Source of the DNA: Phorcus lineatus | Lineage: Eukaryota > Mollusca > Gastropoda > Trochida > Trochidae | Reading direction: 5' to 3' | DNA length: 64,000 nucleotides | Assembly (NCBI GenBank): GCA_921293015.1 | Contig: OV121082.1 | Location: forward strand, 23,041,997-23,105,996 | Shown: positions 1 to 64,000 of the stretch, in pieces | How positions within the stretch are numbered: the first letter of the stretch is position 1 | How the letters are laid out: each line of letters opens with the position of its first letter | Program-made: the position numbers and the translations under genes | Notes under the pieces: generated by a model | Databases searched by the model: none | Told to the model about the DNA's origin: nothing | Seen by the model: the letters and a program-made list of their open reading frames with translations, nothing else

Positions 1-680
1 TAGCAATCTAATTAAAGCTATGATTTGTCATTACGAACCTCGGGACGCATGATATTTCATCTAGTTTTGATTGATTTAATTGATAACCTCTTTAGTGATT
101 ATGATGACATCAGATGCAAAGTATAGTAATATAATTTAATCAATATCAATATCTTTACATAAAAATTATGCTACTTCAACCGGCTATTCAATACTATATC
201 TTATCAACAATTGGGATTTTTAAGCAAACAGAACATGATTTTGTAATGATTTTGTATTCATTATGATTTTCGATCTCAATTTCCATTCTGATGTGTTACT
301 TAAAACGGCATTGGTTGTCAATTAAATATTAATCATTTTTTATATTTCAAAATTAGGATCAATCGACAGCTTTTAAAGTGTAACTTACTTATAACAAAAA
401 CTAATTCAGAGAGACTCAAATAAAAGGCAATTCATTCTAGAGATATGATGAGATATGAATTCTTTGTAATTCTTGTTGACATGTTAACAGGATATGACAT
501 TTTGTACCATTTGAATTAAAGGTTAATGAATGTAAAGGTTTCTAGTTCAACATATCCGTTGCAAGCGAGTATTATCGTGGCGGTAGAATGGTAAAAAAAA
601 ATCAATATTAAGTTAACTTGAGAATTGCCAGAAATGTGTTTTCCTACTGTATGCATATATATACAATGCGGGTTGCCTTC
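1..680. other. AT-rich stretch, nothing recognised
   Basis: No reading frame of useful length, no RNA gene and no repeat shared with the rest of the window was seen here. Only short AT-rich unique sequence is visible. Confidence 0.5.
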
Positions 681-684
681 TTAA

Positions 685-1110
685 AGGCGCTATAGCACGG
701 TTTTTCGGTTCAAACTGGCTATTTTAAGTCATATGAGAATGTAGACCCCACTATAGCTTTCTATCGATGCAATGAAATACTTTTTATTCATTGACCTGTA
801 ATCAATAATGAAAAGGTTAAGACGGTCGAAGTCGGCATAGAAATCTTAAGTCCGTTGTGCACGAACTGGAAAAATATGAAAGTTTAAAACGGCTGATCTA
901 GTAACGTGTGCAGCTTTTGAATGTACCTTAACTCTGACCTGAGAACAAACAATGAATTATTGTTTATTAAAGCAATCTTATGATTTAACCGTTTCTTTGT
1001 TTTTAAATGTAAAATACGCATTGTTATTGGCTGCCGTTTTTGCTCTCCTGGCTGTGAGTAAATTTTTAATGTTTCCATTATCGTAGTTCGTGCGGATTTA
1101 ATACAACGTT
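685..1110 (+). mobile_element. TTAA-flanked MITE, family 1, degraded copy
   Basis: It follows a TTAA (681-684) and begins AGGCGCTATAGCACGG, a diverged version of the family end AGGCACTAGTGCACGC. The body shares landmarks in the same order with the copies at 31381 and 41233 (CTATCGATGCAATGAAATAC, TGACCTG-AATCAA, GGCTGCCGTTT, GTTCGTGCGGATTTA). Similarity fades after about 1100 and the right terminal repeat is not recognisable, so the right edge is approximate. It has no coding capacity, and a piggyBac-like parent is suggested only by the TTAA target. Confidence 0.65.
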
Positions 1111-1479
1111 GCTGACGGTGTTGAGGGCTTTCCCCCTGCATTGACACTAGCATTCGTGATACAAGTGAAATACTATCGAAGCGGCGTAGCCCTCAATTTA
1201 TCCCGCCTTACCTAAATCCTTACAACGCGTTTATTGGTGAAATGTCAGTAAATATATGAACCCAGACCATAATTCCTTTAAACTCAAGGAAGCTATAGGT
1301 TACGGTGCAGGTTCAGGAAAATCAATGCGACAATATTGATTTACATACATGTTTAATATAGATTTTGCTCCTTTCCAATGAATTTTACCTTACATGAAAC
1401 AAAGTCGTTATATTTAAAGGCGATTCGTTTCTATTCTTTAGAAATCTTCAATCATAGATATCACATCATATAGTGTTTT

Positions 1480-1775
1480 TACCTCTCAGCTCAAAAATCT
1501 CAAGTTTCGGTTAAAACAGTTGACACAAATATTCACTAAATTAATAATTAATAGTGATATTTTGATGGAAGGCATTTGACATTAACTGAAAATATATCCA
1601 TTGTATAGCATAAATGCTTTGGTCGTCCCGAAAGTTTTCGAATACGTTTGCATACGAATCGATAAATACATCAATCACTTAATATTGATCATCTACATAA
1701 TTACAATCTATTTCGATACTTGGCAGAGAGATGAATGCCTCTAGGTTGTTCAAACATTTCACCGTCCCCTTATTC
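1480..1775. repeat. Dispersed direct repeat, copy A
   Basis: This block of about 290 bp recurs in the same orientation at 3225-3510 with scattered substitutions. It begins at TTTACCTCTCAGCTC and ends in the block around TTCACCG-CCCC. No coding function was recognised on either strand. The intervening 1.4 kb is not repeated. Confidence 0.8.
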
Positions 1776-1789
1776 ATGAAGTGCACGGG

Positions 1790-3190
1790 GAAAATGCTTG
1801 GCATGATTTCTCCCATTCTGCGCGAGGAAAAGAAACGAGTGATAATATAAAAATAGATAATAATGGTATCTGTCAAACGGGGGCAGTAGCAAAGTGATCT
1901 CACGAAGACACTTGTTACCTGCAGTACTATCTGTTCGGTTAAGCTACGCGAATCCATTTTCCCAATCTTGAAAGATTAGGATGTTTACACTAAAATGGTC
2001 GCCAGCAGTTCCGTTTGATATTTGATACTCTCTTCTACGACTAAAGATAATAACAATGAAGTGTTTTGACTCTTCCAAGATGTTTGCATTTAGGAGTCAT
2101 ATAAATTTCATGAAGAAAATTTGAAATATATCATTTTTTAAAAATGATACTTCCTCTTTAAGTTGCTAAGAGACGGGGAAAAGCTTCCATTTTGGAACAT
2201 CTGTCAAGTATTCTAGTGATTATTTAATTCTCACAATAACACTTGAATAAAATTACTTTAAAGAAGTAAAGTTACTTCCTGTTGCTTACAAAGCAGAAGT
2301 AATTTTAGAAGGCTATCATTGACATGCGATAATATACATTTGATAGCTCGATGTATGTGGAATTTTTTTTTATTATCTATTATTTTGAAGTAGTTAACTT
2401 TTTACTTAAAGTTTGTCTTTTCGTTACAATGTTATCTATAACTTGGAAACCAGCAAGGTGATATCTCGGTGTAGAAGTTCTCTTATCAATAATAAATGTT
2501 TGTAAATGTTATTTGTAAACAAAACGTCCACTGGATAGATAATTACTTCCACTGTTTGCTAGGTGACAACCCTTTTAACATTTTGACATATAATATTTAC
2601 CATTAATCTATAAAATAACAATCATGGTCATCTTAATCATCAGCATCAAAATCATTATTTTCATTTCACACTAATATCTGAAGCATGGTTGCGTTAAAGG
2701 TTTCAACATCTAGAGACCATATTAAATCAGTTTGTTTCAAACATCGATTTGCACTTTTTTTCTGAAAACAGTATATACTTGATTTCATAGGAGACCAACA
2801 CCCTTAAACACAATTCATGTTGGTTCCTTTGCAATCAGTCTATGACACAGTGCTATTTTTTCTTAGTGTCGATATGGAACGTTATTTCCAATTCTTATTT
2901 AATTCTTCATTTCAGTAGAAGGCCTTAGGACTACGAGCAACACATTAATACAAAACAGGACATAATTACATTTGAGTGAAATTTACAGTGTAGCTTGATT
3001 TGATGACAAATGCAATGAGTGCATCTCTTTTGAATGTGTAATATAAGATGAAATAGTTTAAAGGTTTTGACGTTGTAAATGATTTCTTTAAGTGACATGT
3101 ATTAACATAGGTAAATTTGTGGTTTACTTCATTTTTTATTCCATAAAACTTGGACATTTGAATAAAAAGTATAGTGCTTCTTCAGTGATA
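1790..3190. other. Unassigned interval between direct repeats
   Basis: No gene, RNA or repeat family was recognised. The sequence is AT-rich with short open frames only. Confidence 0.45.
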
Positions 3191-3224
3191 TCATCTTGGC
3201 AAAGCTTACAGAATCCAAAAATCT

Positions 3225-3510
3225 TTACCTCTCAGCTCTAAAATCTCAAGTTTCAGTCAAGACAATTGACACAAATATTCACTAAAGTAATAATGAATAG
3301 TGATATTTTGATTGAAGGCATTTGACATTAACCGAACATATATCCACTGTATAGCATAAATGCTTCGGTCGTCCCGAAAGCTTTCGAATACGTTTGCATA
3401 AGAATCGATAAATACATCAATCACTTAATAGTGATCATCTACATAATTACAATCTATTTCGATACTTGGCAGAATGCCTCAAGATTGTTCAAATATTTCA
3501 CCGCCCCCTC
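3225..3510. repeat. Dispersed direct repeat, copy B
   Basis: Second copy of the block at 1480-1775. It is bracketed by two near-identical stretches of about 25 bp, GCAAAGCTTACAGAATCC near 3199 and GCAAAGCTTACGTAATCT near 3516. This could be an old target-site duplication, which would make copy B the inserted one. Confidence 0.75.
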
Positions 3511-3519
3511 ATCTTTGCA

Positions 3520-4130
3520 AAGCTTACGTAATCTAAAAACTCTAGATATTCCTTCTCTTTTTCCACGTACCCCTTTTCATAAGCACTTATTTCCCTCCAT
3601 TCTAAATCCGTGATTTCTTGTCTTATCAAAATTGAAAAAGATACCCCATTTCTTGCAAAACTGCGAAAAAACATCAATTCATCAAACGTTTAAAACAGAG
3701 TCTGAAAACATATGATAACATAAATCATGTGAATCAACAAAAATACCCCTATCACTATCAATATCCATAATCATTGAGAATAACAAAGGACTTAAAATAC
3801 AACATTGTCTCACGCCACTGAGACTGTCAAAATATTCTGATATAGTGGTTTGTGATAGACTTTTGTTTTAGAGTACATATCCATAACAATATCTTACATA
3901 TACAATCGATACTATTTCTTGCAATAACGTGCCATAGAAGCTTTCTATGTATGGAATCAATTCTTTTAAATCAGCACATAAACAATAAAGGCGACCTTTG
4001 TTTTAGATACATGTAGATATTTCTGAACAAAACTTTTAGTGGAACATATTGTCAACTGTTGAGTTACGCTCCCGGAAACTACACTGTCATTCTGGATACT
4101 TATCAAATTCATAAATAAGATATTTCAAAC
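3520..4130 (-). pseudogene. Decayed non-LTR retrotransposon reverse transcriptase
   Basis: Read on the minus strand, about 3760-3830 gives TISEYFDSLSGVRQCC followed by ILSPLLFSMIMD. This matches the RT motif B region of LINE polymerases (GVRQG-LSPLLF). Further upstream on that strand, DIVMDMYSKTK and fragments of motif A can be followed across several stop codons. The YxDD box is missing: direct repeat B and unrelated sequence lie where it should follow. It is an old, truncated, non-functional LINE fragment, and its clade cannot be told. It is not close to the young LINE at 25267, whose motif reads GVRQGENLSPLLF. Confidence 0.75.
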
Positions 4131-4344
4131 GACTATTCGAATATTATTTTAGACATCATAAGGAAATAAGAATTTCAAAAATATACGCTTCTGTCTGTTT
4201 CATTTTGCCAATGTTTTTTTCATAAATCATACAAAGGATTGGTCGCGTCGTGAAAAAGATGAGTCATAAAGTGAAATGTAACAATTTTATTACCATTTTA
4301 ATTTCATATATTTCCAACTGGAAAGAAAATTGCCAAATGATTGT

Positions 4345-7300
4345 GTGTGCATTGTAAACATGGGTTAAATTGAAGCTCTTTTGATCGACCGTAAGGCATC
4401 CAATAGTTTACAATGTAATCATGGTTTAGATAAAGCTGTTATGATGCAACCATAATGCATCCTATAATTTTTTTAGTATACAATGTAATCATGGTGTAGA
4501 TAGAAGCTGTTATGATGCAACCTTTATGCATCCAATAGTTTACAATGTAATCATGGTGTAGATAGAAGCCGTTATAATGCAACCGTTATGCATCCAATAG
4601 TTTTCAATCCAATCATGGTGTAGATAGAAGCTGTTATGATGCAACCGTTATGCATCCAATAGTTTACAATGTAATCATGGTTTATATAGAAGCTGTTATG
4701 ATGCAACCATAATGCATCCAATAGTTTTCAATGTAATCATGGTGTAGATAGAAGCTGTTATGATGCAAGCGTTATGCATCCAATAGTTTTCAATGTAATC
4801 ATGGTGTAGATAGAAGCCGTTATAATGCAACCGTTATGCATCCAATAGTTTTCAATGCAATCATGGTGTAGATAGAAGCTGTTATGATGAAACCGTTATG
4901 CATCCAATAGTTTTCAATGTAATCATGGTGTACATAGAAGCCGTTATAATGCCACCGTTATGCATCCAATAGTTTTCAATGTAATCATGATGTAGATAGA
5001 AGCCGTTATAATGCAACCGTTATGCATCCAATAGTTTACAATGTAATCATGGTTTATATAGAAGCTGTTAAGATGCAACCGTTGTGCATCCAATAGTTTT
5101 CAATGCAGTCATGGTGTAGATAGAAGCCGTTATAATGCAACCGTTATGCATCCAATAGTTTACAATGTAATCATGGTGTAGATAGAAGCCGTTATAATGC
5201 AACCGTTATGCATCCAATAGTTTACAATGTAATCATGGTGTAGATAGAAGCTGTTATGATGCAAGCGTTATGCATCCAATAGTTTTCAAAGCAATCATGG
5301 TGTAGATAGAAGCTGTTATAATGCAACCGTTATGCATCCAATAGTTTTCAATCCAATCATGGTGTAGATAGAAGCTGTTATGATGCAACCGTTATGCATC
5401 CAATAGTTTTCAATGTAATCATGGTGTAGATAGAAGCTGTTATGATGCAACCTTTATGCATCCAATAGTTTACAATGTAATCATGGTGTAGATAGAAGCC
5501 GTTATAATGCAACCGTTATGCATCCAATAGTTTTCAATCCAATCATGGTGTAGATAGAAGCTGTTATGATGCAACCGTTATGCATCCAATAGTTTACAAT
5601 GTAATCATGGTTTATATAGAAGCTGTTATGATGCAACCATAATGCATCCAATAGTTTTCAATGTAATCATGGTGTAGATAGAAGCTGTTATGATGCAACC
5701 GTTATGCATCCAATAGTTTACAATGTAATCATGGTTTATATAGAAGCTGTTATGATGCAAGCGTTATGCATCCAATAGTTTTCAATATAATCATGGTGTA
5801 GATAGAAGCTGTTATGATGCAACCGTTATGCATCCAATAGTTTACAATGTAATCATGGTTTATATAGAAGCTGTTATGATGCAACCGTTATGCATCCAAT
5901 AGTTTTCAGTGTAATCATGGTGTAGATAGAAGCTGTTATGATGCAACCGTTATGCATCCAATAGTTTTCAGTGTAATCATGGTGTAGATAGAAGCTGTTA
6001 TGATGCAACCGTTATGCATCCAATAGTTTACAATGCAATCATGGTGTAGATAGAAGCTGTTATGATGCAAGCGTTATGCATCCAATAGTTTTCAATGTAA
6101 TCATGGTGTAGATAGAAGCCGTTATAATGCAACCGTTATGCATCCAATAGTTTTCAATCCAATCATGGTGTAGATAGAAGCTGTTATGATGCAAGCGTTA
6201 TGCATCCAATAGTTTTCAATATAATCATGGTGTAGATAGAAGCTGTTATGATGCAACCGTTATGCATCCAATAGTTTACAATGTAATCATGGTTTATATA
6301 GAAGCTGTTATGATGCAACCGTTATGCATCCAATAGTTTTCAGTGTAATCATGGTGTAGATAGAAGCTGTTATGATGCAACCGTTATGCATCCAATAGTT
6401 TTCAGTGTAATCATGGTGTAGATAGAAGCTGTTATGATGCAACCGTTATGCATCCAATAGTTTACAATGCAATCATGGTGTAGATAGAAGCTGTTATGAT
6501 GCAAGCGTTATGCATCCAATAGTTTTCAATGTAATCATGGTGTAGATAGAAGCCGTTATAATGCAACCGTTATGCATCCAATAGTTTTCAATGCAATCAT
6601 GGTGTAGATAGAAGCTGTTATGATGCAAGCGTTATGCATCCAATAGTTTTCAATGTAATCATGGTGTACATAGAAGCCGTTATAATGCCACCGTTATGCA
6701 TCCAATAGTTTTCAATGTAATCATGATGTAGATAGAAGCCGTTATAATGCAACCGTTATGCATCCAATAGTTTACAATGTAATCATGGTTTATATAGAAG
6801 CTGTTAAGATGCAACCGTTGTGCATCCAATAGTTTTCAATGCAGTCATGGTGTAGATAGAAGCCGTTATAATGCAACCGTTATGCATCCAATAGTTTACA
6901 ATGTAATCATGGTGTAGATAGAAGCCGTTATAATGCAACCGTTATGCATCCAATAGTTTACAATGTAATCATGGTGTAGATAGAAGCTGTTATGATGCAA
7001 GCGTTATGCATCCAATAGTTTTCAATGTAATCATGGTGTAGATAGAAGCCGTTATAATGCAACCGTTATGCATCCAATAGTTTACAATGTAATCGTGGTG
7101 TAGATAGAAGCTGTTATGATGCAAGCGTTATGCATCCAATAGTTTACAATGTAATCATGGTGTAGATAGAAGCTGTTATGATGCAACCTTTATGCATCCA
7201 ATAGTTTACAATGTAATCATGGTGTAGATAGAAGCTGTTATGATGCAAGCGTTATGCATCCAATAGTTTACAATGCAATCATGGTGTAGATAGAAGCCGT

Positions 7301-8617
7301 TATAATGCAACCGTAATGCATCCAATAGTTTTCAATGTAATCATGGTGTAGATAGAAGCTGTTATGATGCAAGCGTTATGCATCCAATAGTTTTCAATGC
7401 AATCATGGTGTAGATAGAAGCCGTTATAATGCAACCGTAATGCATCCAATAGTTTTCAATGTAATCATGGTGTAGATAGAAGCTGTTATGATGCAAGCGT
7501 TATGCATCCAATAGTTTTCAATGCAATCATGGTGTAGATAGAAGCCGTTATAATGCAACCGTAATGCATCCAATAGTTTACAATGTAATCATGGTGTAGA
7601 TAGAAGCTGTTATAATGCAACCGTTATGCATCCAATAGTTTACAATGTAATCATGGTGTAGATAGAAGCTGTTATGATGCAAGCGTTATGCATCCAATAG
7701 TTTACAATGCAATCATGGTGTAGATAGAAGCTGTTATGATGCAAGCGTTATGCATCCAATAGTTTACAATGCAATCATGGTGTAGATAGAAGCCGTTATA
7801 ATGCAACCGTAATGCATCCAATAGTTTTCAATGTAATCATGGTGTAGATAGAAGCTGTTATGATGCAAGCGTTATGCATCCAATAGTTTTCAATGCAATC
7901 ATGGTGTAGATAGAAGCCGTTATAATGCAACCGTAATGCATCCAATAGTTTTCAATGTAATCATGGTGTAGATAGAAGCTGTTATGATGCAAGCGTTATG
8001 CATCCAATAGTTTTCAATGCAATCATGGTGTAGATAGAAGCCGTTATAATGCAACCGTAATGCATCCAATAGTTTTCAATGTAATCATGGTGTAGATAGA
8101 AGCTGTTATGATGCAAGCGTTATGCATCCAATAGTTTTCAATGCAATCATGGTGTAGATAGAAGCCGTTATAATGCAACCGTAATGCATCCAATAGTTTC
8201 AGTGTAATCATGGTTTGAGTAGAAGCTGTTATGATGAAGCCGTTACGCATCATATAGTTTTCAATTTAATCATGGTTGATATAGAAGCGTTATGATGCAG
8301 CCGTTAGCATCCTATAAATTTCAATGTAATCATGGTGTAGACAGAAACTATCAAATAGAAAGGATGAAAATTGCTTGGATTTCCATTGCTGCCGCGACTC
8401 TAACATTGTGACGTCAAACTTAAAGATCAAAGATAACATCAGCACGTTATGTAATAACACAATGTGTAATAATATTGTAGATTTATCAAACGGCGGTATC
8501 TTCAACGGGAGAGTAATAGAAGCTTTTAGAAGCAACCGTAATGCTTTGAATAATTTACAATGTAATCATGGTTTAATAGGAATTTTTTATGCAACCGTAA
8601 TGCATTGTATATTGTAA
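4345..8617. repeat. 62-bp tandem satellite (about 62 clear units plus decayed edge)
   Basis: The unit is 62 bp and includes AATCATGGTGTAGATAGAAG, then CTGTTATGATGCAACCGTTA and TGCATCCAATAGTTT. Variants at a few fixed positions (CTG/CCG, GATGC/AATGC, CAACC/CAAGC, TTTACA/TTTTCA) label individual units. Identical multi-unit blocks recur at offsets of 434, 930 and 1736 bp, which are 7, 15 and 28 units. The first unit near 4345 and those after about 8190 are diverged, and 8340-8520 is largely non-repeat sequence before two last partial units. Open frames in the array are by-products of a period that is not a multiple of three. Confidence 0.97.
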
Positions 8618-8831
8618 AAAAGGGATCAGGTTTTAAAAAGGTTTTTGAAAGAAGCTGTATAAGCTGTATATTTTGAATCGTAGTTGTAAACACGTAACAT
8701 GTTTTAACAAATTAATGCCCAAATTTTGTTTCGAAGTAAAATTGTTTTTCTGTTATCGATTTACTTAAATAATGGACATAAACAGGTGTTAATTTTTATT
8801 TTTGCTATTATTTTGACATAAATCGAACAAA

Positions 8832-9690
8832 TTGTACTGTCCCGTTGATGGGACAGTGGGCACGAAATACAAGACAAATATATGTATAAAGTATATGAAG
8901 AGACGAACGTGTATGAACGTAAACTGACCTGAGTAGGTTAACTACTTTTAATAATTAATGTAATATTCAATTGGACAAAAGAAAGTTACAAAGTAACAAT
9001 TATTCTTTTTGTGATGGCACAAAACCCATTTATTTCAATTGTGTCGTTAGAGATTTGGTGTGTGTAAATGTAAAAAGCATCTGTCATTGAGACCTGTTAT
9101 GTTTGGCTACTATTCAACTTGATATACACATGAATTGTGATGACCAATTATGGAATATAACAAGGAATTAATACATCTTTATTCAATAGGACTAGTAAGT
9201 GTGACTTAGCTAACAAAATACAACCAGGAAGATTCAAGATAGATGACATCTGTTTAGTTTGTTGATCCAAACAGTGTGCAGATATAGTCCAAAGCTGTGC
9301 CATACCTTGCAACAAAACCGTTGGTCTTGTCGGCGGCTTCAGCATATGAGACTCTTACCGTCTGACAATTCTAGAGACGATTTGAGCAACTCGGTCCTAA
9401 GGATGTTTTGCTCTTGATAGTTAGTTTACAGGTAATTGTAAGCTTTAAGTAGAAGCCTGCAGCTGATGGATGGTCAAATTACTGATAAACGCCCTTTATC
9501 TTTACCCCACGTCCCAAGTTGTTTCTTCCTTTTTTAGATTGTACTAGTCCTATGAGGATATCAACCTTTATAAAGCTATAGTCATCTTTCAGCATTGAAT
9601 CAACTCCATTACAGTAAAAGTATCTGAAAAAATAGCAACAGGTAAAACCCCAAATCTCTCGTGCCCACTGTCCCATTATTAGGACAAGAT
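8832..9690. mobile_element. Possible DNA element with 18-bp perfect inverted ends
   Basis: ATGGGACAGTGGGCACGA at 8848-8865 is exactly inverted at 9659-9676. Each end also has its own small hairpin: CTGTCCC/GGGACAG at 8837-8856 on the left, and a weaker TGTCC/GGACA on the right. The roughly 850 bp between shows no recognisable transposase; short minus-strand frames at 9148-9480 resemble nothing I can name. No clear target duplication was found, so the exact borders and superfamily are open. Confidence 0.5.
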
Positions 9691-9691
9691 T

Positions 9692-10986
9692 CAAACTCAT
9701 TTTTTTTTTATATTTATATACATTGCTAAGCAATGCTTACAAAAACATTTGCAGTTTATGTCAATAAAACTAGTATTAAGTCATTTTTCATATATAAAAG
9801 TTATATAAAACATAATGACACACTTTTAATTTTGGTTGTGTCAATTTTTGCCGAAGATCGTATTGATGCTGGTGTAAAGTCAACTTCACCTGATGATGTA
9901 AAGGTAAACGAATAAAGAAAGAAACGTTTAAAATTCAAGTTTCATCATTTTAACCATGATTGCGATACCAGACTTGAAAACACTTTTAATTCATTGAAAA
10001 CGTAAGTCTCCCAAAAAGGCAATGTGGGCAATAATGGGTTAAATAGCAGTTGGTATCATGCAGCGATAATCATGAAATGTCGCTTCACAAAGCTTTTCCT
10101 GGAAACATTTTCTGTGCGAAGGAATTGAAAATACCTGGCCTTTTGTTAGTGAAGAAATGTGACATTTTCATATTTTAGCACGCTATCTGCCAATTTGTGG
10201 GGACGTTTTTTTCAGCCTTTAACCCCTTTGGATGAAACAATCGAAACTCTCACTGCTTTGCTCTGTTAGCATTTAAAACGTATTCACTTCCAGCCAGAGT
10301 GGGAAAGGTAAGATGGGACGGGGGTTATTAAATCATGCTAATAATGTTCTTATTCATATATGAAGTTTGTCAATGAAATATGTTTTATATCATTTTGGTA
10401 TATACTTTTCATTTATACCACCAATTATAACATTCCGTTAAGGGTGGCTTCGTATCTATGAATGGACTCTTCGAAAATAGTTCGTTAGACCAATTATGTA
10501 TATCTATCAGATTTGGATATCAAGTTTATCCGATAATCTTATGGCACCGATAACATCATCCTTTATATGATAGCACTAGGCATTAAAGGGCAGATAATTT
10601 AAACAAACAGGAGAAGAGGCACTGCTTACAGGGTCAGAAAGTATATGTCGAACGAACATTGTCGTTGGCGGTCGAAGATGACCACAAACACTTGAAGTTG
10701 ATACACGGTTTTGAACGACAATAAATTCTGTTTCTATTGTCTAATACTTTATCTCTGAATTGAACTTGCAAGATGAGATCTAGTTGGCATTTATGAATAA
10801 TATAAGATTCATATTGATTCATTTTGTTATTTAAGAAATATAATATTTATATGGCATTTTCATAATAATTGAATAAACGAAACTTTATCTCGAAATAACG
10901 AAAGTTCTGCCTATAAATGAAAGATTTTCGAGAATAATATCTTGAATATCGTTTTTAAACTCCAATCTCCTTTCGTAATATCATCA
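9692..10986. other. Unassigned AT-rich interval
   Basis: No gene or repeat was recognised. Small open frames of about 60 codons (for example 9733-9915 and 10634-10822) have no visible motif and no supporting context. Confidence 0.4.
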
Positions 10987-10990
10987 TTAA

Positions 10991-11289
10991 AGGAGCAGTA
11001 GCACGTTTTTTGAATGAAACATCTTTCTCCAATGAACATTATTTTATGCTAAACATATTATCTTCAGAGGGTCAAAACATGATCATCCGTAGTCGAAGGG
11101 GAAATAATCAAGTATTTAGCAAGAACACCTTTTGATAATTTGAGTTAGGCAAATGGATTTTCAAAGCTTTGTACGTTCATTTTAAAAATGACTTATTATA
11201 TTAAAAACCATTGTCTTGCAATTGGAAACATGTATTTCCGTTTTCGCAAGATCAGTTCATTTGTCTAAAAAAAACGTGCTACTACCGCT
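10991..11289. mobile_element. TTAA-flanked MITE, family 2
   Basis: A 299-bp non-coding element flanked by TTAA at 10987-10990 and 11290-11293. The left end reads AGGAGCAGTAGCACGTTTTT and the right end is its inverted partner AAAAACGTGCTACTACCGCT. Related copies lie at 16694 and, truncated, at 22211. The TTAA target suggests mobilisation by a piggyBac-type transposase, which is inferred from the target only. Its right TTAA is also the left TTAA of the next MITE. Confidence 0.85.
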
Positions 11290-11293
11290 TTAA

Positions 11294-11915
11294 ACGCACT
11301 AGTGGACACCAATATTTCTTTAACACAACGAATGCACGGATACTGCAAATCACTCGATATTATTCAAGATCCTCACTCAAGTAACCTACCTCGTAAGTTA
11401 TTTAACAAATATTTACGTATTCAGGTAGTAAAGTTGATTTTCAAAGACCGGAAGTATTAAATGTTACGTTACAATAAATCCGCATGAACTACGATATCGG
11501 AAATATTAAGATTTTGCTTATAACCGAAATAGCGGAAACGGCAGCCGCTTTGGTCAATCTAATAGCAATATGCTGTACGTGTTATTAAATCGGTTTTTTA
11601 ACAACATTGCTTTCATAAAAACATAATTCATTATTTGTTCTCAGTTAAGAGTTTAGGTAAATTCAACAGCTGCACATAATAATAGTTCAGCCGCTTTCAA
11701 CTGTCTATAATTTATCCGTTTTGTGCACAGCTAACCTTAGATTTGTTACGTGTCCAATCCGACAGCGGCTGTCTAATTTTTTCATTGTTGATTTCAGGTC
11801 AATTGTAAAGACGTTTAAGTATTTCATTGCATCGATAGAAAGCTTAAGTGAATGCATAAGTCCTCTTAAACCTTAAAATAGCCAATTTAAACCGTACAAG
11901 CGTGCACTAGTGCCT
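11294..11915 (-). mobile_element. TTAA-flanked MITE, family 1 (622 bp)
   Basis: Left end ACGCACTAGTG and right end CACTAGTGCCT form the short terminal inverted repeat, with TTAA at 11290-11293 and 11916-11919. It is a close inverted copy of the elements at 41233 (also 622 bp) and 31381. There is no coding capacity. It sits in the putative 5' intron of the GT31 gene, ending about 80 bp before the splice acceptor. Confidence 0.9.
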
Positions 11916-11984
11916 TTAATGATCCTTAATTTTTTTTTTGATGTAGCATGAAGCATATTTTAAAGCATTACGTAATGTGTTGTT

Positions 11985-12000
11985 GTTTTATGTTCACAGG
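11985..12000 (+). promoter_or_regulatory. Probable 3' splice site before the GT31 coding exon
   Basis: A T-rich tract ends in TTTATGTTCACAG just 4 bases before ATGATG. The second GT31 copy has the matching TGTGTTCACAG 6 bases before its ATG (24906). This supports a 5' non-coding exon further upstream and a coding exon starting at about 12000, so an in-frame GTG at 11977 would be intronic. Confidence 0.75.
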
Positions 12001-12003
12001 AAG

Positions 12004-13110
12004 ATGATGTCTTATACGTGGAGAAGATTGAAGAAAAAGGTTCTATTGTTTCTCCTCATCTGTTTGTCTGTCTCGTATTTCTTCCATTCTAACGTATTTT
12101 TTCCAAAAGGACTGCCAGTTCTTCCAATAGTATATTCAAAGACAAAAGAAACATCAAAGCCAACACAACTTCATGATCCAATATCACTTAACCCAAGAGT
12201 GAAAGTTTTACCTTGGAATTTCGTCACAGGACAAACATTTGTGGGACAAGAACACATTTTCCGCCCTAAAGAAACTACTTTGCAATTTTTGGATTTTGAT
12301 TTTAAATTAAAGGGCGAAAATATGTGCAAGGAAATTCCACCATTTCTGTTGACCATGGTACCTTCGCTGCCTAAAGATCAGGACATTAGAGCCTCGATAA
12401 GGAAAACTTGGGCGTCAGTTTCAAAATCGCAGGAATGGCCACTTCGGATTGTGAATGCTGAGGTCAAGGTCATTTTCTTACTTGGAAATGCGACTGCTGG
12501 AGAATTCAAAGCCATACAAGAGGAAAATGCGCAGCATCAAGATATAGTAGTGGCTGATTTCGTGGACAGTTATAGAAATCTAAGCCGAAAAATTCTCATG
12601 GGACTAACATGGGTGAGGGAATATTGCTCCGGGGCTCAGTTCATTCTGAAATGTGATCAAGATACATTCCCTAATATTCCCCTTATTGTTGATTTCCTTA
12701 TAGCATTTCAACCGCAATTCAACATGACTGTTATAGGATACATATTTGGGAAGTCGCGTGTTTTGAGAACCGGAAAATGGCAGGTCAACAGATTGGATTA
12801 TCCAATCAACAACTACCCACCGTACGCTTCTGGCAATGCTTACATCATGCAGCGGGATCTTGCTTTTCACGTGATTGATGTGTCAAAACACATGCCGTAC
12901 ATTTCAGTTGAAGACGCCTATATCACTGGGATATTGACAAGAGTTGTGCACGGAAAGCACGTGCATTCAAAGACTTTCACTACTCTAAGTGACAAAAATC
13001 CGAAGACTTGTGAATTTCTAAAGGATGAAAGGCAAGCAAGCACTCGTACAACAAAATATTTTATGCAAGCCATTTGGAAAACATTTCAAAACAACAAGTG
13101 TTTTCAATAA
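12004..13110 (+). CDS. Beta-1,3-galactosyltransferase-like glycosyltransferase (GT31)
   Basis: Predicted type II Golgi enzyme of 368 residues that would transfer a sugar, probably galactose or N-acetylglucosamine, from a UDP donor to a glycan. The start is the first ATG after the splice acceptor; the next codon is also ATG. Residues 1-12 are basic and cytosolic, and about 13-27 (VLLFLLICLSVSYFF) form the anchor. GT31 landmarks follow in order: SIRKTWASV near 131, VIFLLGN, DFVDSYRNLSRK, the metal-binding DxD as DQD at 218-220, YPPYASGNAYIM near 272 and EDAYITGIL near 303. Three N-glycosylation sequons (NAT, NLS, NMT) fit a secretory protein. The coding region is one exon, as is common in this family. 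DQD in place of the usual DDD keeps both outer acidic residues. The exact donor and acceptor cannot be told. A broken paralogue lies at 24906-30845. Confidence 0.92.
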   Translation: MMSYTWRRLKKKVLLFLLICLSVSYFFHSNVFFPKGLPVLPIVYSKTKETSKPTQLHDPISLNPRVKVLPWNFVTGQTFVGQEHIFRPKETTLQFLDFDFKLKGENMCKEIPPFLLTMVPSLPKDQDIRASIRKTWASVSKSQEWPLRIVNAEVKVIFLLGNATAGEFKAIQEENAQHQDIVVADFVDSYRNLSRKILMGLTWVREYCSGAQFILKCDQDTFPNIPLIVDFLIAFQPQFNMTVIGYIFGKSRVLRTGKWQVNRLDYPINNYPPYASGNAYIMQRDLAFHVIDVSKHMPYISVEDAYITGILTRVVHGKHVHSKTFTTLSDKNPKTCEFLKDERQASTRTTKYFMQAIWKTFQNNKCFQ

Positions 13111-13387
13111 GTTCTGTGTAAATGATGTACTTGTTTAAAACATTTTGATATTTTTGCAGTTATTTTCATATTTTTGTAAATTCCTGAGTGATAGCATTGA
13201 AATAATCATGCTTATGTTGTTATATTTTTTCACTTGGTGATTATTTTTAATTGTTCTTTTATTTCATATGCTTCACATTACAAGCTTTCATATTCACTAC
13301 CGTTTGCACACGAACGAGAAACCAATCTGAAATGTAATTGTATAAGAATATTGTAGAAGGCTTAAGAAACTATTATTAACCATTATG

Positions 13388-13463
13388 AATAAACTAAAAT
13401 TGAGGCAACCCCCTGAATATGAAATCATTCTCTCTTAAAGTATGTGTATTACATTGAAATAAA
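13388..13463 (+). terminator. Polyadenylation signals of the GT31 gene
   Basis: AATAAA occurs at 13388-13393 and again at 13458-13463, about 280 and 350 bases past the stop codon. Either could serve as the cleavage signal; nothing further decides between them. Confidence 0.55.
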
Positions 13464-13499
13464 GCAATATGTGTTTCTTCTGTGCTTTCTTTTCCAATA

Positions 13500-15160
13500 A
13501 CATATCAAAGTAAATTTTATTAAACAGGTCTTTTTAACAGCGTCTCTTTTGCAGATAAATTGAATATTTCTACCAATACGTTTTAAAATTTAAGATCTAC
13601 ATTGCAAAGATGACGAATTCTTCTTCATAGAAATATAATTGAAATACCATATCATGGGTAAAACAAAGTATAGGTTATTTTGATGGGCAGTATAAGAGAA
13701 ACAACAAAATATATGTGTTATGGAATTAATCAACAAGATTAAGTGATGTTGACATGCGAAAAGGCACACAAAGGATATAAAAAGTTCATTGAAGGGAGAC
13801 TCGCAACGGCAATGGCCTATGTGTCCAGGAGCATCATCAACACAGCTTATTGCACGTCATATATGTGATGACGTCAAACGTGGGATGACGTGTTTGGCGA
13901 TCGTTGTCATGAGCCTCTTGAAGCCACTACCACAGCCAACTGCTGCAAAACGTTTACCAGCTTGCCTGATGACTCTCATTCAGTCGTCAGTTTGATGCAC
14001 TAGCTCCAGACAGCGAGTATGCGATCCGTGACGTCACTAATATACTCGCTGCCATCAGAAGGCTTCAAGGTGAAAAAGCTCTAACATAGCGCGTGCAACC
14101 AACGATTGATGTCACGCTCTAAAAGTGAAGCTCCTAACTCATAGGATTCACAATGCAACTCTGAACAACGACTCAAGAAATGAGTACGGCAAACGAAACT
14201 TTTTGTTTTTTAATTAAGTTGTCTTTAAATTTTTGAAACGTAACAAATTGTCCACCATATACTCATCAAATACAAAATTATATTTGAAGCAAATTACACC
14301 AACTTTTGTAATATTCATAGAATTTCATACGCCTAACGTTTAAAACATACTCTCGAACCAATTTATTTGTATGTAAAAAAACAATTTGGTTCGAGATTAT
14401 CGATGACGTCAATTCCTATTGTTGTCAAGAATCCTGACAACAATGCCCTCGCAAGTGAAGGCAGGGCTACTACCGTAGAGGTACTCGAAGGGGAGGCGCC
14501 CTGGCTTGGAGGTTGTTTGATGCAGGCAAAATAACTTTAATTTGTGAAAAGGATTCTACTTTAATTTATACTCGTTTTGCACATTGCAGTCTCTAAAGTC
14601 AATATTGTTGGGTCACCACCATCCTGAGGATGAATCGTTTGCACTTTTTCAACTTGAACACAAGCGTCTCAAGAGATGCCGTCCACTGATGCGCAGCCCA
14701 ATCTTTTTTCGGCTGTTGACGTTGAGCATCAGTATTGACATCATACAAGATTTTGATAGTTTGTTAACAAATATGACATGACGTAGGACGTTTGGGCGTG
14801 GCTTCGAGTCATGCTTCGATGATTTTGTCACAGCTTTCGCCAGGTTGATTAGCCAGTTATCCAAATCAGGGTCTCTTAGTAGTCGAATTTTAGTGTATAT
14901 TTTCTCATATTTTTGCTGTATTAATTCTTATATGCAGGAATGTGGCAAGTGATAAGAATACAGATAATAATTTGCAATAATCAGAATCATTAGTAACGCC
15001 TCCTCTTTAGTATCCTTTCTCTGATAGAGTTTATATGTAAGTTTTCACAATTTCTCAAAACAAACTTTGGTTAAAAAGGTTTAACTTCACAATACATTGA
15101 AGAGAATTCTTTGTAAAAAATATTCGAATCAGGGTTGACAACATAAACTAGTGCCCAAGG
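13500..15160. other. Unassigned interval with several TGACGTCA-like sites
   Basis: No gene was recognised. TGACGTCA or a close form occurs near 13868, 14029 and 14403, and a short inverted repeat (TCTCGAACCAA with its partner TTGGTTCGAGA) spans about 14352-14396. Two frames of 65-70 codons (13789-13995, 14584-14781) show no domain. The CRE-like octamers may be chance or part of an unrecognised element. Confidence 0.35.
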
Positions 15161-15169
15161 GAAATTATA

Positions 15170-16130
15170 CAGTGGGTGTGGCCAAACTTCGGACACATAG
15201 AAAAGCATAAATAGATAAACATTTATTAGGTAAATTGTTCTATTCTTTAGCAAATGGACACAATTCCACTCACTACTTAATCAAAAGAACTGTTTGATTG
15301 ACGCAAAAAACAAAGATTTATCATTATAGCCTCTAAAAACCCAACACTTTTGAATTTTTCACAAATTGTCATCAAATGTTAAATTAATAGTGGGTGTGAC
15401 GACAATATGTGTCATTGCCAGCCAACACATGGTGAGGAATGAACAATGTAAGGTGGCGTTTTACCTGTGGCGTGACCTGGTTCCAGCGGGCTTGTAGCGG
15501 GCATTGTTACAGTATTTCAATAGTGAGTGATAGCGCTGGTAGTCTGTTTATAAAGGTTGTCCTATGAATGTTCTATCGGACTCATGTCCGGAGAAAAGCT
15601 GGGCATGGCAATACAACGATGTTAGAGTGATTCAAGGGGGTGTTTGTAAGTCATGCTGTTTGAGGGCCTTGGGTTATAGTGTTGGTTGACAATGCCACGT
15701 GGTTGTTGCTGGATAAATGAGAAGACAAAAGTTCGCAAACATCATCGCTTTCTTTACAAACAATATGGTCACCATCAGTCTCGTTTTAAAAGCGCCAGAG
15801 ACCCCCACGACTCTAACATAATACCATATCCAAAGGTATGACTAACAAGATACTGACGCGTCTGTTAAACACTCGTTTGACTGTCATTTCTGTTCAGACA
15901 ACACCCATACTCATTTGGTGATCGTTGGCATTTACCTATCTGGCAACGTCAATTGATATGAATGGTTTGTAGAGTCAGATACACTTCAAAGTAGGGTCAC
16001 TTTCAATTGACATCAAACCCATAGGAAGGCGAGTGCATCTAATAGGTGATCTATCTAAATCTGATTTAATTTCAGAGTTACTTACGGTTTATGGTCTGTC
16101 AGCAATCGAAATGACTCCAGTCCATACAAG
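15170..16130 (-). pseudogene. Decayed Tc1/mariner-type transposase
   Basis: Minus-strand translation gives PSFSPDMSPIEHS near 15600, the segment of Tc1 transposases with the last catalytic acid (SPDxSPIEH). Preceding it is NQHYNPRPSNS, where the usual D of the DNARPH box is replaced by Y. The C terminus in a shifted frame ends THY with a stop at 15384-15386, like the family's GGHTRY end. Stops and frameshifts throughout make it dead. TACAGTGGGTGTGGCC at 15168 may be the right terminal repeat with its TA target. The left end was not found. Confidence 0.75.
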
Positions 16131-16309
16131 TATCTTGCGAACTACTCTACAACAGCATAGCGACAAGCACTAACAAGTTGCATTCTGTTCACGAACATAA
16201 ACCCCTGCAGAGACCAGTTACTCTTAGATTGAGAAAGAATGAGTGTATGGGCTTGCGGACAGATTTAGTTTTTGTTGAAACTATCATTTGTGTTCCAATA
16301 GATCACCGA

Positions 16310-16391
16310 TATATCCGCACATGCTTCCCCTCAATTACTAAGCTGATACCCCTTATTGTTTATGTTCTAATGGCTTTCAACCGCAATTTAA
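16310..16391 (+). pseudogene. Fragment of a GT31 gene
   Basis: The translation CFPSI..PLIVYVLMAFNRN resembles TFPNIPLIVDFLIAFQPQF of the intact GT31 enzyme just after its DQD motif. At DNA level, 40 bp from CCTTATTGTT to ACCGCAATT matches the gene at about 12678-12717; in the later tandem copies about 34 of 40 positions agree by eye. The fragment stops exactly at a TTAA (16388-16391) where a MITE begins. No other part of the gene was found nearby with confidence. Confidence 0.6.
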
Positions 16392-16752
16392 AGGGACAGT
16401 AACACGTTCTTTAGGACAAATAATCTGAGACCAATAGCAACACAAGACAAGATTATTGTTTATGTTCTAATGGCTTTCAACCGCAATTTAAAGGGACAGT
16501 AACACGTTCTTTAGGACAAATAATCTGAGACCAATAGCAACACAAGACAAGATTATTGTTTATGTTCTTATTGCTTTTCAACCGCAATTTAAAGGGACAG
16601 TAACACGTTCTTTAGGACAAATAATCTGAGACCAATAGCAACACAAGACAAGATTATTGTTTATGTTCTTAATGCTTTTCAACCGCAATTTAAAGGGATA
16701 GAGACACGTTTTTTGGGACAAATAATCTGAGATAAATAGCAAGACAACGTTT
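16353..16752 (+). repeat. Four tandem 100-bp units made of GT31 fragment plus MITE end
   Basis: TTATTGTTTATGTTCT recurs at 16353, 16453, 16553 and 16654. Each unit has about 38 bp of GT31-derived sequence followed by about 62 bp of MITE family 2 left end (AGGGACAGTAACACGTTC onward). The last unit runs into the full MITE at 16694. The units differ by few substitutions, so the amplification is fairly recent. Confidence 0.9.
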
Positions 16753-16978
16753 ATTTAACAAAATTAGCAGTTCTAAATCAAACATACCATGATCTGTCTA
16801 GCACTGAACCATTTCCCTACATCAAATGATTAAAATGTGTTGAAAGATTATTTTTCAAGTAATAGTAATGGTTTTTGCTTGATAATTGATACCTTCTTGT
16901 ATGTATTAACATCAATAAGTGTTTATTGGAGGGAAATTTGAAGAAACAAATATTTAAAAGAAACGTGCTACTGTTCTT
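16694..16978. mobile_element. TTAA-flanked MITE, family 2 (285 bp)
   Basis: Left end AGGGATAGAGACACGTTTTT and right end AAACGTGCTACTGTTCTT are inverted partners flanked by TTAA at 16690-16693 and 16979-16982. The ends match the element at 10991 but the interior differs, as expected for a MITE family. Non-coding. Confidence 0.85.
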
Positions 16979-17093
16979 TTAAGATATTTGGTATTAAAAA
17001 TCGTTGAAAACTATGTCCTAAATCTGAATATTTTATAGAAATAGCATGTTACCAAAGTACTTGTTCATGATGAGGCCTCCTCTCAGTTAACAA

Positions 17094-17572
17094 ATTCTCT
17101 CCCAACAGAGGTAGCTCCGTCATTATTTCCTACACAACCTTTGTCTTAATACGAAGGTTTCTTGATCTAGAAATCTAGAACGCTGATTGGATGCAATCAA
17201 AGTTATTGTGCAATCAGCGACGCCGTTTCAAAAGTTATCATTCACATCGCCTAAGTTATTTCCGTAAGCTTTCCAAAAGCCTTAGTTATTTCCGGAAACT
17301 TTACGAAAACTAAACTTTATTTGAATATGCACCTTGCGCTTTGAGTCTTCTTTTAAAAACACATACGCCTCATTTTGCGACTGCATCATCGCATAGGCCT
17401 GTGGGACAACAAATTCACGCAATCGGTGTTTTCATTGGCTTAACTATTGCAAGGTAGTTTAAGTTGCAATATTGTGCAGGTAGGGGAAAATGCCAGAAGT
17501 CCAAGAAACCTTCGTATTGAGACAGAGGTTGTATAGGAATTTATGACGGAGCTATCACAGTTGGGAGAGAAT
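17094..17572. mobile_element. MITE with terminal inverted repeats of about 75 bp
   Basis: The left arm ATTCTCTCCCAAC... (17094 to about 17167) is inverted at about 17500-17572, ending GTTGGGAGAGAAT. The arms share long blocks such as AGCTCCGTCAT and ATACGAAGGTTTCTTG with few mismatches. The central 330 bp has no open frame. No sure target duplication was seen. Confidence 0.85.
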
Positions 17573-18599
17573 GCGATTCACCGCATGTTCAAAACATCTC
17601 ATTAATAAAATCTCTTACCATTCAGTTTGTGTGTTTTATTTAAAACCATTTAGGTATCGATATCGAATTATGCAGAAAATTTATCAAAATTGAATTAAAT
17701 CAAACATATATCATTTTCTTATAAACAACGATTTATTCAAAATACGTTTACATCATAAAACGAAATAACTTACACAATTATGACACAATCACTTTCTCTT
17801 TAAGAAACAAAAAAATACGAGTTTTGCAATTATTTTACTCAACACTGTGAAAAATAGACAGTTAAGAAATTATCATGAAATATTCTCTGATACAAAGGTA
17901 ATTCAAACCTCCTCAAGTACGTCAATTAATCAAACCTCATCGTTGAAGATATTCCATACAGGAGATTAAGAAAGAGTGTTGAAAGGTTGTAGAAGCAATA
18001 TGTATATAAAGAATGTGTATTTTCGGCTTGTGCACTTCTTTGTTGGCGTTCTCTCGTCAAGGTTTCTTGAATTAAACCTGGATATTTGCAGATAGGAGGC
18101 ATATCATGCTCTTCCAGATAATGATACAAAACACCAATATGATAATGACCACTAAATTATATTAATTTTGAACGTCTTGACGACTGACCAAAAGTTCCAT
18201 ATCAGCAGGCACTACTATAAGTTAAAGAGCCACTCCGTGATTTTCATAACATATTATTTACCTTTGATACAAACCTAAATGTCATATGTGGTGATATAAA
18301 ATCAAAACATCTTAACTGTTCATGTCCAGAAGACATATATATGACAAATACTGGTTTTCCATGAAAATCTAAAAACAGCCTTATAAATGCACAGAGGAGT
18401 AGATATCACGTCCAATATACATGGATACTAGTTATATAACCTAAGAAACACCATCAACTCCTAACTGCCCTCCTGGCTGTTTTTGATAAGTCTCAAAAAT
18501 TACGGTTGACAATTTGACGCGCGCCACTGTCCGGTTTTCGATCATAATTGCGGCGTTCTACCTTCATATTGTCACTGTAAAAAAACAATAAGTGCTTGA
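17573..18599. other. Unassigned AT-rich interval
   Basis: No gene was recognised. About 40 bp near 18510-18545, centred on GCCACTGTCCGGTTTTC, recurs near 24013-24035 and marks an unidentified dispersed repeat. Confidence 0.4.
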
Positions 18600-18830
18600 A
18601 CGAAAAGGCTGGTGTCTAACATGCCGTAAAAGAGCTTAATCATCCCGGGGCGTGGTAGCCTTTGGTCTTCAAGAATGGGGAAGGTCCTTTACATCATTTG
18701 TTTGCGCATGCTTCCTCACCAGACGGCTTATTACGGTGTAGTCAAACTGAGTTCTTCTTGCAATTTTCTTGTTAGAAAGTCTTGTCGGATGATGCCGTCT
18801 TAATGAATCGGAAATTCTCCTTTGTTCCAT
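18600..18830 (-). pseudogene. N-terminal part of a Tc1-like transposase
   Basis: From an ATG at 18830 the minus strand reads MEQRRISDSLRRHHP, then LSNKKIARRTQFDYTVISRL and VRKHAQTNDVKDLPHS, a stop, and RPKATTPRDD. This is the paired helix-turn-helix DNA-binding region of Tc1 transposases, including the GRP-like linker. The catalytic DDE part does not follow. The fragment has stops and is not functional, and it is too diverged to pair with the catalytic relics at 15170 or 42378. Confidence 0.8.
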
Positions 18831-19614
18831 TGTCAATCAGAAAGCAAAAAAAGTTGTAATGAAGTCGATATCGATCCTTAGATATCAAATGCTTGTGGTT
18901 GTTTGAAACACACCAATGCATGTAGGCAACACACCAATCCTTTCACCAGTCATACCACTCTTCGATTTGTTTTCATGGGGATTGAAATTTGGTTTCAACA
19001 TATACCTATATTTCAGGTATTTTTAAGGGCGCTTAACATTTTTTGCAGTTTACATTTTTTGCAGTTTTATGTTAAATCCTATAGTGGAAATCATTTAATA
19101 GGTATTCACAGTTTCTATGTACAGCTGTCGCTTCTGGGTTGTAAGCAATCAATCACACTTGGTTAGATTTCAATTGTTTATTTCATTGAATATTGAACAT
19201 ACTTTAGAGATAACAGAATATGTTGCCAATTTATAGATAATCAGTCGTCATAGGGGAAGCAATATTTTAGACTATTTATTTGTCATCGCCACTTCACACA
19301 ACAGAGTGAATATAGCACTAAATGTCTCTTAAGGAATGGATAACTAAAGATCTGTACGAAAAGTATTCATCACCTGACGTTATTTCCAAAGACTTCATTG
19401 TTGATTTAGCATTGCACAAATGATTGTCATGAGGTAAATTCCGGTAGGATATCATTAATTTTTGCAGGTTGAATTCAAATAAGCTCAGCTAGAAGCATAT
19501 AATTTCAATTAAAGTTAAGAACTAGTATTTAATTTGTTCAATACAATTTATATACATATGTACATGGATGATAAACGTTTCCCCATGGATAGCCATGTTA
19601 GTCGTTTTGTCAAT

Positions 19615-19616
<2 letters not shown>

Positions 19617-19656
<40 letters not shown>
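19617..19656. repeat. (TA)n microsatellite
   Basis: Twenty TA dinucleotides directly left of the Penelope-like remnant. Similar TA runs lie on the right of that remnant and beside the hairpin at 20458. Confidence 0.95.
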
Positions 19657-19658
<2 letters not shown>

Positions 19659-19696
19659 TAAAAAGGTGAAAGGTCGCACGTGAAGTAAATGTATAT

Positions 19697-20109
19697 TTGA
19701 AAATAAAATACTTCAGACGACACTTGCTCAAAAGAATTTCTTCAAAAGACGCTAAAACATATACTCCTAGAAATTACATGTATACAGGTCATGTCACCGG
19801 TGCGATTGAAACAAAAGATCAATTGATGGACTGGGACAGACCGGGAAGAAGCTACCATAATGACTCAATTCTTAATCCCTCGTAAATAGCGCATTGTAAG
19901 CTAATCAAGCTAACCACTTGTCACTTGCTAATCAATCAAAGTCTATTGTACATTGTTACGTAGTTAAGCATGTGTACCTATATATTTGCCATGTTGTGAA
20001 AACTCCACACTGTTGAAAAGACTTGTTATCAAGTCGAAATGCGACGCATCCAGTCATCATTAAAATGATATCTACAGCAAGTGTCGTCTGAAGTATTTTA
20101 TTTTCAAAT
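19697..20109 (+). mobile_element. Penelope-like element remnant, copy 1
   Basis: The segment is bounded by 30-bp inverted ends (ATAAAATACTTCAGACGACA at the left, its complement at 20076-20106) and by TA repeats. The interior holds a short frame with no recognised domain and, near the right end, a complete hammerhead ribozyme-like fold. A 5'-truncated second copy follows at 20130-20405. Association of TA-rich flanks with hammerhead motifs is known for Penelope-like retroelements, so the assignment rests on that motif rather than on protein homology. Confidence 0.55.
20009..20054 (+). ncRNA. Hammerhead ribozyme-like motif, type I topology
   Basis: All parts occur in the right order and spacing: stem I strand ACTG (20009-20012), core TTGAAAA (20013-20019), stem II GACTTG-TTAT-CAAGTC (20020-20035), GAAA (20036-20039), stem III ATGC-GAC-GCAT sharing the last A (20039-20049), cleavage residue C at 20050, and closing stem I strand CAGT (20051-20054). 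The textbook core is CUGANGA; here C3 is U and G8 is A. These two residues pair in known hammerhead structures, and U-A keeps that pair. The NUH triplet is AUC. Activity is untested. The neighbouring copy near 20310-20352 has lost five bases of stem II and should be dead. Confidence 0.65.
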
Positions 20110-20129
20110 ATATATATATATATATATAT

Positions 20130-20405
20130 ACACACAGGAAGAACCTATTATAATAATTCAAATCTTAATCCCTTAATCCCTCATAAATAGCGCATTGTTA
20201 GCTAATCGAGGTTACCACTTGTTCCTTGCTAATTAATCAAAGTCTAATATACATTATAACATTGTTAAGCATGCGTACCTATATATTTTTGCCATGTTGT
20301 GAAAACTCCACACTGTTTAAAAGACTTGTTATCGAAATGCGACGCATCCAGTCATCATTAAAATGATATCTACAGCAAGTGTCGTCTGAAGTATTTTATT
20401 TTCAA
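20130..20405 (+). mobile_element. Penelope-like element remnant, copy 2 (5'-truncated)
   Basis: It repeats the right two thirds of copy 1, ending in the same CAAGTGTCGTCTGAAGTATT block, with scattered changes. Its hammerhead-like region (about 20310-20352) has TTTAAAA as core and lacks half of stem II. Confidence 0.7.
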
Positions 20406-20457
20406 GTTCACAATCTTGAAATTGATGTTAAGCTTCCAGGTATTAGATATTGAAAAA

Positions 20458-20618
20458 TATGAAGTTAGAAGTAAAAACAATCCATTTTAATGTCTAGCGC
20501 TTTCAGCTCAACGAGCCTCTTCAGGCCATACATACAAGGGATAATATCCGGATAATAATCAGTATGGCCTGAAGAGGCTCGTTGAGCTGAAAGCGCCATT
20601 GTTTGTTTTACTTCTAAC

Positions 20619-20623
<5 letters not shown>
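20458..20623. repeat. Long inverted repeat carrying hammerhead cores on both arms
   Basis: The left arm (about 20458-20530) and right arm (about 20562-20623) are inverted copies sharing CTTCAGGCC/GGCCTGAAG and GAAGTTAGAAGTAAAA with its complement. About 30 bp separate them, and a (TA)n run abuts the right arm. The right arm lacks about 15 bp just after GCGC. Each arm read outward encodes CTGAAGA, a short stem and GAAA. It resembles inverted terminal segments of Penelope-like elements. Confidence 0.75.
20489..20531 (-). ncRNA. Hammerhead ribozyme-like motif with canonical core
   Basis: On the minus strand the conserved core is complete: CTGAAGA (20524 down to 20518), stem II GGCTC-GTT-GAGCT (one G-U pair), then GAAA. 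Stem III is the self-complementary AGCGCT, and the cleavage triplet is CTA with the cut expected between 20495 and 20494. Stem I pairs GTATGGC with GACAT, with one A-G mismatch. Loop-less palindromic stem III is a known feature of Penelope-type hammerheads, thought to act as dimers. The plus-strand arm at about 20563-20597 has the core but reads GCGCC, losing the cleavable triplet. Confidence 0.7.

Positions 20624-20664
<41 letters not shown>
20622..20664. repeat. (TA)n microsatellite
   Basis: An uninterrupted TA run directly right of the hammerhead-bearing hairpin, continuing into TGTGTGTG. Confidence 0.95.
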
Positions 20665-20673
<9 letters not shown>

Positions 20674-21160
20674 ATAATATATATAATAATATTCTCATTT
20701 TCGGCGATACAAAACCCTGTGAAGATGATTACACACATTTGAGCAAAACGTGAATAGTATTCTATGTAAAGTTATATCAATGAAAATTATTTCTGGGAAG
20801 CTAAACTAACGTGTATGGATGTCTTTGGGAATTACGTCAGGTGACCAATACTTGCACACAGGTCTATATGTTTAATTCACTTTAATTGAGACGTTAATTT
20901 GTCACTAATAAGGAACTAATCTTTAAAGGAAAATGTTCAAATTTGGTAATTATAATGCAGATGAGAACATAAGCACTCACTTTCATTTTCTCTTGATGCA
21001 ATAACTACTTATTAACCTTCACATACAGCCTGTTGGCATTACCGTGATAAACATGTTTGAAAGGCTATTGGAACTTTACTCAGGACATAGGCAAATTGGC
21101 TCTCATTTAAGCCATAAACAACATTTTTGTAATATACACTTTGTCACTGTAATATGTTAT

Positions 21161-21308
21161 AAGAATAATCAACAAGATGCGAGGAATTACGGTTTATCTG
21201 TCCTGAGTGGATTATTGTTATAAATTCCGAGCTTTAGCGAGGAATTTATCACAATAATTCACGAGGGACAGATAAACCGTAATTCCGAGCTTCGAGTTGG
21301 TTATTCTT
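21161..21308. repeat. Snap-back inverted repeat of about 148 bp
   Basis: The sequence folds almost end to end: AAGAATAATCAAC (21161) with GTTGGTTATTCTT (21296-21308), GGAATTACGGTTTATCTGTC with its complement near 21266, and ATAAATTCC with GGAATTTAT around a loop of about 8 bases near 21232. A few mismatches are present. It is probably a fold-back MITE, and no coding or target duplication was recognised. Confidence 0.85.
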
Positions 21309-22210
21309 TTTCTTACCCAAGTCAAATCTGAGAATATTTACGGTACTTTTGGAAAATACTTTCGTGAAGGCGAGTTGCAAGTAAAGTCGGTCTTTGTATT
21401 CATGCGCGACGAACAACGATTATGTCATGGCTGCAATTAACTACATGTTTGTGAATCATACATTAAGCAAGACAATCCTAGATGAACGAAATAGTAAAAC
21501 AAACTATATAAAGCATTTTACATTGACATACGAAATTAAAAACAATGTTTGTTTTGAAGTCTCTGTGACACGGGTACGCTCGACTCACTGAACGAATGAA
21601 TAGAAATAGTTCTGTCAGCCAAACAAATCTCGAGTTATTTTTAGAAAAACTGTAATTCCCGGCATATTTGTGCGCGCTTGGGGAAGAAATCTTTAACTTC
21701 ATCAATTTTATAGACAGAATAAACATTGCTGTTTCTTAACCATAGGGGCTGCCGTTTTGGCTTTTGGCTGTATGTAAAATTTGATATTTCAGACCTAGTA
21801 GTTAATGCATAATTGATGCAATAAGTATTTCTGAGATAATATTATTCACAGAGATTTCAAGGATTTCAGGTCCTGAAGCAGCAATTGCCAAATGTGCCAC
21901 ATGTAGTGAACAAGTACAACAGAAATTTCAGATCCTATAAACAATAGTAGATCACACCCTTTCAAACTTTAAATCCATTCCGACCTTGGATTTGGAGACG
22001 GTATTCACTCGGTGACTTTCCAGATGCCATATTCATTTTCAGAACTCAAAGTTACACAAACAGCCTACTTTGGAAACTGATCTCTTAGACTATATGAGTA
22101 CTTTACTTTACTTATTATAAATTTACGTTTACACCGATGGCATTTGTGACCCATTTCATATCTGGAGGGTCCTCGTTGTCCAAATACAAAAGGACGCGCT
22201 AGATGTTATA

Positions 22211-22520
22211 GATTAGGGGCATTGGCACGTGTTTTTTGAAAAAAAATATTTCATCAACTGTTTCTCAATAAACATTGGTTTAAGCCAACTAAATTTATGT
22301 CATATCTAGAGGGACAAAACATATCATTAGTCAACCACGTCATCCTTCTCGTAGAGAAAACAATCAAGTATAAAAAAATCACTGGGGGTATTTTGGAGTG
22401 AATATATTTTGATCATTTGAGTCATGTATTCGCGTAACTTAACCCATCATGTTCGTTTTAAAACTGATTCTTTCGATTGAAAACATTGTCTTGCAATTTG
22501 AATAGAATTGATCGGAATCC
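22211..22520. mobile_element. Truncated MITE related to family 2
   Basis: It starts GGGGCATTGGCACGTGTTTT and follows the layout of the element at 10991 (AACATTGG/AACATTATT, GGGACAAAACAT/GGGTCAAAACAT, CATTGTCTTGCAATT). The right terminal repeat is missing. Another trace with CTTGCAATTGGAAA lies near 63715. Confidence 0.55.
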
Positions 22521-24230
22521 TAGTTATCCCTACCTTACTATGCTATCTTATAGATCCTTCGCTTGTGATTTCCAAATTCCCGCCCTACAAACCATGTGCA
22601 GCGCTATTTATAGATTTTACTGTGTCATGTGATACGCTAACCTGAGACCAAAAATGGCGGAATGCAAAAGTACGGCAAAGAAATAAATTAGATAATAGGC
22701 TAGTAGGATTTATTTACAATGTATCTATGGTATGGATACGACATATTTCAATGCATATTACACATAAGAAAGAAAGTTTAGCAGTTGATAAAGCAACTAT
22801 ACTACAATCAAGAATCAGAACGAACTTGTTGAAGCTTATCTTTTATAAGGTCATGGTCACTTAGGTTAGCAAACTCCTCAAAAAATGGCGAAAATTGTGT
22901 TAAGAGAGATGAACAAATATTAGATTATTAAAAATAGTATCAAGCAGGCTAAAATGTACCTTTCAATTGATTTATAAGTAGTTAAACGTAGGGAAAATAT
23001 ACTGTTTTAGAAGTACTCAAACCTAGGGCAATGATTTTGAAATATTATTCAGAAAGATCTTTTACAATGGCATTTACATATTCACATCAACAATCAACAA
23101 ATAATACGTGATGGTAAACATTGCCATTATGATTTATTAGAGTAAATTTTTACTTTTCAGTAGCTGAACACAAAATAATAGCATTTTCTGAAATATTTGT
23201 GTGTTAAAAAGGAACAATTAACTAAAATAAACATCTAACGCAAAACCGAAAAATTTATTTTCAAGACATCTATAAAAAGAGGATTGTTTCATTGATTCTC
23301 GCGGATTAACTAGAGTAGTCGACGTCGGTGAACACCTGTATAACAGCTTGGACAACTGTGTAACGGTATGAACATATACAATACTAACCTTCTTCAACAG
23401 AGATTTCATGAATATTGAATAAATAAATAAATATCCACCCTATTTTGGAAAGACAGTGAAATATCTATTACAGATGGTGAGGTAACAAATATTACACATT
23501 TTCTTCAATGTTGAGGTAACGGTTTGGACTTTTCTATTAAGTCAATAGGGAAAATGTGTGTGAATTTGAGCGTTACAATATATACTATTACCACTTTCAA
23601 GAAAAATGAAATAAACCTATCCTCATTACAGAATTACTGGTAACTGAAACAAAAATTCCCCAAAAGGGTCAGGACACAACATTTTTTGTGTAATAAGAAT
23701 AAGTGTTAACCCCTGAAAATGACACAGAGGATGTTTTATGATCTTTCATGTTGCTTAAGAAAAAGTCAAAATACCTAATGACATGTGTTCACATACAATT
23801 GCCTCCGTCATCTTGCATCTTTATATCTAAAATGGAAATTTTTTTTCTTGGTTTCAATGTTGTTCGGAAAAAAGACCTTTGAATGTTGAAAGTCGAAATT
23901 TTGTGTTAGATTAAAATGTTTTATTAGTTAATTGACCTGCTTGACACTATCAACGTATGCTTATCTTTGTGTCTGCTGTAAAAGGTTTTCAAAATTACGT
24001 TTGGGTCATTGGCGAGTGCCACTGTCCGGTTTTCAGTAAAAAAATCACTTCTTTTACCAGTCATTTTGTCAATATAGTGAACTGATAAGTAGGTTTCTCA
24101 ATTCCTGAAATAACCACTACTTCTCGATCAAATTACACCATTTATGAACTGTTTGAGTGGCATTCGAGAAGTTGTCTGTATAAGGTTGACAAGGAATTTT
24201 TATGGATTATCAACTTCTTTATTGTACTAA
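22521..24230. other. Unassigned interval
   Basis: No gene was recognised. A YY1-like ACCAAAAATGGCGG lies near 22649, followed by an 11-codon frame only. A block centred on GCCACTGTCCGGTTTTC at about 24018 is shared with 18520. Confidence 0.35.
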
Positions 24231-24234
24231 TACG

Positions 24235-24290
24235 TAGGGACGTTTCGGTATAGCTTCTTATACCGTTTTCAAGCCGTTTTCGGCTGTTAC
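24235..24290 (-). mobile_element. Penelope-like terminal motif, degenerate hammerhead
   Basis: On the minus strand TTGAAAA is followed by stem GGTATA-AGAAGC-TATACC and then GAAACGTC. It has the same TTGAAAA core variant as the motif at 20009, and a palindromic ACGT as stem III before the C. Stem I is poor and one base separates the core from stem II, so activity is unlikely. A second motif with TTGAAAAC and CGAAACGTTTC lies on the same strand at 24784-24812. They probably mark ends of old Penelope-like insertions. Confidence 0.45.
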
Positions 24291-25261
24291 TAAAAGAAGA
24301 ATCAGTTTATTTGACAGAATGTAATTTTCCACATTACAAGAATCAATATTGACCTTCATTTCTCAGCATAATTTAAATACCAAAATTTGATAAATACAAA
24401 TATCCAACAGTAGTGAAACGTTATCTGAATGGATTCGTCTTTGTTAAAATTTTAGATAATGAAGCATTTTATTTTCTGAAACATAATCGTCTTTCTTATC
24501 TTTTACCGATATCCAAACTGTGAGTTGCTTAACCTTTGTCCGTGTGTATACATGTTTTTGTTGTCCATTCTATTGAGGAACCTACTCTGATCTGTACACA
24601 CGACGATGAAAGGGAGCACAGTAGAATTCCATACTGACAAAGTCTCCTGGACAAAGCCCTTCCCCTAGTAAAGGGAATTAACCCACTTTAGGGTTCTTGC
24701 CTGTCCGGCGTTATCGTTCCTTTAGCCTCTTAGTGTGTAATAAATAAAAAAACCCTCGAATGAAAGAGAAAAGAAACTCAACTGAAACGTTTCGAAAATT
24801 GTTTTCAAGACGTTACCGCCTATCATAACATAAAATTTAAATGTAATGCAAATTGGATATTGTAAAGCGTGATTTAATTTTGTGTTTTTTTGTGTTCACA
24901 GGACGATGGTGTATTTCGCTGGAAGCAAAATTACGATACACTTTCTACTGTTTTTCATCATCTTCTGTTCGTCTTTTTGGTAATTCTTCTATGCCTTCAA
25001 TCCTCTTAGAAACCGACACTTATTTCTTCCAACGGCGTTCTCAACGATAAACGAAAAACCAGAGCCAATACAAATTCAAACTCCGAGACCCCTCAACCCA
25101 AGTTTGAAAGTTTTACCTTGGAGCTGTGTCAAAGAGAGGACATTTGTGGGGCAAGAACACGTTTTCCATCCTAGAAAGACTACTTTGCAATCCTTTGATT
25201 ATGAATTTGAATTAAAGGGGGAAAGTGTTTGTAAGGAAAATCCACCGTTTCTGTTGACTAT

Positions 25262-25266
25262 GGTAC
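25262..25266. repeat. Left target-site duplication of the LINE (GGTAC)
   Basis: GGTAC here is repeated at 30095-30099 on the other side of the element. The intact paralogue reads ATGGTACCTTCG at this place, so removing the element and one GGTAC restores the aligned gene sequence. Confidence 0.85.
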
Positions 25267-25269
25267 TAC

Positions 25270-25289
25270 TGACGTCACACCAAGATGGC
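25270..25289 (+). promoter_or_regulatory. CRE and YY1-like sites at the LINE 5' end
   Basis: TGACGTCA (25270-25277), the ATF/CREB octamer, is followed 3 bases later by CAAGATGGC (25281-25289), close to the YY1 consensus. Both lie within 23 bp of the element's first base. Human L1 is known to use a YY1 site near its 5' end to position transcription starts; a similar internal promoter role here is inference. Confidence 0.5.
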
Positions 25290-25366
25290 TGCATAGTTTT
25301 TGTGACTGCGAGGTGACTGACTATTTTAACGATTTTTAACCCTTAAATCTCACTCAAACATACAAA

Positions 25367-26455
25367 ATGAGTTCTGGAAAGAAAACCCCAACCCAGGCAC
25401 TCATCTCTAAGAGGAAAAAACCCGCCAGTACACCCGAGAACTGCCCCGACGTGAAAAACTCAGACGGTACACCGACTGCCACGTCACAGCAAAACATCGA
25501 TATCGGCGCTGCGGTGAGAGAGGCTATGCTGTTCCTGTATGCACCCCAGCCGGCTCAGACTTTCTCCTCACCACCCCTCGGAGCTCCACCTCACCCGGGT
25601 CAGTACCATGCTAGCCTTTCTAACTCACGTGAGTCCGATATGACAACAGTGATAAGTCTTCTCCAAAACATGCAACAAAAACTTTCTAAACTAGATCACA
25701 TAGAAACAGCTATCTCAGAAGTTCAAAATAAAGTATCTGGACTAGAAAGGAAAATTGCTGAATTGGATAGCTTAAAAGAAAAAGTTACCAGTATTGAGTC
25801 AAGTATCGAGTTCGTGAGTACTAGTTTCGATGAATGGGCTGTTGATAAACAAACCATTCAAAATGATTTAAAGGCACTTCATACCAAAGTAAACGATATC
25901 CCTGCAGCTGTATCTGACCTTAGATTAGAAAATTTACAGATGAAAGAATATATGATTGACCAGCGTTGTCGTTCGATGAGGGACAACCTGATCTTTACTG
26001 GAATCCCAGAGTCTTCAACAGCCCAGGAAGCAGAACAGACAGGAGATGTGCTGAAGAACTTTATTCAGGAGCACCTCGAGATGGACCCCAACAACTTCAG
26101 CTTCAAAAGGATCCACAGGATTGGACCAAAGAGAAGAGGAGCAACGAGACCTCGCTCAATAATAGCGAAATTCAACATCACAGCTGAGAGGGATCTGGTG
26201 AAGAGGTCAGGAAGGAAACTGAAAGGTAAACCCTACAGCATATTTGAACAGTTCCCTGAGGAGATAAGCTCCTACAGGAGAGAAGTTCTTATGCCTCTAC
26301 AGAGAGAAGCCAGAAATCAAAATAAACAGGCTCATATTGTGATTGACAAATTGTATGTTGATAATGTTTTATCTCCTGTGCCCACTCCTCCACCCTACAG
26401 AGTTCCAGCAAACCGAAAGACTCCCACCCTGACAGCCAGAACCACTAGGAGCTAG
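25367..26455 (+). CDS. LINE ORF1 protein (coiled coil plus RRM-like, L1 ORF1p type)
   Basis: 362 residues starting at an ATG about 100 bases from the element's 5' end. The first 85 residues are basic and proline/threonine-rich. About 90-195 form a heptad-rich coiled coil (LLQNMQQKLSKLDHIETAIS and onward). From about 200, RSMRDNLIFTGIPES opens an RRM-like domain, followed by FKRIHRIGPKRRGATRPRS and a C-terminal domain with PLQREARNQNKQAHI. This is the layout of L1-type ORF1 proteins, trimeric RNA-binding chaperones that package the element's RNA. It ends in TAG at 26453-26455, in the same frame as ORF2. The frame is intact. Confidence 0.9.
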   Translation: MSSGKKTPTQALISKRKKPASTPENCPDVKNSDGTPTATSQQNIDIGAAVREAMLFLYAPQPAQTFSSPPLGAPPHPGQYHASLSNSRESDMTTVISLLQNMQQKLSKLDHIETAISEVQNKVSGLERKIAELDSLKEKVTSIESSIEFVSTSFDEWAVDKQTIQNDLKALHTKVNDIPAAVSDLRLENLQMKEYMIDQRCRSMRDNLIFTGIPESSTAQEAEQTGDVLKNFIQEHLEMDPNNFSFKRIHRIGPKRRGATRPRSIIAKFNITAERDLVKRSGRKLKGKPYSIFEQFPEEISSYRREVLMPLQREARNQNKQAHIVIDKLYVDNVLSPVPTPPPYRVPANRKTPTLTARTTRS

Positions 26456-29400
26456 GGGGACGTCGGTGGTAGTGTGAGTGACTTTCAGGATCACTTTGAG
26501 AGTGAAAAACCAAATACTGATCTAAAAGTTGTTTGTCTTAATGTTTGTGGTTTAAGAAAAAGACTTGAGTACCCTGACTTTATAGAACTTATTGAGAAAC
26601 ATGATTTAATATGTCTTCAAGAAACAAAAACAGATGCACTAGATGATATTGAAATACCAGGTTATAAAGTCTTGTTGAAAAATAGAAAAAACTTCATAAG
26701 ACGTTCTGGTGGAATAGGATTAGCTGTTAAAGACCACTTGTTTCCTTATGTTACTCTAGTAGACTTAGAAAATGAGGCAGTTTTATGGATTAAACTAGCA
26801 GGCTATCTGTTCAACTTACCTCAAGATTTATACCTTGGTATTGTGTATATACCACCTGAATGCTCTAGATTCTCAAGTGAAGAAATGTTTGAATGTATTG
26901 AACATGATCTTACTTTAATTTCAACCCATACTGACAATATTATTCTTAATGGGGATTTCAATGCTAGGACTAAGTCCTTAATTGATTTTTGTACTTTTGA
27001 TGAACATCTATCAAAAGAACTAGATATTGATGAACTGAGATCAGAACTTGACTCAGAATTAATGCTTGAAAATCTTGGTATCCCAGTAGAAAGAACATCC
27101 CAGGATATAGGTCAGCCAAATAATTATGGATTTAGATTAATTGATATTTGTAAAAGTCACAATTTGTTAATCTGTAATGGTAGAATTGGTAAGGATAAGC
27201 ACATAGGTAAAACAACTTGTAAAGACGTCAGTACAGTAGACTATGTCATTTCATCCCCAAATTCATTATCCTTATTCAATGATTTTAGTGTTTCAGAATT
27301 CTGTCCTATGCTATCTGATGTACATAAACCAATTCATTTCAGTCTACACATATCAAAAACCAACTGTCATGAAATAGGACATGGACAGACTCCAGCTATT
27401 AATGATACAAAACATTTTGTCAGCAAACCAGGTAAATTTAATCATGATAAAGTAGATATATTCCTTAAAAACATTCCAAATGATTGTGTCAACAAATTGT
27501 GCAGGAAAGCAAGGTCATTAAGGGAAGGTCAAGGTAACCCAGTAGAGGTTGTGAATGAAATAGCGCAAGAGGTCACGCACGTGCTGGTCTATTCTGCACG
27601 TAAAGCATTTGGTGAAGTTCCTTATAAGGTCAATACCACTACTCGTAGTAAAAGGAACGTACACTCTAAACCTTGGTATGGACCAGATTGTAAGAAGAAA
27701 CGGAAGTCATTTCATAAGCCAAAAGCATGTTATTATAAGAACAAAACAGACACTAATAAAACTCTTTTCCGTAAAGCAAGTAAGGAATATAAGAAAACCA
27801 TGAATAAGTACATAAAGAAAGAAAATGATTTTATAAGAACCCAGTTACGTAAAGAAAAGCAATTATCGCCTAAAAACTACTGGAGACTTCTTAAAGGTAA
27901 ACAGAGAGACGATAAATACCCAATCTCTTTAGATGATTTTTATGATCACTTCAAAAGCATAAATGAAAGCATTATTGATGGTGACGCGGACTTAAGTGAA
28001 ACAAAAGACCCGCCAAATTATGATGTTAGTGTACTCAATGAAGACATATCTGCGCATGAAATAGTTTTTGCTCTCCAGAAATTGAAGAAAAACAAGACAC
28101 CTGGTTTAGACTTGATTGTGAATGAGTACTTGTCTTCAGCCTTACCAACTTTATTGCCTTTTTATGTTGAATATTTTAACGCTGTTCTACAAACTGGAAT
28201 AATGCCCCAAGCATGGCTTACCGGCACAATAAAACCTATCTATAAGAAATCAGGAGACCGTAAGGATCCGGCCTCATATAGACCTATATCTATCTTGAGT
28301 TGCTTTGGTAAGCTATTTACTAGCATCCTAAATGAAAGATTAACTAAATTTTGCGACGATAATGATATAATATCACATGCCCAATCTGGTTTCAGAAAGG
28401 GTTTTTCTACAACTGATAATGTATTCATTATTCATAATTTGATACATCGATTGAAGATATATAAAAAGAAACTCTTATGTGCCTTTATAGACTTCTCAAA
28501 AGCCTTTGATAAAGTCTGGAGAATTGGATTGTGGACTAAATTAAGACAAATTGGTATCAAAGGGAAAGTATTGAATTTGATACAAAATATGTATGATGAT
28601 ATAAAATCTTGCGTTATGATAGAGTCAGAAAAATCTGATTTCTTCAATTGTCTCTCAGGAGTTAGACAAGGAGAAAACTTGTCTCCTCTTTTATTTTCCT
28701 TATTTTTAAATGATCTAGAATGTCACCTATCAAATCAATCGTGTGTTGGTGTTGAATTAGAAACGCACAACGATGATTTTATTATTTATTTCAAACTACT
28801 TGTCCTACTCTATGCAGACGATACTGTTCTCCTTTCAGAAACTCATGATGATTTACAAAATTCTGTGAATTCGTTTGCTGAATATTGCGACAGATGGAAA
28901 CTTCAAGTAAACACTAGCAAGACAAAGATAATTATATTCGGTTCCGGACCAGCAGCTAGTTACAAAAAAACATTCTCACTGTATGATAAGAAAATTGAAG
29001 TTGTCAACACTTATAAATACCTAGGAACTGTGCTACATAGAAATGGACGTATGAACTTCGCTGTTAAGTATATTGCTAATCTTGGCATGAAGGCATCGAT
29101 AGCATTATTGAAACGTGCTAGAAATATTAAATTGCCACTAGACCTACTTCTTTCTGCATTTGACAGATTAGTTGTACCAATTTTGTTGTACGGATGTGAG
29201 ATATGGGGATATGAGAACACCGAAATAATAGAAAAAGTTCATCTCAAATTTCTTAAATTAGCTACTGGTTTACGGTTTAATACACCAAACTTTATGGTGT
29301 ATGGGGAACTCGGTAGAGAACCTATTCAGCTTCAAATTTCGAAACGATTTATCTCATACTGGTGTAAATTGATATTTTCACATCCAAACAATAAAATAGC

Positions 29401-29989
29401 AACGTTTATCCTTCAATACATTACAAATGAAAACAAAACGCTATCTCACTATGCCTGGGTAAATCACATTAAACACATTCTTTGTAAGTGCGGTATTCCG
29501 GATGTTTTTTATTATCCTCAGCGTTATTCAAACTCATGGATCATTCATAAGGTAGACCGTATTTTAAAAGATAATTTCTTACAATCATGGATGAGCGATA
29601 TACAAAAATCTTCGAAAGGAATTTATTATAAAATTCTGAAGTCTTCTCCACAATTTGAACAATATCTACTCTTATCAGAAGACATCTCTAAACCAATCCT
29701 AAAATTTTGAACTTGCAATCACAAACTTCCAATAGAAACTGGTAGATGGCAAAATACCCCAAGAGAAGAGAGATTCTGTAATTTATGTGATTCACGTTTG
29801 ATTGGAGATGAGTTTCATTATTTATTTAAATGTCACTACTTTGCAGATCTACGTAGGTCATTGTTTCAAGAATATTATATAACCTGGCCTAGTATGTATA
29901 CGTTTCGTAAACTTTTCATAAGTAATATTTCAACTCTCAAAAAACTTTCCAAGTTCATTAAGACTGTTTGTAACCACTTTGATTGTTAA
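26456..29989 (+). pseudogene. LINE ORF2: APE endonuclease, reverse transcriptase, C-terminal zinc motif
   Basis: The frame is open directly after the ORF1 stop, with no AUG before the endonuclease: GTG at 26474 is the first start-like codon, and the first internal ATG falls about 140 codons in, inside the endonuclease. Endonuclease landmarks are LNVCGL, LQETKTD, GIVYIPPE, NGDFNAR, VDYVISSP and SDVHKPI. RT motifs are AFIDFSKAFD (near residue 668 counted from 26474), GVRQGENLSPLLF (near 728) and LLYADDTVLL (near 778). A TGA at 29708-29710 follows KPILKF. The same frame continues with CNHKLPIETGRW and a CX2CX9HX4C motif (CNLC, H, C), to a stop at about 29987. A CGA-to-TGA change at a CpG is a likely cause of the stop. 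It is probably a nearly intact polymerase that lost only its tail. Confidence 0.9.
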
Positions 29990-30049
29990 TTTAATTCATG
30001 CAGTTATCTTGTTGTACATGTTAAAATGTTATATTTGTTTACTCATGTA

Positions 30050-30094
30050 CCACCGAAGGTGGATAATTTTTTAGTAATAAACGTGTGATGATGA
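30050..30094 (+). promoter_or_regulatory. LINE 3' end: stem-loop, AATAAA and TGA-repeat tail
   Basis: CCACC-GAA-GGTGG (30050-30062) forms a short hairpin, AATAAA is at 30076-30081 and the element ends in TGATGATGA. Many LINEs use a 3' hairpin and a short repeat tail for recognition by their own reverse transcriptase; that role here is inferred. Confidence 0.6.
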
Positions 30095-30845
30095 GGTACC
30101 GTCGCTGCCGAAAGACCTAGACACAAGAGCCTCGATAAGGAAAACTTGGGCGTCAGTTTCAAAATCGCAGGAATGGCCACTTCGGATTTTGAATGCTGAG
30201 GTCAAGGTCATTTTCTTACTTGGAAATGCGACTGCTGCAGAATTCAAAGCCATACAAGAGGAAAACGCGCAGCATCAATATATAGTAGTGGCTGAATTCG
30301 TGGACAGTTATGAAAATCTAAGCCGAAAAATTCTCACGGGAATAAAATGGGTGAGGGAATAGTGCTCCGGGGCTCAGTTCATTCTGAAATGTGATCAAGA
30401 TACATTCCCTAATATTCCCCTTATTGTTGATTTTCTTATAGCATTTCAACCGCAATTCAACATGACTGTTATAGGATACATATTCCCACAATCAAGTGTT
30501 CACCGAACTGGAAGATGGCAGGTCAACAGATTGGATTATCCAATCAACAGGTATCCACCGTACGCGTGCGGCGCTGCTTACATCATGCAGCGGGATCTTG
30601 CTTTTCACGTGCTGAATGTGTCAAAACACATGCCGTACATTTCAGTTGAAGACGCCTATATCACTGGGATATTGACAAGAGTTGTGCACGGAAAACACGT
30701 GCATTCAAAGACTTTCACTAAAATTGATGACTTAAAGCCGAGGCCTTGCCAATTTCTAAACGATAAAAAGCTAGCAAGCACTCATGTAAAAACCAAATTA
30801 ATGCAATCGATTTGGAAAACATTTCAAACCAATAGGTGTTTCTAA

Positions 30846-31376
30846 TAATTCATGTGTAAATTATGTAATTGTTTTGGATGAATTAATATATTTACTTAAT
30901 TTGGTATAATTATCATAAGTATGATATTTTTGAGGGGATTATTTAGCGCATAACTGAATTGATATTCTGATTTTGCTGTTTTATTATGAAAGAACTTTGA
31001 ACTTGCTTACATATCAATATGTTAAATGCATATTTAAAACTTGCGTTTATCAAATATATATGCCTCCATCTAGATTTATATCAGAATCCGTCGTCCATCG
31101 TAAGTAAAGAATATACGTTCTTTCTTCGAATGGTGTTTATACTGTGGAAAGAATAATGCTAATGCAATTGTACACTTTACACTGAATTATTGATAAATAT
31201 TGTCCATTTACAAAAGTTGCTTAAAAGATATTTAATGAATATTTTTATTTGTTTCCGGAACTATTTGAAATTATACACTTACTTGTGGGGATTTTAGAAT
31301 TTGAAAGCGTTATAACAGTGCTACAGTTAAAAATGTTTATAGAGAACGCGTTCACCATGAAAACACAGGATAAGTT
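30846..31376. other. 3' flank of GT31 copy 2, nothing further recognised
   Basis: AT-rich sequence with no open frame. It does not obviously align with the 3' flank of copy 1 beyond the first few dozen bases. Confidence 0.4.
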
Positions 31377-31380
31377 TTAA

Positions 31381-31979
31381 AGGCACTAGTGCACGCTTTA
31401 AATTGGCTATTTTAAGGTTTAAGAGGATTTACGCATTCACTTAAGCTTTCTATCGATGCAATGAAATACTTAAAATTCTTTACAGTTGACCTGCAATCAA
31501 CAATGAAAAAGTTTAGACAGCCGCTATCGGCTTGGACATATAAAAAAAATCTAGGGTTAGCTGTGCACAAAACGGATAAATAATGGACAGTTGAACGCGG
31601 CTGAACTAGTATTATGTGCAGCTATTGAATTTACCTAAACTCTGAACTGAGAACAAAGACTGAAATATGTTTTTGAAAGCAATGTTGTAAATAAACCGAT
31701 TTAATAACGTGGCATTAGCATTGTTATTACATTGACCAAAGCGGCTGCCGTTTCCGCTTTTTCTGTTTATAAGAAAAATTTTAATATTTCCGATATCGTT
31801 GTTCATGCGAATTAAAGGTTACGTTGCATTAAATACTTCCGGCCTATAAAAATCAACTTTACTACCTGAATACGTAAATATTTGTTAGATAACTTACGAG
31901 GTAGATTACTTGAGTGAGGGTCGTATGTAGTATCTGTGCATTCGTTGTGTTTACGAAATATTGGTGTGCACTAGTGCAT
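31381..31979 (+). mobile_element. TTAA-flanked MITE, family 1 (599 bp)
   Basis: Ends AGGCACTAGTGCACGC and GTGTGCACTAGTGCAT, flanked by TTAA at 31377-31380 and 31980-31983. The body is close to the copies at 41233 and (inverted) 11294. Confidence 0.93.
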
Positions 31980-32599
31980 TTAAGACGACGTTTCATTATT
32001 CCATTTCCCTGATGTAACGTTCTGTAAGAATTTATGGCCAAAAGATTTGAGTTTTTACTTAATAAGGATGAATGAATTGTTTTAAGAATATAAGGAAGTA
32101 TACCTTGGCAAGTGTCAAGCTTTACGATCAATTGATTATTCGATAGGCAACCAATGGAGATATATACGAATATGTATACGTATATGTATATGTATATGCA
32201 AACGCTGCAATCTTCGGTTTAAGCTATTCACAGTTAATTGCATTTTGATAATCGCAATATTGCCTTCATTTCCTACAGTGCGAAAGTTTCTTAAATGTCA
32301 AACATTGCTGAATTAGGAATTTTAAACATTATACATAGTGTATTTTTATTGTACTGGCTTACATTCTGCTTCACTTATATACTTGAAAATATTATATGCT
32401 TTTGTGTGTGGTTGTAAATGAATATTTCAGCTTGAGCTTGAAAGATACTGTTGTAGGGTGTGGATAGAGAATTCTAATGATTGTATTTGTGTTTATGTAT
32501 ACATGTGTGTATGTATTGAATCTTGCATGTATAAATGTCATATAAGGATATTCATTTATTAATGATTTTGTGTCTGTATTACTCAATAAAAGTATGTAT

Positions 32600-32809
32600 T
32601 TCTGTATGAAACTATGTATGTTTTTGTGAATGAATTTATGTATATATGTATGTATGTATGTATATATGTATGTATGTATGTATGTGTGTGTGTGTGCGTG
32701 TGTGTGAAGGTATGTATGTACATGAATATAAGAATGTATTGTGTGAGTGTGTTTGTGCAAGTATGTCTGTCTGTATGTATGTATGTATGTGTGTATGTAT
32801 GTATGTATG

Positions 32810-32840
<31 letters not shown>
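32600..32840. repeat. (TATG)n microsatellite tract
   Basis: Runs of TATG/GTAT dominate 32641-32690 and 32761-32838, with degenerate TGTG-rich sequence between and before (from about 32480). All open frames here are low-complexity artefacts. Confidence 0.95.
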
Positions 32841-33499
32841 TATGTTAGTATGAATGTAAATGTTAGTATGAAAGTTGATAAGTCGTGGCAGTTTTGTATA
32901 TCTTGGGGTTTTTGTGTAAATTTTTATTATTTATACAGTCTGTCACAACTTAACCGTTGTTTTTGTACTTTTAGATTTTTTATGAAATATGTTATAACGA
33001 CCTTGCACAGAAAGTGAGACCTAAATAAACACAGGCAGTAAAATGGTATTGGGCCAACTGGGGGCCTTGGCGACAACCACGTGTCAAGATAAATAAGTTT
33101 AATAATGATTTCAGTTGATAACAGAGTTGCGGCTCTTCGTTTGAAAATATTGCATCCAATTTGTACACAGTGTGGGTTTGACATTGAGCGGTCCCAAAGA
33201 TTTAACAACCAATACTTCGTTGTAGATCGACTAACCATCGACTACCAGTTGAAAATGGACGCTGGCAGAATTGTATTAATCATGTGCAAATATTAAAGTA
33301 CATAGTACAGACGAGTTTGCTTAAATGCCAAATTTAATTCTGATAATGATATCAGGGTAATGAAGAAAATTTATAAACATTATTTTCAAACAGTTGATTT
33401 GTGTTGATTTGGCCTTTATCGATATTATTTGTGTATGTTATTTATGTGTATTACAGGGTCGGTATCTTTGGGTATACTTGTCTGCCTCTGCTGTCTTGA

Positions 33500-33571
33500 T
33501 TCATTTGTATATAAATGTTCGAAATGGTTATAGGTCTTGCACCACAGTTTGTAGCGAAGTGAGTTAATAAA

Positions 33572-33606
<35 letters not shown>
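33500..33606 (+). mobile_element. Possible truncated LINE 3' end with (ATG)n tail
   Basis: AATAAA at 33566-33571 runs straight into (ATG)n at 33572-33606, the same order as the TGATGATGA end of the full-length LINE. The preceding 60 bp do not match that LINE, so it would be another family, or simply a microsatellite. Confidence 0.35.
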
Positions 33607-36580
33607 AACAATAAAATGTCATTGCTTTTTATTCTTGCATGTATTCTTTTATAAAGTTTATCACTTGTACAAAACCTACAATCTACCATGTCAAAATCGA
33701 TTGTAGTAGCTAAAAGACCAGGTATTTCAATGAAGTCAAATATTCAAGTATGGTCTTACAGCTGCATACCAAAAGTTTGTTTACTTACCACTGAATCGTA
33801 ACGCATATATCATGTTATTTGGGTTTAGTTTGGACCTCAATAAAATAACTTAGGCAAATCTGACAAAGGATAACCCATTGTCCATGTGTGAAATAGCCAA
33901 TCTTGAACTTCTGTATGGGTCGTTTGGTCTCTGGTGAAAATATCTAAATTTTTGCATTTTGAAATAAAAAGGAGTCTTTTGTTCGAAATTTCAATTTCAT
34001 TATTTTTCGGATAAAATGTTCCATATGGAGTCTTTCTCGGTTTTTCACATTATTCAAAAAGTTCATAGATCCGGCTTAAACAACAAGAAAAACCGTTAAC
34101 GACTTGGAACTTTCACAGTAACCCAAATAAACATCTTCTTTTGCCTGAACCTCTGAACATGAAAAGGGCAGGTCTTTAATTCTGTAAGTGTTTTAATGCT
34201 CAATGAGAAATCTTTCGAATCTTAGGTGAGCAAAGGTTATGTGGTTTCAAGAAGATAAATATCACAAATGAAATGGGTTTTAACCAAAGATTATCCTTTA
34301 TAAGATTGATCAACATGTAGGTTATTAGTGATAAAATCGATGGTTAATTTTAATATTTATGAATATATGCGAGTTATTTAGTTAATAATTTTAAAGTATC
34401 AGATGCAATTGACATATTTGCTAAATTTAATTGACATAACCTCAATAACGGCTTCCTTTCAAATGCGTTCTTTGCTGTTTCTTCTATGGAGAGTGAAATA
34501 CGAAAGGCTATGTCAGTCCAACCCATAAACTTTTAAATTGTCACGTACGTTGTAAATTTCACAACGTATACAGCATTTCACGTTGGACGTGTTTCGATGA
34601 CCTTAGCAAACCCGTCGAAAACACCGCGACTGGTGTCAAGGTAAATAAAGCGTTTTTTCACAGTTTTTAAAACAAAATACATATTTACGCGACATTGACC
34701 TTTGTAGTAAATGGAATTGGAGGCAATACCACGTGTTCACTGCTTTTAAAATCGTATTTTAGTTTCTACATTTTTTTCAAGATAGTTTCGAAGTTGTTGT
34801 TATTTATTGTAAAAATTCCATTGTATTAATACAATAAAACGACATATGTTTTTTGAAAACTTTATTTGGCTCTCATATGTGCCAAGATGTTCAAAAAGTC
34901 CAAAATACCAATAATAAATATTTTTCAATGAAAATAAAAAAGGCTTATTGTTATCTGTGCTAAAGCCAAAATCACACATGTCATTTAAGTTAAAAGAAGT
35001 TAAATCATCTATTAGAAAGGGGGAGCATCAATCTGAATCATATAATGATGTATTCACTAGAGTAAATGTCCAATGAAAATTATCCTTATACTGGACTGAC
35101 AAAATGTTTTGGGTTTGTTTTCAGAGTATTTGGACAGGTGTTTCTGACATTAGAATTACAAACATAGTTGGAGTCATAATGAACATATTGAAAACAACTT
35201 AATAAACATTTTCTTCAATCTCATTAAAATAAAATCTACCATTGCTGCACTAAGTTACGCAGATTAATGTAGTGGAGCATTCAGATTTCATTTTAATGAG
35301 ATTGGATTTTCTTATAGATATGATATCATATTACAGGCAGACAGAATACATGTATTGTAAATATTTCATATTTGAGGTGACACTTTAATAATCAATCGGT
35401 CTGTGTGTCTATTCCACCCATATTCGTCAGACCCCATTTCAGGCATCTAACTTATAAATCTACATGTAGCAATAAAGCGCAGCTGTCCTCGGAACAAGAA
35501 ACGATAATAAAAGACCTATGTAAGAGACAGACACAATACACTTCAAGGAAGTTATATGGTACATTAGCCTTATTCAACCTTTTCATAGTGTCAAACTCAC
35601 ATTTTATCAAATGTTATAAACAATGTTTTCTTTTTGTCTGTATAAATTTTTAATGTGGTGTCTCATATGCCTTTTATGGCTGTGTGTTTTATATCTTAAA
35701 TGGTTAATTTTATGTTTGTAATATGTTTCACTATCCTATGTATGTACAACTTGTATGTTTCTAAACAGTAAACAGCCATTGTAATCTCGTTCTACTCCCA
35801 TGACTTCGGATGACGAGCTGTAGGAAATATTGTAAATGCACTTCCTCTCTGTATTTTATTTGTATGTTTTTTTGTGTGGACGTAAGGCTCCTTTCTGAAC
35901 TTTTTAAAAAAATGTAAAAAATTATCTCATGACTAGTCAGAAAAGTGTAAAAAAAAATAACAAGAAAAAAACGAACGATTAGGAATGCTATTTTTTTCCG
36001 GCTCGTTGTTTTAAAAATGAAATGAATTGTCAAAAATGCTATCCAGATTTTATCTTTGTTTTTTTCTGTTTGATTCCCAAATACTACGCTTCTTAACAGA
36101 GTCTGACAACGCCTTTCTCCCCATATTCTCAATCAATTCGCAAACATCTTGATTATTGTGCACTTTGACACCTTGATCGGCTTGAAGTATTTATAGAAAT
36201 AATAACAGCTGAACTTCTAAGTTTGGTGATAAAAACAATTGTGATTAATTATTGCGCATTAAACGTTGTCACCCTGAAGAATTAAGTAACAGAATTAACC
36301 GAATAGTCGATGGGATGATAAGGTTTACAGTATCTTCCGCGCTGCGAAGCTCAGGGCTCCGCTCAGCGTTTTGTTGTCTCGGCACTCTTACCTGGGACGA
36401 TTAGGGTGAGTCTCATTTCTATCATGGACGTAGTCTGGCTTTAATTCACTGTGATGACGTCACTAGGTTGTGTTAACAGTGGATTATTTTGAAGAATCAA
36501 CTGCTCTTCGACTGTTCTTGTCAGAGAGTGTAGTCTGTATGCTTCAGGTATGACAAATCAAAATCGTCTCGAATATGAAA
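33607..36580. other. Unassigned interval
   Basis: No gene was recognised. A frame at 35405-35653 (82 codons) and one on the minus strand at 35761-36132 show no motif and have AT-rich, low-complexity content. A palindromic GCTGAGCG-like patch and a TGACGTCA lie at about 36340-36460. Confidence 0.35.
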
Positions 36581-36589
36581 ACTAAGTTC

Positions 36590-36880
36590 TGAAAGTTTGT
36601 GAGGGAAGATGCCAACCTGCGATTGCTTAACCAGCGCTGGGCCACGTAGGGATGAAGTAGAGAGGTATTTTGTCAGAACGAAACCTTTTTCTTTTAGTTG
36701 ACGAATAATGCGTTGAGCGCACGTGGAGAACATTGATTGCATGTACGCGTATAAGACAGGATATCGCCAGTCGCATCACGATATTGGTGATACAAGCATT
36801 GAAATAATGATGTCCATAAATAATGATGACCTTGATAAGATTGCACTAATGAAAAGTTTTGGCATATTGAATTCAACGAA
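36590..36880 (-). pseudogene. Weak integrase-like relic
   Basis: Minus-strand reading gives SYQGHHYLWTSLFQ, then HQYRDATGDILSYTRTCNQC. The spacing of the histidines and the CNQC pair faintly recalls the HHCC zinc-binding domain of retroelement integrases. Stops follow immediately and no catalytic core was found. This is a tentative call and could be chance. Confidence 0.2.
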
Positions 36881-38220
36881 ATGATCCTTCTAAAATATCC
36901 ACAAACCCTGAGGTCATTTCGTATAGAATGTCATAGTAAGGTGAGTTTGCACCAGGGCTACACACATCTAGACACAGGGCTTAATCAAGGAGTTTGCTTA
37001 TTTTAATACATTATCATTTACATTGATTTTTTGTTCATCATTTTCGTATTTTACAATAAATCAATTTGACAAAAAGTGCATGCAAAATACAAAGAAAAAA
37101 CGAAACAACGGAAAATAGTTGTCCTATATATATAGAAAGAAATACATATGACATACACTCATGATTTAAGAGACAGTCAGCATGTTATGGACAGAGCGAT
37201 AATTAGCGTTACATAAACAAAGACAATATTGAAAGTTTCTCAATATGTGCTGGTGACAGACATGCAGGGTTTTTAGTGACCTTTTGCACTTTACTGACGT
37301 AGTAATAAGTGTTATATTAAAAGAGACAGTGTTGAAAGTCAACTATCATAAATAAATGTCTCAGTATAGTATTTATAATGACATATATGCAGTGACTTTT
37401 TACAAACATAATAATAATCGTTACTTTGACAACGACAATGTTGAAAAGTACACTTCTATAAATCAATTTCTCAGTAAATTATGTAATGAGGACCAGAGCT
37501 TAACGAATAAATCATTCTCACCAGAAACTAAGTAATGCATTTTGCTATATCGTATTACGGCTTAATTCGGCCCAGTATGTAATCAAAGTTGGGTATATTC
37601 ATTTTTTGAGCGCTTGAAAAAAATTGTTGTTTTACAAGCAGACTTTGCGTTAATGGGATTGTTGATTTTCCCTTTGATTCCGAGTGTTATCTTTGTAATT
37701 GTGAAGTTAACTTATATTTGGTCGGTTTCTAACCATTTTACCAATATTTTCCATAATGATTGACTACCGGATTACAATACCAAAAAAGATTATCCAAAGT
37801 TTTGTAGTTCTCTGTTACAAAAACGGCAAAGGTGTGACTCAGATATTTGTATCCGAAATAGGAAACAATTTGTAGGGAGAATATGATGAATAATCCTATA
37901 CTGAAGCCATGTTAAATCTGTACTGCGAGTACATTTGTGAGCTATCGTATTAAATACTCTCCAATCTTTTTCTGATAATTCACAATCTAAGATTCGTGCC
38001 CATTTACTGTAGCAAGGTAATTGTATATATTTAGAATCAATTTCGCATATATGTATTTATTTCCTAGTTTTGCATTTATGTGAAATAAGTTAAAGGGATA
38101 AATGGGACTTGGGATGATATTTCGAATTTTTTCTATATAAAACTTTGAGATACATGTATAGGATATAACATCCCTTTTTCTACCTTCAAAAGTTAAAAAA
38201 TCAGTTTTTATGTTTTATAT
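36881..38220. other. Unassigned AT-rich interval
   Basis: No gene, RNA or repeat was recognised. Confidence 0.4.
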
Positions 38221-38520
38221 ATATATATATATTAGTACAATCATTACCATTTTGGGCTTTATACATGAACCTTTTTGGCTCATCTGCCTTTTTGGCTCAC
38301 ATTTGAGGAGCCAAAATAACATCGGGCTATTCAAATAAATCAAACACTTCTGAACATCTTATTATTAGCTAATATACTTTTTTGGTATTGTTAGAGGTAT
38401 ATGGAATTGAAAATGAAAATTGTTGACAAATATTTTTTGGTAAAAATCATGAAAATATTTTCATGTATAATCTCGGTTTACCTTTTTGGCACACGATATT
38501 TGATCAGCTAAATCTCGAGA
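38218..38520 (-). repeat. Dispersed element with TTTTTGGCTCA motifs and a TA-rich end
   Basis: A (TA)n run is followed by GTACAATCATTACCATTTTG, then repeated CTTTTTGGCTCA and a later TTACCTTTTTGGCACA. The reverse complement of the sequence at 60430-60740 shows the same order: TA run, GTACAATTATTACCTTTTTG, then CTTTTTGGCTCA. So these are two copies of one family in opposite orientation. The GAGCCAAAAAGGTAA motif is also the signature of the 172-bp satellite. Confidence 0.65.
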
Positions 38521-38883
38521 CTGAATATATATAATGACATCCAAACTTTTAGCATATAATAGGCTGATTTACGTGATAAAATAAATGCAAAAACATATCG
38601 TTTATATATTCAAATAAGTTTTTCCATTTTATACATCCAGCCGCACAATCAGAGTTGGTCGCCGACCATTCTTGTCATTTGGCTCCATTCGCAGCGCAGC
38701 GTAACAATTTCGGAGAACCATATATGATGCTAATAGTAATAATTAAGTCGATATATTAGATATAATGCATATCATTCTAGTACATGCTACTAATTTAAAT
38801 GCATAAGGAGTATTTTTTTCTTTTGGTATATTCATCTATAAACAAAATACTGAAAAGTTTATCGTAAACACGATTTGAGCGCG

Positions 38884-38960
38884 CCGGAAGTGAACATCGC
38901 AAGCATTCCATTTCAAGTGGCTGCCCGACTTTCATTTCGTTGCTGTTTCATGTATTCACA
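38884..38960 (+). promoter_or_regulatory. Possible promoter and first exon (ETS site, splice donor)
   Basis: CCGGAAGTG at 38884-38892 is a strong ETS-type site of the kind found at transcription starts. A local GC-rich patch leads to TTCACA/GTGAGTA, a good splice donor at 38961. No open frame of note exists in the exon. Further donors (TTG/GTAAGT at 39384) lie downstream. Confidence 0.35.
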
Positions 38961-39403
38961 GTGAGTATACCAATTAATGTTTTCAAATTTGAATATCTTG
39001 GTAATAAAAAAGATAGTAGCACTGATTTGACTCTGTCGTAAATCAATCTTATCACCGTTTTGGCCTTGTTTGTGTCACTTCGGCACAGTTGTATCGTAGT
39101 GTTACCTGTTTCCGTGGTATTAAATCAAAATACTCGTTTTCATAAAACAGAAGAGTCTTGACTAAACATAATCTGGTTGCAGAGAGAAACTAAATGATGA
39201 CATGGCAACTGTTGGAACTTTACCTGGCTGTTTATTTACATTTTAATGCAACATTGGCAACTTGCTCAAAGCTACCGAGTCGAGTTTTCGATCATGTTGT
39301 CCTTTGCTGTCTTTTCTGACAAAGTGGATGGAAATTCTCTTCTAACCTTGAATCTAACATTCTATATAGTTTATCATGTCTTGGTAAGTATTTATGACAT
39401 TCC

Positions 39404-41228
39404 TTGACCAAATTATTCCTAAATTGCCGGTTGTTTTTACAATGTGGCCCCAAGACGAATTCGAATGGCAGTAAAATCTCAACTAAATTATCATTGGCTG
39501 TAACAGATGCCTCTGATTACAAACTAATTTTGATGGGAAATAAACATCAGCAAGTAAGTTTATTGACTAGTTTATATCTAAAAAATACGATCAAAATCAA
39601 TCATGAATAATTAAAAAGGAACATCAAAATTTTATAGAAAATGTTAAGGTCTGTCTGATACTGAATTAGCAAATTGAAAGACCTATTACGTAGTCCATGG
39701 CATTACGTGACACATTGTGTCAGAGGGAAATGTCAAACTGAAACTGTTGTTTTGATCGTTTTCAAGTTAGGTAAATTTGAAGTCTGCTGCAAACAATTTG
39801 ATCTGGTAAGCTTTTCAAAACAAATTTTTATTACCCGCAACCAAATTTTTATTAGCCAAGACATGAAAAATGATGAATATTTGACAAAAAATAATGTGGT
39901 AGCAGTTGCCTGTAAGGGACTGCAACCAAACTTGAAAATCACTCGATTTCATGATGATTTTCCTTTTTGCAACCGAACGCCAGGATGCCTAATTATACAA
40001 TATGTTACAGTCACTTATTTCAGCTTTTAGTATTTTCAAGAACTAGGTAGCATTTTATAGACATTTTAGATACCTCGTCATTCGGACCCCTAAATTACTC
40101 TTAGGCCAGATTTATAGTGAAAAATAGCTTTTAATTTAACATTAACACATTTTGAAAGTATTTACTTAGTCATATTATTATTTTATTTTCACAAATATTG
40201 AACATAAAATGTCATATTTCTGGTCAAGTTAAAAAAGTCATTCTTCTGTTCAGTGTAAATTTGGCATAGGAAACCTTTTAGTCACAAAATGTCTTGTATT
40301 TAATGCGGCTAAAGATTTAATGTGAGCAATCCAAGCAATGTTTAACTGTTTGATTAATAACTTGCTTTCTTTGCAAAAGAAAATTCTACTAATAACCAAA
40401 ATATATATAAGAAATAAGCTTTCTATGATTTCACTTATTCATCAATAGAACAGATTACACCCCAATATTAAGTGTTTCAGGATAAGATCAATATAGCTTT
40501 ACAGGAAAATATTATTTGAAAAAACTTTATTGCGATTTTACTTTTAGAATCAAACATAAGTTTTCTCCAAAAATAGTAATACATGAAAAGCATAAAATTT
40601 CATTTAATTTTCATCACTGAAGAGAATTATTAAATAGAATTTGATGGATGAAAAAATGACCATTTCCTGCTTGGGTCCATGTAAAAGAACCTATAGCTAC
40701 AGTTGCCTAGCCAAAATAGGCTAATAGATAACCTGACGTTGCCTTTTATGAATTTGATTAAAACTGGGAAAAGAGAATATGTAGTTACAGCTCTGCAGCT
40801 AAGAACAACCCATCAATAAAATAACTGCTGACTGGTCATGGCCAGTAAGAGGATAACTTAATCATTTGTAAATACTGTGAAATAGGTGACCATGAAAACA
40901 GGTTACTTGAGTGTACATAGAGATGCAGGATTTATGCCATAAGATATTAAACCTGTTGAAAACATCATTGCTTCAATATCAGAAACCTTTAAGACATAAA
41001 TCGAATTGATCATTGTAGTCCATGATCACAAATATTTGTAACAAAGACAGTGTTTCAGTTCTAACTGTTACTCAGATGAATTAACCCCCTCAAATTCAAT
41101 TTGTCAGCAAAGACAAGCTATAAAGACCAAAGATGTGGATTTTAGTGTTGATAATTCTTTTAGCACTCCATATCATTATGAAAAGATATGGAAAAACTAA
41201 TATTATTGATATATTTGGGTTTCATTGT
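39404..41228. other. Unassigned interval with splice-like signals
   Basis: Short open stretches (39404-39551 before CAA/GTAAGT, and 39674-40030) could be exons, but no protein family was recognised and the frames are not clearly linked. The remainder to 41228 shows nothing. Confidence 0.3.
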
Positions 41229-41232
41229 TTAA

Positions 41233-41854
41233 AGGCACTAGTGCACGCTTTTACGATTTAAATTGGCTATTTTAAGGTTTAAGAGGACTTATGCATTCAC
41301 TTAAGCTTTCTATCGATGCAATGAAATACTTAAAATTCTTTACAATTGACCTGCAATCAACAACGAAAAAATTTAGACAGCCGCTGTCGGCTTGGACATA
41401 TAACAAATCTAAGGTTAGCTGTGCACAAAACGGATAAATTATAGACAGTTGAAAGCGGCTGAACTATTATTATGTGCAGCTGTTGAATTTACCTAAACTC
41501 TAAACTGAGAACAAATAATGAATTATGTTTTATGAAAGCAATGTTGTAAATAAACCGATTTAATAACACAGCATTAGCATTGCTATTAGATTGACCAAAG
41601 CGGCTGCCGTTTCCGCTCTTTTGGTTATAAGCAAAATCTTAATATTTCCGATATCGTAGTTCATGCGGATTTATTGTAACGTAACATTAAATACTTCCGG
41701 TCTTTAAAAATCAACTTTACTACCTGAATACGTAAATATTTGTTAAATAACTTACGAGGTATATTACTTGAGTGAGGATCTTGAATAATATCGAGAGGTA
41801 TGCAGTATCTGTGCATTCGTTGTGTTAAAGAAATATTGGTGTGCACTAGTGCGT
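41233..41854 (+). mobile_element. TTAA-flanked MITE, family 1 (622 bp)
   Basis: Ends AGGCACTAGTGCACGC and GTGCACTAGTGCGT, flanked by TTAA at 41229-41232 and 41855-41858. It has the same length as the inverted copy at 11294 and is a good reference copy of the family. Confidence 0.95.
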
Positions 41855-42377
41855 TTAACACAAACTTGACCATATGTTGATATTTTTGTTTTTTAACACG
41901 ACAAAAGGAGGTTTGGGCCTCAGTTTAAAAATTTGATGGTAAAACAGCGCAATGGTAAGTCTTATTGGTCAGTAATTTCTTTTTCAGTTATAATGTAAAT
42001 ATTTGACATTTTATTTTTCTAAACGACTGCTTATAGTTTGACTAAAAGAATTAATGTTTTAACGAAGGTAACATTTGATTTTTATTTCAATGGTATATTT
42101 ATTACCTATATGGGAAGATTGACCCATATAGTAAAATTATATGTATGACAATGCAGTAAAAGGTAATTATAGAAATTTTATGAAAAGAGAAAGACCATCA
42201 CATTTTCTTTCAAGATAACTTTTGATTTGTTTTACTAAGACAGGTTTGAGAAAAATTAAAAATAATTGAAAAATCCCTCATTTATTCAGACTTTTAAAAT
42301 GTAAAATGGTTGTAAAAACTAGAGTTGTGTTGTACAGTTTTTTCATGAAACACACAATGATTGGATCTCTATATATA

Positions 42378-43151
42378 CAGTCATTGGCCAAAAGTCTGTT
42401 CGCAAACAATGTTACGTTGCCATTGTTTAGAGGGCTAGGTTAACTTTGAAAGCGCTGATGAAACTAAAATACAGATTGGGAAAGATAGAAAAGTTTATGT
42501 GTGGAGGAAGTCTAGTGAGCGCTTGCCTGATTGTTTGGGAACTCGAGCCGATCATGAACGAAATTCGAAGTTTTCAGTAATGTTTTGGGGATGCGTGTCT
42601 GCATTTGGTGTTTGAACTTTAACGGTTGTTGATGGCAACATAAACACAGACAACTACATAACCATTCTTGATAACCATTTATGGCCTGTTGTTGCCAGAC
42701 ATTTTGTTAATCGCAACTGGATTTTTCAAGAAGACAATGCTCCTTGTCATGTGTCCATTTGGGCTAATCGTTGGAAACACTAAAATCATATTCCTACTTT
42801 GCCGTGGCCACCACAAAGCTCAGATCTCAATATCATTGAGAATGTATGGAAAACTGTTAAGTATCAGCTGAAAGCAAGATTAGGTGACATTGACTTGAGA
42901 CAGGATCTCTCCGTGTAGTGAATGACATTTGGAGTGGGCTTAGTCCAGTCTACATTCGAAGTCTTTATGACAGTTTGCCGATACGAAGACGAGATGTACT
43001 TCGGGCTCAGGGTCATATCTCTAAATTCTGAAATTTCTGGGTAAGTACCTATTTTATATTTACATAGATATGCTCATTTAAACTTTGGGGTTGACTACTC
43101 TAAAAATAGCCGTGACATCACCAGTGCGAACAGACTTTTGGCCACCGACTG
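42378..43151 (+). mobile_element. Tc1-like element, internally deleted, ends intact
   Basis: The 27-bp ends are inverted copies: CAGTCATTGGCCAAAAGTCT at 42378 and AGACTTTTGGCCACCGACTG ending at 43151, differing at two positions. TA lies on both sides (42376-42377, 43152-43153). At 774 bp it is about half the usual Tc1 length because the N-terminal part of the transposase gene is missing. Confidence 0.93.
42454..43031 (+). pseudogene. Tc1-like transposase, DDE domain remnant (DD34E)
   Basis: The frame begins at the first catalytic segment ADETKIQIG (D at 42457), then KVYVWRKSSERLP, FSVMFWGCVSAFG, a stop, VVDGNINTDNYI, FQEDNAPCHVS (second D), another stop, PWPPQSSDLNIIENVW (E), a third stop, and in a shifted frame VVNDIWSGLSPVYIRSLYDS to LRAQGHISKF. 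Thirty-four positions separate the second D and the E, as in Tc1 (DD34E). The DNA-binding half is absent. It is dead as an enzyme, but the intact ends could still be cut by an active relative. Confidence 0.92.
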
Positions 43152-43275
43152 TAGTTATTTTATTGGAGAAGTGTTTGTTGGTTTTTTGGATGAGGGGAGA
43201 TGAAAGAAGTCTTTTGATGGTTGGTATGAGTACCATGAGATATCTTGTTCTGATTCTAGTTATGAAACATTGCAG

Positions 43276-43373
43276 GAATTAACTGGCAGCTGACTTACAT
43301 TGACCTCGGTCAAAAAAGCCATGGGGGAAAATGTTAGTGTTGGCTGTATGAATGTGAAACTATTATTCTCCAG
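43276..43373 (+). ncRNA. Possible internal exon of a non-coding transcript
   Basis: ACATTGCAG precedes it and CTCCAG/GTAAGTC, a near-perfect donor, ends it. All frames have stops. Other candidates on the same strand are 43618-43672 (TTTTGCTGCAG to AAAG/GTAATC) and a segment starting at 43757 after TTTACCTTCAG. This is inferred from splice consensus only. Confidence 0.25.
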
Positions 43374-44967
43374 GTAAGTCAAAGTATATCTAATGTAATG
43401 ATTTTATTCTATAAAATTTTATCTTATGATTGGCTAATGGCATTGATTCTAGTGTTCAATTATCAATAAACCTTTTGCTATCCTTTGAGATTATGCTGTA
43501 TTTGCCTTTTTACCCAGAACAAAAAGCCTAATAGATCTGAAGGGATGTAAGCAGACTTCTTAGATAAAGCTATTGTAGAATGAAAGCCTTTAAAATCTAT
43601 TTAATATTTTGCTGCAGAAAGTGGAGGCCTGGAAAGTGTTAATGTTGTGTGGATGTCACTTATCCAATAAAGGTAATCAATTTTATGATATGGGACTATG
43701 CGGCCACTTATAATGGCCAGTGTGTCACCTCCTTATATATATTTATTTACCTTCAGAGCAAAAAGCAGGAAGTGCTTCATAGGACTATTAATTGTATATT
43801 TGTTGGCCCTGAGGCTCACAATGAGGGCTACAACAACCACAGGAACTTTGCCTCTGAACTGTGGACTTGAATACCAATATGGCAGTTAAACTTCTGTTGG
43901 CAGATATTTTTTATTTAGATGCTTTATAGTAAATATTATACAGTCTGTATATCTAAAGAGAAAATGATTTAATTTTGTGCTCATTGGGCTCATAAGGCTT
44001 AACGAGCTTATTGTTTTGAATCCTTTGAACTTGAAGCAAGGCAATCTAAATTTTTCTAGGTTTATTAAATTTGCACCTGGCTCCTTGAAATTGATTTTTT
44101 GGGTCTTTTATACCAAAATTGATTTAGAAGGTGAAGTTTTCAGAATGACATAATCTTTTTATTGATACTTTTTAAAATTATTGTCTTCAGCATGTATTTT
44201 TATATGTAAAATATACAAATGTGCAGTATTATTATTATTTGTTTATTATCTGTCTGGCCTCTAAAGCCAGGTGGTTTTAGGGTATTGCCAATCTTCTGGG
44301 GTCTTTTTGGCATTGTCTGTCAAACTTTTCACAATTTTACTGCATTTATTTTCACGGGATCATATTAAGAAACCAACTGGTATATGAAGCTCACATTTTT
44401 AGACAAAGTTTGTAAATTGGTCTTGATTGTCCCTCAAATAGACGGGAAGATTGTTCATCCTTGAACCTTTATTTCATTTCTCTCCAAGTAATGCTTGGAG
44501 ACACAATTCACCAACATCTTCATATCAACATTAAAATATATAAAAATCCAAAAAATTTCAAAATCCAGCGTTGCTGCTCATACAATCACTTGATATCACC
44601 CTTCATTACACATTTTTTCAACATCAGCTTCTTATGGAGTATGCAACATTTGCACCTTTATGCACCAGGTCCAAGTTTCATGCACATTTTTGCGATGTAC
44701 CGATTCAAAGCTGGATGAATTGACACATTGTCACATGATTTTGAACAATTATTCTGCTATTGCTGTATTCCCAACTAGGTGTTTGCATGTTTTCATATGC
44801 CCACCAACAGTCATTTACCAATAGATTTGTGGGTTCTCTTAAGTGCTTTTGGTTGTGTACTGCACACCAGAGGTGGTGACAATACTGAATCAGTGTGCGC
44901 ACATATTTGACTCCAATTCACCCACATTAAGTATTTTCTATTAAACTTTCATTCTGCTTTTTTTCAG

Positions 44968-45130
44968 GTCAATGGTGGATAAGTGAACTGAAGATCTTAT
45001 GAAACCTGAACGAGTTGCTTGTCCCCATGGATGATAACTTAACGCTGTGCAGAGTAATTTATTCCAGGCCACAGGTCATCAGGATGTCTTTATCAGGCTG
45101 AAAGCATGAGATCTTAAACGATCAAGCAGG
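44968..45130 (+). ncRNA. Possible internal exon of a non-coding transcript
   Basis: The acceptor TTCTGCTTTTTTTCAG is strong, and the donor CAGG/GTAAGTTTT at 45131 is strong. The 163-base interval is closed in all three frames, so it would be non-coding or UTR. Confidence 0.3.
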
Positions 45131-45159
45131 GTAAGTTTTTAACAACCTGAGATCTTGGC

Positions 45160-45430
45160 TACAGACTCTTTGATTAATGAGGTTTCTACTTTACAGATTT
45201 GGTGATCCTGTGACCTCTAATAAGTGCCACTAGGGTCATGCCCTAAAACCTATTTTCATCTTTTTCTCTGGAAGCAAGAGGCCTGAAACTTTGTTTATAG
45301 ACTCCTTAGCTGATAGTTTTCTAATTTATCAATTTGGTGACCCTGTGACCCTTTATTTAGGCCACAGGGACCCTGCCCCAAATGCCTATTTTCATCTTCT
45401 CCAGAAGCAAGAGACCTTTTTAGCTGAAAA
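45160..45430. repeat. Two diverged units of the GACCCC-type repeat
   Basis: TTGGTGATCCTGTGACC and TTTGGTGACCCTGTGACCC head two units of about 147 bp that share CCTATTTTCATCTT and AGAAGCAAGAG. They are related to the array at 46538-47190 and to 47900-48130. Confidence 0.7.
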
Positions 45431-46537
45431 CAGAGATTCAACAGCATATCTAACCATCAAGCTTTTTCAACTTACAAGTTACTTTTGCACGTAATGCATT
45501 GAACAAATAATGTTCAGTCTATGTCATACGTGACGCGGTATAGTTTGTAAATTACATATTTTATGTCCTTGCATAAAATCTTGTTCACATTGTCCAATTC
45601 AGGTCTGTAAGGATCAGAATATGTAAATGACTGTCGGTATGGTAGTTTAAAAATAGTTTTTCAGATGTTTCAGCTGTTTTAATGTATTAAGTGATTACTT
45701 TCAACTCCAGTTAATGTTTCAAATGGTTGTAACAAATGGTTGTAACATGACATATAAGTAAAGACAGCTTCAGAATATATTGACAAATTTTGATATTTCA
45801 ATTTCTTACGCAAAAGTGTGAGTGATTAATGATATGTTGAAAATTAAAATTCATTATCATAATCAGTTTATATCACAACATTTTCAGCTTACTCAGTCTG
45901 TTTGTTACTATTGATGTTTAGTTACTTACTGTTTCAAACTTATATTATTTTTATAGTTAGGCGATTTTGTCAAGGACGAGCACTGAAGGACTCGACCTCT
46001 AGTGACTGCTTGCAGGCCTGGCCTTCCTTTCACCCTTTCAAAGTGACATTGCAGGTTTGGGAGAAAAATCTACTATTATTTTCATTGTTAGTTTCAGTTG
46101 TGTCTTCAATGGGCTAGTAAGACAAATGGGCTTGGCTTCACAAATGATCATATATATGATATATGTTTTGAATTTACGTGATATAGTAACACTTATTAGT
46201 GATAATTTTCCCAAAAAAGCAATTTGAGAGACATACCGGTAATGTATTAGCATCCGACCATAATTTCATGATGTACATGATTCCAAGATGTTTTAATTTC
46301 TAGGCCATGACTCAGAAGGGTCAGGTTTTTTTCTGGAGCATATCATTACCATCATTTGACCCATCCTCACTATATTTGGTATTCTCCCTATTATTCATGT
46401 AGATGCCCCTTTTGTGGGTTTAAGTTCTATTTCAATTTTATTTTTTTCTGTTTCCTTGGCAACAATGTAGACATTGATTATGCCGATGGTTTACATCACG
46501 GCATGTTGTCCCGCATCTGTAAACTTTTAACATTTTT

Positions 46538-47190
46538 AGCTCATCAGGTCTGAAAGACCCGATGGGCTTATGGCATGGCATGGCTTCCGGCGTCCGTCCA
46601 TCCTTAAACTTTTCACTTTTTCGACTTCTTCTCCAGAACCAATTACTCTGGAGAGCTGAAATTTTATGTGCATACTCCTTGGCAAATGGGGATTCTAAAT
46701 TGTAGATTTCTTGACCCCATGACCCCAAATGGGGTCACAAGGGTCAAAACCTTAAAAATATATTTTAATCTTCTTCTCCAGTTCCAAAAGGTCCAGAGAG
46801 CTGAAAAGTTGTGTGTAGACTTCTTGGCCAATGGGGATTCTTAATTGTAGATTTTGTGACCCCATGACCCCAAATGAGGTCAGAGGGGTCAAAACCTGAA
46901 AAACCTATTTTCATCTTTTTCCCCTAAGTTCCAAAAGGTCTAGAGAGCTGAAAAATTGTGTGAAGACTCCTTGGACACTGGGGATTCTAAATTGTAGGTT
47001 TGGTGACCACTTGACCCCAAATGGGGTCACAGGGGTCAAAACCTTAAAATCCTACTTTCATCTTCTTCTCCAGTTCCAAAAGGTCTTGATAGCTTAATAG
47101 TTGTGTGTAGACTCCTTAGACAATGGGGATTCTGAATTGTAGGTTCGGTGACCCCTTGATCCAAAGACACATCATCAGTCCCCTCTCTCA
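46538..47190. repeat. Hairpin-headed element with about 147-bp tandem units
   Basis: It opens with a 13-bp-stem hairpin, AGCTCATCAGGTCT-GAA-AGACCCGATGGGCT (46538-46568), then four units headed by TGACCCCATGACCCCAAATG or variants (46707, 46856, 47003, 47149). Each unit shares CTTCTCCAGTTCCAAAAGGT and AATGGGGATTCT. A GATGAGCT-rich patch near 47800 and more units at 47900-48130 may be its continuation. It is non-coding; elements starting with GCTCATC hairpins are familiar in molluscan genomes. Confidence 0.75.
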
Positions 47191-48214
47191 GCATGGATGG
47201 ACACGTCCATTTTCATGTAGGGATCATAGAGTGACAAAATTTTAATCAAAACTGAATCATAAAGTTTTAGGGATTTGTCCTTCAAACACTGTCTAAAGTC
47301 TTGTCACCCCGCACAATAATAGACCATCCCTCAAGCTTGGTGTGAGTGAGTTTGGGTTTAACGTGTCAGCAATCTTTCAGCTATTTCACTAGGTCGACTA
47401 AGACTTTGATTGACGTTTCAGTTGCTTGACTCAAGTAAACACGTTTGTCACTTGATTTGATTTACTTATATCTGAATTTTCTTATCCAAGAGAGCATAAT
47501 TTGAAAAAAAATATTTTAGTTTTGCTGTAATTGAATTATTAATGAACAAAACCTGCTAAGTGCCCTTTAGTCCGTAATTTATGTGGCTATTTACTTTTGT
47601 TTATTTTTTCTCTCGGGGTTATTAGATATAAATGCATTTATGGTTAGACAAAATTGGCCCGACACAAGGACGGACTAAATAATTTTACAGCTCGTCCTCA
47701 ACCAAAGTTACCCGTCTCGGACGTTGGAACAGGCTATCTTTCCTACACTGCCCATGACCCCATGGTCTAAACCCAAACACCTATTCCTATCAAAAGTCTG
47801 ATGAGCTACAGAGCCCATATTTTTTACATCCTCTCTAAATCCATTGGCTCTATACACCTAAAATCCTAAGATCAGATACCTTGGCAAATAGGTATTTAAA
47901 ATTGTAGATTTTTTTTACCCTGTTGCCCCTCATAAGGGCCTGGAGGCATCCCCTCACAATTTAGCTCATTTGACATCTGTCCGTCTGCATGAGGATTCTA
48001 ATTAAATACTTCTGACCCTGTGACCTCAAGGGACCACACCCTATAAGCCTATTTTTATCTTCTTCTCCAGAAGCCAGAGGCCAAAAAAGGTGAAATCTTG
48101 TATAGAGACTTGATGGGGATTCTATTATATAGATTCGGTGAAACCATGACCTCTTGGGACCACAGGAACCACGCGACCATATATAGGCTGATGAGAAAGG
48201 ATGGCAAAAGGCAA
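47191..48214. other. Diverged repeat sequence
   Basis: It contains scattered matches to the GACCCC-type repeat (for example 47900-48130, TTCGGTGAAACCATGACC) with unrecognised sequence between. No gene. Confidence 0.45.
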
Positions 48215-51200
48215 AAGTTGAAACAGATCTCATCTGAGATAAAATCCTAAAGGCTTGTGAGCCAAAAAGGTAATATATATGCTTTAAGTAAGATCTACTT
48301 GTAATTTTGATTTCTTATGGTAATTGTGATACTTATCAGTAGAGTATATGTGATTTGGTTTGGACAAGGAGAGATTGTAAAAAGCATAATTATACCCCCG
48401 CCTTACAGCGTAAGCGGGGGTATATAGCGTTCATTCTGTCCGTCCGTCTGTCTGTCCGTCCGTCTGTCCGTCCGTCACAAATCTTTGTCCGGAGCATATC
48501 TCCTAAACTATACATGCTAGCTTCACCAAACTTCATACACTTATCAACCATGATCCCTAGATGTGCCTTTTGAGGGTAAGACCAACAAATGATTTTTATT
48601 TTTTGCGGTTTCCATGGAAACATGACTAAAACAGTGACTCTATGACCAAGTCCTTTGTCCGGAGCTTATCTCCTAAACTATACATGCTAGCTTCACCAAA
48701 CTTCATACACTTATCAACCATGATCCCTAGATGTGCCTTTTGAGGGTTAGACCACCAAATGATTTTTATTTTTTGAGGTTTCCATGGAAAGATGACTAAA
48801 ACAGTGACTATGACCAAGTCCTTTGTCCGAAGCATTTATCATAAACTATACATGCTATCTTCATCAAACTTCATACACTTATCAACCATGATCCCTAGAT
48901 GTGCCTTTTGAGGGTTAGACCAACAAATGATTTTTATTTTTTGCGGTTTCCATGGAAACGTGACTTAAACAGTGACTAAGTCCTTTGTACGGAGTATATC
49001 TTCATAACTATACATGCTATCTTTACCAAACTTCATACACTTATCAACCATGATCCATTGATGTGCCTTTTGAGGGTTAGACCAACAAATGATTTTTATT
49101 TTTTTTATGGTTTCCATGGAAACATGACTAAAACAGTGAATTTATGACCAAGTCCTTTGTCCGGAGTATATTTTCTAAACCGTACATGCTATCATCACTA
49201 AACTTCATACACTTATCCATGTTGGTGCACCTCTTGAGGGTAAGACCAAGAATTATTTTTATTTTTTCGCGTTTTACATGGAAATGTTACTAAAACAATG
49301 ACTATCTGACAAAGTGCTTTTTCCTGAGCATATCTCCTAAACTATACATGCTAGCTTCAACAAACTTAATACACTTATCAACCATGATCCCTAAGTGAGC
49401 TTTTTGAGGGTAAGACCAACAAAGAAAGCCAGACTATAGTTTGAAGCGGGGGTATGTGAGCTGTGCTCACTTCTTTACTTGTTTGGAACAGATCTCATCT
49501 GAGATATAATCCTAAGGGCTTGTGAGCCAAAATGGTAATATATACGCTAGAAGTAAGACCTAACTTGTAATTGGGCCCTTATTGAAGTTTAGATACTATT
49601 CTGTAGAATATAAACTGATTCTATGGACTGGGAGAGAGTGTCAAAAGGCAAAAGTTGGAACAGATCTCATCTGAGTTATATTCTTAAGGGCTTGTGGGCC
49701 AAAATGGTAATATATATGCTAGAAGTAAGCGCTACTTGTCATTGGGCTTTTGTGGTAGCTGTGATACTAATCTGTAGAATATAAAGTGTTTCTTTGGACT
49801 GGGAGAGAGTGTCAAAAGGCAAAAGTTGAAACAGGTCTCATCTGAGATGTAATCCTAAAGGCTTGTGAGCCAAAATGGTAATATATATGCTAGAAGTAAG
49901 AGCTACTTGTAATTATGGGCTTTTTTGGTAGCTGTGATACTAATCAGTAGAATATAAACTGTTTCTTTGGACTGGGAGAGAGTGTCAAAAGGCAAAATTT
50001 GGAACAGGTCTCATCTGAGATGTACTCCTAAGGGCTTGTGAGCCAAAATGGTAATATATATATGCTAGAAGAAAGACCTGTTTGTAACTGGGCTCTAATG
50101 GAAATTGTGATACTAATCTGTAGAATATGAACTGCTTCTTTGGACTCGGAGAAAGTGTCAAAAGGCATTATTTGGAACAGATCTCATCTGAGATGTAATC
50201 CTAAAGGCTTGTGAGCCAAAAAGTTAATATATATGCTAGAAGTAAGACCTACTTGTAATTTTGAATTCTTATGGTAATTGTGATACTTATCAGTAGAGTA
50301 TATGTGATTTGGTTTGGACTGGGAGAGAGGGTCAAAAGGTAAAAGTTGGAACAGGTCTCATCTGAGATGTAATTCTAAGGGCTTGTGAGCCAAAATGGTA
50401 ATATATATGCTAGAAGTAAGAGCTACTTGTAATTATGGGCTTTTTTGGTAGCTGTGATACTAATCTGTAAAATATAAACTGTTTCTTTGGACTGGAAGAG
50501 AGTGTCAAAAGGCAAAACTTGGAACAGATCTCATCTGAGATGGAATCCTAAGGGCATGTGAGCCAAAATGGTAATATATATGCTAGAAGTAAGAGCTACT
50601 TGTAATTATGGGCTTTTTTGGTAGCTGTGATACTAATTTGTAGAATATAAACTGTTTCTTTGGACTGGGAGAGAGTGTCAAAAGGCAAAACTTGGAACAG
50701 GTCTCATCTGAGATGTACTCCTAAGGGCTTGTGAGCCAAAATGGTAATATATATGCTAGAAGTAAGAGCTACTTGCAATTATGGGCTTTTTTGGTAGCTG
50801 CGATACTAATCTGTAAAATATAAACTGTTTCTTTGGACTGGAAGAGAGTGTCAAAAGGCAAAACTTGGAACAGATCTCATCTGAGATGGAATCCTAAGGG
50901 CATGTGAGCCAAAATGGTAATATATATGCTAGAAGTAAGAGCTACTTGTAATTATGGGCTTTTTTGGTAGCTGTGATACTAATTTGTAGAATATAAACTG
51001 TTTCTTTGGACTGGGAGAGAGTGTCAAAAGGCAAAAGTTGGAACAGGTCTTATTTGAGATGAAATTTTAAGGGCTTGTGAGCCAAAATGGTTATATATAT
51101 GCTAGAATTAAGAGCTACTTGTAATTATGGGCTTTTTTGGTAGCTGTGATACTAATCTGTAGAATATAAACTGTTTCTTTGGACTGGGAGAGAGTGTCAA

Positions 51201-54200
51201 AAGGCAAAAGTTGGAACAGGTCTCATCTGCGATGTACTCCTAATGGCTTGTGAGCCAAAATGGTAATATATATGCTAGAAGTAAGAGCTACTCGTAACTG
51301 GGCTCTTATGGAAGTTGTGATACTACTCTGTAAAATATAAACTGATCCTTTGGACTGGGAGAGAGTGTCAGAAGGCAAAAGTTGGAACAGATCTCATCTG
51401 AGATGTAATCCTAAGGGCTTGTGAGCCAAAAAGGTAATATATATGCTTGAAGTAAGAGCTACTTGTAATTGGGCTTTTTTGGTAGCTGTGATACTAATCT
51501 GTAGCATATGAACTGTTTCTTTGGCCTGGGAGAGAGTGTCAAAAGGCAAAAGTTGGAACAGGTCTTATTTGAGATGAAATTTTAAGGGCTTGTGAGCCAA
51601 AATGGTAATATATATGCTAGAAGTAAGAGCTACTTGTAATTATGGGCTTTTTTGGTAGCTGTGATACTAATCTGTAGAATATAAACTGTTTCTTTGGACT
51701 GGGAGAGAGTGTCAAAAGGCAAAAGTTGGAACAGGTCTCATCTGCGATGTACTCCTAAGGGCTTGTGAGCCAAAATGGTAATATATATGCTAGAAGTAAG
51801 AGCTACTTGTAACTGGGCTCTTATGGAAGTTGTGGTACTACTCTGTAAAATATAAACTGATCCTTTGGACTGGGAGAGAGTGTCAAAAGGCATTATTTGG
51901 AACAGATCTCATCTGAGATGTAATCCTAAGGGCTTGTGAGCCAAAAAGGTAATATATATGCTAGAAGTAAGAGCTACTTGTAATTGGGCTTTTTTGGTAG
52001 CTGTGATACTAATCTGTAGCATATGAACTGTTTCTTTGGCCTGGGAGAGAGTGTCAAAAGGCAAAAGTTGGAACAGGTCTTATTTGAGATGAAATTTTAA
52101 GGGCTTGTGAGCCAAAATGGTTATATATATGCTAGAAGTAAGAGCTACTTGTAATTATGGGCTTTTTTGGTAGCTGTGATACTAATTTGTAGAATATAAA
52201 CTGTTTTTTTTGACTGGGAGAGAGTGTCAAAAGGCAAAAGTTGGAACAGGTCTCATCTGCGATGTACTCCTAAGGGCTTGTGAGCCAAAATGGTAATATA
52301 TATGCTAGAAGTAAGAGCTACTTGTAACTGGGCTCTTATGGAAATTGTGATACTAATCTGTAGAATATGAACTGCTTCTTTGGACTCGGAGAAAGTGTCA
52401 AAAGGCATTATTTGGAACAGATCTCATCTGAGATGTAATCCTAAGGGCTTGTGAGCCAAAAAGGTAATATATATGCTTGAAGTAAGAGCTACTTGTAATT
52501 GGGCGTTTGTGGTAGCTGTGATACTAATCTGTAGCATATGAACTGTTTCTTTGGCCTGGGAGAGAGTGTCAAAAGGCAAAAGTTGGAACAGGTCATATTT
52601 GAGATGAAATTTTAAGGACTTGTGAGCCAAAATGGTTATATATATGCTAGAAGTAAGAGCTACTTGTAATTATGGGCTTTTTTGGTAGCTGTGATACTAA
52701 TCTGTAGAATATAAACTGTTTCTTTGGACTGGGAGAGAGTGTCAAAAGGCAAAAGTTGGAACATATCTCATCTGAGATGGAATCCTAAGGGCTTGTGAGC
52801 CAAAATGGTAATATATATGCTAGAAGTAAGAGCTACTTGTAATTGGGCTTTTGTGGTAGCTGTGATACTAATCTGTAGCATATGAACTGTTTCTTTGGCC
52901 TGGGAGAGAGTGTCAAAAGGCAAAAGTTGGAACAGGTCTTATTTGAGATTAAATTTTAAGGGCTTGTGAGCCAAAATGGTTATATATATGCTAGAAGTAA
53001 GAGCTACTTGTAATTATGGGCTTTTTTGGTAGCTGTGATACTAATCTGTAAAATATAAACTGTTTCTTTGGACTGGGAGAGAGTGTCAAAAGACAAAAGT
53101 TGGAACAGGTCTCATCTGCGATGTACTCCTAAGGGCTTGTGAGCCAAAATGGTAATATATATGCTAGAAGTAAGAGCTACTTGTAACTGGGCTCTTATGG
53201 AAGTTGTGATACTACTCTGTAAAATATAAACTGATCCTTTGGACTGGGAGAGAGTGTCAAAAGGCAAAAGTTGGAACAGATCTCATCTAAGGTGTAATCC
53301 TAAAGGGCTTGTGAGCCAAAATGGTAATATATATGCTAGAAGAAAGACCTGTTTGTAATTGGGCTTTTGTGGTAGCTGTGATACTAATCTGTAGCATATG
53401 AACTGTTTCTTTGGACTGGGAGAGAGTGTCAAAAGGCAAAAGTTGGAACAGGTCTTATTTGAGATGAAATTTTAAGGGCTTGTGAGCCAAAATGGTTATA
53501 TATATGCTAGAAGTAAGAGCTACTTGTAATTATGGGCTTTTTTGGTAGCTGTGATACTAATCTGTAGAATATAAACTGTTTTTTTTGACTGGGAGAGAGT
53601 GTCAAAAGGCAAAAGTTGGAACAGGTCTCATCTGCGATGTAATCCTAAGGGCTTGTGAGCCAAAATGGTAATATATATGCTAGAAGTAAGAGCTACTTGT
53701 AACTGGGCTCTTATGGAAATTGTGATACTAATCTGTAGAATATGAACTGCTTCTTTGGACTCGGAGAAAGTGTCAAAAGGCATTATTTGGAACAGATCTC
53801 ATCTGAGATGTAATCCTAAGGGCTTGTGAGCCAAAAAGGTAATATATATGCTTGAAGTAAGAGCTACTTGTAATTGGGCTTTTGTGGTAGCTGTGATACT
53901 AATCTGTAGCATATGAACTGTTTCTTTGGCCTGGGAGAGAGTGTCAAAAGGCAAAAGTTGGAACAGGTCATATTTGAGATGAAATTTTAAGGGCTTGTGA
54001 GCCAAAATGGTTATATATATGCTAGAAGTAAGAGCTACTTGTAATTATGGGCTTTTTTGGTAGCTGTGATACTAATCTGTAAAATATAAACTGTTTCTTT
54101 GGACTGGGAGAGAGTGTCAAAAGGCAAAAGTTGGAACATATCTCATCTGAGATGGAATCCTAAGGGCTTGTGAGCCAAAATGGTAATATATATGCTAGAA

Positions 54201-57200
54201 GTAAGAGCTACTTGTAATTGGGCTTTTGTGGTAGCTGTGATACTAATCTGTAGCATATGAACTGTTTCTTTGGCCTGGGAGAGAGTGTCAAAAGGCAAAA
54301 GTTGGAACAGGTCTTATTTGAGATGAAATTTTAAGGGCTTGTGAGCCAAAATGGTTATATATATGCTAGAAGTAAGAGCTACTTGTAATTATGGGCTTTT
54401 TTGGTAGCTGTGATACTAATCTGTAAAATATAAACTGTTTCTTTGGACTGGGAGAGAGTGTCAAAAGGCAAAAGTTGGAACAGGTCTCATCTGCGATGTA
54501 CTCCTAAGGGCTTGTGAGCCAAAATGGTAATATATATGCTAGAAGTAAGAGCTACTTGTAACTAGGCTCTTATGGAAGTTGTGATACTACTCTGTAAAAT
54601 ATAAACTGATCCTTTGGACTGGGAGAGAGTGTCAAAAGGCAAAAGTTGGAACAGATCTCATCTAAGGTGTAATCCTAAAGGGCTTGTGAGCCAAAATGGT
54701 AATATATATGCTAGAAGAAAGACCTGTTTGTAATTGGGCTTTTGTGGTAGCTGTGATACTAATCTGTAGCATATGAACTGTTTCTTTGGACTGGGAGAGA
54801 GTGTCAAAAGGCAAAAGTTGGAACAGGTCTTATTTGAGATGAAATTTTAAGGGCTTGTGAGCCAAAATGGTAATATATATGCTAGAAGTAAGAGCTACTT
54901 GTAATTATGGGCTTTTTTGGTAGCTGTGATACTAATCTGTAGAATATAAACTGTTTCTTTGGACTGGGAGAGAGTGTCAAAAGGCAAAAGTTGGAACAGG
55001 TCTCATCTGCGATGTACTCCTAAGGGCTTGTGAGCCAAAATGGTAATATATATGCTAGAAGTAAGAGCTACTTGTAACTGGGCTCTTATGGAAGTTGTGG
55101 TACTACTCTGTAAAATATAAACTGATCCTTTGGACTGGGAGAGAGTGTCAAAAGGCATTATTTGGAACAGATCTCATCTGAGATGTAATCCTAAGGGCTT
55201 GTGAGCCAAAAAGGTAATATATATGCTAGAAGTAAGAGCTACTTGTAATTGGGCTTTTTTGGTAGCTGTGATACTAATCTGTAGCATATGAACTGTTTCT
55301 TTGGCCTGGGAGAGAGTGTCAAAAGGCAAAAGTTGGAACAGGTCTTATTTGAGATGAAATTTTAAGGGCTTGTGAGCCAAAATGGTTATATATATGCTAG
55401 AAGTAAGAGCTACTTGTAATTATGGGCTTTTTTGGTAGCTGTGATACTAATCTGTAGAATATAAACTGTTTTTTTTGACTGGGAGAGAGTGTCAAAAGGC
55501 AAAAGTTGGAACAGGTCTCATCTGCGATGTACTCCTAAGGGCTTGTGAGCCAAAATGGTAATATATATGCTAGAAGTAAGAGCTACTTGTAACTGGGCTC
55601 TTATGGAAATTGTGATACTAATCTGTAGAATATGAACTGCTTCTTTGGACTCGGAGAAAGTGTCAAAAGGCATTATTTGGAACAGATCTCATCTGAGATG
55701 TAATCCTAAGGGCTTGTGAGCCAAAAAGGTAATATATATGCTTGAAGTAAGAGCTACTTGTAATTGGGCGTTTGTGGTAGCTGTGATACTAATCTGTAGC
55801 ATATGAACTGTTTCTTTGGCCTGGGAGAGAGTGTCAAAAGGCAAAAGTTGGAACAGGTCATATTTGAGATGAAATTTTAAGGACTTGTGAGCCAAAATGG
55901 TTATATATATGCTAGAAGTAAGAGCTACTTGTAATTATGGGCTTTTTTGGTAGCTGTGATACTAATCTGTAGAATATAAACTGTTTCTTTGGACTGGGAG
56001 AGAGTGTCAAAAGGCAAAAGTTGGAACATATCTCATCTGAGATGGAATCCTAAGGGCTTGTGAGCCAAAATGGTAATATATATGCTAGAAGTAAGAGCTA
56101 CTTGTAATTGGGCTTTTGTGGTAGCTGTGATACTAATCTGTAGCATATGAACTGTTTCTTTGGCCTGGGAGAGAGTGTCAAAAGGCAAAAGTTGGAACAG
56201 GTCTTATTTGAGATTAAATTTTAAGGGCTTGTGAGCCAAAATGGTTATATATATGCTAGAAGTAAGAGCTACTTGTAATTATGGGCTTTTTTGGTAGCTG
56301 TGATACTAATCTGTAAAATATAAACTGTTTCTTTGGACTGGGAGAGAGTGTCAAAAGACAAAAGTTGGAACAGGTCTCATCTGCGATGTACTCCTAAGGG
56401 CTTGTGAGCCAAAATGGTAATATATATGCTAGAAGTAAGAGCTACTTGTAACTGGGCTCTTATGGAAGTTGTGATACTACTCTGTAAAATATAAACTGAT
56501 CCTTTGGACTGGGAGAGAGTGTCAAAAGGCAAAAGTTGGAACAGATCTCATCTAAGGTGTAATCCTAAAGGGCTTGTGAGCCAAAATGGTAATATATATG
56601 CTAGAAGAAAGACCTGTTTGTAATTGGGCTTTTGTGGTAGCTGTGATACTAATCTGTAGCATATGAACTGTTTCTTTGGACTGGGAGAGAGTGTCAAAAG
56701 GCAAAAGTTGGAACAGGTCTTATTTGAGATGTAATTTTAAGGGCTTGTGAGCCAAAATGGTTATATATATGCTAGAAGTAAGAGCTACTTGTAATTATGG
56801 GCTTTTTTGGTAGCTGTGATACTAATCTGTAGAATATAAACTGTTTCTTTGGACTGGGAGAGAGTGTCAAAAGGCAAAAGTTGGAACAGGTCTCATCTGC
56901 GATGTAATCCTAAGGGCTTGTGAGCCAAAATGGTAATATATATGCTAGAAGTAAGAGCTACTTGTAACTGGGCTCTTATGGAAGTTGTGATACTACTCTG
57001 TAAAATATAAACTGATCCTTTGGACTGGGAGAGAGTGTCAAAAGGCAAAAGTTGGAACAGATCTCATCTAAGGTGTAATCCTAAGGGCTTGTGAGCCAAA
57101 ATGGTAATATATATGCTAGAAGTAAGAGCTACTTGTAATTGGGCTTTTTTGGTAGCTGTGATACTAATCTGTAGCATATGAACTGTTTCTTTGGACTGGG

Positions 57201-58930
57201 AGAGAGTGTCAAAAGGCAAAAGTTGGAACAGGTCTTATTTGAGATGAAATTTTAAGGGCTTGTGAGCCAAAATGGTTATATATATGCTAGAAGTAAGAGC
57301 TACTTGTAATTATGGGCTTTTTTGGTAGCTGTGATACTAATCTGTAGAATATAAACTGTTTCTTTGGACTGGGAGAGAGTGTCAAAAGGCAAAAGTTGGA
57401 ACAGGTCTCATCTGCGATGTAATTCTAAGGGCTTGTGAGCCAAAATGGTAATATATATGCTAGAAGTAAGAGCTACTTGTAACTGGGCTCTTATGGAAAT
57501 TGTGATACTAATCTGTAGAATATGAACTGCTTCTTTGGACTCGGAGAAAGTGTCAAAAGGCATTATTTGGAACAGATCTCATCTGAGATGTAATCCTAAG
57601 GGCTTGTGAGCCAAAAAGGTAATATATATGCTTGAAGTAAGAGCTACTTGTAATTGGGCTTTTGTGGTAAGTGTGATACTAATCTGTAGCATATGAACTG
57701 TTTCTTTGGACTGGGAGAGAGTGTCAAAAGGCAAAAGTTGGAACAGGTCATATTTGAGATGAAATTTTAAGGGCTTGTGAGCCAAAATGGTTATATATAT
57801 GCTAGAAGTAAGAGCTACTTGTAATTATGGGCTTTTTTGGTAGCTGTGATACTAATCTGTAAAATATAAACTGTTTCTTTGGACTGGGAGAGAGTGTCAA
57901 AAGGCAAAAGTTGGAACAGGTCTCATCTGAGATGTAATTCTAAGGGCTTGTGAGCCAAAATGGTAATATATATGCTAGAAGTAAGAGCTACTTGTAATTA
58001 TGGGCTTTTTTGGTAGCTGTGATACTTAGTGAATCTGTAGAATATAAACTGTTTCTTTGGACAGGGAGAGAGTGGCAAAAGTAAGGCGTTGTAATCCCAA
58101 GGGCTTGTGAGCCAAAATGGTAATATATATGCTAGAAGAAAGACCTGTTTGTAATTGAGCTCTTATGGAAATTGTGATACTAATCTGTAGAATATGAACT
58201 GCTTCTTTGGACTCGGAGAAAGTGTCAAAAGGCATTATTTGGATAGATCTCATCTGAGATGTAATCCTAAGGGCTTGTGAGCCAAAATGGTAATATTTAT
58301 GCTAGAAGTAATTATAAGAGCTACTTATAATTGGGCTTTTGTGGTAGCTGTGATACTAATCTGTAGAATATTAACTGCTTCTTTGGTCTAGGAGAGAGTG
58401 TCAAAAGGCAAAAGGTTGAGCAGATCTCATCTTAGATGTAATCCTAAGGGCTTGTGAGCCAAAATGGTAATATATATATAAGGGAGTAAGAACTACTTGT
58501 AATTGAGATCTTGTAGTAGTTTTGATACTTATCTGTAGAATGTAAACTGATCTCTTTGGACTTGGAGAGAGTGTCAAAAGGCAAAAGTCGGAACAGATCT
58601 CATCTGAGATGTAATCCTAAGGGCTTGTGAGCCAAAATGGTAATATATATGTAAGATAAATAAGTAAGATCTACTTGTAGTTGGGCTCTTGTTGTAGCTA
58701 AGATACTAATCTGTAGAATATAAACTTTGGACTTGAAGACTCAGAGTGTCAAAGGGAAAATGTTGGAACAGATCTCATCTGAAATATATACATATTGAAC
58801 CAAAATGGTAATATATATGCTAGAAGTTTGTCATACTAGCAATGATTCCTTTTCTAGTTTTGATTTGTAATTTCTTTTGTACTTTGAGAGATTGTAAAAT
58901 TGCATAATTTTGAACAGACCTCTTCTGGAT
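48215..58930. repeat. Satellite array of about 172-bp monomers with higher-order repeats
   Basis: The monomer contains CAGATCTCATCTGAGATGTA, GGGCTTGTGAGCCAAAATGG, TAATATATATGCTAGAAGTA, GTAGCTGTGATACTAATCTG and CTGGGAGAGAGTGTCAAAAG. Monomer starts are about 172 bp apart, giving about 56 units. Variant monomers recur at 1375 bp (8 units) and 1890 bp (11 units), so 52424, 53799, 55689 and 57579 are equivalent points. The first monomer (48215-48380) is separated from the rest by the element at 48391. The last units after about 58000 are diverged and slightly rearranged. The 68-codon frames seen repeatedly on the minus strand are not genes. Confidence 0.97.
48391..49475. mobile_element. CCCCCGC-hairpin element nested in the satellite
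   Basis: It starts with TATACCCCCGC paired to GCGGGGGTATA (48391-48424, stem of about 15 bp with one bulge). A (GTCC/GTCT)n run follows at 48437-48475, then six tandem units of about 170 bp headed CTTTGTCCGGAGCATATCTC, sharing CATACACTTATCAACCATGA and GGTTTCCATGGAAAC. It ends AAGCGGGGGTATGTGAGC with a small GTGAGC/GCTCAC hairpin (49454-49468). It interrupts a satellite monomer between its GTCAAAAGGC-like and TTGGAACAGATCTC parts. No coding capacity, so it is a non-autonomous element. Confidence 0.8.
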
Positions 58931-59015
58931 AAGATCTGAAATTTCACTGATTTAACAGATAAGGGTGTTGCAGGGGTGCAACTATAGGATGGTTAACCAA
59001 GACCAGTTTGTAGTG

Positions 59016-59289
59016 CATCCTGCTGCATCAGCGTTTTTGTCTCCGCCTAGCTGAGACTCTCATGTACCCTGATTTCCTTCAGCCTATAAAGCTTGTATTG
59101 CTTACAGCTGGTTACTCATGGCTATTTATTGCCTAAATTGACATTTCTTTGAAGTCGCTATTGCTGAATGAGAGTCATTTCATTGGCTTGCTATATTTAG
59201 CGATACAAGCGTTTTAGGCCAAAGGATATGAGGGTATCAGGGTATATGATGGAGGTGGGCAGAGACAAATACGCTGATGTAGCAGGATG
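59016..59289. mobile_element. Fold-back MITE of 274 bp
   Basis: CATCCTGCTGCATCAGCGT (59016) is inverted at the right end as ACGCTGATGTAGCAGGATG (to 59289). The arms extend about 85 bp with shared TTTGTCTC-GCC, TACCCTGAT and AGCTTGTAT/CGCTTGTAT blocks. There is no open frame. It follows the satellite array by about 85 bp. Confidence 0.85.
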
Positions 59290-59612
59290 TTGGTAGTGGA
59301 AAGTTTTGTTCAGAATAACACCTTTGTTATGAGACTTAATGTTCTAGATTGTTAAAAAAAAAAATCAATGTGAATATTGAAATATTTTTTTGTTTATTTG
59401 TTTTTGACCCCACATCAAAACGTTTAAATATAATCAGTCTTCATCTGCTTAAGTGAAAGTTTTTCTGCTTTCTCCTTGATATTCAAATGATAATTTGCCA
59501 TTTGGGATTGCTTGTAAAGCTTGTCCTTCCATGCCATGTTTATTGAGTTATAGCTCTTTGATATTTACAGAGCTACAGAGACATTGTGATTGAACTTCAT
59601 TTTCTGTTTCAG

Positions 59613-59775
59613 GAGATCATAGTGGCAACTTCAGTGGAAACGATCAAGGCCTGTGCTCTTGTTATTGGTTGTCTTTTCCAGTACTTCTGTCAACAAGAGC
59701 CTCATCAAAATGCATGTAAAAAAAATATACAGATTTCTGTGTTTGCAATAAAAAATAATCAAATCATTTATGTCT
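59613..59775 (+). ncRNA. Possible terminal exon with polyadenylation signal
   Basis: TTTTCTGTTTCAG is a good acceptor at 59612, and AATAAA at 59747-59752 follows. No protein domain was recognised in the open frame. It could end a transcript starting near 38.9 kb, which would place the large satellite in an intron; this is speculative. Confidence 0.25.
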
Positions 59776-60419
59776 TCTGTTTCAACATGTCTGTGAAGCA
59801 GTAAAAACATTTTGTTACATAAATTTGTTGAAATCATTGGCTTTAGATATATAAAGGTCAATCAAGCATAAGGCTAAGCCAAAAAAGGCATATCTGTGAT
59901 GTATTAAGTTTGATTAAGCAATTATTGAAAAGGGAAATATGCTCATGGCAAACTGACTTTCCGGCTGTCAATGTATGAAATTCAAGAATTCAAATCCTGC
60001 CAGAGGCTTTGTCTGCAGTAGGGAACTGTTCTACACGCATTGAGTTAGGTACAATACTGAATTTCACTGCACTACCACTAATGGTTTGCTAGTTCCAGCA
60101 GATGCAGGATGCTTGCAGGTTTCACAGGCTTCACCGCATTGCATGGCCACCATGATGTTGTGGGCTTTCTCCCTCCAATATTATTAGCAGCCAAAGAATA
60201 AGTGAAATACTCTTGAATAGGTGGTTATTACCTAAATGAGTATTAACTTGGTGAATGTCACTAGATTTTTTGGGGGGAGAGAAGGAATGATGAATATTTT
60301 ACCGTTGGATGTAAAACGGCACATTTTTGAGATTTTTATGCAAACAATTAGGTTTAGAACAATTTATATATGAAAGAAATAATAGAATCTACTGGAATAA
60401 CTATATTGTGCTTATTTAC

Positions 60420-60733
60420 ATGGTGCCAAAACTGTAATATATATGCGATAACATGGTGTGCCAAAAAGGTAATAATTTTGCCAAGAGCCAAAATTGTAAA
60501 TTTTGCTTGAACAAAAATGCCTAACAATTTTGGCTCCACCTTTTTGGCTCACAAAAAATATAATTCTCATAAAAAATTCAAAAATAACAATTAACTGTTC
60601 AAAACCACTTTTTATTGTTAGCTAAATGATAATTAATATTTTAACTGTCTTGAATAAGTCATTTTGCAGCTAATAAAAAATGAGCCAAAAAGGTAACAAT
60701 TTTGCTATATGGTCAAAAAGGTAATAATTGTAC

Positions 60734-60785
<52 letters not shown>
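60420..60785 (+). repeat. GAGCCAAAAAGGTAA element ending in (TA)n
   Basis: It contains GTGTGCCAAAAAGGTAATAA, an inverted pair of AAAATTG/CAATTTT and GCTCAC motifs, ATGAGCCAAAAAGGTAAC and GGTCAAAAAGGTAATAAT, then a TA run (60735-60785). It is the same family as 38218-38520 in opposite orientation, and it shares its key motif with the 172-bp satellite monomer. Confidence 0.7.
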
Positions 60786-60788
<3 letters not shown>

Positions 60789-61092
60789 AATTCCTCGAGA
60801 TTGAACAGTTTACCCTCAAGGTGAATTATATCATTGATAAATATAACACCTTTCTTGTACCACGATTTGTACATTATAGGTTGTCCATCTATTTTAACTC
60901 CATCATTATTCCACAAGGACTGACTAAGAAGGTCAATTTCTTAAATGTTTTCAACGTTCAACCCATACGAGGGGCTTAAAATGGTGTAGTCTCGATCTGT
61001 ACTTTCATTGTTGATTGGAGTATTTTACGAATGCTTCCAATGTCATATGCCGTACACTTCTGCGCAATCGCAGGAGAACTCGTGCAATTTCC

Positions 61093-61171
61093 GGTATAAA
61101 CAAGAGGAACGAAAACACTGGGTCAGCTGACTGACAAAACCTGAGTTCAGCTTTTATTTTCATCGTGTCAG
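61093..61171 (+). other. Probable non-coding first exon of the alpha-glucosidase gene
   Basis: A TATA-like GGTATAAACA at about 61092 precedes a 70-80 base segment ending CGTGTCAG/GTAAGTA, a perfect splice donor at 61172. The palindrome GTCAGCTGAC (61122-61131) lies inside. The next strong acceptor on this strand that leads to a gene is at 62543. The exon start is a guess. Confidence 0.45.
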
Positions 61172-62543
61172 GTAAGTACAATAATGGGAAAACTTCTTTG
61201 AATGGTAGAACTGCACTTTACCGGGCGCTAGTGATTATCATCTGCAACAAATTTCCTACTCCTACGCCAGACGAACTAACCCTGCTACCGGTAGAGGCTA
61301 AAGATCGTCGACAGTGTTTTCTTTTATTTTGAAATTACAATTTACACTGCACGTTGCAAAATCAAGTTAAGATATGGACTATAAGCACAAACCGGTCAAT
61401 AAATCAATGTTGCACAAATAAGTCAATATTGAATATTGGACTGACAAAAAAAAACCTTTTTCAAATGTTTTTGCTACATATTACTTGTTTAAAAAATTAC
61501 AGTGTTGAAATATCTGTCAATGTAAAATGCCTTCTCAAGTTCAAAACTTTTTGGATTATTTAATAATTATTAAGTCGCCATATAAGTTTATGTCAAAACT
61601 GGTTTTTGTTTATGCATGTAAGGAGCTTTATTTCACCAAGTGAAACATATATTTGGTTTAACTTTGATTTAACATTCACAACAGATATATTTTAAATATA
61701 TTTTCTGGTTTTATATCAATGCATATCAATCAAGTTATTTTCTCATCCAATTTAATTCCGAAAGTGTAAGTAGATGTTATGGCAGCAGCAAAACTTGAAT
61801 TGGCATGGCTAACCAACTGTGTTTAAAAAGGATTTGAAAGACCAAAAATTATATAATGAAAAGACTTTATTATATCATTGCGGATGAAATACTCTATTCT
61901 TTCAGTGAAATATACCCTCTATCAGGCCACAGTGGCGATAACCTTTATCTTCACTCTACTCAGTGGCAATATACTTTATTATCACTTGTCAAAAGGTCAA
62001 GCTGACCCAACACTGAGGTTTGAAATAATCGGTCAAATTGAGTTTATTAAGTGGGGTTTTCTTGTAAATAAGTTTGTTTTTACAGGACATAATGTATTTT
62101 CCAACCATTTTTAGCTTTCATTATTTGGAACTAGTTTGTTGTGGCAAATTTATGAATTTTGCACATGGGCAATTGAGCATGAGAGGCAGTGAGGGTTTTT
62201 AAAAATAGCGTTTTTAAAGATTAAAGATTGTTATATAATAAATAGAATATTAAATGATGTTTGTCAAGTACGATATTAATCTCATCGAGACACCACTTGT
62301 GAAAATATATCAACTTTGCCCACGCCACTTGATGAGATAAACTAAATTGTATTTGACAAACATAATTTCATATCCTCTATATATCATTGTTTTTGCCAAA
62401 TATCATTATGTAATCTTTTTAAGTGAGAAAGTGCTCACTCATGAAACTCATGAAAATATCACTCTCTATCTTCATTCCATGAAATAAAAATGGCAATCGA
62501 CAAAAACAATGGATTCTCTATTTATAATATTATTTTTCTTCAG
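61172..62543 (+). other. Probable first intron of the alpha-glucosidase gene
   Basis: AT-rich, with no other feature seen. It runs from the donor GTAAGTA at 61172 to the acceptor TTATTTTTCTTCAG ending at 62543. Confidence 0.4.
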
Positions 62544-62564
62544 GAACAAGGATATGAAGCAACC

Positions 62565-63392
62565 ATGAAGGAAAAAGGAAATTCAGACAAAATCCAAACT
62601 CCCTTCAGTGTTCGTAATGTCGTGGAACCTGTCGTTGTTATTTGTGTTGTTTTTGGAGGATTTGCCTTGATCTTACACATGACATCGCCGTCTTTTGTTC
62701 ATTCACATTTGATCAACGCCACCTGGTGGAAAAGTCAAGCATTAAGCTGGACAAAAGTGCATTCCTCTGTCTTTGACCAATTCACACAAGACGATTTTGA
62801 TTCAGATGATTTCTCAAATAAAAAATATCTGATCCAGGAGCAGAGAATATTCAAAGTAGAATCACTCCTTTCCAAAGTAAGAAATGGAAACTATGAAAAG
62901 GTTGTTCAAAACACAATTATCGAAAAAGAAATATTTCCAAATAAACAAGTTTCTTCATTTGAATATGTCCGTGTCATGGAGTTTGAGAAAGACGAAATAA
63001 TGAAAAGTGACAAGAGAGAAGAAATTATGAATAAACCTGAAATTGCTTCAAATGAGGAAAATATATTTGCAAGAAAATGTCGTGAAATTCCAAAGAATGA
63101 AAGATTTGACTGCCATCCAGAGGAAAGTGCAAATGAAGTTGCATGTTTGGAAAGAGGATGCTGTTGGCATAAGATTTTGCCCGAAAATTCAACCGACAGT
63201 TCATCATTTGGAGTCCCATTCTGCTTTTATCCAGAGAATTATGAAGGATATTCAGTGCTTGGTCTGTCAAAACCCAACGATATTGAGTTTATGGTCGATA
63301 TGCAGAGAACGAAGAAATCTTACTATCCAGATGAAGTTAAACAGGTTATGATGAACGTCATGTTTGAAACAGACTACAGGATGAGGGTCAAG
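62565..63392 (+). CDS. Lysosomal alpha-glucosidase-like protein, first coding exon (GH31, partial)
   Basis: N-terminal 276 codons of a family 31 glycoside hydrolase that would release glucose from glycogen or maltose-type chains. The exon begins after the acceptor at 62543; the first ATG inside it, AACCATGA with A at -3, is taken as the start, since the upstream in-frame ATG at 62490 is intronic. Residues about 21-39 (PVVVICVVFGGFALILHM) form a signal anchor. A charged linker follows. Residues about 172-225 are a P-type trefoil domain: KCREIPKNERFDCHP, CLERGCCW, GVPFCFYPENYEGY. The start of the GH31 N-terminal sandwich comes next (SYYPDEVKQVMMNVMFETDY, RMRVK). The exon ends in phase 0 at AAG/GTCAGT (63393); reading on reaches TAA within a few codons. 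Catalytic exons lie beyond the window. Intestinal maltase-type membrane enzymes have the same layout, so lysosomal versus plasma-membrane location is open. Confidence 0.88.
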
Positions 63393-64000
63393 GTCAGTAT
63401 CTGTTAATCTTGAGGTCAAGTTTAGGTCATCAGCACATTTTTTTTTTTTCTTAAAATTTTCCCAAATATGATTTTGCTAAATGCGTTTTCTTCAGAGAGT
63501 CATCTTATGACTAAACACGAGTATACGTAGGTGTAAAAAGAAAGTAACAGATTTCAAGTAAAAACTAGTGGCAGTCATTCTAGTATGTTCACCTAAGTAT
63601 AACCATTTAAGGTAGGGGAAAGAGTGTATGTAGCTTTACTGATATTATGTATATATATTAAATAACATATTATGTTCCCCTAAAAACCCCTTTCTTTGAT
63701 TAAAAAATTTTGCCTTGCAATTGGAAATACTTAATTTCTTTCATGAGTTCACTTTTTTCATGTAAAAACATGAAAGAACATAGAGTTCTTTCATTGTTTT
63801 AAAAAATAAAACAAAAATTAAAAAAAGTTTCTGGTGTATAGGGTGAGGGTCAAGGTCAATATGAGATCATTTTGGGGTTTAACTTTTTTTACTGACTCTG
63901 CATATATATATCTTCAATTTTGGAAAAAATTAAAGACTATCTTTAGTAGCAACTACAAGAAATTTTGATTTTACTATCAGGAACAGAAGAGTTAACAAGA
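63393..64000 (+). other. Intron of the alpha-glucosidase gene
   Basis: No further GH31 exon was recognised before the window ends. A 30-base stretch near 63840 (TAGGGTGAGGGTCAAGGTCA) echoes the exon end AGGATGAGGGTCAAGGTCAG, and a trace of MITE family 2 lies near 63715. Confidence 0.45.

Follow-up and report, generated by a model that had tools for sequence, protein, structure and literature searches.

The main papers on minimal hammerheads in Penelope-like elements are reportedly those of Cervera and de la Pena (2014) and Lunse et al. (2017). Minimal type I hammerheads are known in the pseudo-LTRs (pLTRs) of Penelope-like elements (PMC7761336, PMC11167929) and are also reported in such elements in PMC7229834; their role there is called a mystery in a review, which also describes action as a dimer for hammerheads with a weak stem III (PMC7761336). 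For PAc of Anolis, the relevant part of PMC11167929 describes reverse transcription that starts internally, targets rich in AT, priming on both strands and a hammerhead located where pLTR and ORF meet; cutting by this hammerhead needed protein, was dispensable for insertion in vitro and left no ends in RNA-seq. In the Penelope elements of Adineta vaga the pLTRs are inverted and one of them has a 31-bp tail; the pLTR contains a TATA box and an initiator, and a foreign gene has moved between the pLTRs (PMC3846280).

The canonical hammerhead core, CUGANGA, contains C3 and G8, which form a near-universal pair. This pair covaries to U3/A8 in several natural hammerheads, and cores of this kind are active in vitro (Perreault et al. 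2011, PMC3088659, where Przybilski and Hammann 2007 is cited for U3/A8 cores); in a cricket satellite, only four sequences depart at position 3 and two at position 8 (PMC2837043). A text search of the literature for hammerheads with the notation 'C3-G8' or 'U3-A8' found none, a result that bears on those spellings only.

We analyzed a stretch of 64,000 nucleotides from Phorcus lineatus (contig OV121082.1, positions 23,041,997 to 23,105,996; the window below is this whole stretch) and read in it a hammerhead-like motif at 20009..20054 on the plus strand. The motif has three helices with stem I open, a GAAA box, the A15.1-U16.1 pair and a NUH triplet, as in type I hammerheads, and lacks the canonical core letters C3 and G8. 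Stem I is formed by ACTG (20009-20012) and CAGT (20051-20054), stem II by GACTTG (20020-20025) and CAAGTC (20030-20035), and stem III by the pairs A20039-T20049, T20040-A20048, G20041-C20047 and C20042-G20046 with the loop GAC; the GAAA box occupies 20036-20039. A TTAT tetraloop caps stem II, and a clear stem I bulge is absent by eye. Because the core, TTGAAAA at 20013-20019, departs from the canonical letters as UUGAAAA while the 3-8 pair is retained as U3/A8, we call the motif a hammerhead-type variant. C20050 corresponds to H17, and the triplet ATC precedes the predicted cut after 20050.

The preliminary description of this DNA had proposed the same type I fold, had noted that the two changed bases are those that pair with each other, and had placed the predicted cut after 20050; our reading agrees with it in these three respects. 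It also took the host to be a bivalve. Its further proposal that the TTGAAAA variant recurs in a second motif at 24239 is rejected, as the minus strand there (GCCGAAAACGGC-TTGAAAA-CGGTATA..TATACCG-AAAC) has no stem I by eye and failed the type I descriptor. This descriptor (at least four pairs in stem I, four in stem II and three in stem III, GAAA and UH, with positions 3 and 8 free) matched the window once, both strands together, at 20013.

When 200 strands of 64 kb were simulated with a first-order Markov model of the window, the any-core descriptor matched nine times in total (0.045 per strand), and neither the U3..A8 core nor the canonical core gave a single match. A chance origin of the window motif is unlikely. 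None of the Rfam hammerhead models matched the window at the gathering score, and relaxing the limit to E<=10 gave no match either, perhaps because of the variant core. The hammerhead likeness could still be a coincidence in a repeat that works otherwise, for example as a promoter hairpin, and the Rfam result, the nine any-core matches and the fact that one repeat family amounts to one observation are in line with this; but the simulations never produced the U3..A8 core, and the termini of the repeat, described below, are like those of Penelope elements, which carry minimal type I hammerheads in their pLTRs (PMC7761336, PMC11167929), so that we consider coincidence quite improbable.

A genome search with RF00163 (73 of 101392 candidates scored) gave two matches below the cut-off, both at other loci (28.4 and 24.4 against 34 bits). 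These hammerhead-like motifs, in L042 and L043 (both at about 1506-1540), have the core CTGATGA or CTGACGA and lie downstream of TATATA and upstream of a common stretch, GCCCCTCCTCGCCTAATC. They perhaps belong to another element family with a canonical core.

The motif of the window belongs to the 3' terminal repeat of a retroelement present in many copies. Alignment to the L041 copy identified two arms of a head-to-head insertion flanked by AT runs: the right arm, a 5'-truncated element copy at 19728..20118 on the plus strand (unit positions 1233-1623), and the left inverted arm at 19657..19728 on the minus strand (unit positions 1581-1652), also visible as an inverted repeat, which has the longer tail. 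The right arm starts with the C-terminal end of the element's orphan ORF (19728..19885, plus strand; ..DWDRPGRSYHNDSILNPS, stop codon at 19883-19885), which is whole in L041. A promoter-like stretch follows at 19979..20011 on the plus strand, with TATATATT at 19979-19986 and the initiator-like CCACACT at 20005-20011. The putative transcript start, A20007, lies 28 nt after the first base of this TATA sequence. Between the motif and the 3' end of the inserted copy there is a further stretch (20055..20118, plus strand), and then the AT run. The family is represented once more at 20137..20405 on the plus strand, by a fragment that is 86% identical; its motif at 20312 is decayed (TTTAAAA, with 5 nt of stem II lost).

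Several other repeats were observed in the window. A perfect inverted repeat at 20497-20596 has 35-nt arms with 30 nt between them, one arm being also found downstream of a motif array in L052 (about 1714-1748), and a second palindrome at 21161-21308 has 73-nt arms. A satellite array with a period of about 171 (dimer 344) and about 50 copies occupies 49483-58782, and an array of 62-bp units occupies 4474-8346. The region 25340-29710 is presumably LINE-like, judged by its look (an open frame at 25340-26455 and a long frame at 26456-29710, endonuclease plus RT-like). It splits a frame that, also by look, we take to be galactosyltransferase-like; the two parts, at 24984-25316 and 30363-30845, resemble another frame, at 11947-13110.

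In the assembly (74 contigs, 958 Mb), the 71-nt surroundings of the motif had at least 41 matches; of 916 candidates, 40 were scored. Copies of the element share one 3' end and start at differing places. In L041 the element is arranged as a tandem unit with a period of 1510, in the order motif, tail, 405-aa orphan ORF, promoter-like stretch, motif. The ORF is open there and fills most of the unit, and its start codon follows the predicted cut by about 128 nt. Neither an RT nor a nuclease was recognized in the 405-aa ORF by Pfam, which returned only weak matches below the cut-offs; the RT that characterizes Penelope-like elements, and the GIY-YIG endonuclease of the canonical ones, were thus not found in this ORF by Pfam. 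Searches of protein collections gave no relative for a 250-aa piece of the ORF (E<=0.001) or for the 405-aa ORF (E<=0.01), and the only match of the latter among PDB sequences, creatine kinase with E 0.9, was taken as chance. The predicted structure is of low confidence (mean pLDDT 48.5) and mostly helical, with long helices. No RT-bearing partner of the element was identified.

Since the unit contains nothing resembling an RT, the element was filed as non-autonomous and not as a Penelope element; from its sequence, we take it to be a non-autonomous retroelement with Penelope-like termini. Two other classes were considered and rejected. A MITE or DNA transposon with terminal inverted repeats does not fit the inverted arm of varying length, the common 3' end and the variable starts. 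Retrozyme RNAs are not known to code for protein. A metazoan retrozyme was rejected because it has a small tandem unit (RNA of about 170-400 nt), whereas the unit found here is 1510 nt long and contains an ORF.

The Penelope-like features of the termini are the tandem pLTRs, the head-to-head inverted arm, the tail on one arm, the 5' truncation and the AT-rich target. Both 3' ends were read in 15 insertions (the window, L001, L022, L028, L030, L032/33, L037/38, L040, L044, L045, L048, L049, L050, L053 and L055; selected by different routes, in part for two motifs standing close together). In all 15, one end lies within unit positions 1617-1623 and the other within 1648-1652, one arm being longer than the other by about 29 nt. 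An AT run is present on both sides in 11 of these 15 insertions and on one side in the other four. The inverted arm was not found in L009, L011, L031, L034, L035 and L036, where very short arms would escape alignment. The pLTR has a promoter-like TATA and initiator, and both pieces occur together in 46 of 60 motif contexts. Several copies (in L028, L044, L045, L046 and L048) have 5' ends at unit positions 1-6, where the initiator CCACACT, with the TATA sequence 28 nt before, would start a transcript; as the loci with such ends were mostly picked for two close motifs, their count gives no rate.

The U3/A8 core is common to many copies of the element. A genome pattern that leaves positions 3, 7 and 8 free but holds stem II and some of stem III constant was found at 216 places (111 + 105), and the reversed-pattern control at none; canonical-core copies whose stem II differs would escape this pattern. 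Among the 100 listed of these 216 places, 99 have the core UUGAAAA, one has UUGAAGA and none is canonical. All 12 loci found by a query without the motif carry TTGAAAA and paired stems; these loci overlap with others, one being the window and one L021 again, with L037/L038 forming one insertion and L032/L033 sharing the same junctions. In the examined loci, 58 of 60 motif contexts, most of them chosen through the motif itself, have TTGAAAA, the exceptions being TTGAAAT (L012, minus strand) and TTTAAAA (the window at 20312). The diverged copy L054, with pieces 73-90% identical, has three motif pieces, two with TTGAAAA and one with TAGAAAA.

The preliminary description had offered two interpretations of the core, a natural subclass or decay. 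Decay would mean that the window copy is a canonical hammerhead changed by mutation from C3 to U and from G8 to A; the decayed neighbouring copy at 20312 is in its favor, but the same core is present in 99 of the 100 listed places and in all 12 loci that the motif-free query brought up, so that U3/A8 is the usual state of the family and decay of a single copy is rejected. This explanation is the least in keeping with the data and extremely improbable. A new natural subclass is too strong a term, because natural U3/A8 hammerheads and their activity were already reported in 2011 (PMC3088659). Thus the fold and the shared U3/A8 pair stand, while the novelty of the subclass and the motif at 24239 do not, and the element context had been missed. 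A subclass was to be supported by many copies with intact U3/A8 and covarying stems; many copies with U3/A8 do exist, but in 30 of them the stems hardly vary and show no covariation.

These 30 motif copies come from 17 chosen loci. In 25 of them the stems, GAAA, the cut triplet and the paired 3-8 positions are unchanged. Two copies are altered in loop II only (L035 and the second motif of L041), and three are damaged: the first motif of L041 (loop II, and GAAA to GAAG with stem III), the minus-strand motif of L012 (A9 and stem I) and that of L028 (stem I). Compensatory changes are absent from the stems of all 30 copies, the few stem changes breaking pairs; the support for the stems of the motif therefore comes from their constancy, not from covariation. 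In a comparison of two copy groups (flanks masked, 75% threshold), fixed differences were found at 0 of 48 positions of the motif, 0 of 63 of the stretch after it, 68 of 614 of the ORF, 5 of 91 of the UTR and 1 of 31 of the promoter-like stretch, a comparison that is biased, since 10 of the 12 copies had been selected for 71-nt identity across the motif, and one is that very query. Promoter function or RT binding could conserve the motif stretch too.

For the 46-nt monomer, the predicted MFE structure is a competing fold (-10.3 vs -8.8 kcal/mol for the hammerhead, which has a probability of 0.035), and for the canonical-core version of the same 46 nt it is hammerhead-like (-9.8). Two copies of the motif are predicted to co-fold as a double hammerhead via the palindromic stem III (-28.3). 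The inserted RNAs were uncut at the motif: the 3' ends of inserted copies lie 68 or 97 nt beyond the predicted cut, and the near-complete L028 copy begins before the cut, with the motif included at its 5' end.

Junctions between element copies were compared with the predicted cut, which falls after unit position 1555. An exact-cut junction pattern was found at two genome places (L047/L051 and L052), and a control pattern placed 8 nt downstream at none. A gap pattern gave nine matches, in which the last element base is 1554 (C1), 1554 (C9), about 1560 (C2, C9), 1553, 1553 and 1554-1555 (C39, one array), 1551 (C12) and 1551 (C29). The 100 listed places include five same-orientation motif pairs less than 200 nt apart, with four simple junctions (three at most 1 nt from the cut, one at 1571) and one compound snap-back. 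The junction is exactly at the cut in L047 and within 1 nt of it in L044 and L045; others are 2-5 nt away or further. With two exact-cut places, none for the control and nine gap-pattern matches, enrichment of junctions at the exact cut is not proven, and the junctions at or next to the cut are a hint, not proof, of cutting in the animal. At 1288-1579 of L052, about seven hammerhead-like units of about 42 nt stand head to tail, reaching from the putative transcript start to the cut region; most of them share one substitution, and they may come from DNA-level amplification.

These results also bear on the possibility that the element is Penelope-like and its U3/A8 hammerhead is catalytically dead, the stretch being kept as transcript start and RT recognition site. 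The uncut state of the inserted RNAs, the competing fold predicted for the monomer, the lack of compensatory stem changes and the junctions 2-5 nt off the cut are all consistent with a dead hammerhead, as is the ability of PAc hammerhead mutants to insert in vitro (PMC11167929). Against it, stems, GAAA, cut triplet and 3-8 pair are intact in 25 of the 30 copies, with only loop II altered in two and damage in three, some junctions are at or next to the cut, and U3/A8 cores are active elsewhere (PMC3088659). We regard a dead hammerhead as a real possibility, though a doubtful one.

The explanation that we prefer, with a probability of roughly 0.72 including the mechanism outlined here, is that the motif is a hammerhead-type ribozyme in the pLTR of a non-autonomous retroelement with Penelope-like termini. 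Transcription would start from about A20007 and yield RNAs that begin with the ribozyme. The RNA would be cut after C20050 by the motif alone, as a dimer via the palindromic stem III AUGCGACGCAU, or with the help of protein, and the cut would free a leader of about 44 nt and separate the units of tandem transcripts. A Penelope-type enzyme acting in trans would copy uncut or multi-unit RNA, starting at one of two internal points past the motif, and priming on both target strands at AT runs would generate head-to-head, mostly 5'-truncated twins. In this family, U3-A8 stands in for C3-G8 as the usual state. The motif may also be idle in the element. A more specific version, which we put forward tentatively and consider rather unlikely, is that a recently active family swapped C3-G8 for U3-A8 and has its ribozyme at the first transcript base, that the leader of about 44 nt is cut off, and that cut leaders sometimes end up as DNA copies, including concatemers of about 42 nt as in L052.

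If the motif cuts, a thriving lineage can exchange the 3-8 pair permanently, beyond scattered or engineered examples; if it does not, a ribozyme fold has been retained for another reason. Scans with canonical models can miss U3/A8 families, as Rfam did in the window. The dispersed copies record where reverse transcription starts, jumps and ends, and thereby offer a genome-based test of the role of the hammerhead.

Both U3/A8 hammerheads and minimal hammerheads in Penelope-like elements are known, and the unusual point here appears to be the family-wide swap. The element resembles PAc in having a hammerhead in the pLTR near the start of the unit, tandem units, a weak stem III, an internal start of reverse transcription, an AT-rich target and priming of both strands. 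It differs from PAc in its UUGAAAA core, in having a 405-aa orphan ORF instead of RT or GIY-YIG, and in the position of this ORF, which in PAc begins inside the hammerhead and here has its start codon about 128 nt past the cut. With the Penelope element of Adineta vaga it shares TATA and initiator, inverted pLTRs, a tail on one arm (31 bp in Adineta) and a foreign gene between the pLTRs, whereas the sequence differs and the relevant part of PMC3846280 describes no hammerhead for the Adineta elements. Metazoan retrozymes, also present in mussels, are likewise non-autonomous tandem repeats with type I hammerheads, but their RNAs are about 170-400 nt long (PMC7229834), compared with the ORF-containing unit of 1510 nt and the variant core described here. 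The hammerheads of PMC3088659 have the identical swap at positions 3 and 8 with the pair retained; there the passage concerned speaks of several examples, whereas here the swap is the rule in a single family of mobile elements (99 of 100 places listed, among 216 that match the pattern).
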